Translations under genes and position numbers: made by a program
Notes under the pieces: model-generated
The model's input: the letters and a program-made list of their open reading frames with translations, nothing else
Database searches by the model: none
Told to the model about the DNA's origin: nothing
Source: Opitutia bacterium Tous-C4FEB
Lineage (GTDB): Bacteria; Verrucomicrobiota; Verrucomicrobiia; Opitutales; Opitutaceae
Reading direction: 5' to 3'
DNA: 46,510 nucleotides
Assembly: GCA_002304445.1 (NCBI GenBank)
Contig: NEVA01000025.1
Coordinates: 1-46,510, forward strand
Part shown: in pieces, positions 1 to 46,510 of the stretch
How the letters are laid out: every line of letters starts with the position of its first letter
Position numbering within the stretch: position 1 is the stretch's first letter

Positions 1-1142
1 TAGGTGACGGATTGCGCCTGATAGAGGCTGGCGTCGGCAAAGGCGGTGATGCGGTCGTTGAGGTCGAATTCACCGCTCGCGAAAACATTGGTGCGGTTGG
101 ACTTAGGCTGAATCACGCGATAGTCATTGTTGTTCCAATAGTAGGTTTGCGTGACCCCGGCGCGGCTCGGGGCGGCGGTGGCGAAGGCGGCTCCGCCGGA
201 ACCGTTGGGCACGAGGAAGAACGCACCGCTGGCCGCCGCGAGCGTGGTGGGCACACCGGCCGGACGTGCGCCGGCAAACGTCGAGACTTGGCCGAACGCA
301 TTCGTGCCGGTCACGGTGCCGAGCAGGTAGCTGCCGAACTGGGTCGTGGCGGAGCGAAGATTGAAGGTCGTGTTGGTCGAAACGTTCCACGGTGCGGGCG
401 CGCGGTAACTAAGATCGGACTCGGCGGAAAATGCGCGGTCGCGGGCATACATCGCCTCGCGGCTGTAGAAGTCGGCGGTGATCATCGCGCGGCCCTTGCC
501 CTTGGCGAAGTCGAGACCGTGGGTGAGCGTGGCGCGGTATTCACCGCCGTCGCCGTAGCGGGTCTCGCCGTAGCGCAGCGAGAGTTCGGTGCCCCGGAAA
601 TTTTTGGCGGTGACGTAATTCACGACGCCCGCGACGGCATCGGTGCCGTAGATGGACGACGCGCCGTCGCGGAGGATTTCCACGCGCTCGAGACCGCGGT
701 TGGGCAAGGTGTTCACGTTGGTCGAGAGCGTGGGGACGCTGGCCTCGTTTTGGCTGATCGGGTGCGGCACGAGCCGGCGACCGTTGAGCAAGAGCAGGGT
801 GTTGCCCGAGGCGATGCCGCGGAGCGAGACGCTGGCGTTGTCGCCGCGTGCGGTGGCGCCCAACGTAGCGGTCTCGTTGCCCGGAAGGCCGGTGACTTGA
901 GGCAACGCCGTGAGCAACTCGGAGGGCTGCGACGCGTCGCGGATTTCGAGGTCGGTCATCGCAAGAACGGTGACCGGGAGGACTTTCTCAACGTCCAGTC
1001 GTTTGATATTGGAGCCGGTGACGGTGAAGGCCTCCAGGGTCACCTTCGCCTCGGTCGGGGCCGGGGCAATTTGGGCATACGAGGGGATCGCGAGCGCGAG
1101 GGTGAGCGCGACGCAGCGGCGCAGTTCAGGCAGTGGGTTCAT
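1..1142 (-). CDS. TonB-dependent receptor, N-terminal part (runs off left edge)
   Basis: The 5' part of an outer-membrane TonB-dependent receptor, read leftwards from the ATG at 1142 and open to the window edge, so about 380 residues are visible. It begins with a signal peptide (cleavage near SYAQ, residue 24). The short TonB-box-like segment 'LEAFTVTGSNI' follows, then a plug domain with 'SLRGIASGNTLLLLNGRR' and 'VEILRDGASSIYGTDAVAGVVNY', the usual plug signatures. The start of the barrel with 'GATARGDN'-type linkers is also present. It lies 97 bp downstream of a paralogue with an almost parallel plug, so the two are probably a tandem duplication and may share a transcript. Ligand unknown. 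The C-terminus is outside the window. Confidence 0.9.
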   Translation of the reverse strand, partial: MNPLPELRRCVALTLALAIPSYAQIAPAPTEAKVTLEAFTVTGSNIKRLDVEKVLPVTVLAMTDLEIRDASQPSELLTALPQVTGLPGNETATLGATARGDNASVSLRGIASGNTLLLLNGRRLVPHPISQNEASVPTLSTNVNTLPNRGLERVEILRDGASSIYGTDAVAGVVNYVTAKNFRGTELSLRYGETRYGDGGEYRATLTHGLDFAKGKGRAMITADFYSREAMYARDRAFSAESDLSYRAPAPWNVSTNTTFNLRSATTQFGSYLLGTVTGTNAFGQVSTFAGARPAGVPTTLAAASGAFFLVPNGSGGAAFATAAPSRAGVTQTYYWNNNDYRVIQPKSNRTNVFASGEFDLNDRITAFADASLYQAQSVT

Positions 1143-1239
1143 AGGGATGGTTCGGGTTGTTGGCAGGTCAGGTTTAAAAAAAACAAGGGATAAAATCGAA
1201 GAAAGGCAATCGGGAGCGAGCGCCGTGGTCGCGGGCTGA

Positions 1240-4200
1240 CTAAAGCTTCTTCGAAATCTCCAAGTAGAAGGTGCGGCCCTTGGCGCTTACCGTGCCGCCT
1301 TGATAACCGCGGGATTCGTCGGCGATCGGGGGCTCGGTGTCCATGAGGTTCGTCACGCCAAAGCGGGCGGTCACATCGCGGAGGAAGTTCTGCTTTTTGC
1401 CGAACCGGTGCTGCACGTAGACGTTTTGCTGGATGACGTCTTCGATCCACCAGCGGTAGCGCACCACGCCACCGATATCGTTAAAGACCTTGATGTAGCC
1501 AGGGCGACTCAGTTGTTCATAAATGGCCGCCGTCGTGGCGCCGCCCACATCCATCGAACCGCCGTAATACTCGCCGAACCAACCGGCGCTCCAGTTGCCT
1601 TGGCGCCACGTCACGCTGGCGTTGCCGCGCCACTCGGCCCGGCCGTCTTCCCGGAGCACGGTCTCGACCGCGGCGAACTCGTCGACCTTCTCGTCGAATT
1701 TGCGGTTGTAGGTCGCCTCGCCTTTGACCGTGAACTGGCCAAACGGCAGCTTCGGCAGGCGGTAGGAGACGGCCATGTCGAAGCCTTCGAGATCGCGGCC
1801 GGCGAGGTTGAGATAATCGTCGACCACCGAGAGCACCCGGCCGACCGGAGCGCGCTGAGCGGAGGGCGGGCGGGTCGAATTGAACAGAGCGTAGGCGGCC
1901 CGATCCTCGTCCGTCACGGGCGCGCGGGAGACTTTGGAACTGCCACGGTAACCGGCCACGCCGGAGTTCATGTTCACGGCGTTGGCCTGAGTGCCGCCGG
2001 CGATTTGCGCCTGCGTGTAGGCATCGAGGAGTTGCTCGTCGCGGAGGAGGGTTCCGCCGGCGCCGAGGTTATCGATGACCTTGTTCTGGTTGATGCGCCA
2101 CCAGTCGATGGTGAACGTCAGGCCCTTGATCCGGGGCACTTCAATCGCGACACCAAACGTCGTCGTGTCGGCTTCTTCCGGTTTGAGCGACGCATTGCCT
2201 TGGCGAAATACGGTGCGATTGGTCGAACCGTCGGTGATGAGGCCGGTGACTTCACTGCGGTAGGGATCGGAGACGCCGGTAACCGAGCGCTGGAGCGGCG
2301 AGGTGTTCGTCTGAACCAGATTCGGCGCGCGGAAGGATTCATTGTAGGAGCCGCGGAACAGGACGTTGCCCGCAGGGCGCCAAGCGACGCCGTATTTGGG
2401 TTTAAACGCATCGCCGAAGTCCGAGAATTTTTCGTAGCGGCCGGCCAACGAGAGCTCGACGGTGTGGAGCAGAGGCAGGCGGTTTTTTTTGCCGAAGAAC
2501 GGGACCAGCACCTCCGTGTAGCCGGAGATGACATCGCGCTCGGAGTAGAGATTCAAATTGGGACTGAGGCCGATGAAGTCGTTGTCGGTGCCCCGGGGCA
2601 AATTCGGCGTCGGGTCGCCGGCGGGATTCAAGCCGGCAAACGCGGGGCGCCAGTCTTTGTAGGATTCCCAGCGGTACTCGACCCCGCTGGCGCTGCCGAC
2701 GCGGCCGCCGAAGAAGTCAAAGAGCGTGCCGTTGATCTTCGCGTCCCAGGTGGCGAGCTCGGTGCGGCCTTCGCGGATAAAAACATCCGTGAGCGGGTCC
2801 ACCACGGTGGCCGGATTGGTGTAAGGCTGATCGACTTGGATGACGCCTCCCACATTGCGGAAGGTGTAACCGAAGGGGTTGAACGCGGTGGCATCGGTGC
2901 GGAGCAACGCGGACTGGAGCCGGCTGTGTCGGATATTGTTGAACTCTTCGTCCCGGGTCCAAGCGCGGGAATAGAGGGCGGCCGACTCCCATTCGAAATC
3001 GGCAAAGGTCGACCCACGCAGGCCTCCGACCGTGCGAAGAGACTGGGAGAGCACATTGATCTCCTTGGCCTTGAACTCGCGCGGGCGAACGCCCGTGCCG
3101 CCCGCGATCAGCACATCGGACGGGTTGCCCGTGACGCGGGCCGTGCCGTCGGCATTCGGTGCGCCCGTGGGGCTGTAGAAGCGCGAGCCGAAGGGATTGT
3201 AGGGATTGTTCGCGCCGACGTAGATGTTCACATCGTCGGTGCCGTCGAGGCCGGCCGGATCTCGGTTGTTGGTCGAATCGGCGCGGTAGTAGGCGACCTC
3301 GCCGAAGGCCGCGAGGCGGTTGCTGAACAGATGGTTGAGCGCGGTGTAGAGGTTGAGCCGATCAGTCTGCGGGAGAATGACGCGGTGTTCGTTCAGGTTG
3401 TAGTAGTAATCGCGCTCGACGCTGGTGACCGCGCGGGAGGGCGTCGTCTGGCGGGTGCCCACGCCACCGCTCGCCAACGGCACCATGAAAAACGCGCCGG
3501 CCGTCGAGGTGGTGAGCGCCGTCGAAGGCGTGGTCGAGGTGCTGATGCCCGCATTGCCGACGGGGCGCGCACCGACGAAGTTGCCCGAGGCATCAAACGC
3601 ACCGCGCACGAAATTGCCGAACAACGACGACGTGGAGCGGTTGTCGAAATCGGTGTCGGTGGTGCTCCAGGGCTCTTTGACCTCGCGCACGCGGCGAACG
3701 TCGGAATCACGGGAGAACTTGCGGTCGCGCGTGCCGAGGAGTTCGCGGTGATAGACGTCGATCATCGCGATCAGACTGGTCTTGCCGCCGTTGAAAAGTT
3801 CGCCGCCGCTCACGGTCGCACGCCAGTCCTCGGCGCCGCCGCGGGAGGTGAGACTGCCGCGCAGGGACACATCGTAGCCGTCGTAGTCGCGCCGCAGAAT
3901 CGTGTTCACCACGCCGGCGGCGGCATCGGCGCCGTAGATCGCAGAAGCGCCGTCACGCAGCACTTCGACGCGCTGGATCGCGGCGGTGGGAAGCTGGTTC
4001 ACGTTGACCGCGAGCGAGGGCACACCGCCCTCGGCTTGGCTGATCGGGTGCGGCGCGAGCCGGCGGCCGTTGACGAGCACGAGCGTGTTGCCCGACCCAA
4101 TGCCACGGAGATTGAGGGAGGTGTTGTCACCGCGGGCGTCGGCCCCGAGGACGTTGGTTTCGGAAAGTGAAAGCACGCCGCCATTCGGCAAAAGCTGGAG

Positions 4201-4440
4201 CAGCTCGGCGGCCGTGGGCGCGGCGCGGACGTCGAGGTCGTCGAAATCGAGCACGGAAACCGGCAGGGTGCTTTCTTGATCAATGCGGCGGATGTTTGAG
4301 CCGGTGACGGTGAAGGCTTCGAGTTTAACCGTCTCGCTCGTCGGCGATGGCGCCGGTGCGGTTTGGGCGCGGCTATCGACAACGAGCAACCCGACCAAAG
4401 ACAAGGTTGTGACCGAGAGCCAAGAACAAGACGGATTCAT
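1240..4440 (-). CDS. TonB-dependent receptor
   Basis: Complete 1066-residue outer-membrane receptor, within the normal length for large TonB receptors. It has a signal peptide ending near SRAQ (residue 26), a TonB-box-like 'LEAFTVTGSNI' segment, a plug with 'NLRGIGSGNTLVLVNGRR' and 'RVEVLRDGASAIYGADAAAGVVN', then a long beta-barrel. The barrel contains the 'FRGSYNESFRAPNL' motif and ends 'FYLEISKKL', the aromatic/hydrophobic end typical of outer-membrane proteins. It is the upstream member of a tandem pair with the partial receptor that starts 97 bp further on. It should import a large or scarce ligand through TonB/ExbBD energy, but nothing in the sequence identifies the ligand. The large plus-strand open frame across it is a high-GC antisense shadow. 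Confidence 0.93.
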   Translation of the reverse strand: MNPSCSWLSVTTLSLVGLLVVDSRAQTAPAPSPTSETVKLEAFTVTGSNIRRIDQESTLPVSVLDFDDLDVRAAPTAAELLQLLPNGGVLSLSETNVLGADARGDNTSLNLRGIGSGNTLVLVNGRRLAPHPISQAEGGVPSLAVNVNQLPTAAIQRVEVLRDGASAIYGADAAAGVVNTILRRDYDGYDVSLRGSLTSRGGAEDWRATVSGGELFNGGKTSLIAMIDVYHRELLGTRDRKFSRDSDVRRVREVKEPWSTTDTDFDNRSTSSLFGNFVRGAFDASGNFVGARPVGNAGISTSTTPSTALTTSTAGAFFMVPLASGGVGTRQTTPSRAVTSVERDYYYNLNEHRVILPQTDRLNLYTALNHLFSNRLAAFGEVAYYRADSTNNRDPAGLDGTDDVNIYVGANNPYNPFGSRFYSPTGAPNADGTARVTGNPSDVLIAGGTGVRPREFKAKEINVLSQSLRTVGGLRGSTFADFEWESAALYSRAWTRDEEFNNIRHSRLQSALLRTDATAFNPFGYTFRNVGGVIQVDQPYTNPATVVDPLTDVFIREGRTELATWDAKINGTLFDFFGGRVGSASGVEYRWESYKDWRPAFAGLNPAGDPTPNLPRGTDNDFIGLSPNLNLYSERDVISGYTEVLVPFFGKKNRLPLLHTVELSLAGRYEKFSDFGDAFKPKYGVAWRPAGNVLFRGSYNESFRAPNLVQTNTSPLQRSVTGVSDPYRSEVTGLITDGSTNRTVFRQGNASLKPEEADTTTFGVAIEVPRIKGLTFTIDWWRINQNKVIDNLGAGGTLLRDEQLLDAYTQAQIAGGTQANAVNMNSGVAGYRGSSKVSRAPVTDEDRAAYALFNSTRPPSAQRAPVGRVLSVVDDYLNLAGRDLEGFDMAVSYRLPKLPFGQFTVKGEATYNRKFDEKVDEFAAVETVLREDGRAEWRGNASVTWRQGNWSAGWFGEYYGGSMDVGGATTAAIYEQLSRPGYIKVFNDIGGVVRYRWWIEDVIQQNVYVQHRFGKKQNFLRDVTARFGVTNLMDTEPPIADESRGYQGGTVSAKGRTFYLEISKKL

Positions 4441-4545
4441 AGGGAAAAGAGGAAGAAAACAGCCGGCGGAAGCGAACGAGTAAAGGGCCGGTTCTTGGAA
4501 ATTTCCACCACTGATTCAAACCGTCCCGCGACCGTTCGCCGCCGT

Positions 4546-5454
4546 TCACTTAATGGGCTCGATGTGGACAGACACATCGCTGATCGCGTGCGGCGCCGAG
4601 GCGAGCAGCGCATCCTTTACCGCGTGGGCGATGTCGTGTCCGGCCCGCACCGAGAGTTCACCGTCCACCCGCACCTGGATATCCACGAGATGGCTCAGCC
4701 CGCTTTTACGCACCCGGCATTTATCGAGCGCGGCGACGCCCGGCACCCCGAGAGCCACGGTCCGCACCTCGCTCTCAAACTCCGGCGACACCGCCGTGTC
4801 CATCACATCGGCCAGCGCCCGGTTAAACATCAGGACGCCGTTGAACAAAATCACCGCGCACGCCAACAGCGCCGCCCAATCATCCGCCGTCTCATAACCC
4901 GGCCCGCCCCACACCGCGATCCCGATCCCGACAAACGCCGCCGCCGAGGTAATCGCATCCGAATAATGGTGGAGCGCCTCGACTTGGAGTCCCGTGCTGC
5001 CCGCCTCCTCGCTCGCCCGCGTCATCCTTCGCGAGAACCAAAGCTTCACCGCCACCACGCCCGCCAGCAACGGCAAGGTCGCCCAGTGCGGCCCTTGGTG
5101 CGGGGTCAGAATCTCCCGGATCGCGCTCCATGCAATCCAGCCCGCGATCGCAAAAATGAACACCGCCACCGCGAGCGCCGCCAACGGTTCGGCTTTGCCA
5201 TGGCCAAACGGGTGATTCGCATCCGGCGGCCGCGCCGCCACGCGAAACCCCGCCCACACCAACAGCGACGAAAGGATGTCGATCAACGACTCGGCCCCGT
5301 CCGCAATCAACGCATAGGTGTTGCCGAAAACCCCGCCGGCAAACTTCACCGCCGCGAGCGTCGCGTTCAGCACGATCCCGCGCAGCACCAACACCGCGCT
5401 CGCGCGGGCGCGGCGCTGGGTGACGGCATGGTGCGGGGGTAAAACGGAGGACAT
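4546..5454 (-). CDS. Cation diffusion facilitator (CDF) family transporter
   Basis: Inner-membrane divalent-cation/proton antiporter of about 302 residues. Six membrane segments are followed by a C-terminal cytoplasmic ferredoxin-like domain with 'GVPGVAALDKCRVRKSG' and 'VDIQVRVDGELSV'. The TM2 metal motif reads E-S-L-I-D, and the TM5 motif reads H-H-Y-S-D. The family more often has HxxxD or DxxxD in TM2. The loop 'HPFGHGKAEPLAA' is a strong CDF signature. I chose the ATG at 5454; an in-frame GTG two codons upstream (5460) is the alternative. The gene is divergent from the ACT-domain gene across about 96 bp. Substrate (Zn, Fe, Mn, Co) cannot be fixed from sequence alone. Confidence 0.92.
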   Translation of the reverse strand: MSSVLPPHHAVTQRRARASAVLVLRGIVLNATLAAVKFAGGVFGNTYALIADGAESLIDILSSLLVWAGFRVAARPPDANHPFGHGKAEPLAALAVAVFIFAIAGWIAWSAIREILTPHQGPHWATLPLLAGVVAVKLWFSRRMTRASEEAGSTGLQVEALHHYSDAITSAAAFVGIGIAVWGGPGYETADDWAALLACAVILFNGVLMFNRALADVMDTAVSPEFESEVRTVALGVPGVAALDKCRVRKSGLSHLVDIQVRVDGELSVRAGHDIAHAVKDALLASAPHAISDVSVHIEPIK

Positions 5455-5550
5455 AGCCACAGCACGATCGCAGAGCGTCCCGCGATCTCAACGCGCGAGT
5501 TGACCGGCCCCGGGGCCGGCCTCAATTTCCAGCGTTTTCCCACCGTCACC

Positions 5551-6006
5551 ATGGCCGATTCCAGCATCCTCGTCGCCACCGATCCCGTGCACCAGTTCTC
5601 CGTCTTCGTCGAGAACCGCGTTGGTCGCCTGCACGAACTCACCGCCGTCCTGAAGAGTAACGAGGTCCACGTTATGGCCATCACCATGCTCGATTCTACC
5701 GACAGCACGATCGTGCGGTTGGTCGTCGACGATCCTTCGAAGGCCCGCGAGCTGATGGTGAACAACGATTTTCCCTATACCGAGTGCGCGATCCTCGCCG
5801 TTGAAATCGGCGATGAATCCGAGCTGAAGGGCGTGCTATCCGCCCTGCTCGAAGCCGAGATCAACATTCACTACGTTTACAGTTTCATCAAACGTCCCGA
5901 GGGCCGCTCTGCCCTCGCGATCAGCTGCGAAGACGCCGACACCGCCAGTCAGGCCCTCGGCCACCGCGGCTTCAAGATTCTCACCCAGCGCGATATCTCG
6001 CGCTGA
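5551..6006 (+). CDS. Tandem ACT-domain protein
   Basis: A 151-residue cytoplasmic protein made of two ACT domains (roughly residues 9-75 and 80-148). The first has the typical 'FSVFVENRVGRLHELTAVLKSNEVHVMAI' core, with a Gly-Arg-Leu turn where amino-acid ligands bind in this fold. The second contains 'LEAEINIHYVYSF', the matching helix-strand element. No catalytic domain is present, so it is likely a stand-alone ligand sensor or a regulatory partner of an amino-acid enzyme; which one is not shown by the neighbours. The ATG at 5551 is preferred over an in-frame start 17 codons upstream because the ACT fold begins right after it and the upstream residues look non-conserved. The gene is convergent with the DUF3299 gene. 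Confidence 0.85.
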   Translation: MADSSILVATDPVHQFSVFVENRVGRLHELTAVLKSNEVHVMAITMLDSTDSTIVRLVVDDPSKARELMVNNDFPYTECAILAVEIGDESELKGVLSALLEAEINIHYVYSFIKRPEGRSALAISCEDADTASQALGHRGFKILTQRDISR

Positions 6007-6043
6007 TCCCGTGTCGGAAGAAAAAGCCGCGCCCGATTCCGTC

Positions 6044-6098
6044 GTGGCATGGGCATCTTGCCCGTATTCCGAAACCACGGGCAAGGAGCCCGGACCAC
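6044..6098. repeat. Intergenic hairpin repeat between convergent genes
   Basis: The arms CTTGCCCGT (6057-6065) and ACGGGCAAG (6077-6085) are perfectly complementary around an 11-nt loop. Outer pairs GGGC/GCCC and GTGG/CCAC extend it to an imperfect 22-bp stem. There is no U-run. It sits between the stop codons of the ACT and DUF3299 genes, so it may stop or slow transcription from both sides. Its sequence resembles the short GC-rich 'gggcatcttgcccgt' intergenic repeats I recall from several bacterial genomes; copy number here cannot be judged. Confidence 0.6.
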
Positions 6099-6120
6099 GT
6101 TTCGATCCTCGTCCGCCGGA

Positions 6121-6696
6121 TCAGCCTTTTACTTCGCCCATCCGCTCGCCTTCGAGCTCGTAGATGCCGGTCAGGTAGCCGTTCTCGAACGTCGCGCCGA
6201 CCTTGAGCACACCGTAAAACGAAACCGGCACATCCATCATCACCGGCACGCCCTGCGGAATCCGCACCACGATCCAATCATTGATGTTGGGCGTCGCACC
6301 GAAGCAGCAGGCCATCTGGCTGATCATCAGCAAAAACTCGGTGCATTTTCCCTTTTCCAATTTGGTCGGCAGCATGAAGCCCGTGACCACTGCCTTCTTG
6401 CCGTTCCAGCTCTTCACGATGTCCGGGATCTGCTCGTTACCCGTCGGCGGGGTCACGTTGGGGTTGGCCGCCGGATCAAATTCGGGCGGGACAAACTTGA
6501 ACCCGGCCAGTCGGTCGAAACCGATCTTCAAGTAGCCGTCCTCCATTTCGGGTTGGGTGATCACCGCGAACTCCGCCGCAGGTGCCGGGACTGGGGCCGC
6601 CGGAACCGACTCCGCCCGCAGCGACCACATCCCGCCGAAAAACGCCGCTGCGCAGGTGATCGATCGACCGGCTTTGAGATAAGAGGTCAAGAACAT
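6121..6696 (-). CDS. DUF3299 domain-containing exported protein
   Basis: About 191 residues. An N-terminal signal peptide or anchor (basic start, hydrophobic residues about 8-28, then an Ala/Pro-rich linker) precedes a DUF3299-type domain. That domain shows 'GKKAVVTGFMLPTKLEKGKCTEFLLM', a Cys-Cys pair in 'QMACCFGATPNINDWIVV' and 'VPVSFYGVLKVG'. DUF3299 proteins are periplasmic or secreted and have no firmly known activity. The ATG at 6696 gives a well-proportioned signal peptide and is preferred to a GTG start at 6741. It lies downstream of, and in the same direction as, the TPR membrane protein and may be co-transcribed with it. No function is proposed. Confidence 0.75.
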   Translation of the reverse strand: MFLTSYLKAGRSITCAAAFFGGMWSLRAESVPAAPVPAPAAEFAVITQPEMEDGYLKIGFDRLAGFKFVPPEFDPAANPNVTPPTGNEQIPDIVKSWNGKKAVVTGFMLPTKLEKGKCTEFLLMISQMACCFGATPNINDWIVVRIPQGVPVMMDVPVSFYGVLKVGATFENGYLTGIYELEGERMGEVKG

Positions 6697-6780
6697 CTCC
6701 GGTAGCAAACGGCCCTTTCCGGGTTCGTCAATTTCTTGCACGCAAATTTGGCCACCGGCGAGCCGACGGCAGTGGCGACT

Positions 6781-8709
6781 TCAGCGAAGGCTTCGCAGAC
6801 GATCGAGCGCCTCGCGGGCACCGGTTTGGTTCGGGTCGAGACGCAAGAGGGCCTCGAATTGCTCCATCGCCTCCGTGCGTCGCCCCGCCTCGAGCAGAAC
6901 CCGCCCCATGGCTTCACGCATGCCCGGGTTTTCGGGCTCTAGTTCGATCGCCCGCTGGAGATGGAGCAAGGCGGCCTCAGGGCGGCGCTGCAAAGCCAGC
7001 GTCAAACCCCATTTCAACTCGGCATCCGCGGAGTCCGGCTGCATCCGGCGTACCTGCCCGAAGTGTTCGATCGCCTCGGCAAAGCGGTCACGGTTGGCCA
7101 GCGCCCAGCCGAGATTCACCCGCGCGATGATCAACGACGGATCGAGTTGCACCGCGCGGCCGAATTTTTCAATGCCCTCGTCCATCCGGCCGAGCGCCAT
7201 CAGAGCCACCCCGAGGGTGTTGTGCGCGCTCGCAAAGCGCGGCTCGATCCGCACCGCCTGCTCAAGTAACGGCAGCGCCTCGGGCGACCGGCCCAGCCGG
7301 TTCAACCCGTTGCCGAGACTATTGAGGATCTCGGGGAACCCGGGCTTCAACTCGAGCGCCCGCTGCAGGTGATGCACGCTCTGCTCCGTTTCGCCCACTT
7401 CGTCCAAAGCCGTACCGAGGTTGAGGTGCGCCACCCAGCTCGCGGGATTGCGCGCCAGCGTCGTTTCGTAAAGTGCAAAGACGTCGCGATACATTTCGCT
7501 CTGCCGCCACGTGAGTCCGCCGAGAGTGGTCAACACCACGGCCGCCACCGTCGGCCCGCTCCATCGCGGCCAGCGCAAGAGGGCGAATCCGCGAGTCGCG
7601 GCCGCTGTTAGTAACGCGATCATACCCAAGCTGGCGAGGTATTGAAAATGGTCCGCCACGTAGGAGAAGACGAAGGGATAGACGTTCACAAAACCGAGCA
7701 CCGGAAAGAGCGTGCCACCAAACAACAGCACCGCGGCGAGCGGCGCCCGATCCCTTCGAGACCACACCGCCAAGCCGGCGACCAGCACCAAGGCCGCCAA
7801 AGGAAAGAGCCATTGCCACCACGCGGACACGTCGATCGTCCAGCGGGGATAAAAAAAGATCAGCTCGGCCGGCCAGAGCAGCTTCCCGAGATAAAACCAG
7901 ACGGCCCGGCCGGCCAGCAGTCCCCGCTCCACCGGGCCGAGCGCAAACGCGTCCCCGGCGGCCCCGATCTGCACGGACTCGAACCAGGCCGTGCCCAGGC
8001 CGGCCGCCACCCCGACCGCCAACCAAGGCAGCAACAGCCGAACCTGCTCGCGCCATGATAATCGCTCGCATCGCCACCACGCGACGACCAGCAACGCGGC
8101 GGGCAGCGTTGCGGTCACGGTCTTCGTCAGGAGCGCGGCCACGAACCACAGGCTGGCCACGAGGTATCGGGCGGGCCGCCGGTCGTCCTCGAAGCGCAAC
8201 CACGCGAGGGCCGCCGCGAGGTAGAATAGCGTGGAGAGCGTATTTTTCTGCTCCGCGATCCAAGCGACCGATTCGACGCACACCGGATGGAGCGCGAAGA
8301 CGAATCCCGCCAGCACCGCGCCGGGCACGGCCACACGCCGCAGAATCACAATCAGCAGAAACGCCGAAAGCGAATGCCACAGCACATTGATGAGATGGTA
8401 GCCGACGGTGGAGTCGCCCCAGATTTGGTGCTCGATCCAAAACGCCGTGTGCAGAAGCGGATAATACTGCTGCGTCGCACCGACCTCGGACCAAATCCGC
8501 CAAAGACCGGACCACGACTGCAAGGCGGGGCTCGTGACGTGCCCGGCATCGTCCCACAAAAAATCACCGCCCAGCGCCGGGAAATACGCCGCGAGGGTTC
8601 CCACCAAGATGAGGGCAAAAATCGCTCCCGCCGGCCACGGACCGGAGGTCGGGGCGGCCTTAGAATCGGGCTCGGCGCGGAGCGGTGCGGTGCGATGCGG
8701 GGGCTTCAT
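6781..8709 (-). CDS. TMTC-like polytopic membrane protein with C-terminal TPR repeats
   Basis: A 642-residue protein with two halves. The N-terminal half (about 28-420) has roughly ten or eleven hydrophobic segments and the luminal/periplasmic motif 'FLWDD' near residue 50, followed by 'YYPLLHTAFW'. Later come 'HPVCVESVAWIAEQKN' and 'YVADHFQYLASLG'. These motifs match the TMTC/DUF1736 type of C-family glycosyltransferase. The C-terminal half (about 430-642) has six or seven TPR repeats with the A-x-x-x-L-x-P pattern. In animals TMTC proteins are O-mannosyltransferases; for bacterial relatives a glycosyltransferase role is plausible but unproven. It is followed by the DUF3299 gene. The start at 8709 is the first ATG before the first membrane segment. 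Confidence 0.82.
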   Translation of the reverse strand: MKPPHRTAPLRAEPDSKAAPTSGPWPAGAIFALILVGTLAAYFPALGGDFLWDDAGHVTSPALQSWSGLWRIWSEVGATQQYYPLLHTAFWIEHQIWGDSTVGYHLINVLWHSLSAFLLIVILRRVAVPGAVLAGFVFALHPVCVESVAWIAEQKNTLSTLFYLAAALAWLRFEDDRRPARYLVASLWFVAALLTKTVTATLPAALLVVAWWRCERLSWREQVRLLLPWLAVGVAAGLGTAWFESVQIGAAGDAFALGPVERGLLAGRAVWFYLGKLLWPAELIFFYPRWTIDVSAWWQWLFPLAALVLVAGLAVWSRRDRAPLAAVLLFGGTLFPVLGFVNVYPFVFSYVADHFQYLASLGMIALLTAAATRGFALLRWPRWSGPTVAAVVLTTLGGLTWRQSEMYRDVFALYETTLARNPASWVAHLNLGTALDEVGETEQSVHHLQRALELKPGFPEILNSLGNGLNRLGRSPEALPLLEQAVRIEPRFASAHNTLGVALMALGRMDEGIEKFGRAVQLDPSLIIARVNLGWALANRDRFAEAIEHFGQVRRMQPDSADAELKWGLTLALQRRPEAALLHLQRAIELEPENPGMREAMGRVLLEAGRRTEAMEQFEALLRLDPNQTGAREALDRLRSLR

Positions 8710-8890
8710 CGGCAGGGAGCAGCAAACGGTTTATCCCAACGCCAATCAAGCCGCTCGTGCCGCGGGCGGGGAACGGAAGGAACGGGCGGTGTTGACGGCA
8801 TCGGCAAAAAAATCGCCGTCGCTCTTGCGAGTGACGGCGAAGTCCCGGTCAGGTGCGCGGCGACCGGTTGAGCCGGGCGCCGAACGACGG

Positions 8891-11800
8891 TTAGAGATCG
8901 AACGAGGCAGACAGGATAAACTGTCGTGGATCGACGATGCGGTAAGTCGAGGCCCTGCCGTCAAAAAATGCCCCAGTTGCCTGCAACCTGCCGCCGCTTT
9001 CCTGCACGTTCTTCACGTTGAGCTGGAAGTTCGCCCGGATTCGTTCGCCGAACAGCTTGGTCCGGTAGCTGACGAATAGGTCCACATACGTTTCGGACGG
9101 CGAGTAGATTGGCCGGTTTGGATCGAGTTGCAGGATCCGGTTCGCCGGGAGGGTGAGGTTTTTGGCGGGATCATAGCCAAGGCCGTAGAAACCGATGGAC
9201 CCCTTGTCGCTCCAACGCAGCGAACCGCCCACGCTCATGGACTTGAGGATCCGGTGGTCCGAGATACTCGCCAGATTGAGTTTGGTATTAAACTTGGTGG
9301 AGTATTTGCGGACTTGGGGACGGGGACGTCCGATCAAAGCGCGGAACACGGCCATTGGCGCATCGACGTTGCCGGCGAAGTTGGTCGCGGCCGAGTTGGT
9401 GGCGTTGTAACCGGCCACCGTGCTGAACGGGGTGCCGAGGATATTCCACCAGAGCAGATTGCCGTTGGGCCCGACGGGCAAATTATTGGGCGCAATGGCC
9501 GAGGTCACGCCGTTGATGGTCTGCGTGGTCCGGGTAAAGCGCGGGTCCTCGAGAGTGGTCCAGATCGGCATGCGGGCAGCGATGTAATCATCGACCGCGG
9601 AGCCCACCGCCGTGTTGATCGCCTCGGTCTTGGTGACGGACGCGCTGACGGTCCAATTCTTGGTGGGGTTGAAGTTGATCTCGAGCTCGTCGCCCTTGGA
9701 CGCCGCGTCCATGACCGCGGCGTAGGTGTTGTTGGCGACGATGGCCTGCAAACCGTTATATTGAGCCAGAGGCATCTTGATCGCGGCGGCGATCTGCTCG
9801 TTGGTGGCGACCCCGCCGGTGCCGAGGCCATTCAACCACGCGGTGGTCTGGGTCCGCAGATTCCAAGCATCGCTCGCGACCAACCCCTCATACCGCAGAA
9901 TGCGCTGGGCCATCGTGGTGATGTCACCATTGCGCAGGTTGAGCTGCTTGGTGTTGAAGCGATTGTAGCGGACCGAGAGTTTGCCATCCAGCATGGTCAT
10001 CCAAAGCCCCATATCCTTGCTGGTGCCGGTTTGATTCGGCAGCGGCTTCAGGAACAGGTCGAAGGCCGGACCCTGGGCGATGAAGTTGTCCGAGGTGTTG
10101 TAGGTCAGGCTGAGGCTGCTGACCGCCTCGGCCATAAACCGGCTGATCCCGTTGCCGCCATTGACCGCAGTTTTGAGGAAGCCGAGGTCCCGGAACGGAC
10201 GGGCCACGAGCGAGAGAGACTCCGTCTTGCCCTTGGCCTGACGCCAGCCGGGCAACCATTTGTTGGAGGCGGCGAAGTCATAAGCCCGCAGGTCCGGGGT
10301 CAACGTGGCGAGAGGAGCGTTATGGTCGAACACGGCGTCCTCACGCAGGCCGAAGGTTCCCACCAATCGGCCGTCGAAGAAGGTGCTCTGGAGCACGCCG
10401 CCCTTGGTCTTGATGACGGTTTGGACGCTCGCACCGCCGCCGCCTGCATCGGGGCTTGGGGTGAAACCGATGGCAGAGACGTCTCTGATCATCGCGCCCG
10501 AGGAAGGCCCCCAAACATAAGGAACGCTCACCCCTTCCGGGAAAAAGCTCGGGGCGTATTCAATGCCACCGCCGACGGTATTGCCAACGTAGTATTGCTC
10601 GTTCACGCGGGCGAAGTTACCCGGCGCGATCCGATACCTGGGATCGGGGATGGATTGCTGGACGCGGTTGCCCAGGGGAGTGTTGAGGGCGGCGTATTTC
10701 TGCTGCCAAGCCTTGTCGAGGCCCAACGCGGAATGCCGATAGGTGTATTGGCGATTCTGCTGATCCTTGTATTCGTAGTAGCCGAGAATCTGCTGCGTGC
10801 CCAACCACCTGCTCAAGCCCCGGTCTTGGGAGAAATCGAGACGATAGACGCCCTGGGCGCGGGTGGTCTCCCACAACCAAGGCCGGTCGCGGAGGAAGGG
10901 TTCGTTGCTCCTCAGATAGGGCCGGCCGAAGTAGGGATTGGGGGAGCCGTCCAAGTTGACTTGGTTCACGTCGACTTGGAGCTGGCCCACGTTGCTGTTA
11001 ACGCTCGCGGGACCCATCGGTTGGTTCTCCAGCCGCTTGGCGTCCTCCCGCAAGAAGGTGACCTGTGCCGCCAAGGTATGCTTGGGCGTGTTGAGGATGA
11101 ATTGGTCGAGCTGGGCGAGATAGGTATCAACGTCGTCCCAAGCCTTGCTGTTGCCCGCAAGATTGATGCGGTTCCAATCATAGATGGAGCGGTCGCTGAT
11201 CGGCCGGGCCACGGAATTATAAAGGGGCTGTTGCGTGGCGGTGTAGGTTTCAGAAGGGCCTGTATTCAAAAGGCCGATGCCGATATTCGATGCAGCAAAC
11301 GGATCGGTGGTCGCAAAGACGGCCGTGCCGTTGGTCGCGGTCGCATTGGTGTATCGCGTCATCCCCCAGTAAGGCGTTTGGCCAGGAGCGCCGATCCGGA
11401 AAATCGAGCGATTTTCTGGACCGCCGGTGATGAAGTTGGTCGGTGCGACCGTATAAGGCACGGAGGAGCCGAGAACGTTGCCGTTGCCGTAAACCTGGCC
11501 GTTGCCGAGAGTCACCAAGCCGGTGACGGGATTCCAACCCGGTCTGCCGGCATTGATCCAACCGGTGTAGTAATCACGGGGAGTCGTGAAATTTGGCCGC
11601 ACCGCCGCGTTTTTATAACCATACCAAGAGGCCGACAGCGTGGTGTTTTTGAAGGGCTGGAACTTGACCTGAAAGCTGAGCCGACGGGCGTCTTCGCCCG
11701 CGGGTTTGCGGATGAACCCCGTGTGCTGGTTGGCGTAGCTCGCCCGCACCGACAGTTTGTTCTTCATGATCCTGCGATTCACATCGAGCGAGACGCGCCA

Positions 11801-12562
11801 ACCGTCGTAGCTGTCTCCGCGAAGCTCCACCCGGGAGAAGTCGCGCGTCAGATTGGCGGTCGCAGGCACTTGGTTGACGGTGCCGGAAGCGTTGCCCAGG
11901 CCGAAGATATTGGCATTGGGCCCACGGCTCAGTTCGAGGGAGTCCATCCAGAGCGGATCGACCGGCACGCGACCGGTCGTCGCGATGTTGTTGAACGCAA
12001 TGTTGGCGTTGCCGATGCCGCGCACGCGATTGGCGTTGTTCGGATTCAGACTCACCTGATCGACGACCGCGCCCGTGCGGTCGGTATCAAACTGGGAGTA
12101 GGAACCCGTACCCTCGGTGCTCGCCATGTAATCGAACACGTCGTTGATATCGAGCATCGCGAAGTCGATCATCTGCTCCTTGGTCATCACGGTGATCGAC
12201 TGGCCGAGGTCCTCGATTTTCGAGTTCATGCGCGTGCCCGACATCGAGTTGGCGGAGAAATAGCCCTTGTTCTCGGAAACAACTTCGAAAGGCGACAGGA
12301 CGAGCGTTTCACCCCCAGCAGGCCTCGGGGCCAGCTCGACGTTGACGGGAGCGGACGACGTTTGCGCGGCATCTCTGGCGGCCGCCTCTTCGGGGTCGAG
12401 TCGGCCGTTGCGGTTGGCGTCGTATCGGGCGAGAGCCCCGGCATCGGCGGTCGCCACCGGTGCAACTTGGGCGCGAGCACACGGGGCGAGGAGGGTGATC
12501 AGACAGACGGGCACTCCAATCAAACGGAGCAGCCGGAGTTTTGTTTTTTGAGGCAGGTTCAT
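8891..12562 (-). CDS. TonB-dependent receptor with N-terminal EF-hand
   Basis: A 1223-residue outer-membrane receptor. After the signal peptide (to about residue 31, CARAQ) there is a canonical EF-hand loop, D48-x-N50-x-N52-G53-x-L55-D56-x-x-E59, inside 'YDANRNGRLDPEEAA'. A TonB-box-like 'LVLSPFEVVSENKGY' segment follows. The plug has 'TVMTKEQMIDFAMLDINDVFDY' and 'LELSRGPNANIFGLGNASGTVN'. The barrel ends 'QFILSASFDL', a normal outer-membrane terminus. It is transcribed in the same direction as the sugar kinase 247 bp upstream and has a perfect 20-bp palindrome in its leader. Position suggests import of a saccharide linked to the pectin/apiose locus, but that is inference. Confidence 0.92.
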   Translation of the reverse strand: MNLPQKTKLRLLRLIGVPVCLITLLAPCARAQVAPVATADAGALARYDANRNGRLDPEEAAARDAAQTSSAPVNVELAPRPAGGETLVLSPFEVVSENKGYFSANSMSGTRMNSKIEDLGQSITVMTKEQMIDFAMLDINDVFDYMASTEGTGSYSQFDTDRTGAVVDQVSLNPNNANRVRGIGNANIAFNNIATTGRVPVDPLWMDSLELSRGPNANIFGLGNASGTVNQVPATANLTRDFSRVELRGDSYDGWRVSLDVNRRIMKNKLSVRASYANQHTGFIRKPAGEDARRLSFQVKFQPFKNTTLSASWYGYKNAAVRPNFTTPRDYYTGWINAGRPGWNPVTGLVTLGNGQVYGNGNVLGSSVPYTVAPTNFITGGPENRSIFRIGAPGQTPYWGMTRYTNATATNGTAVFATTDPFAASNIGIGLLNTGPSETYTATQQPLYNSVARPISDRSIYDWNRINLAGNSKAWDDVDTYLAQLDQFILNTPKHTLAAQVTFLREDAKRLENQPMGPASVNSNVGQLQVDVNQVNLDGSPNPYFGRPYLRSNEPFLRDRPWLWETTRAQGVYRLDFSQDRGLSRWLGTQQILGYYEYKDQQNRQYTYRHSALGLDKAWQQKYAALNTPLGNRVQQSIPDPRYRIAPGNFARVNEQYYVGNTVGGGIEYAPSFFPEGVSVPYVWGPSSGAMIRDVSAIGFTPSPDAGGGGASVQTVIKTKGGVLQSTFFDGRLVGTFGLREDAVFDHNAPLATLTPDLRAYDFAASNKWLPGWRQAKGKTESLSLVARPFRDLGFLKTAVNGGNGISRFMAEAVSSLSLTYNTSDNFIAQGPAFDLFLKPLPNQTGTSKDMGLWMTMLDGKLSVRYNRFNTKQLNLRNGDITTMAQRILRYEGLVASDAWNLRTQTTAWLNGLGTGGVATNEQIAAAIKMPLAQYNGLQAIVANNTYAAVMDAASKGDELEINFNPTKNWTVSASVTKTEAINTAVGSAVDDYIAARMPIWTTLEDPRFTRTTQTINGVTSAIAPNNLPVGPNGNLLWWNILGTPFSTVAGYNATNSAATNFAGNVDAPMAVFRALIGRPRPQVRKYSTKFNTKLNLASISDHRILKSMSVGGSLRWSDKGSIGFYGLGYDPAKNLTLPANRILQLDPNRPIYSPSETYVDLFVSYRTKLFGERIRANFQLNVKNVQESGGRLQATGAFFDGRASTYRIVDPRQFILSASFDL

Positions 12563-12624
12563 GATGGGTTAGGAGGTTGGCAGGACCATAGGTCCATAGG
12601 GATTCGACCGAATTCGGGGTATGA

Positions 12625-12644
12625 TGAAGGACAGCTGTCCTTCA
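12625..12644. promoter_or_regulatory. Perfect 20-bp palindrome, operator candidate
   Basis: TGAAGGACAGCTGTCCTTCA reads identically on both strands, with no central spacer. It lies 63-82 bp upstream of the ATG of the EF-hand TonB receptor and downstream of the kinase stop. A second short palindrome, TCAATAATTGA (12642-12652), abuts it. Such uninterrupted dyads are typical sites for dimeric helix-turn-helix repressors; the binding protein is unknown. With no U-run, a terminator is less likely. Confidence 0.55.
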
Positions 12645-12809
12645 ATAATTGATGGGAGAGAAAGTTACAGCGAGGCGAGGCGAAAACCCAGCGGCGGAAC
12701 CGTGGGCCGGATGCCGGGCGACGAGGGCCGGACCCCGGAAAAATCGCGCCGGACAGTAAGATTATCTCCACCCCGCCAGCCGGTCCCAACGTTGCGTTGC
12801 CGTTTCGCT

Positions 12810-14291
12810 TCATCCGGAAATCTGGTGCACGCTGCGATTCCAGCCGGTCCGGAGCGCGGTCACGTGCTCCGCCGACATTACGGGCCGGTAGACGGTCTCA
12901 GACCGGCCGAGCGCAGCGATCTCCTCCAGCGAACGGTAGCGGCGTTGCCCGAGCTGCCCGGCCAGCACCGCACCATATGGAGAACAATCCGCCAAGTCCG
13001 GGACGCTTAACTCCACCCCGGCAATATCGGCGCAGAGCTGCATCAAGAACTCGCTGGCCGTAGGTCCGCCGTCGGCCCGAAGCACCGCGTGTTGCACCCG
13101 CGCCTCGACCCGGAGGGCATCCAGCGCATCGCGCAACTGAAAGGCAATCGACTCAAAGGCTGCGCGCGCGAGGTGCCGGCGATCGCTGTGCGACGAGAGA
13201 CCGACGATGGCCGCCCGGGCGGTGGAGTTCCAATGCGGCAAACCTAGACCGGTGAATGCCGGCACCAAATAGACCCCGCCGTTGTCGCCCGCCGCGATCG
13301 CGAGCCGCTCAATAGCAGGAACATCGGGTGCGAGGCCGATTTGGTCCCGCAACCAGGTGAGCGTCGATGCCGACGAAATGATGATCCCTTCAAACGCGTA
13401 AGTCGGCACGCCGCCATGGACCCACGCCAGCGCCGTCAGCACGCCCGAATCCGAGAGCCGCGGCTGGCTCCCGATCGTCATCAGCAGCGAAGAACCCGTG
13501 CCAAAGGTGACTTTGGTCGCGCCGGGCGCGAAACAGCGTTGGACGAAGAGCGAGGCCTGCGAATCGCCCATGACCCCGCAAAGCGCGATCGGCCGCGAGA
13601 GCGCGCCGCCCAGCGCCGTTTCGCCGAAATGCGCGGAGCAGTCCCGCACCTCCGCCAAAGCGCATCGCGGCACCTCCCACAGCGCGCAGAGTTCCTCGTC
13701 CCAGGCCAGATCCGTGATGTTATAAAGCAACGTGCGGCTGGCGTTGGTGGCGTCGGTCGCAAAAACGCTTCCGCCGGTGAGCCGATAAACAAGGTAGGTG
13801 TCGATCGTGCCGATGAGCGCGGAACCGTCGGCCAGCTTCGCCTGCAAATCCGGACGTTGCCGCACGAGCCATTGCAATTTCGACGCCGAGAAATAGCCGT
13901 CGATTTTCAGACCGGTCTTGCGGTGGACCAAGGGCCCGCGACCGGCGGCGACGTGCTCAGCGCAGAGCGCGTCGCCCCGGCGATCTTGCCACACGAGGGC
14001 CGGATACAGCGGGCAACCGGTAGCGCGATCAAACACGACGATCGTCTCGCGTTGATTGGTCAGACTCAGCGATACGATCTCCTCACGCCGGGCGAGGTGG
14101 CGGCCCACCAAATCGGCCAGCACGGCGAGGGAGTTTTGCCAAATTTCCTCCGCGTCATGTTCTACCCAACCCGGCTGCGGATAGTGCTGGCGGTGCTCCC
14201 GCGCCTCGCGGTCAAGGGCGCGGCCCTCTAGGTCGAAAAGCAAAGCCTTCGTCGCCGAGGTACTTTGATCGAGAGCGAGAAACAGCGCCAT
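12810..14291 (-). CDS. FGGY-family sugar kinase (glycerol-kinase-like; candidate apulose kinase)
   Basis: Cytoplasmic ATP-dependent carbohydrate kinase of 493 residues, the usual FGGY length. The N-terminal phosphate motif is 'ALDQSTSATKALLFD' with D8. 'SLTNQRETIVVFD' and 'VTFGTGSSLLM' resemble glycerol kinase more than xylulokinase. The C-terminal 'RADGGPTASEFLMQ' is the adenosine-binding motif. It is the last gene of a tight set: its ATG lies 3 bp after the stop of the transketolase C subunit, which itself overlaps the N subunit. Glycerol kinase would not be expected in this context. A ketose made by the upstream isomerase is the likelier substrate, and D-apulose fits the GH140 and split transketolase neighbours. 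Glycerol, xylulose or another ketose remain possible. Confidence 0.85.
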   Translation of the reverse strand: MALFLALDQSTSATKALLFDLEGRALDREAREHRQHYPQPGWVEHDAEEIWQNSLAVLADLVGRHLARREEIVSLSLTNQRETIVVFDRATGCPLYPALVWQDRRGDALCAEHVAAGRGPLVHRKTGLKIDGYFSASKLQWLVRQRPDLQAKLADGSALIGTIDTYLVYRLTGGSVFATDATNASRTLLYNITDLAWDEELCALWEVPRCALAEVRDCSAHFGETALGGALSRPIALCGVMGDSQASLFVQRCFAPGATKVTFGTGSSLLMTIGSQPRLSDSGVLTALAWVHGGVPTYAFEGIIISSASTLTWLRDQIGLAPDVPAIERLAIAAGDNGGVYLVPAFTGLGLPHWNSTARAAIVGLSSHSDRRHLARAAFESIAFQLRDALDALRVEARVQHAVLRADGGPTASEFLMQLCADIAGVELSVPDLADCSPYGAVLAGQLGQRRYRSLEEIAALGRSETVYRPVMSAEHVTALRTGWNRSVHQISG

Positions 14292-14294
14292 GAC

Positions 14295-15305
14295 TCAGGG
14301 ACGTCCCAGCAGTTCCAACGCGGTGGCGGCCAGCCCTTCCATCGTCAGGCCATAGTGGCGGAAAATATCCGCCTGACTGCCCGTGACGGTGTATTCGTCG
14401 GGAATCCCGACGATCTTGAACCGCGTGCCGATACCGGCTTGGGCAATCACACCCGCCACCGCTTCACCAAGGCCGCCGTTCACCATGTGCTCTTCCGCCG
14501 TGATGACGGCTCGGCATTCCCGCGCGGCGGCGAGTACGGCGGCAGAATCAAGCGGCTTCAAGGTCGGCAGGCTCACGACGCGGCATTGCAAGCCCGAGGT
14601 CGATTCGAGCTGCGCGGCGGCGAGCTGCGCGTGGATCACCGTTTCACCCGTGGCCAAAAACGCGACGTCGGATCCCTCGCGCAGTACCCGCGCTTGGCCC
14701 ATCGCAAAAGGCCGGGAGTCGGCGGACGGGAGGTTGTAGAGCGGCGCCTTGCCGAAGCGGAGATAGACGGGAGTCAACGACGCGGCGGCGGCCTTTACGG
14801 CCTCGCGGGTCTCAAAGTTGTCCGCCGGGACGACAATCGTGAGATTATTGATCGCGCGCATCACGGCGAAGTCGTGCAACGAATGATGCGTCGTTCCGAG
14901 GGCACCGTAGCTCACGCCGGAACTGATGCCCACGATAGTCACGGGGTGATCGGAATAGCAGATATCGTTTTTCACCTGCTCCAGCGAACGCGCGGTGAGG
15001 AAGCACGCCGGCGAAACCGCGAAGACATTTTTTCCGCAGGAGCCAAGACCCGCAGCTATGCCGACGAGGTTTTGCTCGGCGATGCCCACTTCGACGATCT
15101 GCTTGGGCAACGCCTGGCCGAACGGCCCGAGCTTGCCGGAGCCGCGCGAATCGGACGTGACCGCGAGGATGTTGCGGTCGGCTTTCGCCAGCGCGAGCAG
15201 CGTGTCGGCAAATTCTTCGAGGTTTGCGCGGCCCATCGTGAGGCCAAGTTTTTCCGCGACGGCCTTGGCAGCCGGAGAATACATGGACGGGGCGGGCGCA
15301 CTCAT
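14295..15305 (-). CDS. Transketolase C-terminal subunit (candidate apulose-4-phosphate transketolase subunit B)
   Basis: A 336-residue protein with the pyrimidine-binding and C-terminal domains of a split transketolase. 'VEVGIAEQNLVGIAAGL' carries the conserved Glu (E77) that activates the thiamine diphosphate aminopyrimidine. 'YGALGTTHHSLHDFAVMRAI' and the C-terminal 'ITAEEHMVNGGLGEAV' are family features. The ATG at 15305 overlaps the TGA of the N subunit by 4 bp (ATGA), pointing to coupled translation and 1:1 assembly. Splitting alone does not define the substrate. In known D-apiose pathways a two-gene transketolase (AptA/AptB) converts apulose-4-phosphate plus glyceraldehyde-3-phosphate to xylulose-5-phosphate and dihydroxyacetone phosphate, and the neighbours here match that arrangement. 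Confidence 0.9.
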   Translation of the reverse strand: MSAPAPSMYSPAAKAVAEKLGLTMGRANLEEFADTLLALAKADRNILAVTSDSRGSGKLGPFGQALPKQIVEVGIAEQNLVGIAAGLGSCGKNVFAVSPACFLTARSLEQVKNDICYSDHPVTIVGISSGVSYGALGTTHHSLHDFAVMRAINNLTIVVPADNFETREAVKAAAASLTPVYLRFGKAPLYNLPSADSRPFAMGQARVLREGSDVAFLATGETVIHAQLAAAQLESTSGLQCRVVSLPTLKPLDSAAVLAAARECRAVITAEEHMVNGGLGEAVAGVIAQAGIGTRFKIVGIPDEYTVTGSQADIFRHYGLTMEGLAATALELLGRP

Positions 15306-16141
15306 GCGGCACCTCCCGAGAGCTGGACGATGGCCGCGTCGAGCTCGGCGTTGGCGCGCGCAAACTCGTCGTCGTTCGGCACACCGTGGTGCCACTTGCC
15401 GACATCTTCCATAAAGCTGATGCCTTTGCCTTTGATCGTGCGTGCGATGACGCAGGACGGTTTGCCGGGCTCGAGCGGCTTTTCCAAAGCGGCGGTGAGC
15501 GCGGCGAGATCGTGGCCGTCAACCGTGCGCACGGCCCAGCCGAAGGCGGACCACTTTTCGGCAAGCGGCTCGTGGTTCATCACGTCCTTGGTGCGGCCGG
15601 TGATTTGCAGCGTGTTGCAGTCGATGATGGCGGTGAGGTTATCCAATTTGTAATGAGCCCCGGCGAGCGCGCCTTCCCAGTTCGAGCCTTCGGCGAGTTC
15701 ACCGTCGCCGAGCAGCGTGAAGGCGCGGAAGCCCGCATCGTCGAGCTTGCTCGCCAACGCGGTGCCGACGGCGATGGGCAGGCCGTGACCGAGCGCGCCA
15801 GTGTTTTGCTCGACGCCGGCGACGTGGCGCGTCGGATGCCCCACGTAGTCGGATTGATAGCCGCAAAGCGTTTCGAGGTCCGACTCGGGGAAGAATCCAC
15901 GGTCGGCGAGCACGACGAACAGCGCTTCGACGGAGTGACCCTTGCTCTGGATGTAGCGGTCGCGCTTCGGGTCCGTGAACGTCGCGGGCGAGACCCGGAG
16001 GATACGGTTGTAGAGGACGTTTAGAATATCCACGCACGAGAGACTGCCACCGGTGTGGCCGGCCCCGGCGTGCTTGATCCAGCGCAGCACGCTGCGCCGG
16101 TAGTGGAGGGATTTGAGCGCGAGCTCGCGGTCGGTCGGCAT
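15302..16141 (-). CDS. Transketolase N-terminal subunit (candidate apulose-4-phosphate transketolase subunit A)
   Basis: A 279-residue protein holding the diphosphate-binding domain of transketolase. The thiamine diphosphate motif runs from G145-D-G-E148 ('LLGDGELAEGSNWEGA') to N176 ('AIIDCN'). 'AGAGHTGGSLS' (about 26-34), 'SKGHS' (67-70) and 'TGALGHGL' provide the usual His residues. It lacks the other two domains, supplied by the next gene. Its ATG is 1 nt after the stop of the isomerase gene, so isomerase, both subunits and kinase form one compact four-gene unit. A housekeeping pentose-phosphate transketolase would usually be a single full-length gene elsewhere; this pair looks pathway-specific. 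Confidence 0.91.
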   Translation of the reverse strand: MPTDRELALKSLHYRRSVLRWIKHAGAGHTGGSLSCVDILNVLYNRILRVSPATFTDPKRDRYIQSKGHSVEALFVVLADRGFFPESDLETLCGYQSDYVGHPTRHVAGVEQNTGALGHGLPIAVGTALASKLDDAGFRAFTLLGDGELAEGSNWEGALAGAHYKLDNLTAIIDCNTLQITGRTKDVMNHEPLAEKWSAFGWAVRTVDGHDLAALTAALEKPLEPGKPSCVIARTIKGKGISFMEDVGKWHHGVPNDDEFARANAELDAAIVQLSGGAA

Positions 16142-16142
16142 G

Positions 16143-17567
16143 TTAATCCTGCGGGGCTTCGTGGTGGTAAACTTCCCAGCCGAGGTAACGTTCGAAGGCT
16201 TCCGCGAGGATGCCGGCGGTGTGCGAGGAATTCATCACGACGTGATGCTCGAAGCCCTCGCGGCAGACGTGGTGCATGAGTTTCTGGAGCTTCGGCACGC
16301 GGGCGACGGCGCGGTTACCGAAAGTTTTCAGCTCGTCGTTGGTCAATTCGCCCTGTCCGACGTAGGTGCGAATTTTGCCCGCGGTGTCGTCCGTCGTGAT
16401 GCGGCCGTAGGTGAGCGGTGTGGCGGGCGTGCGGCCGTCGAGCGCGCCCCAGGTGTTCTCGACGCCGAGCGTGGAGCCGAGGATGGGAGCGTTGAGAATT
16501 TTGATGTCGGGCAGAAACGACTTCGCCCAATTGCCGCAGTGGAAGAGCACGCACTTGTCGGGATCGGTGCCGTAGTTGTTGTTCCAATCGACGAGGGCGC
16601 TGGGCGACGAGGAGGCGAGCTGCATCGCATACATCGTGAGCACGCCGGTGACGTCGACCTCGCACGCGCTGGGCATAAAATTTTCGCTCATCATGCTCAT
16701 CGAGGTGCAGACGTTGCAGCCGTGGTTGGCCTGCACGGAGGTCCAGCACTGGATCGCGGTCGCATCGAGGTGATTCGCCGCGACGAAATCGTCGAGCACG
16801 AGGCCGAGGCGCGCCATTTGAATAAGTTTGGCGGGCGGCACCGCGGTCGCGTTGGCGTAAGCTTTGATCTCGTCGATTTTGGAGACGACGCGTTTGTCCG
16901 CCTCGCCGAGTTTTGCGGCGGCACCGAGGATTTCGGAGAGATCGACCGTGGTGACCGAGATGCCGTGGCGCTCGAGGATTTTTTCGGAGTAGCGCACCGT
17001 GTTGAAGGCGCCGGGACGCGCACCGACGGCGCCGATGCGGACCTTGCACAGGCCCTGCACGACGCGGGCCACGGCGATGAAGTTTTGCAGGTCGGCGCGG
17101 AAGGAGGTGTCGAGCGGATGCACGACGTGTTTCGTCGTGAGCGTGTAGGCGATGCCGGCCTGACGGAGATTGTTGCAGACGGAAATTTTTCCGCAGAAGG
17201 CGTCGCGGCGACGGATGACGTCGAGGCGATCGAGGTCGTCGGGATAACCCTGCACGAGGACGGGGACGTTGAGACCCGCGAGTTTCAGCGTGTCGGCCAC
17301 GCCCTTCTCGTCGCCGAAGTTTGGCAGGCACACGAGCACACCGGAGATGCGGTCGCGGTTTTTCCTGAAAAGTTCGGCACACTTGCGCGCGTCGCCGTGC
17401 GTCTCGACGCCACCGAGTTTGGTCTCGGCGGGTTCGAGCATCACGGCATCGACGCCGAGTTCGGCGAACAGTTTGACGAGGTCGGCGCGGGCTTCGCCGA
17501 CGAGCTTGTCGGGGAAGAAATCACGGTTGCCGATAATGACACCGAGGACGGTGCGGGGAGTGGACAT
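16143..17567 (-). CDS. L-fucose/arabinose isomerase-like sugar isomerase (candidate apiose isomerase)
   Basis: A 474-residue cytoplasmic aldose-ketose isomerase of the FucI/AraA fold. E303 ('ACEVDVTG') and D327 ('LVDWNNNYG') are 24 residues apart, the same spacing as the metal ligands E337 and D361 of E. coli FucI as I remember them. A His pair, H441/H442 ('EGFEHHVVMN'), could be the third ligand. Cys-rich 'ANHGCNVCTSMSMMSEN' precedes them. The ATG at 17567 is used because the upstream in-frame residues are not protein-like. The gene opens the isomerase-transketolase-kinase unit after a 237-bp gap, so it may have its own promoter. Apiose as substrate is inferred from the locus; L-fucose, D-arabinose or another aldose cannot be excluded. 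Confidence 0.85.
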   Translation of the reverse strand: MSTPRTVLGVIIGNRDFFPDKLVGEARADLVKLFAELGVDAVMLEPAETKLGGVETHGDARKCAELFRKNRDRISGVLVCLPNFGDEKGVADTLKLAGLNVPVLVQGYPDDLDRLDVIRRRDAFCGKISVCNNLRQAGIAYTLTTKHVVHPLDTSFRADLQNFIAVARVVQGLCKVRIGAVGARPGAFNTVRYSEKILERHGISVTTVDLSEILGAAAKLGEADKRVVSKIDEIKAYANATAVPPAKLIQMARLGLVLDDFVAANHLDATAIQCWTSVQANHGCNVCTSMSMMSENFMPSACEVDVTGVLTMYAMQLASSSPSALVDWNNNYGTDPDKCVLFHCGNWAKSFLPDIKILNAPILGSTLGVENTWGALDGRTPATPLTYGRITTDDTAGKIRTYVGQGELTNDELKTFGNRAVARVPKLQKLMHHVCREGFEHHVVMNSSHTAGILAEAFERYLGWEVYHHEAPQD

Positions 17568-17804
17568 AAAAAGAAAAGGGACAGCGGGGAACGAGAAGGG
17601 ATCAGGAGAAGTTCGTCGCGGGGGTGGATGATAGCAAAATGAGACGGGGAATTCTCCCGCCCAACGTGGCATTTGTGATGGGATAATAAGGTTCAGCCGG
17701 CATCGGACGAGGCGAGACAATCCGTGGGGTTGCGGCCTTCGGAGCTGTGCGCGGTGAGGCAAACCATGTTACGACCGGATTAGAGGGGAAATTCGCGCAG
17801 GGTC

Positions 17805-18209
17805 TTAGCGGCGCACGACGTAGTCGGCGAAGACGCGCGGGTCGGTCGCGTTGAGGTATTCCTCGAGGTTGGTGTACCCGTCGCGGTCGGCGTCTTCGAC
17901 GCCATCGGCTGCGTTGTTGGGATCGGGCTTGAAACCGAGTTCCCGCGCGGCGGGCATGCCGTCGCCGTCGGTGTCGGGCGGAGTCTCGGTGAATTTTAGT
18001 TCGGGCCAGCCACCGGCATGCGCAGGCGTGTCGATAATGCCGGTCTTGGGCGCGGTGTCGAGCAGGCGGTATTTCGCGCGGTAGGCGGGAGCCTCGGCCG
18101 CGGCGCGGCCTTCGCGCACGTCGTTGACGATGCGAAGATCGACGGCATTGCGGCGGAGGCGGGTAAACAGCGAGACGATCAAAAGAGGGCGGGGGCGTGG
18201 GTGTTTCAT
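17805..18209 (-). pseudogene. C-terminal remnant of a PL1-type pectate lyase
   Basis: A 134-codon open frame. Its C-terminal 110 residues match the tail of secreted pectate lyases: 'NAVDLRIVNDVREG', 'GGWPEL', then calcium-type repeats 'DTDGDGMPAARELGF' and 'DADRDGYTNLEEYLN'. The catalytic beta-helix that should precede this tail is missing, and the N-terminus is a short basic stretch. In-frame codons extend upstream to an ATG at 18422 that overlaps the stop of the acetylesterase fusion (ATGA), but those residues have no recognisable domain or signal peptide. I read it as a deletion remnant. It could still make a short calcium-binding peptide. Confidence 0.6.
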
Positions 18210-18418
18210 CCGATGCTCTAGGAGAGAGAAAAGATCTTGCCCTGAGGGTTCAGCGGGGGCCGTTCGCGCGGTGCGGAAACGAAGGGACCCGCGAGGCGGG
18301 TGCGGCCGATCAGGAATTGCCTCCTGCGCGGGCGAGATCGTTGAGGTAAGCTTCCAGACATGCGCCGAGAAGTCCGAGCGCGGCCGGTTCGCGACTGCGG
18401 GTGGAGTCGCAAGGACGC

Positions 18419-20416
18419 TCATGGAGCGGCGGGACGGAAGGCGACGACCAAGGCGGCGTAGCGCGGATCGGTGACGCGGCGGAGTTCGGCCCCGATGAAA
18501 TCGGCCCAGAGCTGCGCGCCGGCCGCGCTCCAATGCGTTCGATCAGTGGGCACGCTGCCCAGAACGTCGGTGGCAGCGTCGCCCATCTTTTCCAAAAGGG
18601 CGACACTGTAGGGATGAACGTCGATGAGGAGGGTGTCCTTCTCCACGGCGACCTCGCGCATGGCCTGCGCGTAGCCGTCGTTGGTGGGCACGATTTTTCC
18701 GTCCGGGCCGAAGTGGCGGCGCTCCATCGGCGTGACAAAAATGAGACGCACACCGGCGGAAGCAGCCTCGTCGGCGTAGCGCCGCAAGTTTTCCTTGTAG
18801 GTGGTCTGCGGGTTGGTGCGGCGGTATTCCTCGCGCTTAGAATCGTTGTGGCCGAACTGGAGAAAGACGTAGGCCGGGCGGTGGGCGAGTAACTGCGCCC
18901 AGAGGCCTTCCTCATAAAAACTCTTCGAGCTGCGGCCGCCGCGGGAAAGGTTGTGCACGACCACGCCGGGCTTGAATTCCTGCTGCAGGAGCTGGATCCA
19001 GCCGCGGCCGTGAGCGGATTCGGGGCGCGTGACGAGGGTGGAGTCGCCCGCGGCACCGATCACCAGCGCCGCCGGCGTCGCAGGTGGAATCGCGACGCGC
19101 GCGGCCGGCGCGCGCGTTTGGCAGCGGCGCAGGCGGGCGGCGAAATCCATCAAGAAATCCTCGCGCCAGCGGCTGACGGAGAGCGCGCCGATGCGCGGAC
19201 CCACGGCCCGCGCGGGCGAGGGATCGTCAGTCCACCAGTTGGCCCGCAGCGCCGAGGGGCGCGACGCAGCGTCGGGCGGCGGCTTCACCGAGGTGAGCGC
19301 GCCGGACTTGCCGTCGAGCGCGGGAATGTTGCCGAGGATCGTATAGTGATAGAGCTTGGCCTCCTTCGGGGAGAAACGGAAACGGATGGAGCCCCGCCCG
19401 TCCACGTGGCCCACCAACTTTTGGTTCTCGATCACCATTTCCGCCGCAGGCTCCGCGGGCGCGCCGTTGCCGAGAGGCTGCGCGAGTTCGAACACGCCGA
19501 ACTGCTCGATCGTGTCGGCGACGGTCGTGAGCCGGTCGAAGACTTTATGCGCGCGATCCCACGCGCGAACGAACTGCCCGCCCCAGCCAGGGAAGGTCGG
19601 ATCCTCGGGCTTGCCGTGAAGAAGCCAGCCGACGGAGGGCGAATCGCCCATTTTGAGCGTCGCTCGGGTGACGGACTCAAACCGGATATCCTTCGCGAAA
19701 AACTCCCCGAGCGCGCCGCGGCCGACGACGTGGGTGGTGACAAAGCTGTCGTTGCCGCGATCGCCGTCCTGATTGCCGCCGGTGAACCATCCCCAGTAGG
19801 TTTCGTTGGCCTCGATCATCCAGAGGTCGCGGTGGTGCGTGGCGACGTAGTGGTAGGCATCGACACTCCATTTCAGGTTCGGGCCGCCGATGAAATAGAC
19901 GCGCAGCTTCGGCAGGATGTCGGGCGCATCGTGCAACGCCTGCGCGAGATCCTCGATCCCGCCCCACACGAGCACGTGGAGCGGGCGCGGGTCATCGCGT
20001 CGCGCGCACTGGACGATCCACTCCGAGCCCTCGGTCGGGCGATGCACGCCAGCGTAGGGGGCAGTCTCCGTTTCGCCCTGCTTGGTGATCGCGCGCAGTG
20101 CGGCGGGTGTCGGGTAGCGGTCGGAATACGTTCTTAGGTTCGGATAATCGCGCTCGTAGCAGTCGATGATCGGAAGGATGTGCTCCTTGCGGCCCGCGCC
20201 GTAGGGCGAGGAGATCACGCCCTCGAGGTTGAAGCTGTCCGCATAAACCAAGAGATGAACCATCGACTGGAAGTCGTCGAAGTCGGTCCCGCCAATGTCG
20301 GTGGAAACGATGACCCGGGGGCGCGGTGAATCGGCGGCGGCCGCGGCAGCGGCAGCGGCAATCACTGCGCAGGCGACAATCGCCAGCGAGAGGAAGAGGC
20401 GGACAGGGGCACGCAT
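18419..20416 (-). CDS. Nucleoside-hydrolase-like domain fused to rhamnogalacturonan acetylesterase
   Basis: A 665-residue exported protein with a signal peptide (1-28). Residues about 33-430 form a nucleoside-hydrolase-like (Sde182/DUF1593-type) domain; D40, D45, D47 and D48 in 'STDIGGTDFDDF' resemble the Asp cluster that binds calcium in nucleoside hydrolases. Residues about 448-665 are an SGNH esterase of the rhamnogalacturonan acetylesterase type: catalytic Ser in 'AAGDSTLV' (S459), Gly block 'NLSRGGRSS', 'FGHND' (N524) and the C-terminal 'DRTHWS' Asp/His. The esterase half should remove acetyl groups from rhamnogalacturonan. The N-terminal half is a close relative of the separate protein encoded at 31307-32635. 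It follows the PL1 lyase by 29 bp. The fusion is unusual. Confidence 0.85.
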   Translation of the reverse strand: MRAPVRLFLSLAIVACAVIAAAAAAAAADSPRPRVIVSTDIGGTDFDDFQSMVHLLVYADSFNLEGVISSPYGAGRKEHILPIIDCYERDYPNLRTYSDRYPTPAALRAITKQGETETAPYAGVHRPTEGSEWIVQCARRDDPRPLHVLVWGGIEDLAQALHDAPDILPKLRVYFIGGPNLKWSVDAYHYVATHHRDLWMIEANETYWGWFTGGNQDGDRGNDSFVTTHVVGRGALGEFFAKDIRFESVTRATLKMGDSPSVGWLLHGKPEDPTFPGWGGQFVRAWDRAHKVFDRLTTVADTIEQFGVFELAQPLGNGAPAEPAAEMVIENQKLVGHVDGRGSIRFRFSPKEAKLYHYTILGNIPALDGKSGALTSVKPPPDAASRPSALRANWWTDDPSPARAVGPRIGALSVSRWREDFLMDFAARLRRCQTRAPAARVAIPPATPAALVIGAAGDSTLVTRPESAHGRGWIQLLQQEFKPGVVVHNLSRGGRSSKSFYEEGLWAQLLAHRPAYVFLQFGHNDSKREEYRRTNPQTTYKENLRRYADEAASAGVRLIFVTPMERRHFGPDGKIVPTNDGYAQAMREVAVEKDTLLIDVHPYSVALLEKMGDAATDVLGSVPTDRTHWSAAGAQLWADFIGAELRRVTDPRYAALVVAFRPAAP

Positions 20417-20445
20417 CGGGGGTGGAGGCAGAATCGTGGCGGTGA

Positions 20446-22011
20446 TCAGCGCGCGCCGGCGCCGGCGCGGATCTTTTCCTCGAGGCCGTCGGTGGGATCG
20501 GCGGTGTAGGTGTAGGGCGGGACGAAGGCCTTGCCGTTTCCATAGAAGCCGGCCTGACCGGTGACGCCTTCGTGTTCCTTGATCGCGATGGGGCCTTTTA
20601 CAGCGTCGGGGATGGCCACGTCCTCAATCGACTCGAGCACGCTGTTCGCGTTGCCGCGGGCATAGTTGAACACCGTGGAAGTCCCGGCGCCGAGCTTCTC
20701 GGACGTCCACCACCACGACGGGCCGACGAAGTCCTTGTAAATGTTACGCTCCGACCGGACGTTCGCGTCGTTGCCCGGGCGCACCGCATAGTAGGACCGC
20801 CACTGGGGATCGGTGCCGGCAAGGCAGAGATTGTTGAAGGTGTGCACCTGGCCGAAGCGGACGCGCGGCATGCGCTCGTTGACCATCTTGGCGTAGAAGT
20901 TGTGGTGGTGGGTGACCCGCAACAGCCCGCGGCTCGTCGTGTCGTTGTCGCTCGCGCCGATGTTCACGCCCATATGATTATGCCCGAAAGAAGTCTGGCG
21001 GAAAACATTCCAGGAGAGGGTGACAAAGTCCGAAGTCCCCGAGACCACGAGCAGGTCCGTGCTGCCGTCGATGAACGAATTGTGGTCCAGCCAAACGTTC
21101 TTCACATCGTAAAGGACGGTGTTGGGCTGGTTCGGTTTGTGCACCCCCACCAAACTGAGGTTCTTGATGATGACGTTCCGAGAACCGGTAAGGCGCAGCA
21201 CGCTGGCATCGCTGCGGATCTCCGCGCCCTGCAACCCGAGGATGGTCTTGTTCGAGCCCACCGTCAGCGTGCCGCGTAGTTTGCCGTCCACATGAATGAC
21301 CCTCGGTTCTTCGCCCGCGGCCTGCGTCTGAAGTTCGCTCATGCTTCGCACGACGACGGGGCGGGCGTTGCCGCCGCCGATCACGCCGTCGCCTTGGGTC
21401 ACCCAGCCTACGGGCGGCGCGTTCAGGTAACTGAAATCCACCGGCGCAGCAGGCCCGGCGGCGGCTTCCGGTTCGCCGCAATTGCCCGGGGACGGGTTTT
21501 CGCCGGTCACTTTCAGGTAGTCGATGTTGGCTAGGCCGCGGTCAGTGATGGCTTGCAAGGCGATGGTGTTTTCACCGGCGACCAAAGTGACATCGACGGT
21601 GGCGGTCTGCCACTGCGCGAAGGTGCCGGTCGGAAACTGGGCCACGTTGAACTTTCCGTTCGCGCCGCCATTGACCTCGATCACGCCCGGGCGGGCTTCC
21701 TTGGCGCCATTGGCAAAGCGGAGTTCCAGCGTATGCGGACCGCCGGCCGGGGACTTGACGCTCCAGGTGATGCGGGCGGCTTTGTCGTTCGGCGAGTTGA
21801 TGTAACCCGCGCCGGTAAAACCAGAGCCTTTGGCCTCGAACATCACCGGATCGCAGATGCCCGGCTCCAACTCCTGCAGGGCGATGCTCGTGACCGCCTT
21901 CGAGGCGGGAGAACCGGCACCATCGGCGGCGGCATGGGATGAATGGAAGCCGAAGGCGGCAATAGCGAGGGCGGACAGGATCAGACTCGGGCGGACAAGG
22001 AAGGAATTCAT
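20446..22011 (-). CDS. Secreted pectate lyase (PL1) with N-terminal CBM35-like domain
   Basis: A 521-residue exported protein. The signal peptide covers about 1-28. A carbohydrate-binding module of the CBM35/CBM6 type spans about 40-170 ('FEAKGSGFTGAGYINSPND', 'GENTIALQAITDRGLANIDYLKV'). A right-handed beta-helix pectate lyase spans about 195-521. The lyase shows 'VWLDHNSFIDGSTDLLVVSG', 'VTHHHNFYAKMVNERMPRVRFG' with the catalytic-Arg R-x-P-R element, and 'VHTFNN', all typical of family PL1. It cleaves alpha-1,4-galacturonan by calcium-dependent beta-elimination. The 189-bp gap before it holds a small open frame whose TGA overlaps this ATG by 4 bp. Confidence 0.9.
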   Translation of the reverse strand: MNSFLVRPSLILSALAIAAFGFHSSHAAADGAGSPASKAVTSIALQELEPGICDPVMFEAKGSGFTGAGYINSPNDKAARITWSVKSPAGGPHTLELRFANGAKEARPGVIEVNGGANGKFNVAQFPTGTFAQWQTATVDVTLVAGENTIALQAITDRGLANIDYLKVTGENPSPGNCGEPEAAAGPAAPVDFSYLNAPPVGWVTQGDGVIGGGNARPVVVRSMSELQTQAAGEEPRVIHVDGKLRGTLTVGSNKTILGLQGAEIRSDASVLRLTGSRNVIIKNLSLVGVHKPNQPNTVLYDVKNVWLDHNSFIDGSTDLLVVSGTSDFVTLSWNVFRQTSFGHNHMGVNIGASDNDTTSRGLLRVTHHHNFYAKMVNERMPRVRFGQVHTFNNLCLAGTDPQWRSYYAVRPGNDANVRSERNIYKDFVGPSWWWTSEKLGAGTSTVFNYARGNANSVLESIEDVAIPDAVKGPIAIKEHEGVTGQAGFYGNGKAFVPPYTYTADPTDGLEEKIRAGAGAR

Positions 22012-22175
22012 GGCAGGAGAAAAATGGGCGCACGGAGGTGCACCGCGCCGGAAGGTGACGATGGGTTTGTTGGAGTTGGTTTAATAGAACCCGATGCCCG
22101 GCGAGACGGCGACGCGACGAAGGCGGATGTCGCGAGGACGCCGGCGAAGAGAGGGAAATTGGTTCTTGATCTCAT
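22008..22175 (-). CDS. Possible small ORF (55 codons) coupled to the PL1 gene
   Basis: An ATG 25 bp after the stop of the alpha/beta hydrolase opens a 55-codon frame whose TGA overlaps the PL1 start as ATGA. The first 22 residues ('MRSRTNFPLFAGVLATSAF...') look like a signal peptide; the rest is Pro/Ser-rich with no domain. It could be a true exported small protein, a coupling leader, or the leftover 5' end of a deleted secreted enzyme. No homology is claimed. Confidence 0.3.
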   Translation of the reverse strand: MRSRTNFPLFAGVLATSAFVASPSRRASGSIKPTPTNPSSPSGAVHLRAPIFLLP

Positions 22176-22200
22176 GGTGCGAACGGCGAAGGCGGCGCGA

Positions 22201-23049
22201 TCACGGCGGGGGCGGCAGCATCTCGCGCAACCAAGCGACGAGCCGGTCGAGGTAGTCGGGCTGAAATTTATCCCAATCTGCCAAGCGGTGCGGCGCACCG
22301 GGAAGGCGGAGCAGATCACACCGCACGTCGAGGGAGCGAAGTTTCACCTGAAAGGCGACCGATTGCTCGAAGGGCACGGATTGATCGGCGTCGCCGTGGA
22401 CGAGCAGGAACGGCGGCAGCCCGGGCCGCAGATGATTGACGGGGGAAATGGCCCGCAACAGGCCGAGCGACTCCGGCGTGAGTTCAGCCGGTCGATTGAG
22501 CAGGCCTTGTTGCGCGCGGCCGAGGACGTTGCCCCGCTTCGGTAGTTCATGCTCAAAGTCGGTGAGCGGGGCGAGGCCGACGACGGCTTGCACGCGCGCG
22601 CTGTCGTCCACGACGGTGCCGGCGAAAGTCGCGAGGTGGCCGCCGGCGGAATAGCCGACGAGCGCGATGCGCGCCGGGTCGCCTTTAAATCTGACGGCGT
22701 GCGCCTTGAGCCAGCGGATGGCAGCGAGCACATCGTCGCGGCAGGCGGGCCAGCGATGGTGCGGAGCGAGACGGTAGTTGATCGAGACACACGTAAACCC
22801 GGCCGCGGCCAGCGGAGCGGGCAGCGGTGCGATGTCGCCCCCTTTGTCCCCGCCGGTCCAGCCGCCACCGTGGATCAAAATCAAAACGGGAAACGGCCCG
22901 GCGCCGTCCGGCACGACCGCGTCGAGTCGCAACATCACGCCGTCGGCTTCGCCGTAAACGACATCGCGCACCGTCGCGGACGCCGTCGCCGTGGCGAGGA
23001 CCGCAGCCGAAGCCGCGAGGACAAGCAGCAAGCGACAGAAGAGGAGCAT
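22201..23049 (-). CDS. Exported alpha/beta-hydrolase (esterase)
   Basis: A 282-residue serine hydrolase with a signal peptide (about 1-25). It shows the oxyanion motif 'LIHGGGW' (near 58), the nucleophile elbow 'GYSAGGH' (near 140), 'VHGDADQSVP' carrying the acid residue, and a C-terminal His in 'GAPHRL'. This pattern is that of the BD-FAE/acetylxylan-esterase-like branch. In a pectinolytic operon it most likely removes acetyl, methyl or feruloyl esters from the polysaccharide or its fragments. The exact ester is not visible. It sits 21 bp after an Sde182-like gene and is co-directional with both lyases. Confidence 0.87.
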   Translation of the reverse strand: MLLFCRLLLVLAASAAVLATATASATVRDVVYGEADGVMLRLDAVVPDGAGPFPVLILIHGGGWTGGDKGGDIAPLPAPLAAAGFTCVSINYRLAPHHRWPACRDDVLAAIRWLKAHAVRFKGDPARIALVGYSAGGHLATFAGTVVDDSARVQAVVGLAPLTDFEHELPKRGNVLGRAQQGLLNRPAELTPESLGLLRAISPVNHLRPGLPPFLLVHGDADQSVPFEQSVAFQVKLRSLDVRCDLLRLPGAPHRLADWDKFQPDYLDRLVAWLREMLPPPP

Positions 23050-23070
23050 CGAGGGCCGAGGGAAAGCGGC

Positions 23071-24495
23071 TCAGGGCACGACGGTCACGATCACGCGCCG
23101 GTAGCGCGTGAGACGCGGCGTGCCGTGGTCGGTGACGGCGAGGATCACGTGGATCGTGCCGGTGCCCGGCGGCATCAAGCGGCCCGACGGCACCGTGAAC
23201 GCGGCCTTCGGCTGATCGAAATCCTTAATCTCGATCGGCTGGCCGGTGCGCCCGCTCGACGTCGTGAACGTGCCCGCCTCGCCGTAGTAGAACCATTCGT
23301 AGGAAATCGCGTCGCCGTCGGGGTCCGTCGAGCCCTCGGCGCTGAGCTGGATCCGGTCGCCCTTCTTCGCGGTCAGCGCGGCCGCATGGCCGAGCTTCAC
23401 GACCGGCGGATGGTTGGCGTCTTTGTAGGCCTTGGTCGTCCAATCGATGCGCGCGGCGAAATCGTTCTGGAATGCGGCGCGCCAGCGCCAGATTGTCGCG
23501 TGGTTCGTGGTGTGCCAGTTGCCGTCGACGCCCTTCACCTCGTCGGCGACGTTGGTCCAGAGCGGACGCGTCTCAGGCTCAAGGTGCCACTTTTCGAAAC
23601 GCGGGGTGTAGAGTTCGTAACGGCCGCCCCACCCGCCCCAGTTGGGTTGCTCCGGCGTGTTCAGACCGTTCTGCACGAGGCCGAGGAAGCTCGGCGTGTC
23701 GCCTTCCATCATAAACTCGGTGTGCGGGTGTTGCGCGCCGAGCGGGCCCTTGTTGCGGCGGATGTGGAGATCGAGCCAGCCGTTGTCGACGATGCTGAAG
23801 TCGGCGCCGGTGAAGCGCGCGTGAAACTTGTCGCCACCGATTCCGCTCCACGTGGCGAAGTGGTAAGCGCCGCCCGGGTGATAACCGGGGCTCGCGATGT
23901 AGAACAGACCGGGGAAGTTCTTCCGGACCCACGGGCCGGAGTTGTCCTGATCGGAGATAGTGTAGACGCGGAGCTTCGCGACGAATTTCGCGAGCGCCTC
24001 GGGCGAACGGGTGGCGCGGACTTTCCAGAGCGCCTGCGCGAGAACGTTTGGACCGCCCCACACGGGCACCCAGAGCGGGCGCGGGTCGTCGCGGTCGGCG
24101 GCGGCGATGAGCATTTCCGAGCCGGGCGAGTCGTGGCCTTTGCCCACGGCGTTCATGCCGTAGGCGGGCAGGCCTTCGCGGATGAGGGCGAGCAGTTGCC
24201 CGGCGACGGGATAACCGGGTTCGTGGAGGTTGAGGTTGGCCTGGACCTTGCCGTAGGCCTCGACGATTTCGCGGATGCGCCACGCGGCGGTCTTGTTGGG
24301 CTGGTGGATGGAGGTCGTGGCGACGAGACCCTCGATGTCGAACTGGTTGGCGTAGGTGAGAAGTCGCACCATCGACTGGGCGTCATCGGGCTCGTTCTCG
24401 ATGTCGGTGAGAATGAGGATACGGGTCTTCTCAGCGGCCGCGGCGAGAGGCAGGCAGCAGACGGCGAGCAAAAGCAGGAAGCGGGATAATTTCAT
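23071..24495 (-). CDS. Sde182-like protein (DUF1593, nucleoside-hydrolase fold) with C-terminal beta domain
   Basis: A 474-residue exported protein with a signal peptide (about 1-21). The nucleoside-hydrolase-like domain runs to about 310, with the acidic motif '[18 protein letters not shown]' in place of the DxDPGxDD motif of true nucleoside hydrolases. A smaller C-terminal Ig-like domain follows ('[23 protein letters not shown]', ending in a beta-strand run). This is the Sde182 architecture, named after a Saccharophagus degradans protein described as cellulose-binding; enzymatic activity is not established as far as I know. It is a close paralogue of the protein at 25667-27085, and the two flank a PL10 lyase. 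It may be a glycan-binding protein or an uncharacterised furanosidase. Confidence 0.85.
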
Positions 24496-24523
24496 GGGGT
24501 GATGGTCAACAGGGGGAAAGTCG

Positions 24524-25639
24524 TCAGCGCGCTGACGCCAGTCGCTCGCGCCACGCAGGATGGTCGCGCTTGATCAAATCGGCCGGCCCGGTCGTGTGGT
24601 AGCCGTAGCCGCTGCGGCGCTCGTAACTCACCTTGGCGTAGTCGTAGTTGGGTTTCGAATCGCGATCCATGTAGAGCGGCCGGTTGGTGCCGAGTTCGTA
24701 GAAACGCGCCCAGATCGGCGGGGCCGAGGGATCAGGCACGAGGACGCGCTCGTCACGACCGTCGTCACGGCGCACCCGGCTTTGGGCCTGCCCGGAAATC
24801 GGCACCGCGCGGAACCACGTCACGGCGCCTTCGATCGCGGCGATGATCGCGGGGGAAGGTTTTTCGACGCTCATCAGAAAACGCACGATGCCCACGCTCT
24901 CCGAGCCCGAAAGCGACGGAGGCTCGTAGGCGCGGGCCCACGCGGGCGCGAGGGTCGTCTCATCGTGTTGCGCGCACCACACCGTCAGCTTCCCGTCCTG
25001 CACGATTTGCGTTTTCACAATGCAGTCGATCCCGCGGGCGACGGCGTCGGCCGCGCGGGCGCGGTGGGCGGCGTCGATGAAAGCGAACGGCGCGCGGCCC
25101 TGCGCGACCTCGCGCAGGACTTCGAGCGTGTTGACCATGGCGCCGTCGTTGTAAGTGATGCGCGAATAGTAGCCTTTGCGCAGGGGATAGAACTGCGGGA
25201 ATCCGCCGTTGGGATACTGGGCGGCGAGAAGATAATCCAAGCCGCGCAACACGGCCGCGTGGTATTTCGTCTCTCCGGTGGCGTTGCCCACGAGAGCGAG
25301 GAACTGCATCGGGGCGGTCGTGGCGCCGTTGTCGATCGTGTTGGCTTTGCCCCCGAGCTGGACTTCCGCGAGCGCTGCGTCGCTCGCTGGCGCGAGCAGG
25401 TCGGTGTTTTTCGGCCAGGCGCCTTCGCGCGATTGGTAACGAAGCACGTTGTCGGCGGCGGCGCAGGCTTCGGCCGACGCATACCACGCAGGTTGAGCCC
25501 TGAGCAGCCGGCTCGACCATCGGACCGGTTCGGCCGCGCTGGCCGCGGGCACAGCGGGAGCCGGGCCCGGCTGGCCGAACCCCACGAGGGCGGCGCAGAA
25601 CACGACCAAGAACGGGATCGGATTTCGACGGAGCGGCAT
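24524..25639 (-). CDS. Secreted pectate lyase, family PL10
   Basis: A 371-residue exported protein whose hydrophobic N-terminus covers about residues 8-35. The alpha/alpha-toroid of PL10 is seen in '[29 protein letters not shown]', the calcium/active-site region '[16 protein letters not shown]', '[18 protein letters not shown]', '[23 protein letters not shown]' and the C-terminal Arg-containing '[13 protein letters not shown]'. It should cut polygalacturonate by calcium-dependent beta-elimination in the periplasm or outside the cell. It lies between two Sde182-like paralogues (gaps 27 and 28 bp) and is a paralogue of the C-terminal half of the protein at 28524-31268, without added binding modules. 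Confidence 0.9.
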
Positions 25640-25666
25640 GGGAGGGGAAATTGGCCGGCCGTCAGG

Positions 25667-27085
25667 TTACGGGGTTACCGTTACGATCACGCGCTGGTAA
25701 CGGGTGAGGGCGGGCGTACCGGAGTCGGTGACCGCGACGATCAGGTGCAACGTGCCGGTGCGGAGCACGCGGCGGTTCGGCACGTTAAACCAAGCCTCGG
25801 ATTTGTCGGCGTTTTCGATTTTGAAATTCACCGGCGTGCGCGCGCCCGCTGCGGTGAAGGTGCCGGCCTCGTTGTAGCAGAACCACCGGTAGGTGAGCGC
25901 ATGGCCGTCAGGATCGCTGGTGCCGGCCGCGCTGAGGTCGACCCGCTCACCGAGCTTGGCCAAAAGGGTGGCGGCATTACCGAGCCGGACGACAGGCGGA
26001 TGATTCGCCTCGGCATAGGGCTTGATCGTCCAGTCCATGCGGGCGGCGAAGTCGTTCTGATAGGCCGTGCGCCAGCGCCAGATCGTGGCGTGGTTGGTCG
26101 TATGCCACTTGCCGTCGTTGCCCATGACCTCGTCCTGCGCATCCGTCCAGAACGGCCGGGTCTCGGGCTCTAGCAGGCGGCGGTGCGGCGGCGGCGTGTA
26201 GAACTCGTAGCGACCGCCCCAACCGCCCCAATCCGGGCGCTCGGGTGCGTTGAGGCCGTTTGGGATCAGGGAGAGGAAGGTCGGGGTGTCGCCTTCCATG
26301 AGGTATTTGGTGTGCGGATGCTGCGCCCCAAGCGGACCCTTGCGGCGGATGTTTTCATCGAGCCAAGGATTATCAACCAAGCTGAAGTCAGCGCCGCCGA
26401 AGCGCCCCCAAAAATTGTCGCCGCTGATGCCGCTCCAAGTCGCGTGGTGATAGGCTCCGCCGTCGGCCATGCCCGGGCTGCAGATGTAGAAGAGCGCGGG
26501 AAACGTCTTCCGGATCCACGGGCCGCTGTTGTCCTGATCGGAGACCGCATAGACGCGGAGCTTGGCGACGAACTTGGCCAGCTCGGCCGGCGAGCGCGTG
26601 GCCTGCACTTTATAGAGGGCTTGAGCGAGGACGTTGGGACCGCCCCACACCGGAACCCACAGCGGCCGCGGATCGTCGCGATCGACCGACCGGATAAGCC
26701 GCTCCGAGGCGGAGGAATCATGGCCGGCGCCGACGGCGTCCATGCCGTATAGGGCCGGCCCCTCGTCGATGAGGGAGCGAAGGTAATCGACGGTCGGGTA
26801 ACCGGGCTCGTGGAGGTTAAGGTTGGCCTGGACCTTGCCGTAGGCCTCGACGATCTCGCGGATGCGCCATGCGGCGGTTTTGTTGCGTTGATGGACGGAG
26901 GTAGTGGCGACGAGGGCCTCGACGTCGAACTGGTTGGAGTAGGTCAAAAACCGCACCATCGACTGGGCGTCGTCGGGCTCGTTCTCGATGTCGGTGAGGA
27001 CAAAGACACGCGGTTTCTCGGCGGCGACAACGGCGGCGAAAAAGACGAGCGCGAGCCACAAGAGAGAGAGTCGGGAAAGCGTCAT
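25667..27085 (-). CDS. Sde182-like protein (DUF1593), paralogue of 23071-24495
   Basis: A 472-residue exported protein with a signal peptide (about 1-22), '[18 protein letters not shown]', then '[20 protein letters not shown]' and '[18 protein letters not shown]', and a C-terminal Ig-like domain ('[17 protein letters not shown]', ending in a beta-strand run). It is alignable end to end with the copy at 23071-24495. With the intervening PL10 gene this suggests local duplication. It starts 25 bp after the GH140 stop. The role is not established; the position next to an apiosidase-family gene is the main clue. Confidence 0.85.
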
Positions 27086-27110
27086 GGTGGGTAAGGTTGT
27101 CCTGACGGGA

Positions 27111-28514
27111 TCAGAGCGAGCCCGGGGCTTTGAAGTTCTTGGCCGTATCGTCGAGCACGAGCACCCAGTCGTTGCCCGCAGCGGGATCGCCGGGCGGGTT
27201 AAAGGTGCGGGTGCCGGAGTTGGCGACCGTGCCGGCGGCGCTGGACTCGCCGGTGCGTGGGTTGAACCACGAGACGTTGAGCGTGGTGCCGGAGAGCGCG
27301 CCGAGCTTCAGCGTGAAATCGCGACCGGTATAGATGTAGGCGAAGAGGTAGCTCGCTCCGCGCGTGACGAGCACGCGCTCATATTTCTCGCCTTCAACGC
27401 CGGCGACCAACGACTGGTCGGCAACGCGCTCGAAGAACGGACGGGAAAGCATCAGGGCCTTGAGGTGCGGCATCGCGCGGGCGCCGTCGGTTTCGAGGCG
27501 GTCCATGATGAAACCCTTCGCGCCGCTGGCGGGTTTTTTCTCGGTGACGATGTAAACCTGGCGCACGGAGTTTTCGCCGAAGGTGTGGCCGGAGGCACCG
27601 GCGAAGACGGACCAGTAGGCGTAACGGCGGGAGTCGGCGCCGGTCCAGTAGGGTTCCTCGGGTTTATGCAGGCCTTGCGGGGTGTTTTCGTAGGCGGGCT
27701 CGGCATCGAGCACGGGGCGCTTCGGATCGGCGGCGCGTGCCTCGAGCACGTAGCGCCAGTTGTCTTCGCCGTATTTGCGGCCTTCGGTATCCTGGTCGTA
27801 GCGACGGTGACCGGAAGTAAACATGTGGACGTCGAGCCACGCGGAGTCCTTGAACCAATCGGTGGTCACCGTGCGTCCGAAGGGGTGGTAGGCCACCAGC
27901 TGATCGGGATTTTCCTTTTGCAAGGTCTCGCCGATCACCTTCCAGACGTCAGTGTTTTCGTGACCGCGCGCGGAGCCGCCGTTGAGCCAGAGGACGTTGG
28001 CGCGGTCCTTGTAGCGCTTGGCGACCTGCTCAATATAAAGGCGGACTTGCGCGGCGGTGAGCGGCGTGCGGCGCACCATGTGGCTCCACACCGGCGCGAT
28101 GGCCACGTGGATGCCGTTGGCCGCGGCGGTGTCCACGACGTAGTCCACGTGATCCCAATAATCGTATTGCGCGGGGTCGGCCGGATCGGCGCCGGGGGTG
28201 ACGTTGAGTTTCGTGAGATCTTCGCCGACAAGCGCGGGACTGCCGGTGATGCTCTTGTCGGTGAGAAACTGGACCACGCAGCACTGCACGACGTTGAAGC
28301 CCTTCGCGCGGCGGTTTTCGAAATAGGTCTTCACCTCGGCGCGGGTGAGTTTCTGCGTCATCAGCCAAGCGGTGTCGCCAAGCCAGAAGAACGGGGCGCC
28401 GTCGGCCTGTTGAAAATATTGACCGCCGGGTGAGACGCGCAGCAGGCCCGGCGAATAGGAATCGGCGGACAACGACGTGGCGGCGAGGGCCGCGAGGAGC
28501 AGGGATCGGATCAT
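27111..28514 (-). CDS. Glycoside hydrolase family 140 (DUF4038), apiosidase-type
   Basis: A 467-residue exported protein with a signal peptide (about 1-17). The DUF4038 (beta/alpha)8 domain has '[11 protein letters not shown]', '[22 protein letters not shown]', '[12 protein letters not shown]' and '[18 protein letters not shown]'. A small C-terminal beta domain follows ('[13 protein letters not shown]', '[12 protein letters not shown]'). The motifs match GH140, whose characterised member BT1012 releases D-apiose from rhamnogalacturonan II. The candidate nucleophile E272 ('LDAEPAYE') is present. The family motif G-G-D, which I take as carrying the acid/base Asp, reads G-G-S here (S181), so activity is uncertain. 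It lies 9 bp after the CBM/PL10 gene. This is the best clue that apiose is the monosaccharide of the locus. Confidence 0.88.
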
Positions 28515-28523
28515 AGGGTTGGG

Positions 28524-31268
28524 TCAGTTGGGGGTTTTTGCGAGGCGGGCGCACCATGCGGGGTAATCGTTGTCGAGGAGCGGCGCGGCCCAGGTGCCGT
28601 GGTAATCGTAGCCGCTGCGCCGTTCGTAGCCGACCTGCATGAAGTCGTAACGAAAGACCGAATCCCGATCGAGATAGACGGGGCGATTGGTGCCGAGCTC
28701 GTAGAAGCGCGCCCACAACAGCGGCGCCTTTGGGTCGGGCACGAGCCGGCGCTCGTTACGACCGTCGGCACCGATAATCTCATCGAGACGCTGACCCCTG
28801 ATGGGCACGGCACGCAGCCACGCCACCGCGCCCTCGATGGCGGCGATGATCTCCGGCGACGGCTTCTCGATCGACATGAGAAAGCGGGTGACCGTCACGC
28901 TCTCGGCCCCAGCGATCGATGGCGGCTCGTATTTGCGGGCCCAGGTCGGGGCCAGCGTCTTCTCGTCATGCTGGGCGCACCAGCCGGTGAGCTTCCCGTC
29001 CTGCTTGATCTGCGTCTTCAGAATGCAGTCGAGGCCGCGGGCGAGCGCGGTCGTCGCGCGCGTGCGCCGCGCCTCGTCGACGAACGCGTAAGGCGGTCGC
29101 CCGGAGGCAACCCCTTGCAAGACCTGCATCACGCGGATCATGGCGCCGTCGTTGAACGTGATGTGGTCGTAATAATCTCCGCGCAACGGCCAGAACTGCG
29201 GCCAGCCGCCGTTGGGGTATTGGGCGGCGAGAAGGTAGTCGACACCGCGGAGAAACGATTCGCGGTAGCGGGGCTCATCGGTGGCGGTGGCGACGAGCGC
29301 GAGGAAGCGCATGGGCACGGTGGTCGCGTCGTTGTCGAGGCTGTTGGCGCGGCCGCGGCCCTCGGGCGGGATGTCATCCGGCGTGCGCGGCGGCACCGCG
29401 AGGTTGGTGCTCTTGGGCCAGCCGCCCTTGGACGACTGATACTGCAGCACGCTGTCGGCGATGGCGCGCGCGGCGGGCGTGGCATACCACTCCGGCGGAC
29501 GGCGCAGGTAAGCGCTGCTCCACGCCGCGGGCGCGGCGGGCGGCAGGGCGAAAGGATCAGCGAGGTAACGCGTCATGCGGGCGGCGATCTCCGCGTGCGA
29601 GAGCGAGGCTTCGAGAAAGCCGATCACGCAGATGTGCTCGTTGCCGCTCATGCCGCGGATCTGGTATTTCTGCTCGGGGCCGGCGCGGCCGAAGGAGTAA
29701 AGGTCCATGTTATGCAGACCGCCGGGGCGGATCTGGCGATGGTTCTCGTTGGGCGCGTCGTCATCGGGCGACTTGGCAATGAAGAGCACCTGTTTCGCCT
29801 TCGGGTCGCCGATGTAGAACCACTCGGGGGAGAAATCGGGGAACTCGCCGCGCGGGATGCGTTTCACGCCGTCGGCCGCGACGAAGTAGTCGGCGGCGTC
29901 GGCGGTGCCGCCCGCGACGGTTTCGAGAAGGAAACAGTAATCTCCTTTCGAGCGCAGCACCTTCACCGCGATGCGGTCGGGGAAGAACCAATACTGAAAC
30001 GTGAAGTCGGCGTTGGACGATTCGAGGATGACGTGGTCGCCCTCGGTGCGGCCGTCGATAACCTTGGTGGTCGAGCCGCTGTTGCGGCCGGCGTGGCCGA
30101 AGTTTCCCACGCTGTTGGGAAAGCCGCGGAAATCGCCGTTGGGGCCGGGCGGCATATACGCCGCGATCCAGTCGTTGCCCGCGCGGTCGACGAAGCTCTT
30201 GAAGCCGGAGACGCCGTTGTCTTTTTCGAAGTAGACGGTGCCCATGGGCGTCTCGATCTTGTAGCAGCCGACGCCGCCCCACGTGACTTCGCTAAGCCGC
30301 ACGGGGGCAGTCGAGGCCGGCACGGGCGTGAACTTGAGGTGATCGAGATTCGCAAGACCCTCGGCAGTGGCGGCGGTGAGACGGACGGTGTTTTTTCCGG
30401 CCTTGAGCTCGACCGGGCGCGATGACGTCACGTAAACCCAATCGGTCCAGAATCGGGTCGGCGGAAACGCGAACTCGGCTTCGGTGACCTCGCCGTTGAC
30501 GCGCACCTCGGCGACGCGGGTGTCGGGTTTGCCCTGCGCGTAACGCGCCGCGAGAATGTAGCGCCCGGCGGCGGGAGCGTCGAACGTGACTTCGAAGTGG
30601 CTGCCAACCTTGTTGTCGGCGTCGAGGTAACCTTCGCCGGTAAAGCCGGTGTGCGGGCCGGGATGCTGCGCGATGAAGTTCCAACAACTGTGGTGATCGA
30701 CCTTGCCCTCGAAAAGTCCGTCTTCGGCTTCGAGCACGACCACGCGGGGCACTTCACCCGGGGCGGGATCGCGCAGTTCGGTGACCTTGAGGTAATCGAC
30801 GTTGCCCAGACCGCCGTCGGCGAGCGCGACGAGGCGGATCAAGTTGCGACCTTGCGGCAAAGTCACCACGGCGGAATCGGTCCGAAAGGCGGGCAACACC
30901 CGGCCCTGCGGCATGGGCAAAATCGGGCCGTCCTTGCCGTTGATCCAAAGCTGGCCAGGGCGCGGGTCGGGCTTGATGTGCGTGTAGCGCACGGTGACGC
31001 GGTGCGGGCCGGCGCGCGGCGCGTCGTAGGCGACCTCGATAAAGCTGCCCGTCTTGTTCGGAGTATCCACCAACCCGGTGCCCGAGTGGGTCGAGTGGGG
31101 CTCGTCGGAGAGCATGACGTTGTGCCAGCAACTGTGTTTATCGATCCACCCGCTGAAGGTGCCGGACTCGGCTTCGACGATCAGAGGTGCGGTCGCGGGT
31201 TGGGCCAACGCAAAGCCCGCGGACCAGACCACGGCGGCGAGAACGATCAGGGAACGAGGGATTTTCAT
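28524..31268 (-). CDS. Multidomain pectate lyase: two CBM35-like modules, unknown beta domain, PL10
   Basis: A 914-residue exported protein; the ATG at 31268 is chosen because a good signal peptide (1-23, FALAQ) follows it. Two similar CBM35-like modules (about 24-165 and 166-305) share 'VEAESGTF/LEAEDGLF', a 'HSCW' motif and 'LGNVDYLKV/LANLDHLKF' ends. A domain of about 280 residues follows ('WGGVGCYKIETPMGTVYFEKD' to 'HAEIAARMTRYLADP') that I cannot assign. Residues about 600-914 are PL10 ('SLDNDATTVPM', 'WCAQHDEKTLAP', 'GYERRSGYDYHG'). It should bind and cleave pectin. The gap to the preceding nucleoside-hydrolase-like gene is 38 bp. Confidence 0.87.
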   Translation of the reverse strand: MKIPRSLIVLAAVVWSAGFALAQPATAPLIVEAESGTFSGWIDKHSCWHNVMLSDEPHSTHSGTGLVDTPNKTGSFIEVAYDAPRAGPHRVTVRYTHIKPDPRPGQLWINGKDGPILPMPQGRVLPAFRTDSAVVTLPQGRNLIRLVALADGGLGNVDYLKVTELRDPAPGEVPRVVVLEAEDGLFEGKVDHHSCWNFIAQHPGPHTGFTGEGYLDADNKVGSHFEVTFDAPAAGRYILAARYAQGKPDTRVAEVRVNGEVTEAEFAFPPTRFWTDWVYVTSSRPVELKAGKNTVRLTAATAEGLANLDHLKFTPVPASTAPVRLSEVTWGGVGCYKIETPMGTVYFEKDNGVSGFKSFVDRAGNDWIAAYMPPGPNGDFRGFPNSVGNFGHAGRNSGSTTKVIDGRTEGDHVILESSNADFTFQYWFFPDRIAVKVLRSKGDYCFLLETVAGGTADAADYFVAADGVKRIPRGEFPDFSPEWFYIGDPKAKQVLFIAKSPDDDAPNENHRQIRPGGLHNMDLYSFGRAGPEQKYQIRGMSGNEHICVIGFLEASLSHAEIAARMTRYLADPFALPPAAPAAWSSAYLRRPPEWYATPAARAIADSVLQYQSSKGGWPKSTNLAVPPRTPDDIPPEGRGRANSLDNDATTVPMRFLALVATATDEPRYRESFLRGVDYLLAAQYPNGGWPQFWPLRGDYYDHITFNDGAMIRVMQVLQGVASGRPPYAFVDEARRTRATTALARGLDCILKTQIKQDGKLTGWCAQHDEKTLAPTWARKYEPPSIAGAESVTVTRFLMSIEKPSPEIIAAIEGAVAWLRAVPIRGQRLDEIIGADGRNERRLVPDPKAPLLWARFYELGTNRPVYLDRDSVFRYDFMQVGYERRSGYDYHGTWAAPLLDNDYPAWCARLAKTPN

Positions 31269-31306
31269 CGGGACGGGGTAAGTTGACCGGGGCGGAGTGG
31301 AAGAAA

Positions 31307-32635
31307 TTAGCGCGGCGGCGCGGGGCCGCCGGAAGGCGTGCGGCAACGTTCGAGGCGCGCCGAAAAATCAGCGAGAAAAGCTTCGCGCCACACGCTGATC
31401 GTGCGCGCGCCTTGGTGGATGCCCTCGGCGGCTTCAGGCGACGGGTCATCCGTCCACCAATTCGGCCAACGCGGATCGGGCGTGAGCGCGGCCGCCGGCG
31501 CGGGAGGATAAACGGTGATTTCACCGCGCCGGCCTTCAAGCGACGGGATGTTGCCGGCGAGCGTGTAGTGGTAGAGTTTGGCGTCCTTCGGGCAGAAGCG
31601 GAAACGGATCGAGCCTGCGCCGTCGACGTGGCCGATGAGGCGTTGATTCTCGATCACCATCACGGCCGCGGGGGCGGCGGGCGCGTTGGGTCCGAGCGGC
31701 AGCACGAGTTCCAAAATGCCGAAATGCTCCATGCGATCCACGGCGGTGGTGATACGGTCAAATTTCACGGAGGGCCGCGTCCAAGCGCGGACGTAACGGC
31801 CGCCCCACCCCGGCTGAAACGGCAGCTCCGGATTGCCGCGCAGCAGCCAACTGAAGGTCGGCGTGTCGCCCATTTTCAAGGACGTGCGCTTCTGCCCATG
31901 AAAGATGATCCCGTGCGCGAAAAACTCCCCGAGAGCGCCCCGGCCGGCGGCACGTTTTTCGGCAAAGGCCTCGGCCGCGAAATCGCCCTCCTGATTCCCG
32001 CCCACAAACCAGCCGCGGTAACTCGAGTTGGATTCGATCATCCAGAGAGACGGGTGTTGCGTCGCGATGTAATGGTAAGCGTCGGGGCTCCACTTTTTGT
32101 TTGGGCCGCCGATGAAGTGCACGCGCAGCTTAGGCAGAATGTCAGGCGCGTCGTGGAGCGCTTGGGCCACGTCTTCAAGACCGCCCCAGACCAGCACGTA
32201 GAGCGGACGCGGATCGGCGCGCCGTGCGCACTCGATGATCCATTTCGAGCCTTCGGTCGCGCGCAGCACGCCGGTGTAGGGCGCGATCTCGGTCTCGCCT
32301 TGCTTGGTGATCGCCCGGAGCGCGGCGGGCGTCGGGTAACGATCAGAGTAAGTTCGGAGATTCCGGTAGTCCTTCTCGTAGTGCGCCAGAACCTCGAGGA
32401 TGTGTTCTTTGCGGCCCGGACCGTAGGGCGACGAAATCAGACCTTCGAGGTCGACCACGTCGGCGTAGAGAAGGACGTGCACGAGCGACTGGAAATCGTC
32501 GAAGTCGGTGCCACCAATGTCGGTCGAGACGATCACGCGGTGGCGCGTGCCGGCGAGCGCACCGGAATCGGCGTGGCTCACGGCCGGCGACAGGAGGGCA
32601 AATCCGAGGAGAAAAATGAGAGGGTGAAGTTTCAT
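31307..32635 (-). CDS. Exported nucleoside-hydrolase-like (Sde182/DUF1593-type) protein
   Basis: A 442-residue protein with a signal peptide (about 1-22). The acidic motif is 'STDIGGTDFDDFQSLVHVLLYAD', followed by 'SSPYGPGRKEHI', 'VWGGLEDVAQALHDAPDILP', 'FIGGPNKKWSPDAYHY' and a C-terminal 'NWWTDDPSPEAAEG' segment. It is very similar to the N-terminal 430 residues of the fusion at 18419-20416 but has no esterase domain. Its ATG shares one base with the permease stop (TGATG), tying it directly to sugar import. The open frame continues upstream inside the permease gene, but that part is not a protein signal. It may act on a furanoside before uptake; this is inference. Confidence 0.86.
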   Translation of the reverse strand: MKLHPLIFLLGFALLSPAVSHADSGALAGTRHRVIVSTDIGGTDFDDFQSLVHVLLYADVVDLEGLISSPYGPGRKEHILEVLAHYEKDYRNLRTYSDRYPTPAALRAITKQGETEIAPYTGVLRATEGSKWIIECARRADPRPLYVLVWGGLEDVAQALHDAPDILPKLRVHFIGGPNKKWSPDAYHYIATQHPSLWMIESNSSYRGWFVGGNQEGDFAAEAFAEKRAAGRGALGEFFAHGIIFHGQKRTSLKMGDTPTFSWLLRGNPELPFQPGWGGRYVRAWTRPSVKFDRITTAVDRMEHFGILELVLPLGPNAPAAPAAVMVIENQRLIGHVDGAGSIRFRFCPKDAKLYHYTLAGNIPSLEGRRGEITVYPPAPAAALTPDPRWPNWWTDDPSPEAAEGIHQGARTISVWREAFLADFSARLERCRTPSGGPAPPR

Positions 32636-33615
32636 CAGGTTTCGCGTCCCTTGGAGTTCATTTTGTCGAGCGCCACCGCGAGAAGGATGACGCCGCCCTT
32701 GATGACCTGTTGCCAGAAGGGCGAGACATTCAGGAGAAACAGGCCGTTGTTGAGCACGCCGATGATCAGGCAGCCGAGCACGGTGCCGGCGACCGAGCCG
32801 CGCCCGCCGGAGAGCGACGTGCCGCCGATCACGACGGCGGCGATTGAATCGAGTTCGTAGCCAAGGCCGGCGTTGGGCTGGGCGGAGTCGAGGCGCGCGG
32901 TGACGATCAGGCCCGCGACCCCGGCGAGCGCGCCGGCCAGCGTGTAGATCGCGAGCTTGATGCGCCCGACGTTGAGGCCGGTGAGGCGCGCGGCGCGCTC
33001 GTTGCCGCCGACGGCGTAGAGGTGGCGGCCGAAGCGCGTGCGCTTCGTCACGACCACGAAGACCGCCGTCAGCGCGAGCATGATCCACACAGGCAGCGGC
33101 ATGCCGAGAAACGCCCCGGTGCCAATGTGACCGAAATCGTCGCCCAGCCCGGTAATGGGAAAGCCGCCTGTCCACAGCATCGTGAGCCCGCGCGCGATGC
33201 TGAGCATGCCGAGAGTCGCAACGAATGGCGGAAGTTTGAATCGGGTGACCGCGAAGCCGTTGCACCAACCTGCGGCGCCACCGACGAAAACGGCCGCGAG
33301 AATCGCGCCGAAGACGGTGAACTCGATCCACAGCGTGGTTCCGGGGATACCCAGGCCGTGTTTCAACAAACCGGCGGCGACCGCGCCCGCGAGCCCAAGG
33401 ATCGCGCCGACGGAGAGATCGATGCCGCCACCCAGAATGACGAGCGTCATACCGATCGACAGGCAGAGGTTCACCGAGATCTGGCGGAGAATGTTCCAGC
33501 CGTTGTCGGGGGTGAGGAAACGGTCGGAGAGCAGACTGAGCGCGAGCACCATCAGGCCGAGCGCGAGCAGCGAGCGGAAGCGGGCGAAAAAGGCTTTGTA
33601 ATCGGGCGAGGTCAT
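32635..33615 (-). CDS. Ribose-type sugar ABC transporter permease
   Basis: A 326-residue inner-membrane protein of the RbsC/BPD_transp_2 family with about nine hydrophobic segments. Signatures are 'IGMTLVILGGGIDLSVGAILGLAG', 'NGFAVTRFKLPPFVATLGMLSIARGL', 'GRHLYAVGGNERAARLTGLNV' and 'AAVVIGGTSLSGGRGSVAGT'. The ATG at 33615 lies 4 bp after the ATPase stop; an upstream TTG is less likely. It forms the channel with the ATPase and binding protein. The stop overlaps the next gene by one base. Substrate by context: D-apiose or another pentose released from pectin. Confidence 0.93.
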   Translation of the reverse strand: MTSPDYKAFFARFRSLLALGLMVLALSLLSDRFLTPDNGWNILRQISVNLCLSIGMTLVILGGGIDLSVGAILGLAGAVAAGLLKHGLGIPGTTLWIEFTVFGAILAAVFVGGAAGWCNGFAVTRFKLPPFVATLGMLSIARGLTMLWTGGFPITGLGDDFGHIGTGAFLGMPLPVWIMLALTAVFVVVTKRTRFGRHLYAVGGNERAARLTGLNVGRIKLAIYTLAGALAGVAGLIVTARLDSAQPNAGLGYELDSIAAVVIGGTSLSGGRGSVAGTVLGCLIIGVLNNGLFLLNVSPFWQQVIKGGVILLAVALDKMNSKGRET

Positions 33616-33619
33616 GCGG

Positions 33620-35194
33620 TCAGGAAGCAAGTGCCATGGCGCGATCGGGCAGCGCGGCGGAGAGCACGCGTTCGGCGGTGGCGTCGGCGCGGGTGAATTC
33701 GGCGGTGGCTCGGCCCTCGCAAAGCACGAGCACGCGGTCGGCGAGCGCGAGGATTTCGGGGAGCTCGGACGAGACGACGATCAGGCCGAGGCCGGCCTGC
33801 GTGAGTTCGTCGATGAAGGTGTAGATTTCGCGCTTGGCGTTCACATCGATGCCGCGCGTGGGTTCGTCGAGCAGGAGTATCTTCGGCCCGGTCGCGAGCC
33901 ACTTGGCGAGGATGACCTTCTGCTGATTGCCACCGGAGAGATTGATGATGAGTTCATCGACCGACGGTGTCTTCACGCGGAAGCGCTCGAGATAAGTGGC
34001 GATGTGGGCGTGTTCGCGCGCTGGGCTGACGAAGCCGCCGCGCAACGCCGGGCGCAGGTCGGCGAGGCTGGCGTTGGCGAGCACGCTCATGGGCAGCACG
34101 ACGCCGTCGCGTTTGCGGTCCTCGGGCGCGAAGGCGAGGCCAGCGGCGATGGCATCGGCCGGACCGCGAAAACGCACTACCCTACCCTCGATGGTGACCG
34201 TGCCCGCGGCGCGGCCGGCGTGCTGGCCGAAGAGCGTTTCGAGCAACTCCGTGCGACCCGCACCGATGAGGCCGAAGATGCCGAGCACCTCGCCGCGACG
34301 CAGCGTGAGCGAGACGTGATCCACGAGAAAACGCCGACCGACGCCGTCGCCGGGGAGGACGATCTTTTCGGCGCGGAGCAACTCGGCACCGGGCGTCGTG
34401 GTGGTTTTCTGAAAAATTTCCTTCGGTTCGCGGCCGGCCATGAGCCGCACGAGGGCGTCGCGGGTAAGTTCGCCGTAGGTCGCGGTGCCGACGAGTCGGC
34501 CGTCGCGCATGATGACGAGGTCGTCGCAGATGCGCGCGAGTTCCTCGAATTTGTGCGTGATGTAGACGAGGCCGACGCCGGCGCGTTTGAGATCGGCGAT
34601 GACGTTGAAGAGGACGGCGACCTCGTGGGAGGAGAGCGAGGAAGTCGGCTCGTCGAGGATGAGCACGCGCGCGTCGGCAGAGAGCGCTTTGCCGATCTCG
34701 ATGAGCTGCTGCTGGCCCACGCGGAGTTCGCCGACGAGCGTCTCGGGGTCAACGGGGAGATCGAGGCGCGTGAGGATCGCGGCGGTGTCGGCGTGGAGAC
34801 GGGCGTAGTCGATCAGACCGGCGGCGGTGCGCGGCTCGCGGCCGAGCCAGATGTTTTCCGCGACGGTGAGGCCGGGGATGAGATTGAGTTCTTGGTGGAC
34901 GATGCCGATGCCGAGGGCCTGCGCATCGCGCGGGCTGGCGAAACGGACTTCGGTCAAGGAAAGCGCGTTAGGGACAACGCGCTCCACCACGCGGATGGTG
35001 CCGGCATCGGGCGGGAAGACGCCCGAGAGGATGTTCATCAACGTGGACTTGCCCGCGCCGTTTTCGCCCAGCAGCGCGACGAGGCGGCCGGCGCGCACCT
35101 GCAACGACACGCCCGCGAGCGCGCGCACACCGGGGAAGGATTTCTCGATTCCAGTGGCGTCGATCAGGACGTCGTTGGTCGCGGCGGGCGTCAT
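33620..35194 (-). CDS. Ribose-type sugar ABC transporter ATPase (two nucleotide-binding domains)
   Basis: A 524-residue RbsA-like protein with duplicated ATPase domains. Domain 1 has Walker A 'GENGAGKST' (43-51), signature 'LRVGQQQ' and Walker B 'VLILDEPTSSLS'. Domain 2 has the degenerate Walker A 'GLIGAGRTE', signature 'LSGGNQQKVILAKWL' and Walker B 'ILLLDEPTRGID'. This asymmetry is normal in the RbsA/MglA group. It powers uptake through the downstream permease. Its ATG overlaps the TGA of the DUF2291 gene by 4 bp. Confidence 0.94.
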   Translation of the reverse strand: MTPAATNDVLIDATGIEKSFPGVRALAGVSLQVRAGRLVALLGENGAGKSTLMNILSGVFPPDAGTIRVVERVVPNALSLTEVRFASPRDAQALGIGIVHQELNLIPGLTVAENIWLGREPRTAAGLIDYARLHADTAAILTRLDLPVDPETLVGELRVGQQQLIEIGKALSADARVLILDEPTSSLSSHEVAVLFNVIADLKRAGVGLVYITHKFEELARICDDLVIMRDGRLVGTATYGELTRDALVRLMAGREPKEIFQKTTTTPGAELLRAEKIVLPGDGVGRRFLVDHVSLTLRRGEVLGIFGLIGAGRTELLETLFGQHAGRAAGTVTIEGRVVRFRGPADAIAAGLAFAPEDRKRDGVVLPMSVLANASLADLRPALRGGFVSPAREHAHIATYLERFRVKTPSVDELIINLSGGNQQKVILAKWLATGPKILLLDEPTRGIDVNAKREIYTFIDELTQAGLGLIVVSSELPEILALADRVLVLCEGRATAEFTRADATAERVLSAALPDRAMALAS

Positions 35195-35877
35195 GGTTTC
35201 ACTTCGACCGTAACCGGGATGAAGGTGAGCAACGGTCCGGCGGCGGGGAGCGATTCGGGGGCCTCGGCACAGCCGGCAAAGGTGATGGTCGCGCCGACGG
35301 CGACGGTCTTGAGCGGGGGTTGCACGCGCGCCTCGACGAGGCGGTTGAGCTCGGCGGAGAGGGCGTTGAACTCGGTGAGGCCGGGCACCTGGTTCACGTC
35401 GAGCAGTCCGCAGCCGTCGCGCACGACGTTGCCGAAGACCGGTCCGGTGCGCAGTGCGACGACGGTGCCGTCGAGCTCGATGAGCAGGCGGCTGCGCTCA
35501 ACGGCCGTGACGCGGCCGGTGCCGCGCACGAAGTAGAAGGCAGCGTTACCGAGGCCGACGCGGTGCGCGTGGGTCTTGGCGGCGGCGGCAGGATCGCGGC
35601 GAAGATCCGCGAGCAAAATTAGGGCCCCGGGAGCGCGGGCGGCGGCGGGGGCGAGTTGGTCGCGCCAAAATTTTTCGGCGAAGGCGACGGCGTCGAAGGC
35701 GACGACGGCGGACACGCCCGTGGACGCGTTCGCCGGGGGAGCGTCACCGGCGCGTTTCGTGACGATGCGGAACGGCGGGAACGCCACGAGCAGGCCGGCG
35801 AACACGACGCCGGCGACGATCACCGGCCACGCGACGAACGGTTCGCGGCGCGCATTGCCGCCAGCGGGGGCGCCCAT
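35191..35877 (-). CDS. DUF2291 protein associated with the sugar ABC transporter
   Basis: A 228-residue protein with one N-terminal membrane segment (about 16-33) and an extracytoplasmic domain. 'AFAEKFWRDQL', 'GLGNAAFYFVRGTGRVTAVERSRLLIELDG' and 'GLTEFNALSAELNRLVEARVQPPL' match DUF2291, small anchored proteins usually encoded beside ribose-type ABC importers and of unknown function. It lies between the binding protein (4-bp gap) and the ATPase (4-bp overlap), so it is almost certainly translated with the transporter. It may assist docking or be an accessory binding protein. Confidence 0.8.
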   Translation of the reverse strand: MGAPAGGNARREPFVAWPVIVAGVVFAGLLVAFPPFRIVTKRAGDAPPANASTGVSAVVAFDAVAFAEKFWRDQLAPAAARAPGALILLADLRRDPAAAAKTHAHRVGLGNAAFYFVRGTGRVTAVERSRLLIELDGTVVALRTGPVFGNVVRDGCGLLDVNQVPGLTEFNALSAELNRLVEARVQPPLKTVAVGATITFAGCAEAPESLPAAGPLLTFIPVTVEVKP

Positions 35878-35881
35878 GGAA

Positions 35882-36847
35882 TCACTTCCGGCCGTAGTCG
35901 CCGAACTTGTGGACAGTCTCGCGATTCACCAGTTCGACGGCGACCGGCGTGCGCTGCGGGAAGTTGCGCTCGCCCTTGATGTAGCGGTCGGCGTTTTCCG
36001 CTGCGGTCCGCGCCATCGTTTTTGGAAACTGCATGACCGTGGCGGCGATTTTTCCCACGGCGACGGCCTTCACGACATCATCCGCGCCGTCGAAACCAAA
36101 CACCTTCACCTTACCGGCCTTGCCGGCGGCGAGCAGGGCTTGGTAGGCGCCCATGGCCATCGCGTCGTTGCCGCAGAAGACGGCGTTGATGTCGGGGTGG
36201 GCCTGGAGAATCGCCTCGAGCACCTCAAGGGCCTTGGTGCGGTCGAAGTCGGCGCTTTGTTGCGCGACCATCTTCAAACCCGGAAAACGATCGACGACGG
36301 AGTGAAAGCCCTTCGAGCGGTTCCAGGTGTTGGTGTCAGCGACGAGGCCGAGGAGCTCGACGTATTTGCCCTCTTCGCCCACGACCTCGACGAAGTATTG
36401 GCCGAGGGCGACGCAGCCCGAGTAGTTATCGGAGAGAATCTGGGAAGTGGCAGCGTCGTTGGCCTCGATCTCGCGGTCCATGCAGAACACGGGAATGCCG
36501 GCGGCCTTGGCGCGGCGGACGTTGGCGATGGAGCCCTTGGCGTCGGTGCAGTTGAAAAGCACGGCGCTGTAGCCGGCGGAGATGAGGTTGTCGAAATGCT
36601 GGGCTTCTTTTACCGGATCGTTTTGCGAGTCGAAGACGACGGCGTTGTAGCCGAGCTCTTTTGCCCGGTCGCGGGCGGCGTCGGCGAGGACGACGAACCA
36701 CGGATTATTGAGCGTGGAAACGACGACGGCGACTTTCCGAACCACCGCGGGTTTTACGTCGGCAGCGGCGCTGGTGCCGACCGAGGTAAGGGCGAGACCG
36801 ATCAGGAGGAGGCACGCGAGTGCCCGGGCGAAACAGAAGTTTTTCAT
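35882..36847 (-). CDS. Periplasmic sugar-binding protein of a ribose-type ABC importer
   Basis: A 321-residue RbsB-like protein with a signal peptide (about 1-28, SAAA). It has a type I periplasmic binding fold: '[27 protein letters not shown]', '[23 protein letters not shown]', '[15 protein letters not shown]', '[18 protein letters not shown]', '[16 protein letters not shown]' and '[12 protein letters not shown]'. The ATG at 36847 is chosen because it gives the signal peptide. It is the first gene of the long minus-strand operon and is divergent from the AraC gene. Binding proteins of this type have been shown to bind D-apiose in other bacteria; ribose or other pentoses are alternatives. Confidence 0.93.
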
Positions 36848-37029
36848 GGGGAAGGGTGACATGGAGTGACTAAATTTTTCTCTCCCACTACAACCACTCG
36901 CTCGAACCAAAGAGCGAATGCTGCGTAACGGTGCGCAGCGGTGCGGAGAGGACAGTTCACCTTACATATATTTTTGCTAGCAGTCCGCCGAAAATACGGA
37001 TTTTTTTCACTGGATCCTAAGATCCTGAT
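36848..37029. promoter_or_regulatory. Divergent control region between the ABC/pectin operon and araC-type gene
   Basis: 182 bp separating two outward-reading genes. It has an AT-rich core (about 36961-36977, 'cttacatatatttttgc') fit for overlapping promoters. An inverted repeat GCTGCG-N8-CGCAGC lies at 36920-36939, and within it CGGTGCG is repeated at 36929-36935 and 36939-36945, one helical turn apart. The AraC-type protein encoded on the right is the obvious candidate to bind here and activate the operon. Exact -35/-10 boxes cannot be fixed by eye. Confidence 0.6.
37012..37025. promoter_or_regulatory. Inverted repeat GGATC-CTAA-GATCC at the araC-type start
   Basis: Perfect 5-bp arms around 4 bp, ending 4 bp before the ATG of the AraC-type regulator. 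It also contains the direct repeat GATCCT (37013-37018 and 37021-37026). The position would allow autorepression by blocking transcription or ribosome access. Confidence 0.35.
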
Positions 37030-37929
37030 ATGGCCGCCAATTTCGCCCCGCTTTCTTTCGACCCCAGCCGGCCTGATTTTGCGCCCTACGGGCTGACGTG
37101 CGTGCACTGGCGCCCCTCGCCCATGCGCCGGCCCGATCACCACAACGAAGTGGAGCTCAACTTTCTGGAGTCCGGCTCGGTCACGTATCTGCTCGGCGGC
37201 ACCAAGACGGTGGTCGAAGCCGGGAGGCTGAGTGTTTTCTGGGCGGCGATCCCCCATCAGATCATCGATTTCGGGACCGAGACCGCCTACTACGTCGCCA
37301 CGATTCCGTTGCAGTGTTTCCTGCAATGGAGGCTCCCCGAAAAGTTCGTGCAACCGCTGATGCAGGGCCGGCTCGTGAGCGAACGTGGAGCCGGCGGGGT
37401 CGGTTCGGACGTGCAATTGTTTGAACGCTGGGAGAGCGATTTGGTGAAGAAATCACCGGAGCTGGAGCGGCCGGTGCTGCTGGAGATGCAGGCGCGCCTC
37501 ATCCGGTTGGCGCTCGGAATTCCCGAGCAGGCCAAGACCCGCTCCCGACGGAATCAAACCGACTCCATCACCGACACGGGGTTGAACAAGGTCGAACAGA
37601 TGGCGTGCTTAATCGCCCAAAATTACACGGAGAAGCTGACGGTGGAGCAGATCGGCGCGGCCGTGAAACTTCACCCCAACTACGCGATGAGTCTGTTTCA
37701 AAAAACGTTCGGCACGACGTTGATCAGCTATTTGACCCAGCATCGGATTTCCCACGCCCAGCGGCTGCTGGCCACCACCGCCCAGACCGTGACGGAGATC
37801 GCGTTCGAGTCCGGCTTTCTCTCCATCAGCCGCTTCAATGACGCCTTTCGCCGCGCCTGCGGCTGCTCGCCGCGGGAGTATCGCAAATCGCACGAACTCG
37901 ATGTCGACGGGCCGCTGACACGGCGGTGA
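37030..37929 (+). CDS. AraC-family transcriptional regulator
   Basis: A 299-residue regulator with an N-terminal cupin-like sensor domain (about 20-120; 'RPDHHNEVELNFLESGSVTYLLGG') and a C-terminal double helix-turn-helix domain (about 190-290). The first HTH is 'LTVEQIGAAVKLHPNYAMSLFQKTFG'; the second, 'TVTEIAFESGFLSISRFNDAFRRACG', ends in 'SPREYRK', the AraC signature. The cupin type resembles the MelR/RhaS-like group that senses sugars. It is divergent from the sugar ABC/pectinase operon and separated only by a shared control region, so it is the likely inducer-responsive regulator. The effector may be apiose or a pectin fragment. Confidence 0.93.
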   Translation: MAANFAPLSFDPSRPDFAPYGLTCVHWRPSPMRRPDHHNEVELNFLESGSVTYLLGGTKTVVEAGRLSVFWAAIPHQIIDFGTETAYYVATIPLQCFLQWRLPEKFVQPLMQGRLVSERGAGGVGSDVQLFERWESDLVKKSPELERPVLLEMQARLIRLALGIPEQAKTRSRRNQTDSITDTGLNKVEQMACLIAQNYTEKLTVEQIGAAVKLHPNYAMSLFQKTFGTTLISYLTQHRISHAQRLLATTAQTVTEIAFESGFLSISRFNDAFRRACGCSPREYRKSHELDVDGPLTRR

Positions 37930-38147
37930 TGCGGGCGAGGGCGCGCAGGTTCGCGAACTGCATGAGTCGAGAACACCATGAGCGATTCCACGAACCCAGT
38001 CCGCAAAACGCACGCTTGGCGCTGTTGCCCCAGAGCTCACTTGAAGCGGCTAAACGAGGGGCGGATCGTCGGATCGGGCAACGCGTGTTCGCAGCGGCAG
38101 AGCACCGGCAGCTTGCATCGCAAACGGGCGCTCCGCAGCCTGCAGCG

Positions 38148-38705
38148 ATGCCCAAACCGTCCCGACGCCTCTCGCGGGCCGCGATCGTCCGTGCGCTTTC
38201 GCGCCTCGGCGAGCTTTGCGCGGAAAAACGGAGCCGCGTCGAAATCGCGATTTACGGCGGCACGGTCATGATGCTCGCCTACGACTGCCGGGAGGCGACC
38301 AAGGACATCGACGCCATCTTTCACCCGCCTGGAGTCGTCGAACCGCTTATTAAACGAGTCGCCCGCGAACAGAATCTGCCTGACGATTGGATGAACAGCG
38401 GCGTGAAGTCGTTCGCCGCCAAGCGTGAAGAGCGAATTCCGTTTGAGCAGCTCCAAATTCCCGGCCTCGTCATGACCCGCCCCTCCGCCAAATATCTGCT
38501 GGCGATGAAGTGTCGGGCGGGACGACTGCCGACGCCGTTCCGCGCCGGCGACACGGCGGATATCACGTTTCTCCTCCGCGAGCTTAAAGTCCGATCCATG
38601 GCAGAGGTCGATGCGATCACCGCCGAGTTTTACGGCAACTCCGCGCTCGAGCCGGAAAAACGTTGGCTGGTTGAAAAGCTCCTGCAGGAGGTGCGACATG
38701 GTTAA
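38148..38705 (+). CDS. Nucleotidyltransferase-fold protein (DUF6036-like)
   Basis: A 185-residue cytoplasmic protein. The core 'VEIAIYGGTVMMLAYDCREATKDIDAIF' matches the minimal nucleotidyltransferase pattern: G-G, then R-x-x-T-x-D-I-D with the two metal-binding Asp residues. A helical C-terminal part contains 'KYLLAMKCRAGR'. Proteins of this type are often the nucleotidyltransferase half of toxin-antitoxin or abortive-infection pairs. The ATG at 38148 is chosen because the upstream in-frame region is not protein-like. The next gene overlaps its end by 8 bp, so the two are co-translated. A toxin-antitoxin role is inference. Confidence 0.7.
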   Translation: MPKPSRRLSRAAIVRALSRLGELCAEKRSRVEIAIYGGTVMMLAYDCREATKDIDAIFHPPGVVEPLIKRVAREQNLPDDWMNSGVKSFAAKREERIPFEQLQIPGLVMTRPSAKYLLAMKCRAGRLPTPFRAGDTADITFLLRELKVRSMAEVDAITAEFYGNSALEPEKRWLVEKLLQEVRHG

Positions 38706-39111
38706 AGCGACAAACCGAGTTTGGCGGCGTCCGAGGAGTCTGTTCGAAGTCGTGCGCGATGCGAAAACCGCCGAGGAGATCGGCTGCAATCTCGCAGATT
38801 TCCTCGATCACGTGAACTGGCTTGCGCAGCGAACGGCAGCAGCCGTCCGCGTGGCGGCGAGCCTGCGCACAGAACCACCCCGGACGGGCGACGCCGTGCA
38901 GGACGCCTATCTGGCGGCCGTGGCCGCGCATGTGGCGCACCGGCTACGAATCCGGGTGCCCGCCTGGGCCGAAAAGAAATGCCGGCGGCTGGAACACCCG
39001 TGGTTCGCACTGCCCGACGCTTGGGCCCGCGCCACCCTGCTCCGAGATTCGCCCGCGGCGTTCCGGGAACGGAATCTGTTTACGACCGAGGACGCGCTAC
39101 ACCGGGCGTAA
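38698..39111 (+). CDS. Hypothetical partner of the nucleotidyltransferase-fold protein
   Basis: A 137-residue mostly helical, basic protein I do not recognise. It opens 'MVKATNRVWRRPRSLFEVVRDAKTAEE' and contains 'NLADFLDHVNWL' and two Trp-rich stretches near the C-terminus. No catalytic motif, signal peptide or membrane segment is visible. The ATG overlaps the preceding gene by 8 bp (its stop is at 38703-38705), which fixes it as the second gene of a two-gene unit. It may be the cognate antitoxin, or a toxin controlled by the nucleotidyltransferase. Confidence 0.6.
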   Translation: MVKATNRVWRRPRSLFEVVRDAKTAEEIGCNLADFLDHVNWLAQRTAAAVRVAASLRTEPPRTGDAVQDAYLAAVAAHVAHRLRIRVPAWAEKKCRRLEHPWFALPDAWARATLLRDSPAAFRERNLFTTEDALHRA

Positions 39112-39259
39112 TCCAGCGAACGGAAATTCGCAGACTAACGCAGCCCAAGCACCCCTCGACCCTTGATGATTTGGACGGCTCCCATGGAGGTGTGCACTCT
39201 CTGCGCCCTCTATGTTTGCCGATCATCAAACGAACCCCGAACGCAGGCCGTCGCGCGGA

Positions 39260-42200
39260 TCACAAATCGATCTTGGTCGAGAAGGTCCAAAGGATCCCCG
39301 TATCCTGCTGCCGGTTGGTGATAAAATTCCCCAAGACCTGGGTGGTCCGGCGTTCCTTGAACAGGTTGCGACCCGTGGCCGTGAGTTTGATCCGCGGCGA
39401 GAGACGATAGCTCATTTCCATATCCCAGAATTGATAAGCGGGCGTGAGCGCGCCCTGTTGGCCGGCCGCGTTGGTCGCAGGCAAATTAACCTGAGTCGTC
39501 GGCCCCTGATAGTTGGTCTTCAGTTGCACGTAATACTTGCCGCCAGGCGTGCGGTAGCTGATGCCGCCGTTGTAAAGCTCATGCACCGTGCCGGCCAACT
39601 GGGTAAGCTTCGGCGCGGTCCCGGCCAAGATGGCGGTGGTGGAGGCGCCAAACGTGCCTTCCTGTTGGTAGATTCTCGTCGAATTTGCCCAGATCTCGAC
39701 GCCGCGGAGAAATTCGGGCAGGATCCGGAAATCACTCAGGCGCTGCCGCATTCCGAGTTCAAAGCCGGCCCATTTTGCACTTCCGAGGTTGGTGTTAGTG
39801 TTCACCACGTAATTGGAGTAGGAGCTGTCGAGGTCCAGATCGGCCAAGAGTTCCGGCGTGATCTGGGAGGTCGTGGAGGAGAGGTAGTCCTCCACGTCGC
39901 GACTAAACCAGGAGAAGGTCCACTCCCCCGTCGATTTGGTGTAATATTCGAGACTGAAATCGAGGTTCTTGGAGCGCTGGGGCTTCAGGGCGTTGTTGTT
40001 GACCGTGATGCTGGGCGGAACGGCGGTGTCATTCTGGGAGACGTTCGGCAACTGCTGGGAAATATCGGGACGGCCGATTGCCTCCGTGTAACTGCCACGC
40101 GCCTGCAAGTTGGGCCGTAGCGCGTATTTCAAATGAAGATAGGGAAACGGATCGGAGGTGTAACGGTTCGTGGTCCTCACATCTTGATAGATCAGCCCCA
40201 TCGCCTGCAGCGAATTGGCATTCACTCCGGCCGGGAGTACCGAACGCGGACCTGAGGTGGGGAGGGTCCGCACGCCTTGCGCCTCGCTCGTCGTCTCTTC
40301 GACCCGGACTCCAGCCAGGACGAACAGATTCCGGACCGTCACGGCCCCCATGAAATAGCCCGCCGCGATTTCCTCCTTAAATTTCTGCAAACCAAGGCGA
40401 CGTTGTTGGGCGGCATAAGCCTCGTTGAAGAGAAACGCCTGCGGATTCGCGACGAGGTACTCGTAAACCTTGCGGGTGCTGATGTAGGTCGGTTCGCGGA
40501 GGCCGAAATTGGGAATCTGCATGGTCACCGGGACCGGCTCCGCAAAAATCCCCATTGGCAAGTTGTCATCCGGGGTGCCCGCCGCACCGTCCGGGCCGAC
40601 CCAAGACCAGCGGTGTTGGGGCTGCGTCTTCACCCGGGTCTGTTCATTGACCGACATCCCGCCTTTCAGGTAAAAGGGAAGTCGGGTCGCAAAATTCCGT
40701 TGGAGATCGAAGCGGCCGGAATACCGCACCTCGGTGGAATAACGATTGTTGTTGGAAACAAACCCATTGGCATTGGCCAACAGTGACCTCGAGGTGGCAC
40801 CGGCCGGCACTGCCGTCTGATTGACCCGGTAATTGTCCAAGTTGTAAGGATCCACGCCGCCGGTAATCACCACCGAGCTCGGGGTTTCGCTGTCGAGCGG
40901 CGTGGTCACGGTAAGCGCGGTCGGACCGCTGCCCGCGATATTCACCGCCGTGAAAGTGGAGGGATTGCGATAATCGTTAACGGACTTCGAGAAACCGCCG
41001 ACCAACTCCGCCTTCCAATTACCCGACCTGTAACGAAGGCCCGGATTGAGCTGCCAAGATTGGGTGCCCTTCGGCTCGAAAACACTCGAACCTTGGGTGA
41101 AAGTCGCATTCGTCGAGCTATAAGTGGTGGGCGTGAAGCCGGGGGCGACCGTGACCGGGGTCACGTTGAACGAGTGATTCCGATTCGTGCTCAGATAGTC
41201 GGTGAACGTCGATTTAAAGAACATCACGGTCGACGGGGTGAGCTTGTAATCGAGATTGAGCGAGATGTCGTTGCGGGTGCGGCGCTGCCGGTTGGGTGCA
41301 AACGCAAAATTGCCGCGCCGAACCGAGACGTTGCCGAGAGTGTAGGGCGTGGGCACTGGGGGCAGTGTGCTCCCCGGGAGGGCGGCGACCACGATGCCGT
41401 GGGTCACGCTCGAACCGAGTTGGTTCGTATCGTCACGGCCCAAGGAAAAAACTACCCCCAGCCGATTGTCCAAGAAGGCGTCGGAGAAATCGAACCGGCC
41501 AATCGGCAGCACCCGGCGCATGGCGGGATCGCCGTGGCCCGGGCCGGGGGTCTTGTTGAAATTGAAGTCGTGCGAATCCATCGTGACTCCGACGGTGACG
41601 CTCGAACGGCGCCCTTTTTGATCGAAGGCGCTGCGCGTGTTGAAATTCACCGCACCACCGATGGCGTTCGCGGACATGGAGGGAATCGGCGCTTTGAAGA
41701 CTTCGACGTTCTCAATGAGCGCCAGGGACAATTGATCGATCTGGAGCGCCCGCCCGGTGCCCGACGAAGCGGCGGTCGCCACATCGTTGCCGTCCATCGT
41801 CACCGAGGTCAGCGACGGGTTCATGCCGCGGAGGCGGATGAGCTGCGGTTCGTTCTGGCTGAAGTCCATCTGGATACCGGGCACGTTTTTCAAAAACTCG
41901 CCGGGATTTCCCGTGACCTGATCGATAAACGCGTCGATCGAAGTGACGCTGCGGGCCGACTCGGCCCGGCGTTGTTGGTTGATGGCAAAGGCCGTGCCCT
42001 CGATGGTCGACTGCACCACGAACTCTCCCAGTCGATAGATCTCGGAGGTCATTTCAAAATCCGCTTTGGCCAACTGGTCCTCGGTCACGGTGATCGTCTG
42101 CGCCTTGGCCTCCAAGCCCGCGTAAGTGGCGACGATGCTGTAGGTGCCCGCCGGGACACCACTGAGGCGAAAGCTGCCGTCCCGGTCGGTGAGGGCACGA

Positions 42201-42418
42201 AACGGAGTGCCCGACACCTGGACCTCGGCCCGCTCCAAAAATCGTTGGGTGTTTTTGTTGAGCACGCTGCCGGTGATGTCGGCCGCTTCGGACGATCCCG
42301 CCAGCAGGCAGACGACCGCACACCAAAGCCCTACCCGCTTCAGCACCAGCGCAAACGGGGCCGACGGCGCTGCGGGATAAACACGTTGTTTATGGACGCG
42401 GGAGAACAGGGTTTTCAT
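39260..42418 (-). CDS. TonB-dependent receptor with carboxypeptidase-regulatory-like N-terminal domain
   Basis: A 1052-residue outer-membrane receptor. After a signal peptide (about residues 25-47; the N-terminus is long and basic) comes a beta-sandwich of the carboxypeptidase-D regulatory type ('ITGSVLNKNTQRFLERAEVQV', 'GSFRLSGVPAGTYSIVATYAG'). The plug then follows with 'VTGNPGEFLKNVPGIQMDFS', 'IRLRGMNPSLTSVTMDGNDVA' and 'SANAIGGAVNFNTRSAF', the pattern of the TIGR01782-like Caulobacter-type receptors. The barrel ends near 'GILWTFSTKIDL'. The ATG at 42418 is preferred; another in-frame ATG at 42466 would place a C-rich repeat inside the coding region. It is convergent with the nucleotidyltransferase pair. 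Ligand unknown, possibly a polysaccharide fragment. Confidence 0.9.
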   Translation of the reverse strand: MKTLFSRVHKQRVYPAAPSAPFALVLKRVGLWCAVVCLLAGSSEAADITGSVLNKNTQRFLERAEVQVSGTPFRALTDRDGSFRLSGVPAGTYSIVATYAGLEAKAQTITVTEDQLAKADFEMTSEIYRLGEFVVQSTIEGTAFAINQQRRAESARSVTSIDAFIDQVTGNPGEFLKNVPGIQMDFSQNEPQLIRLRGMNPSLTSVTMDGNDVATAASSGTGRALQIDQLSLALIENVEVFKAPIPSMSANAIGGAVNFNTRSAFDQKGRRSSVTVGVTMDSHDFNFNKTPGPGHGDPAMRRVLPIGRFDFSDAFLDNRLGVVFSLGRDDTNQLGSSVTHGIVVAALPGSTLPPVPTPYTLGNVSVRRGNFAFAPNRQRRTRNDISLNLDYKLTPSTVMFFKSTFTDYLSTNRNHSFNVTPVTVAPGFTPTTYSSTNATFTQGSSVFEPKGTQSWQLNPGLRYRSGNWKAELVGGFSKSVNDYRNPSTFTAVNIAGSGPTALTVTTPLDSETPSSVVITGGVDPYNLDNYRVNQTAVPAGATSRSLLANANGFVSNNNRYSTEVRYSGRFDLQRNFATRLPFYLKGGMSVNEQTRVKTQPQHRWSWVGPDGAAGTPDDNLPMGIFAEPVPVTMQIPNFGLREPTYISTRKVYEYLVANPQAFLFNEAYAAQQRRLGLQKFKEEIAAGYFMGAVTVRNLFVLAGVRVEETTSEAQGVRTLPTSGPRSVLPAGVNANSLQAMGLIYQDVRTTNRYTSDPFPYLHLKYALRPNLQARGSYTEAIGRPDISQQLPNVSQNDTAVPPSITVNNNALKPQRSKNLDFSLEYYTKSTGEWTFSWFSRDVEDYLSSTTSQITPELLADLDLDSSYSNYVVNTNTNLGSAKWAGFELGMRQRLSDFRILPEFLRGVEIWANSTRIYQQEGTFGASTTAILAGTAPKLTQLAGTVHELYNGGISYRTPGGKYYVQLKTNYQGPTTQVNLPATNAAGQQGALTPAYQFWDMEMSYRLSPRIKLTATGRNLFKERRTTQVLGNFITNRQQDTGILWTFSTKIDL

Positions 42419-42794
42419 TTTAAGATATCGGGGGGGATCGGGGGGGATCGGGGGGGGGTGCTTCATCGAACCAGCGCTTAAGCGAGCGATTCGTGGGAGA
42501 GGGGGAAACGACCCCGGTATCATAGTCCATGTTAAGCAGGCACTCTACTGTCTTTTTTAGAACTTATGCGCGCTTCCTAAGATTAAGCGGCGCACAACCA
42601 GTCGGCTCGGCCTTGGATCATCGCACGAATGTACGAGCCGCTGCGGCAATCCCGGTCGCAAACCGTGCGGGAATCAATCAGCGGGAATCAACCCTCCCGC
42701 CCGGCCGACAGATGTTTTCTGCCTTCAGTCGGTAGTCGGGCGGAACCGCAGCACACTCATCCTCGCGGAGCGCCTCCGCTAACTCACTGCGTCG
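42419..42794. other. Intergenic region upstream of the TonB receptor
   Basis: 376 bp without a convincing gene between the receptor start and the ribB stop. It carries the G-rich tandem repeat at its left end. An inverted repeat CGGCTCG (42603-42609) / CGAGCCG (42634-42640) has a 24-nt loop. An 11-bp direct repeat GCGGGAATCAA occurs at 42667-42677 and 42681-42691. The receptor promoter should lie here, but no clear -35/-10 pair was identified. Confidence 0.5.
42427..42458. repeat. Tandem repeat of ATCGGGGGGG (three units, poly-G tracts)
   Basis: Three 10-bp units, ATCG followed by further G bases, ending in an uninterrupted run of nine G. On the minus strand it forms a C-rich leader 9 bp upstream of the TonB receptor ATG. 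Such homopolymer tracts slip during replication, and the G-strand could fold into a quadruplex. Confidence 0.85.
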
Positions 42795-43940
42795 TCAAGC
42801 GGTGGTAGCGGAGCCGTGCGTCGGCGGAGTGCGCGGGATCTCGATCTGCTCGACGATTTCGACTCCGTAACCATCAAGGCCGACAATTTTCCTCGGATGC
42901 TGCGTGAGCAAACGGATGCGAGTCAGCCCCAACGTGCGCAAGATCTGCGCGCCGATCCCGTAATCACGGAGGTCCATCCCTTGCGACGGACTGCCGCGAT
43001 CGGGGGCGGGCGCGATCTTTTGCAGCAGAGCTTCCTCCCGATTTGCCGACTGCATGTAGAGCAACGCGCCGGCGCCCTCGGTCGCAATGGCGCGCAGGCT
43101 GGTGCCAAGGACATCACGGCCTTCGCCGACGAGTCGGGCGTGAAACACATCGTGCAGCACGTTCGCCGTGTGCACTCGCACCAACGGCGGTTTCGCGGCG
43201 TCGGCCGCTCCCAGCGTGAGCGCGACATGGGTCCGCTTGTCGATCCGGCTTTGGAAAACGTGCACCCGAAAATTACCGTATTCGGTGGGGAGATCGCTCT
43301 CCCCGATTTTCTGGATGAGACTTTCCCGGCGCAGCCGATACGCGATCAATTGCTCCACCGAAATCATCTTCAGGCCAAATCGCCGGCTGAATTCGACGAG
43401 CTGGGGCAAGCGCTGCATCGTGCCGTCGTCGTTCACGAGTTCGCACAAAACTCCGGCGGGCGGCAGTCCCGCCAAAAGCGCGAGGTCCACCGCCGCCTCC
43501 GTGTGCCCGGCCCGTTCCAGCACTCCGCCCGGCTTGGCCCGGAGCGGGAACACATGGCCGGGCTGCACCAACTGCTCCGCGCTCGCCGCGGGATCGGCCA
43601 AAATCCTGATCGTCACACTGCGATCATACGCGCTCACGCCGGTCGAAATGCCCGCGCTGGCATCAACGCTGACCGCAAAATCGGTGCGTTGCACTTCGCG
43701 GTTGCGCGCGACCATCGGCCCGAGTTGGAGGCGGTCGAGTTGGTTGCCGAGCATGGGCACGCAAACGATTCCGCTGCCGTAGCGGATCATCATATTGACG
43801 GTCTCAGGCGTCGCCTTGGATGCCGCCATGATCAGGTCGCCCTCGTTTTCCCGGTCGGCATCGTCGGATACGACGACCAGTTGCCCCGCCGCAATCGCCG
43901 CAATGGCTTCCTCCACCGTGTCGAACATATCGGTCTTCAT
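42795..43940 (-). CDS. ribB: 3,4-dihydroxy-2-butanone-4-phosphate synthase with degenerate GTP cyclohydrolase II domain (RibBX-type)
   Basis: A 381-residue cytoplasmic riboflavin-pathway enzyme. The N-terminal domain (about 1-200) has the RibB catalytic motif 'DDADRENEGDL' (E31, E33, D35), 'ISTGVSAYDRSVTI', 'PGHVFPL' and 'RAGHTEAAVDLALLAG'. It should convert ribulose-5-phosphate to dihydroxybutanone phosphate and formate. The C-terminal domain (about 205-381) aligns with GTP cyclohydrolase II ('GIGAQILRTLGLTRIRLLTQHPRK'), but the zinc-binding cysteines are absent: 'VRVHTANVLHDVF' stands where HSECLTGDVF and CDCG are expected. This half is probably inactive as a cyclohydrolase, as in the RibBX proteins. 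The ATG at 43940 is preferred. No FMN riboswitch was recognised upstream. Confidence 0.9.
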   Translation of the reverse strand: MKTDMFDTVEEAIAAIAAGQLVVVSDDADRENEGDLIMAASKATPETVNMMIRYGSGIVCVPMLGNQLDRLQLGPMVARNREVQRTDFAVSVDASAGISTGVSAYDRSVTIRILADPAASAEQLVQPGHVFPLRAKPGGVLERAGHTEAAVDLALLAGLPPAGVLCELVNDDGTMQRLPQLVEFSRRFGLKMISVEQLIAYRLRRESLIQKIGESDLPTEYGNFRVHVFQSRIDKRTHVALTLGAADAAKPPLVRVHTANVLHDVFHARLVGEGRDVLGTSLRAIATEGAGALLYMQSANREEALLQKIAPAPDRGSPSQGMDLRDYGIGAQILRTLGLTRIRLLTQHPRKIVGLDGYGVEIVEQIEIPRTPPTHGSATTA

Positions 43941-44394
43941 GTGAGCCCGCGACTCAGCGCCATGGAGCAGGCGCTCGCAATCAAAAGTTGGTGATCCGCC
44001 CCCGATCCCTTCGGCCGGTCGGCAGGTGCAGCAGCGACTCGTCGATCTTCTCCAGTCGCCAATGGGGCTCACACGCGGCCGAATCATCTTCCTCACGTGG
44101 GATTGTAATGTCTTTCTGACTTTCCCCTGCTTTTTCAGGCTAGGCGTAGGTCAGAAAAATGGGGTCATGAAAATCCCGAACATTCGATCGGCCCACCGGA
44201 AGCAGCGAGGAACCACGAAACGAATCAAAACCCTATTCCGACCATCAACATCCGGAGGAGTGCTAAAAACTTCGCTACGAGAAGTTGGCGTAAAATTTTC
44301 CGATATGCCGGCCCCGTCGCACTTGCCACCCACCCCCTTACGCCACTCGGCTCTTCCACCGAACTCCGCTCCGCCCACTTCAATCTCCATCACC
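43941..44394. other. Divergent intergenic region between ribB and ppnP
   Basis: 454 bp with no supported gene. It contains an inverted repeat TTTCTGAC (44113-44120) / GTCAGAAA (44150-44157) with a 29-nt loop. A second dyad, AACTTC-N7-GAAGTT, lies at 44268-44286 about 110 bp before the ppnP ATG. Part from 43941 to 44096 is an in-frame extension of ribB but has no conserved residues. The conserved elements of an FMN riboswitch are not present. Confidence 0.5.
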
Positions 44395-44724
44395 ATGTCA
44401 TCCCTCCCCGTCCAATTTGCCGGCGTCACCGTCGTCACCAAGGCCAACGTCTATTTCGACGGCAACGTCGTGAGCCACACCGTGCTCTTCACCGATGCCG
44501 CCAAGAAGACTCTCGGCCTCATCCGCCCCGGCTCCTACTACTTCGGCACGGCCGCCGCCGAACGCATGGAGATCGTCGCCGGCGAATGCGTCGTCACGCA
44601 GAAGGACAGCAAAGAATCCAAAACCTACGGCGCCGGCACCTACTTCGATGTACCCGCCAACAGCGGCTTCACCATCGCCGTTTCTTCCGGTCTCTGCGAA
44701 TACATCTGCTCGTTCCTGCCCTGA
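44395..44724 (+). CDS. ppnP: Pyrimidine/purine nucleoside phosphorylase PpnP
   Basis: A 109-residue one-domain cupin, the normal size of PpnP (formerly DUF1255/YaiE). Matching motifs are 'ANVYFDGNVVSHTVLFTDAAKKTLGLI', 'PGSYYFGTAAAERMEIVAGE', 'YGAGTYFDVPANSGF' and the C-terminal 'CEYICSFLP'. The family phosphorolyses several nucleosides to base and ribose-1-phosphate in the cytoplasm. The ATG at 44395 begins exactly at the family start; longer upstream frames are not conserved. The gene is single, divergent from ribB and followed 95 bp later by the cyclophilin. Confidence 0.92.
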   Translation: MSSLPVQFAGVTVVTKANVYFDGNVVSHTVLFTDAAKKTLGLIRPGSYYFGTAAAERMEIVAGECVVTQKDSKESKTYGAGTYFDVPANSGFTIAVSSGLCEYICSFLP

Positions 44725-44819
44725 TCGTAAGCTAACGGCGGGGCACCCGGACCCGCCGTTTTTCAGCCGGGAGCCACCTGGGCTTGTCCCGAAACGCGCG
44801 CCCGCCCAACCTGCGGAGC

Positions 44820-45974
44820 ATGCTTCGCCTTTCCATTTCGTTGCTCGGTTTTTTTATCGCGCTCACCTCCACGCTGCCGGCCGCCGACTCCGCCCCCCTG
44901 CCCGACGGGCTCTACGCCGAATTCACCACGCCCCGCGGCGTGTTCACCGTCGAACTGCAGTACACCCGCGCTCCGCTCACCTGCGCTTCCTTCGTCGGCC
45001 GCGCCGAGGGCACCCTCGCTGCCCGGCCCGATGGCCGGCCGTTTTTCACCGGCCTGCGTTGGTATCGTGTCGTCCCCGGCTTCGTCATTCAAAGCGGCGA
45101 CCCCACAAAAACCACCGGCACCGAGCCTGACACCGACGCCGGCCACCCTTTGCCGTTTCCCGATGAATTCGCACCCGGCCTCCGCCATGATGCCGCCGGC
45201 ATCCTCTCCATGGCCAACGGCGGCCCCGACACCAACAGCTCCGAATTCTTTCTCACGCTCGCCCCGGTAAACCGCCTGAATTACCTTCATGCCGTCTTCG
45301 GCCGCACCGTGCGCGGACTCGATGTGCTCGCCCAGATCCAGCAGGGCGACGACCTCGCCATCGCGATCGTCCGGGTGGGTTCTGCCGCCCAAGCCTTCAA
45401 GGCCGACGCCGCCGCCTTCGCCACGCTTTCTGCCGCCGCGAAAAAATTCTCCGCCCCCGCCTCGCCCGGCCCCGCCGCCGCCTTTGACGATCCGCAAAAC
45501 TTGCTCCCGCCCACGCCGGCGCGCGCCCGCGCCTTCAACTTCAAACTCGCCAACGTCGAGCGGGCCACCGGCGTGAAAATCCGCGCGCGCCTCTTCGCCA
45601 AATCCCCCGCCGCAGCCGAGGATGCTGCGCCCGGCCAGTTCATGCGCGCCCTTGCCCGGCAACTCGGCACCGAAAAATCGGGCGCTGTTCTCGCCTACTT
45701 TGCCGATGAAAAAGACTGGCGCCTCTGGCTCGGCGACGACTCCACCACCGCGTTCCTCGGCCGCTCCGCGCTTCCGCCCGACCTCGCCGACGGCGCGGCC
45801 CTGCACGACGCGAAGGACATCTATTTCGCCGCCGCCCAAGCGGAAGCCGACGCGATGTTCGCCCGCCAGCAAAAGTCTGCCCCGCCCGATCAGCAGCCAC
45901 CCCCCGCGCAATACCTGAAACTTCAAACCGACGCCTTGCTCGACGCGCTCATTTCGAAGCTGGCACCCAGATAA
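44820..45974 (+). CDS. Exported peptidyl-prolyl cis-trans isomerase (cyclophilin) with C-terminal extension
   Basis: A 384-residue exported protein with a signal peptide (about 1-22, LPAAD). The cyclophilin domain spans about 28-195: 'WYRVVPGFVIQSGDP' carries the catalytic Arg, 'FPDEF', 'AGILSMANGGPDTNSSEFFLTL' and 'HAVFGRTVRGLDV' are family motifs. The remaining 190 residues are Ala/Pro-rich, have no recognised domain and are unusual for a bacterial cyclophilin of normally 160-200 residues. It should assist folding of periplasmic or secreted proteins. The ATG at 44820 has a GGAG just upstream; a TTG at 44784 is the alternative. Confidence 0.88.
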   Translation: MLRLSISLLGFFIALTSTLPAADSAPLPDGLYAEFTTPRGVFTVELQYTRAPLTCASFVGRAEGTLAARPDGRPFFTGLRWYRVVPGFVIQSGDPTKTTGTEPDTDAGHPLPFPDEFAPGLRHDAAGILSMANGGPDTNSSEFFLTLAPVNRLNYLHAVFGRTVRGLDVLAQIQQGDDLAIAIVRVGSAAQAFKADAAAFATLSAAAKKFSAPASPGPAAAFDDPQNLLPPTPARARAFNFKLANVERATGVKIRARLFAKSPAAAEDAAPGQFMRALARQLGTEKSGAVLAYFADEKDWRLWLGDDSTTAFLGRSALPPDLADGAALHDAKDIYFAAAQAEADAMFARQQKSAPPDQQPPPAQYLKLQTDALLDALISKLAPR

Positions 45975-46510
45975 AAAACTTCCGCCCGCTTTGCGCTTTT
46001 GCGCTATGGGCGCTCGCGCTTCTCTGCAATCGCCATCACCACCGCCTTCGTGATCTGAAGTTGCCCCCGGAAAACACAGAATGAATTCAACCGCCCCAGC
46101 CGCACCGTGCTCTCGCCTCGGCGCTGCCTTCGATCCCGCCGGCCTTGAGCGGCGGCTGAAACAACGAACGATTCGTCTCGCTCACCGACATTGGATCAAC
46201 GCGAACAGGCTTGAGGATGGGGACGGTTTACCCAAAGAGACCCACGGCTACTTGGGAGGAAGAGACTGATTTCCCCCGGGGAAATCCCCCATTCATACCC
46301 GCGTCCCTTGAGAAACAGACTGTCATTGCGAGAAGCGTAGCGACGAAGCAATCCAGCTGGATTGCCACGGCGCGCTTCGCGCACCTGCTAATGAACTCAT
46401 CAGGTTTGTCCTTGCGAGCCCGGCTTGGCGGGCGCGGCAATCCAGCTAAAATTCCAGATGGATGGCCACGTCGCTGCGCTCCTCGCCATGACAAACCGCG
46501 TTCATCGGCT
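45975..46510. other. Right-end intergenic region with dispersed repeats
   Basis: 536 bp with no convincing gene. An open frame of 62 codons (46081-46269) has an ATG but no recognisable domain and no visible ribosome site; it is probably not expressed. From 46321 the region is made of a dispersed repeat (listed separately). No tRNA or attachment site was seen. Confidence 0.5.
46321..46493. repeat. Dispersed intergenic repeat, two related units
   Basis: Unit 1 starts at 46321 with TGTCATTGCGAG and contains AAGCAATCCAG then CTGGATTGCCACGG. Unit 2 starts at 46407 with TGTCCTTGCGAG, contains GGCAATCCAG and TGGATGGCCACG and ends CTCGCCATGACA (to 46493), the inverse of the beginning. This is the widely seen 'TCATTGCGAG...GCAATCCAG' type of palindromic repeat. 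Other genomic copies cannot be seen here. Confidence 0.75.

Follow-up and report, generated by a model that had tools for sequence, protein, structure and literature searches.

Serine in place of the strand-4 aspartate of a GH140-like protein in a small Opitutaceae-type clade of Verrucomicrobiota

Introduction

Described relatives of the protein reported here include BT1012 (PDB entries 3kzs and 5msy), which we take to be the GH140 apiosidase of Bacteroides thetaiotaomicron, and a protein named as a GH140 apiosidase from a mangrove metagenome in the title of its PDB entry, 8t9w. Apiosidases of this kind remove the plant sugar apiose from pectin. In the order that is usual for clan A, the two catalytic carboxylates have the reverse of the roles that were assigned to them in BT1012. 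Asp187 and Glu284 of BT1012 were proposed to be catalytic by superposition only, with Asp187 as the nucleophile/base and Glu284 as the proton donor, and the strand-4 site of the family is Asp in 82%, Glu in 17.3% and Asn in 0.7% (PMC4032388).

The plant myrosinases (GH1) are retaining-type enzymes that have kept the nucleophile and lost the acid/base. In A. thaliana, these enzymes have Gln in place of their second catalytic Glu, and the account of them cites Burmeister 2000, by whose title ascorbate takes over from the catalytic base (PMC9632345). Their likeness to our protein is functional only, and they differ from it in family, substrate and cofactor.

On the side of sugar catabolism, the closest described system is the D-apiose cluster of E. 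coli SE15 (AptA/AptB/AplK), which resembles the locus described here in having a split transketolase, an FGGY kinase, a sugar-binding protein, a DUF2291 protein, an ATPase and a permease. Apiose supports the growth of strains that carry the E. coli cluster (PMC13001218), apiogalacturonan is described as a cell-wall pectin of duckweed (PMC6062639), and GH140 is annotated in an Opitutaceae isolate from co-culture with duckweed (PMC12613999).

Here we analyse a gene on contig NEVA01000025.1 of Opitutia bacterium Tous-C4FEB, the whole 46,510-nucleotide stretch of which is referred to as the window. Sequence-based annotation would name this gene an apiosidase although a defining catalytic residue is absent across its whole clade.

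Results and discussion

A GH140-like protein with serine at the acid/base position

A previous sequence-only reading of the window had described a GH140 protein with the motif GGS in place of GGD, the serine being S181, and with an intact glutamate, E272. We found the gene at exactly 27111-28514 on the minus strand, with S181 in the GGS motif and E272 in the 'LDAEPAYE' stretch of the translation (Table 1). The protein matches the Pfam Apiosidase domain PF13204 (1.8e-90, 304.3 bits against a curated cut-off of 26.5), has PF12904 at its C-terminal end, and is probably exported, judging from its signal-peptide-like start. In phmmer alignments with all three family sequences that have a structure (4qfu, 3kzs/5msy and 8t9w), S181 corresponds to the Asp of GGD and E272 to a Glu. 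After conversion of the 3kzs construct numbering, these residues are Asp187 and Glu284 of BT1012. The serine therefore stands at the acid/base position of the family, as the sequence-only reading had it, and Asp187 falls on S181 and not on another conserved residue, which would have refuted that reading.

The structure of the window protein was predicted with AlphaFold from an alignment of 36 sequences, in which the window protein was joined by 35 loci out of the 40 that the contig scan described below had yielded (L039, L049, L064, L065 and L067 were left out). The model (mean pLDDT 91.9, pTM 0.90) confidently predicts a BT1012-like (beta/alpha)8 barrel. VIA-align superposed it on 5msy_B (Z 55.4, rmsd 1.4, 435 aligned, 39% identity) and on 8t9w_B (Z 52.3, rmsd 1.5, 416 aligned, 34% identity). 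Strand 4 spans residues 174-182 in the model, which places S181 at its end, and strand 7 spans residues 268-270 with E272 just after it.

The window protein resembles BT1012 in two-domain architecture, in fold, in the Glu284 equivalent and in many pocket residues. It differs in having Ser181 for Asp187, T for Q at 233, I for W at 336, and R318 (from the alignments), and its gene company differs too, with NH-like proteins, pectate lyases and a sugar cassette in the window. The 8t9w protein is likewise similar in fold and in both domains but has the GGD Asp; a literature search for apiosidase and mangrove found only unrelated work. Of the features that define the family, the window protein has the PF13204 match, the fold with PF12904 and the strand-7 Glu, and it has S181 where the strand-4 carboxylate should be. 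As it lacks this one defining feature of GH140, an assay should come before any listing as a GH140 apiosidase.

The serine arose once and is conserved

A scan of genome contigs yielded 40 loci, four of which (L028-L031), all from Verrucomicrobiota MAGs, carry GGS. Relatives with 42-50% identity, from Bacteroidota (Chitinophaga, Hymenobacter, Mucilaginibacter and others) and one from Ignavibacteriae, carry GGD, the Bacteroidota in 19 of 19 rows. The family to which both L031 and L028 (titled Opitutaceae) belong was searched across 251 genomes, which added L104 (G960), L108 (G795) and L109 (G788). This brings the total to eight GGS loci in eight genomes, the window included. The family search gave 38 rows; eight rows had no locus, of which two were read elsewhere and six (approximately 38-41% identical to L031) were left unread. 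In another scan, length and E-value filters removed weak, short matches before the site was read. Among the matches from searches of the order (372 genomes, E up to 1e-40) and of the phylum (387 genomes, E up to 1e-60), the window's own gene was the sole GGS gene.

All eight Ser codons are TCN, either TCC or TCG with the third base varying, while GAT stands there in L110, which of the Verrucomicrobial GGD homologues found is the nearest; two or more base changes separate this codon from TCN. We therefore reject a sequencing or base-call error, and chance, as explanations, because Ser recurs in eight loci of eight genomes with differing TCN codons.

The substitution has a single origin in a small Opitutaceae-type clade. 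In a tree of 101 rows (rows that were identical or shorter than 350 residues were dropped, with L108 in and L109 out), inferred by a quick method with no bootstrap, the seven GGS rows formed one branch with SH-aLRT support of 100, for which one change is needed. This clade shares a 28-row branch with 19 Bacteroidota rows, L034 and L110. A freshwater link for the clade is hinted at only by words like 'pond' and 'groundwater' in the titles of its records.

The six intact GGS genes are under purifying selection. Across residues 25-360, dN/dS was 0.08-0.37 for their 15 pairs, while the six pairs that include L108 gave 0.22-0.39; these ratios are rough, since many dS values approach or exceed 1. 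L108 (L134, 9580-10800) is decaying: it has changed at numerous positions that are invariant elsewhere, and its C-terminal part is scrambled, but its Ser and E272 are kept. The L109 gene is frameshifted. This suggests that the GGS gene is dispensable in some hosts, or that these assemblies are poor. The window's own genome and G716 each have one PF13204 gene, and the matches in other GGS genomes number two in G717, three in G718 and six in all in G719. G717 and G719 have at least one GGD paralogue each (L093, L094), so ordinary activity in these two genomes need not depend on the GGS copy.

Outside the GGS clade, the strand-4 site was read in 96 distinct family reading frames (identical frames were dropped, and a few of the D rows have no Gly-Gly before the site): D occurs in 91, E in five and S in none. 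The five with Glu are the PF13204 relatives L009, L010, L011, L017 and L099, which agrees with the Glu minority given in PMC4032388.

The substitution would be trivial, and the window protein an ordinary apiosidase, if the family used a residue other than the strand-4 Asp as its second catalytic carboxylate. This idea draws on the assignment of Asp187 and Glu284 by superposition only (PMC4032388). It also draws on D270, another acid of high conservation, which precedes E272 by two positions. We consider it very improbable: the site lies at the end of strand 4, where we take clan GH-A enzymes to have their acid/base, and is D or E in all 96 of the sampled members outside the clade.

Further changes in the active-site pocket

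Among the columns with 90% conservation or more in the GGD rows used for comparison, six are replaced in the GGS clade. Replacements of the same type number none in 19 Bacteroidota rows, one in six Cohnella rows and two in six Fibrisoma-type rows; with a stem length of 0.54, close to the 0.56 of the GGS clade, Cohnella is the fairest control, and Bacteroidota (0.12) is a weak one. D181 is replaced by S in the clade (D in 91/91 GGD rows, by row selection), Q233 by T or V (Q in 88/91) and W336 by I or F (W in 90, with one gap among the 91 rows), while G144 has become S or R. R318 is present in 8/8 GGS loci and in 0/91 GGD rows. Nine other positions, D47, W50, W143, H236, D270, E272, Y275, E276 and R296, are retained in all six intact GGS genes. 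The clade-diagnostic columns were not significantly enriched at strand ends (4/8, compared with 25/94 eligible columns, p = 0.20). Because the nearly invariant Q233 and W336 have changed as well, the pocket appears to have been rebuilt beyond the loss of Asp. Conservation across the clade, together with these additional changes in the pocket, strengthens one of the options of the sequence-only reading, that the enzyme is catalytically altered.

The best single reading is that the window protein is a re-specialised retaining glycosidase with a rebuilt pocket, in which E272 is kept as the nucleophile and the strand-4 carboxylate is not used. We hold this tentatively, at slightly less than an even chance. 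An exported GH140-like barrel would have lost its strand-4 acid/base (Asp to Ser181) and kept the strand-7 Glu272 together with many invariant residues. The leaving group would then be protonated by another residue, with Glu186 favoured, or the step would be bypassed with help from the substrate. The six intact Ser proteins and their GGD relatives make a compact natural set in which to ask if activity in a retaining glycosidase can survive the loss of the acid/base, and which group then takes its place.

A rather improbable alternative is that the Asp is dispensable, as in myrosinases: the substrate that glycosylates E272 would have a leaving group able to depart unprotonated, or the reaction would be assisted by the substrate or a cofactor. 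The Glu to Gln change in the A. thaliana myrosinases offers a precedent (PMC9632345), and the Ser is fixed in the clade rather than drifting. However, pectic apiosides have sugars as leaving groups, which are poor, and nothing here points to the use of a cofactor. We know of no activated natural pectic apioside.

Candidate substitute acids

For a re-specialised glycosidase, comparison of the sequences favours E186 as the putative substitute acid. This residue lies in the loop between strand 4 and helix 4, five residues past S181, and the position is acidic in all eight GGS loci (the six intact genes and both damaged ones) and in 18 of the 19 Bacteroidota sister rows. An acid at 186 in the sister rows suggests that the loop acid is plausibly older than the loss of Asp. 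The position is not acidic in most other GGD rows, but 44 of these 72 rows have D or E at 185; with an acid at 185 or 186 so common among GGD rows, a loop acid is nothing special in itself.

The earlier proposal that D189 takes over did not hold up. At this residue, the second of model helix 188-201, clade members have D or E. As 3/19 Bacteroidota and 18/72 other GGD rows have E there too, it has no special standing, and E186 is the better candidate. H145 and H185 were ruled out as universal substitutes, as L031 has Y and G at these positions. E314 was set aside also: the six intact genes encode E here, but L109 has Q, L108 has A, and 2/19 Bacteroidota GGD rows have E as well.

In a more specific form, the GGS clade may have relocated its general acid/base off strand 4 to the pre-existing E186, with the pocket rebuilt (R318, T233, I/F336) for a new furanoside of substituted galacturonan. 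This version is unlikely as a whole. If true, it would be a natural move of one of the two catalytic residues inside a clan-A-like barrel.

Gene neighbourhood and its recurrence

The GGS gene is located amid genes for NH-like proteins and pectate lyases, with an ABC sugar transporter upstream and a sugar isomerase, a split transketolase and an FGGY kinase downstream (Table 1). The window has four Sde182_NH-like (PF07632) proteins between 18419 and 33331, one of them fused to a GDSL esterase domain. These proteins may be true sugar-releasing enzymes. A scan for promoters and terminators found signals that were no commoner than chance, and a literature search on DUF1593 found nothing.

Table 1. 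Coordinates of the GH140-like gene, its catalytic positions and neighbouring genes in the window.
Feature	Position	Strand	Basis or remark
FGGY sugar kinase, nearer GlpK than AplK	12810..14291	-	Domain search, similarity
Split transketolase, C-terminal half	14295..15395	-	43% identical to AptB
Split transketolase, N-terminal half	15302..16141	-	51% identical to E. coli SE15 AptA
Fucose-isomerase-C-type sugar isomerase	16143..17762	-	Domain search
Sde182_NH-like + GDSL lipase/acylhydrolase	18419..20416	-	Domain search
CBM6/35 + Pectate_lyase_4 (presumably PL1 type)	20446..22011	-	Domain search
BD-FAE-type alpha/beta hydrolase (esterase-like)	22201..23049	-	Domain search
Second Sde182_NH-like protein	23071..24495	-	72-87% identity to its counterparts in five other GGS loci
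Pectate lyase, PF09492 Pec_lyase (presumably PL10)	24524..25639	-	Domain search
Sde182_NH-like protein (nucleoside-hydrolase-like domain)	25667..27085	-	Domain search
GH140-like gene (PF13204 + PF12904), GGS not GGD	27111..28514	-	467 aa; signal-peptide-like N-terminus (by eye)
Glu272 codon GAG, nucleophile position after strand 7	27699..27701	-	PDB alignments, model, codon reading
Glu186, candidate substitute acid	27957..27959	-	Acidic in 8/8 GGS loci
Ser181 codon TCC, acid/base position of strand 4	27972..27974	-	PDB alignments, model, codon reading
CBM6/35 modules + pectate lyase (PF09492)	28524..31346	-	Domain search
Sde182_NH-like, domain at residues 265-513	31307..33331	-	Listed start probably upstream of true one
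Sugar ABC permease, ribose type	32635..33630	-	Similarity to RbsC
Sugar ABC ATPase	33620..35194	-	Domain search, similarity
DUF2291 lipoprotein	35191..35877	-	Domain search
Sugar-binding protein, Peripla_BP_4	35882..36910	-	Domain search, similarity
AraC-type regulator	37030..37929	+	Domain search

NH-like neighbours were found in seven of the eight GGS loci and a pectate lyase in six (not in L133 or L135). The isomerase/transketolase set was seen directly in six of the eight; the L030 contig ends before the set could show, and in G960 the set is on another contig with no GH140 match, apart from the GGS gene. The same queries against ten GGD loci (L032-L034, L003, L035, L040, L044, L048, L136 and L137), whose flanks differ and are in some cases short, gave no match to any other window gene. 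G783 (L187) is a counter-example: about 9 kb separate its cassette from a distant GGD homologue, and the interval holds NH-like and pectate-lyase genes. NH-like genes also accompany the cassette and transporter with no GH140 match in five of 20 fetched cassette loci (L179, L185, L186, L189 and L190).

These distributions bear on a serious rival, which we rank second and regard as doubtful: that the protein is a pseudoenzyme, which either serves to bind a pectin fragment decorated with apiosyl or pentosyl groups or no longer has a role, with the gene vanishing in some lineages, while the Sde182_NH-like neighbours release the sugar. The presence of NH-like genes both with most GGS loci and with cassettes that have no GH140 would fit this, as would the separation of the GGS gene from the cassette in G960, the GGD paralogues in G717 and G719, the loss of three nearly invariant positions (D181, Q233 and W336), the decay of L108 and the frameshift in L109. 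Against it, E272, D270, Y275, W143 and R296 are retained in the six intact genes and dN/dS is low. Furthermore, we know of no tested activity in the NH-like family, and the only clear solved relative found, 2yhg, is named as a cellulose-binding protein.

Which sugar is released

If the window protein is a re-specialised glycosidase, we infer that it would carry out retaining cleavage of a pentofuranoside, with a beta-D-apioside as first choice, from the products of pectate lyases acting on substituted galacturonan. Apiose is favoured, not proven, as the sugar because of the GH140 homology and the pectate lyases.

The cassette was considered as proof of apiose, and its value for this is weakened by how common it is in the family, by a GH127 gene beside it at other loci, and by a kinase and a transporter nearer GlpK and Rbs. 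The isomerase is found in 47 of the 251 genomes of the family, and in all 20 loci fetched from these (L175-L194) it forms a four-gene cassette with the split transketolase and the FGGY kinase. GH127 lies on the kinase side in seven of the nine cassette loci scanned there (L176, L177, L180, L181, L191, L192 and L193) and was not seen beside the kinase in the other two (L182 and L184).

The window differs from the E. coli SE15 cluster in having a sugar isomerase rather than oxidoreductases. Its transketolase halves are 51% and 43% identical to AptA and AptB, compared with 32% and 26% to TktA, with no other split transketolase in the comparison. The FGGY kinase, matched against four E. coli kinases, is nearer GlpK (37%, 364 bits) than AplK (34%, 260 bits), and the transporter is nearer the Rbs proteins than the apiose set. 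At E 1e-5, the isomerase had no match to FucI or XylA, and the DUF2291 protein had none to its E. coli apiose-cluster namesake.

The locus points to the use of substituted pectin, perhaps apiogalacturonan of the duckweed type, in Verrucomicrobiota, and our literature search found no description of such use in this phylum. RG-II was also considered as a substrate of the window protein. L040, the sole locus of a Bacteroidota relative with Pfam-scanned neighbours, has a BT_1020-like gene, a GH43 and an acetylesterase, a set that we take to be of the RG-II type. The window's own genome has one BT_1020-like gene (contig 39, L196 2544-13200), in a run with DHDPS, an SBD_N/NBD_C kinase, PdxA, Fe-ADH and an SSF transporter. 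The neighbours scanned there look like a sugar-acid catabolic set and not like an RG-II set. In L136 (G937), a GGD homologue lies near an SDR and a two-domain SBD_N/NBD_C kinase, presumably of the DUF1537 type, which suggests a different sugar-acid route.
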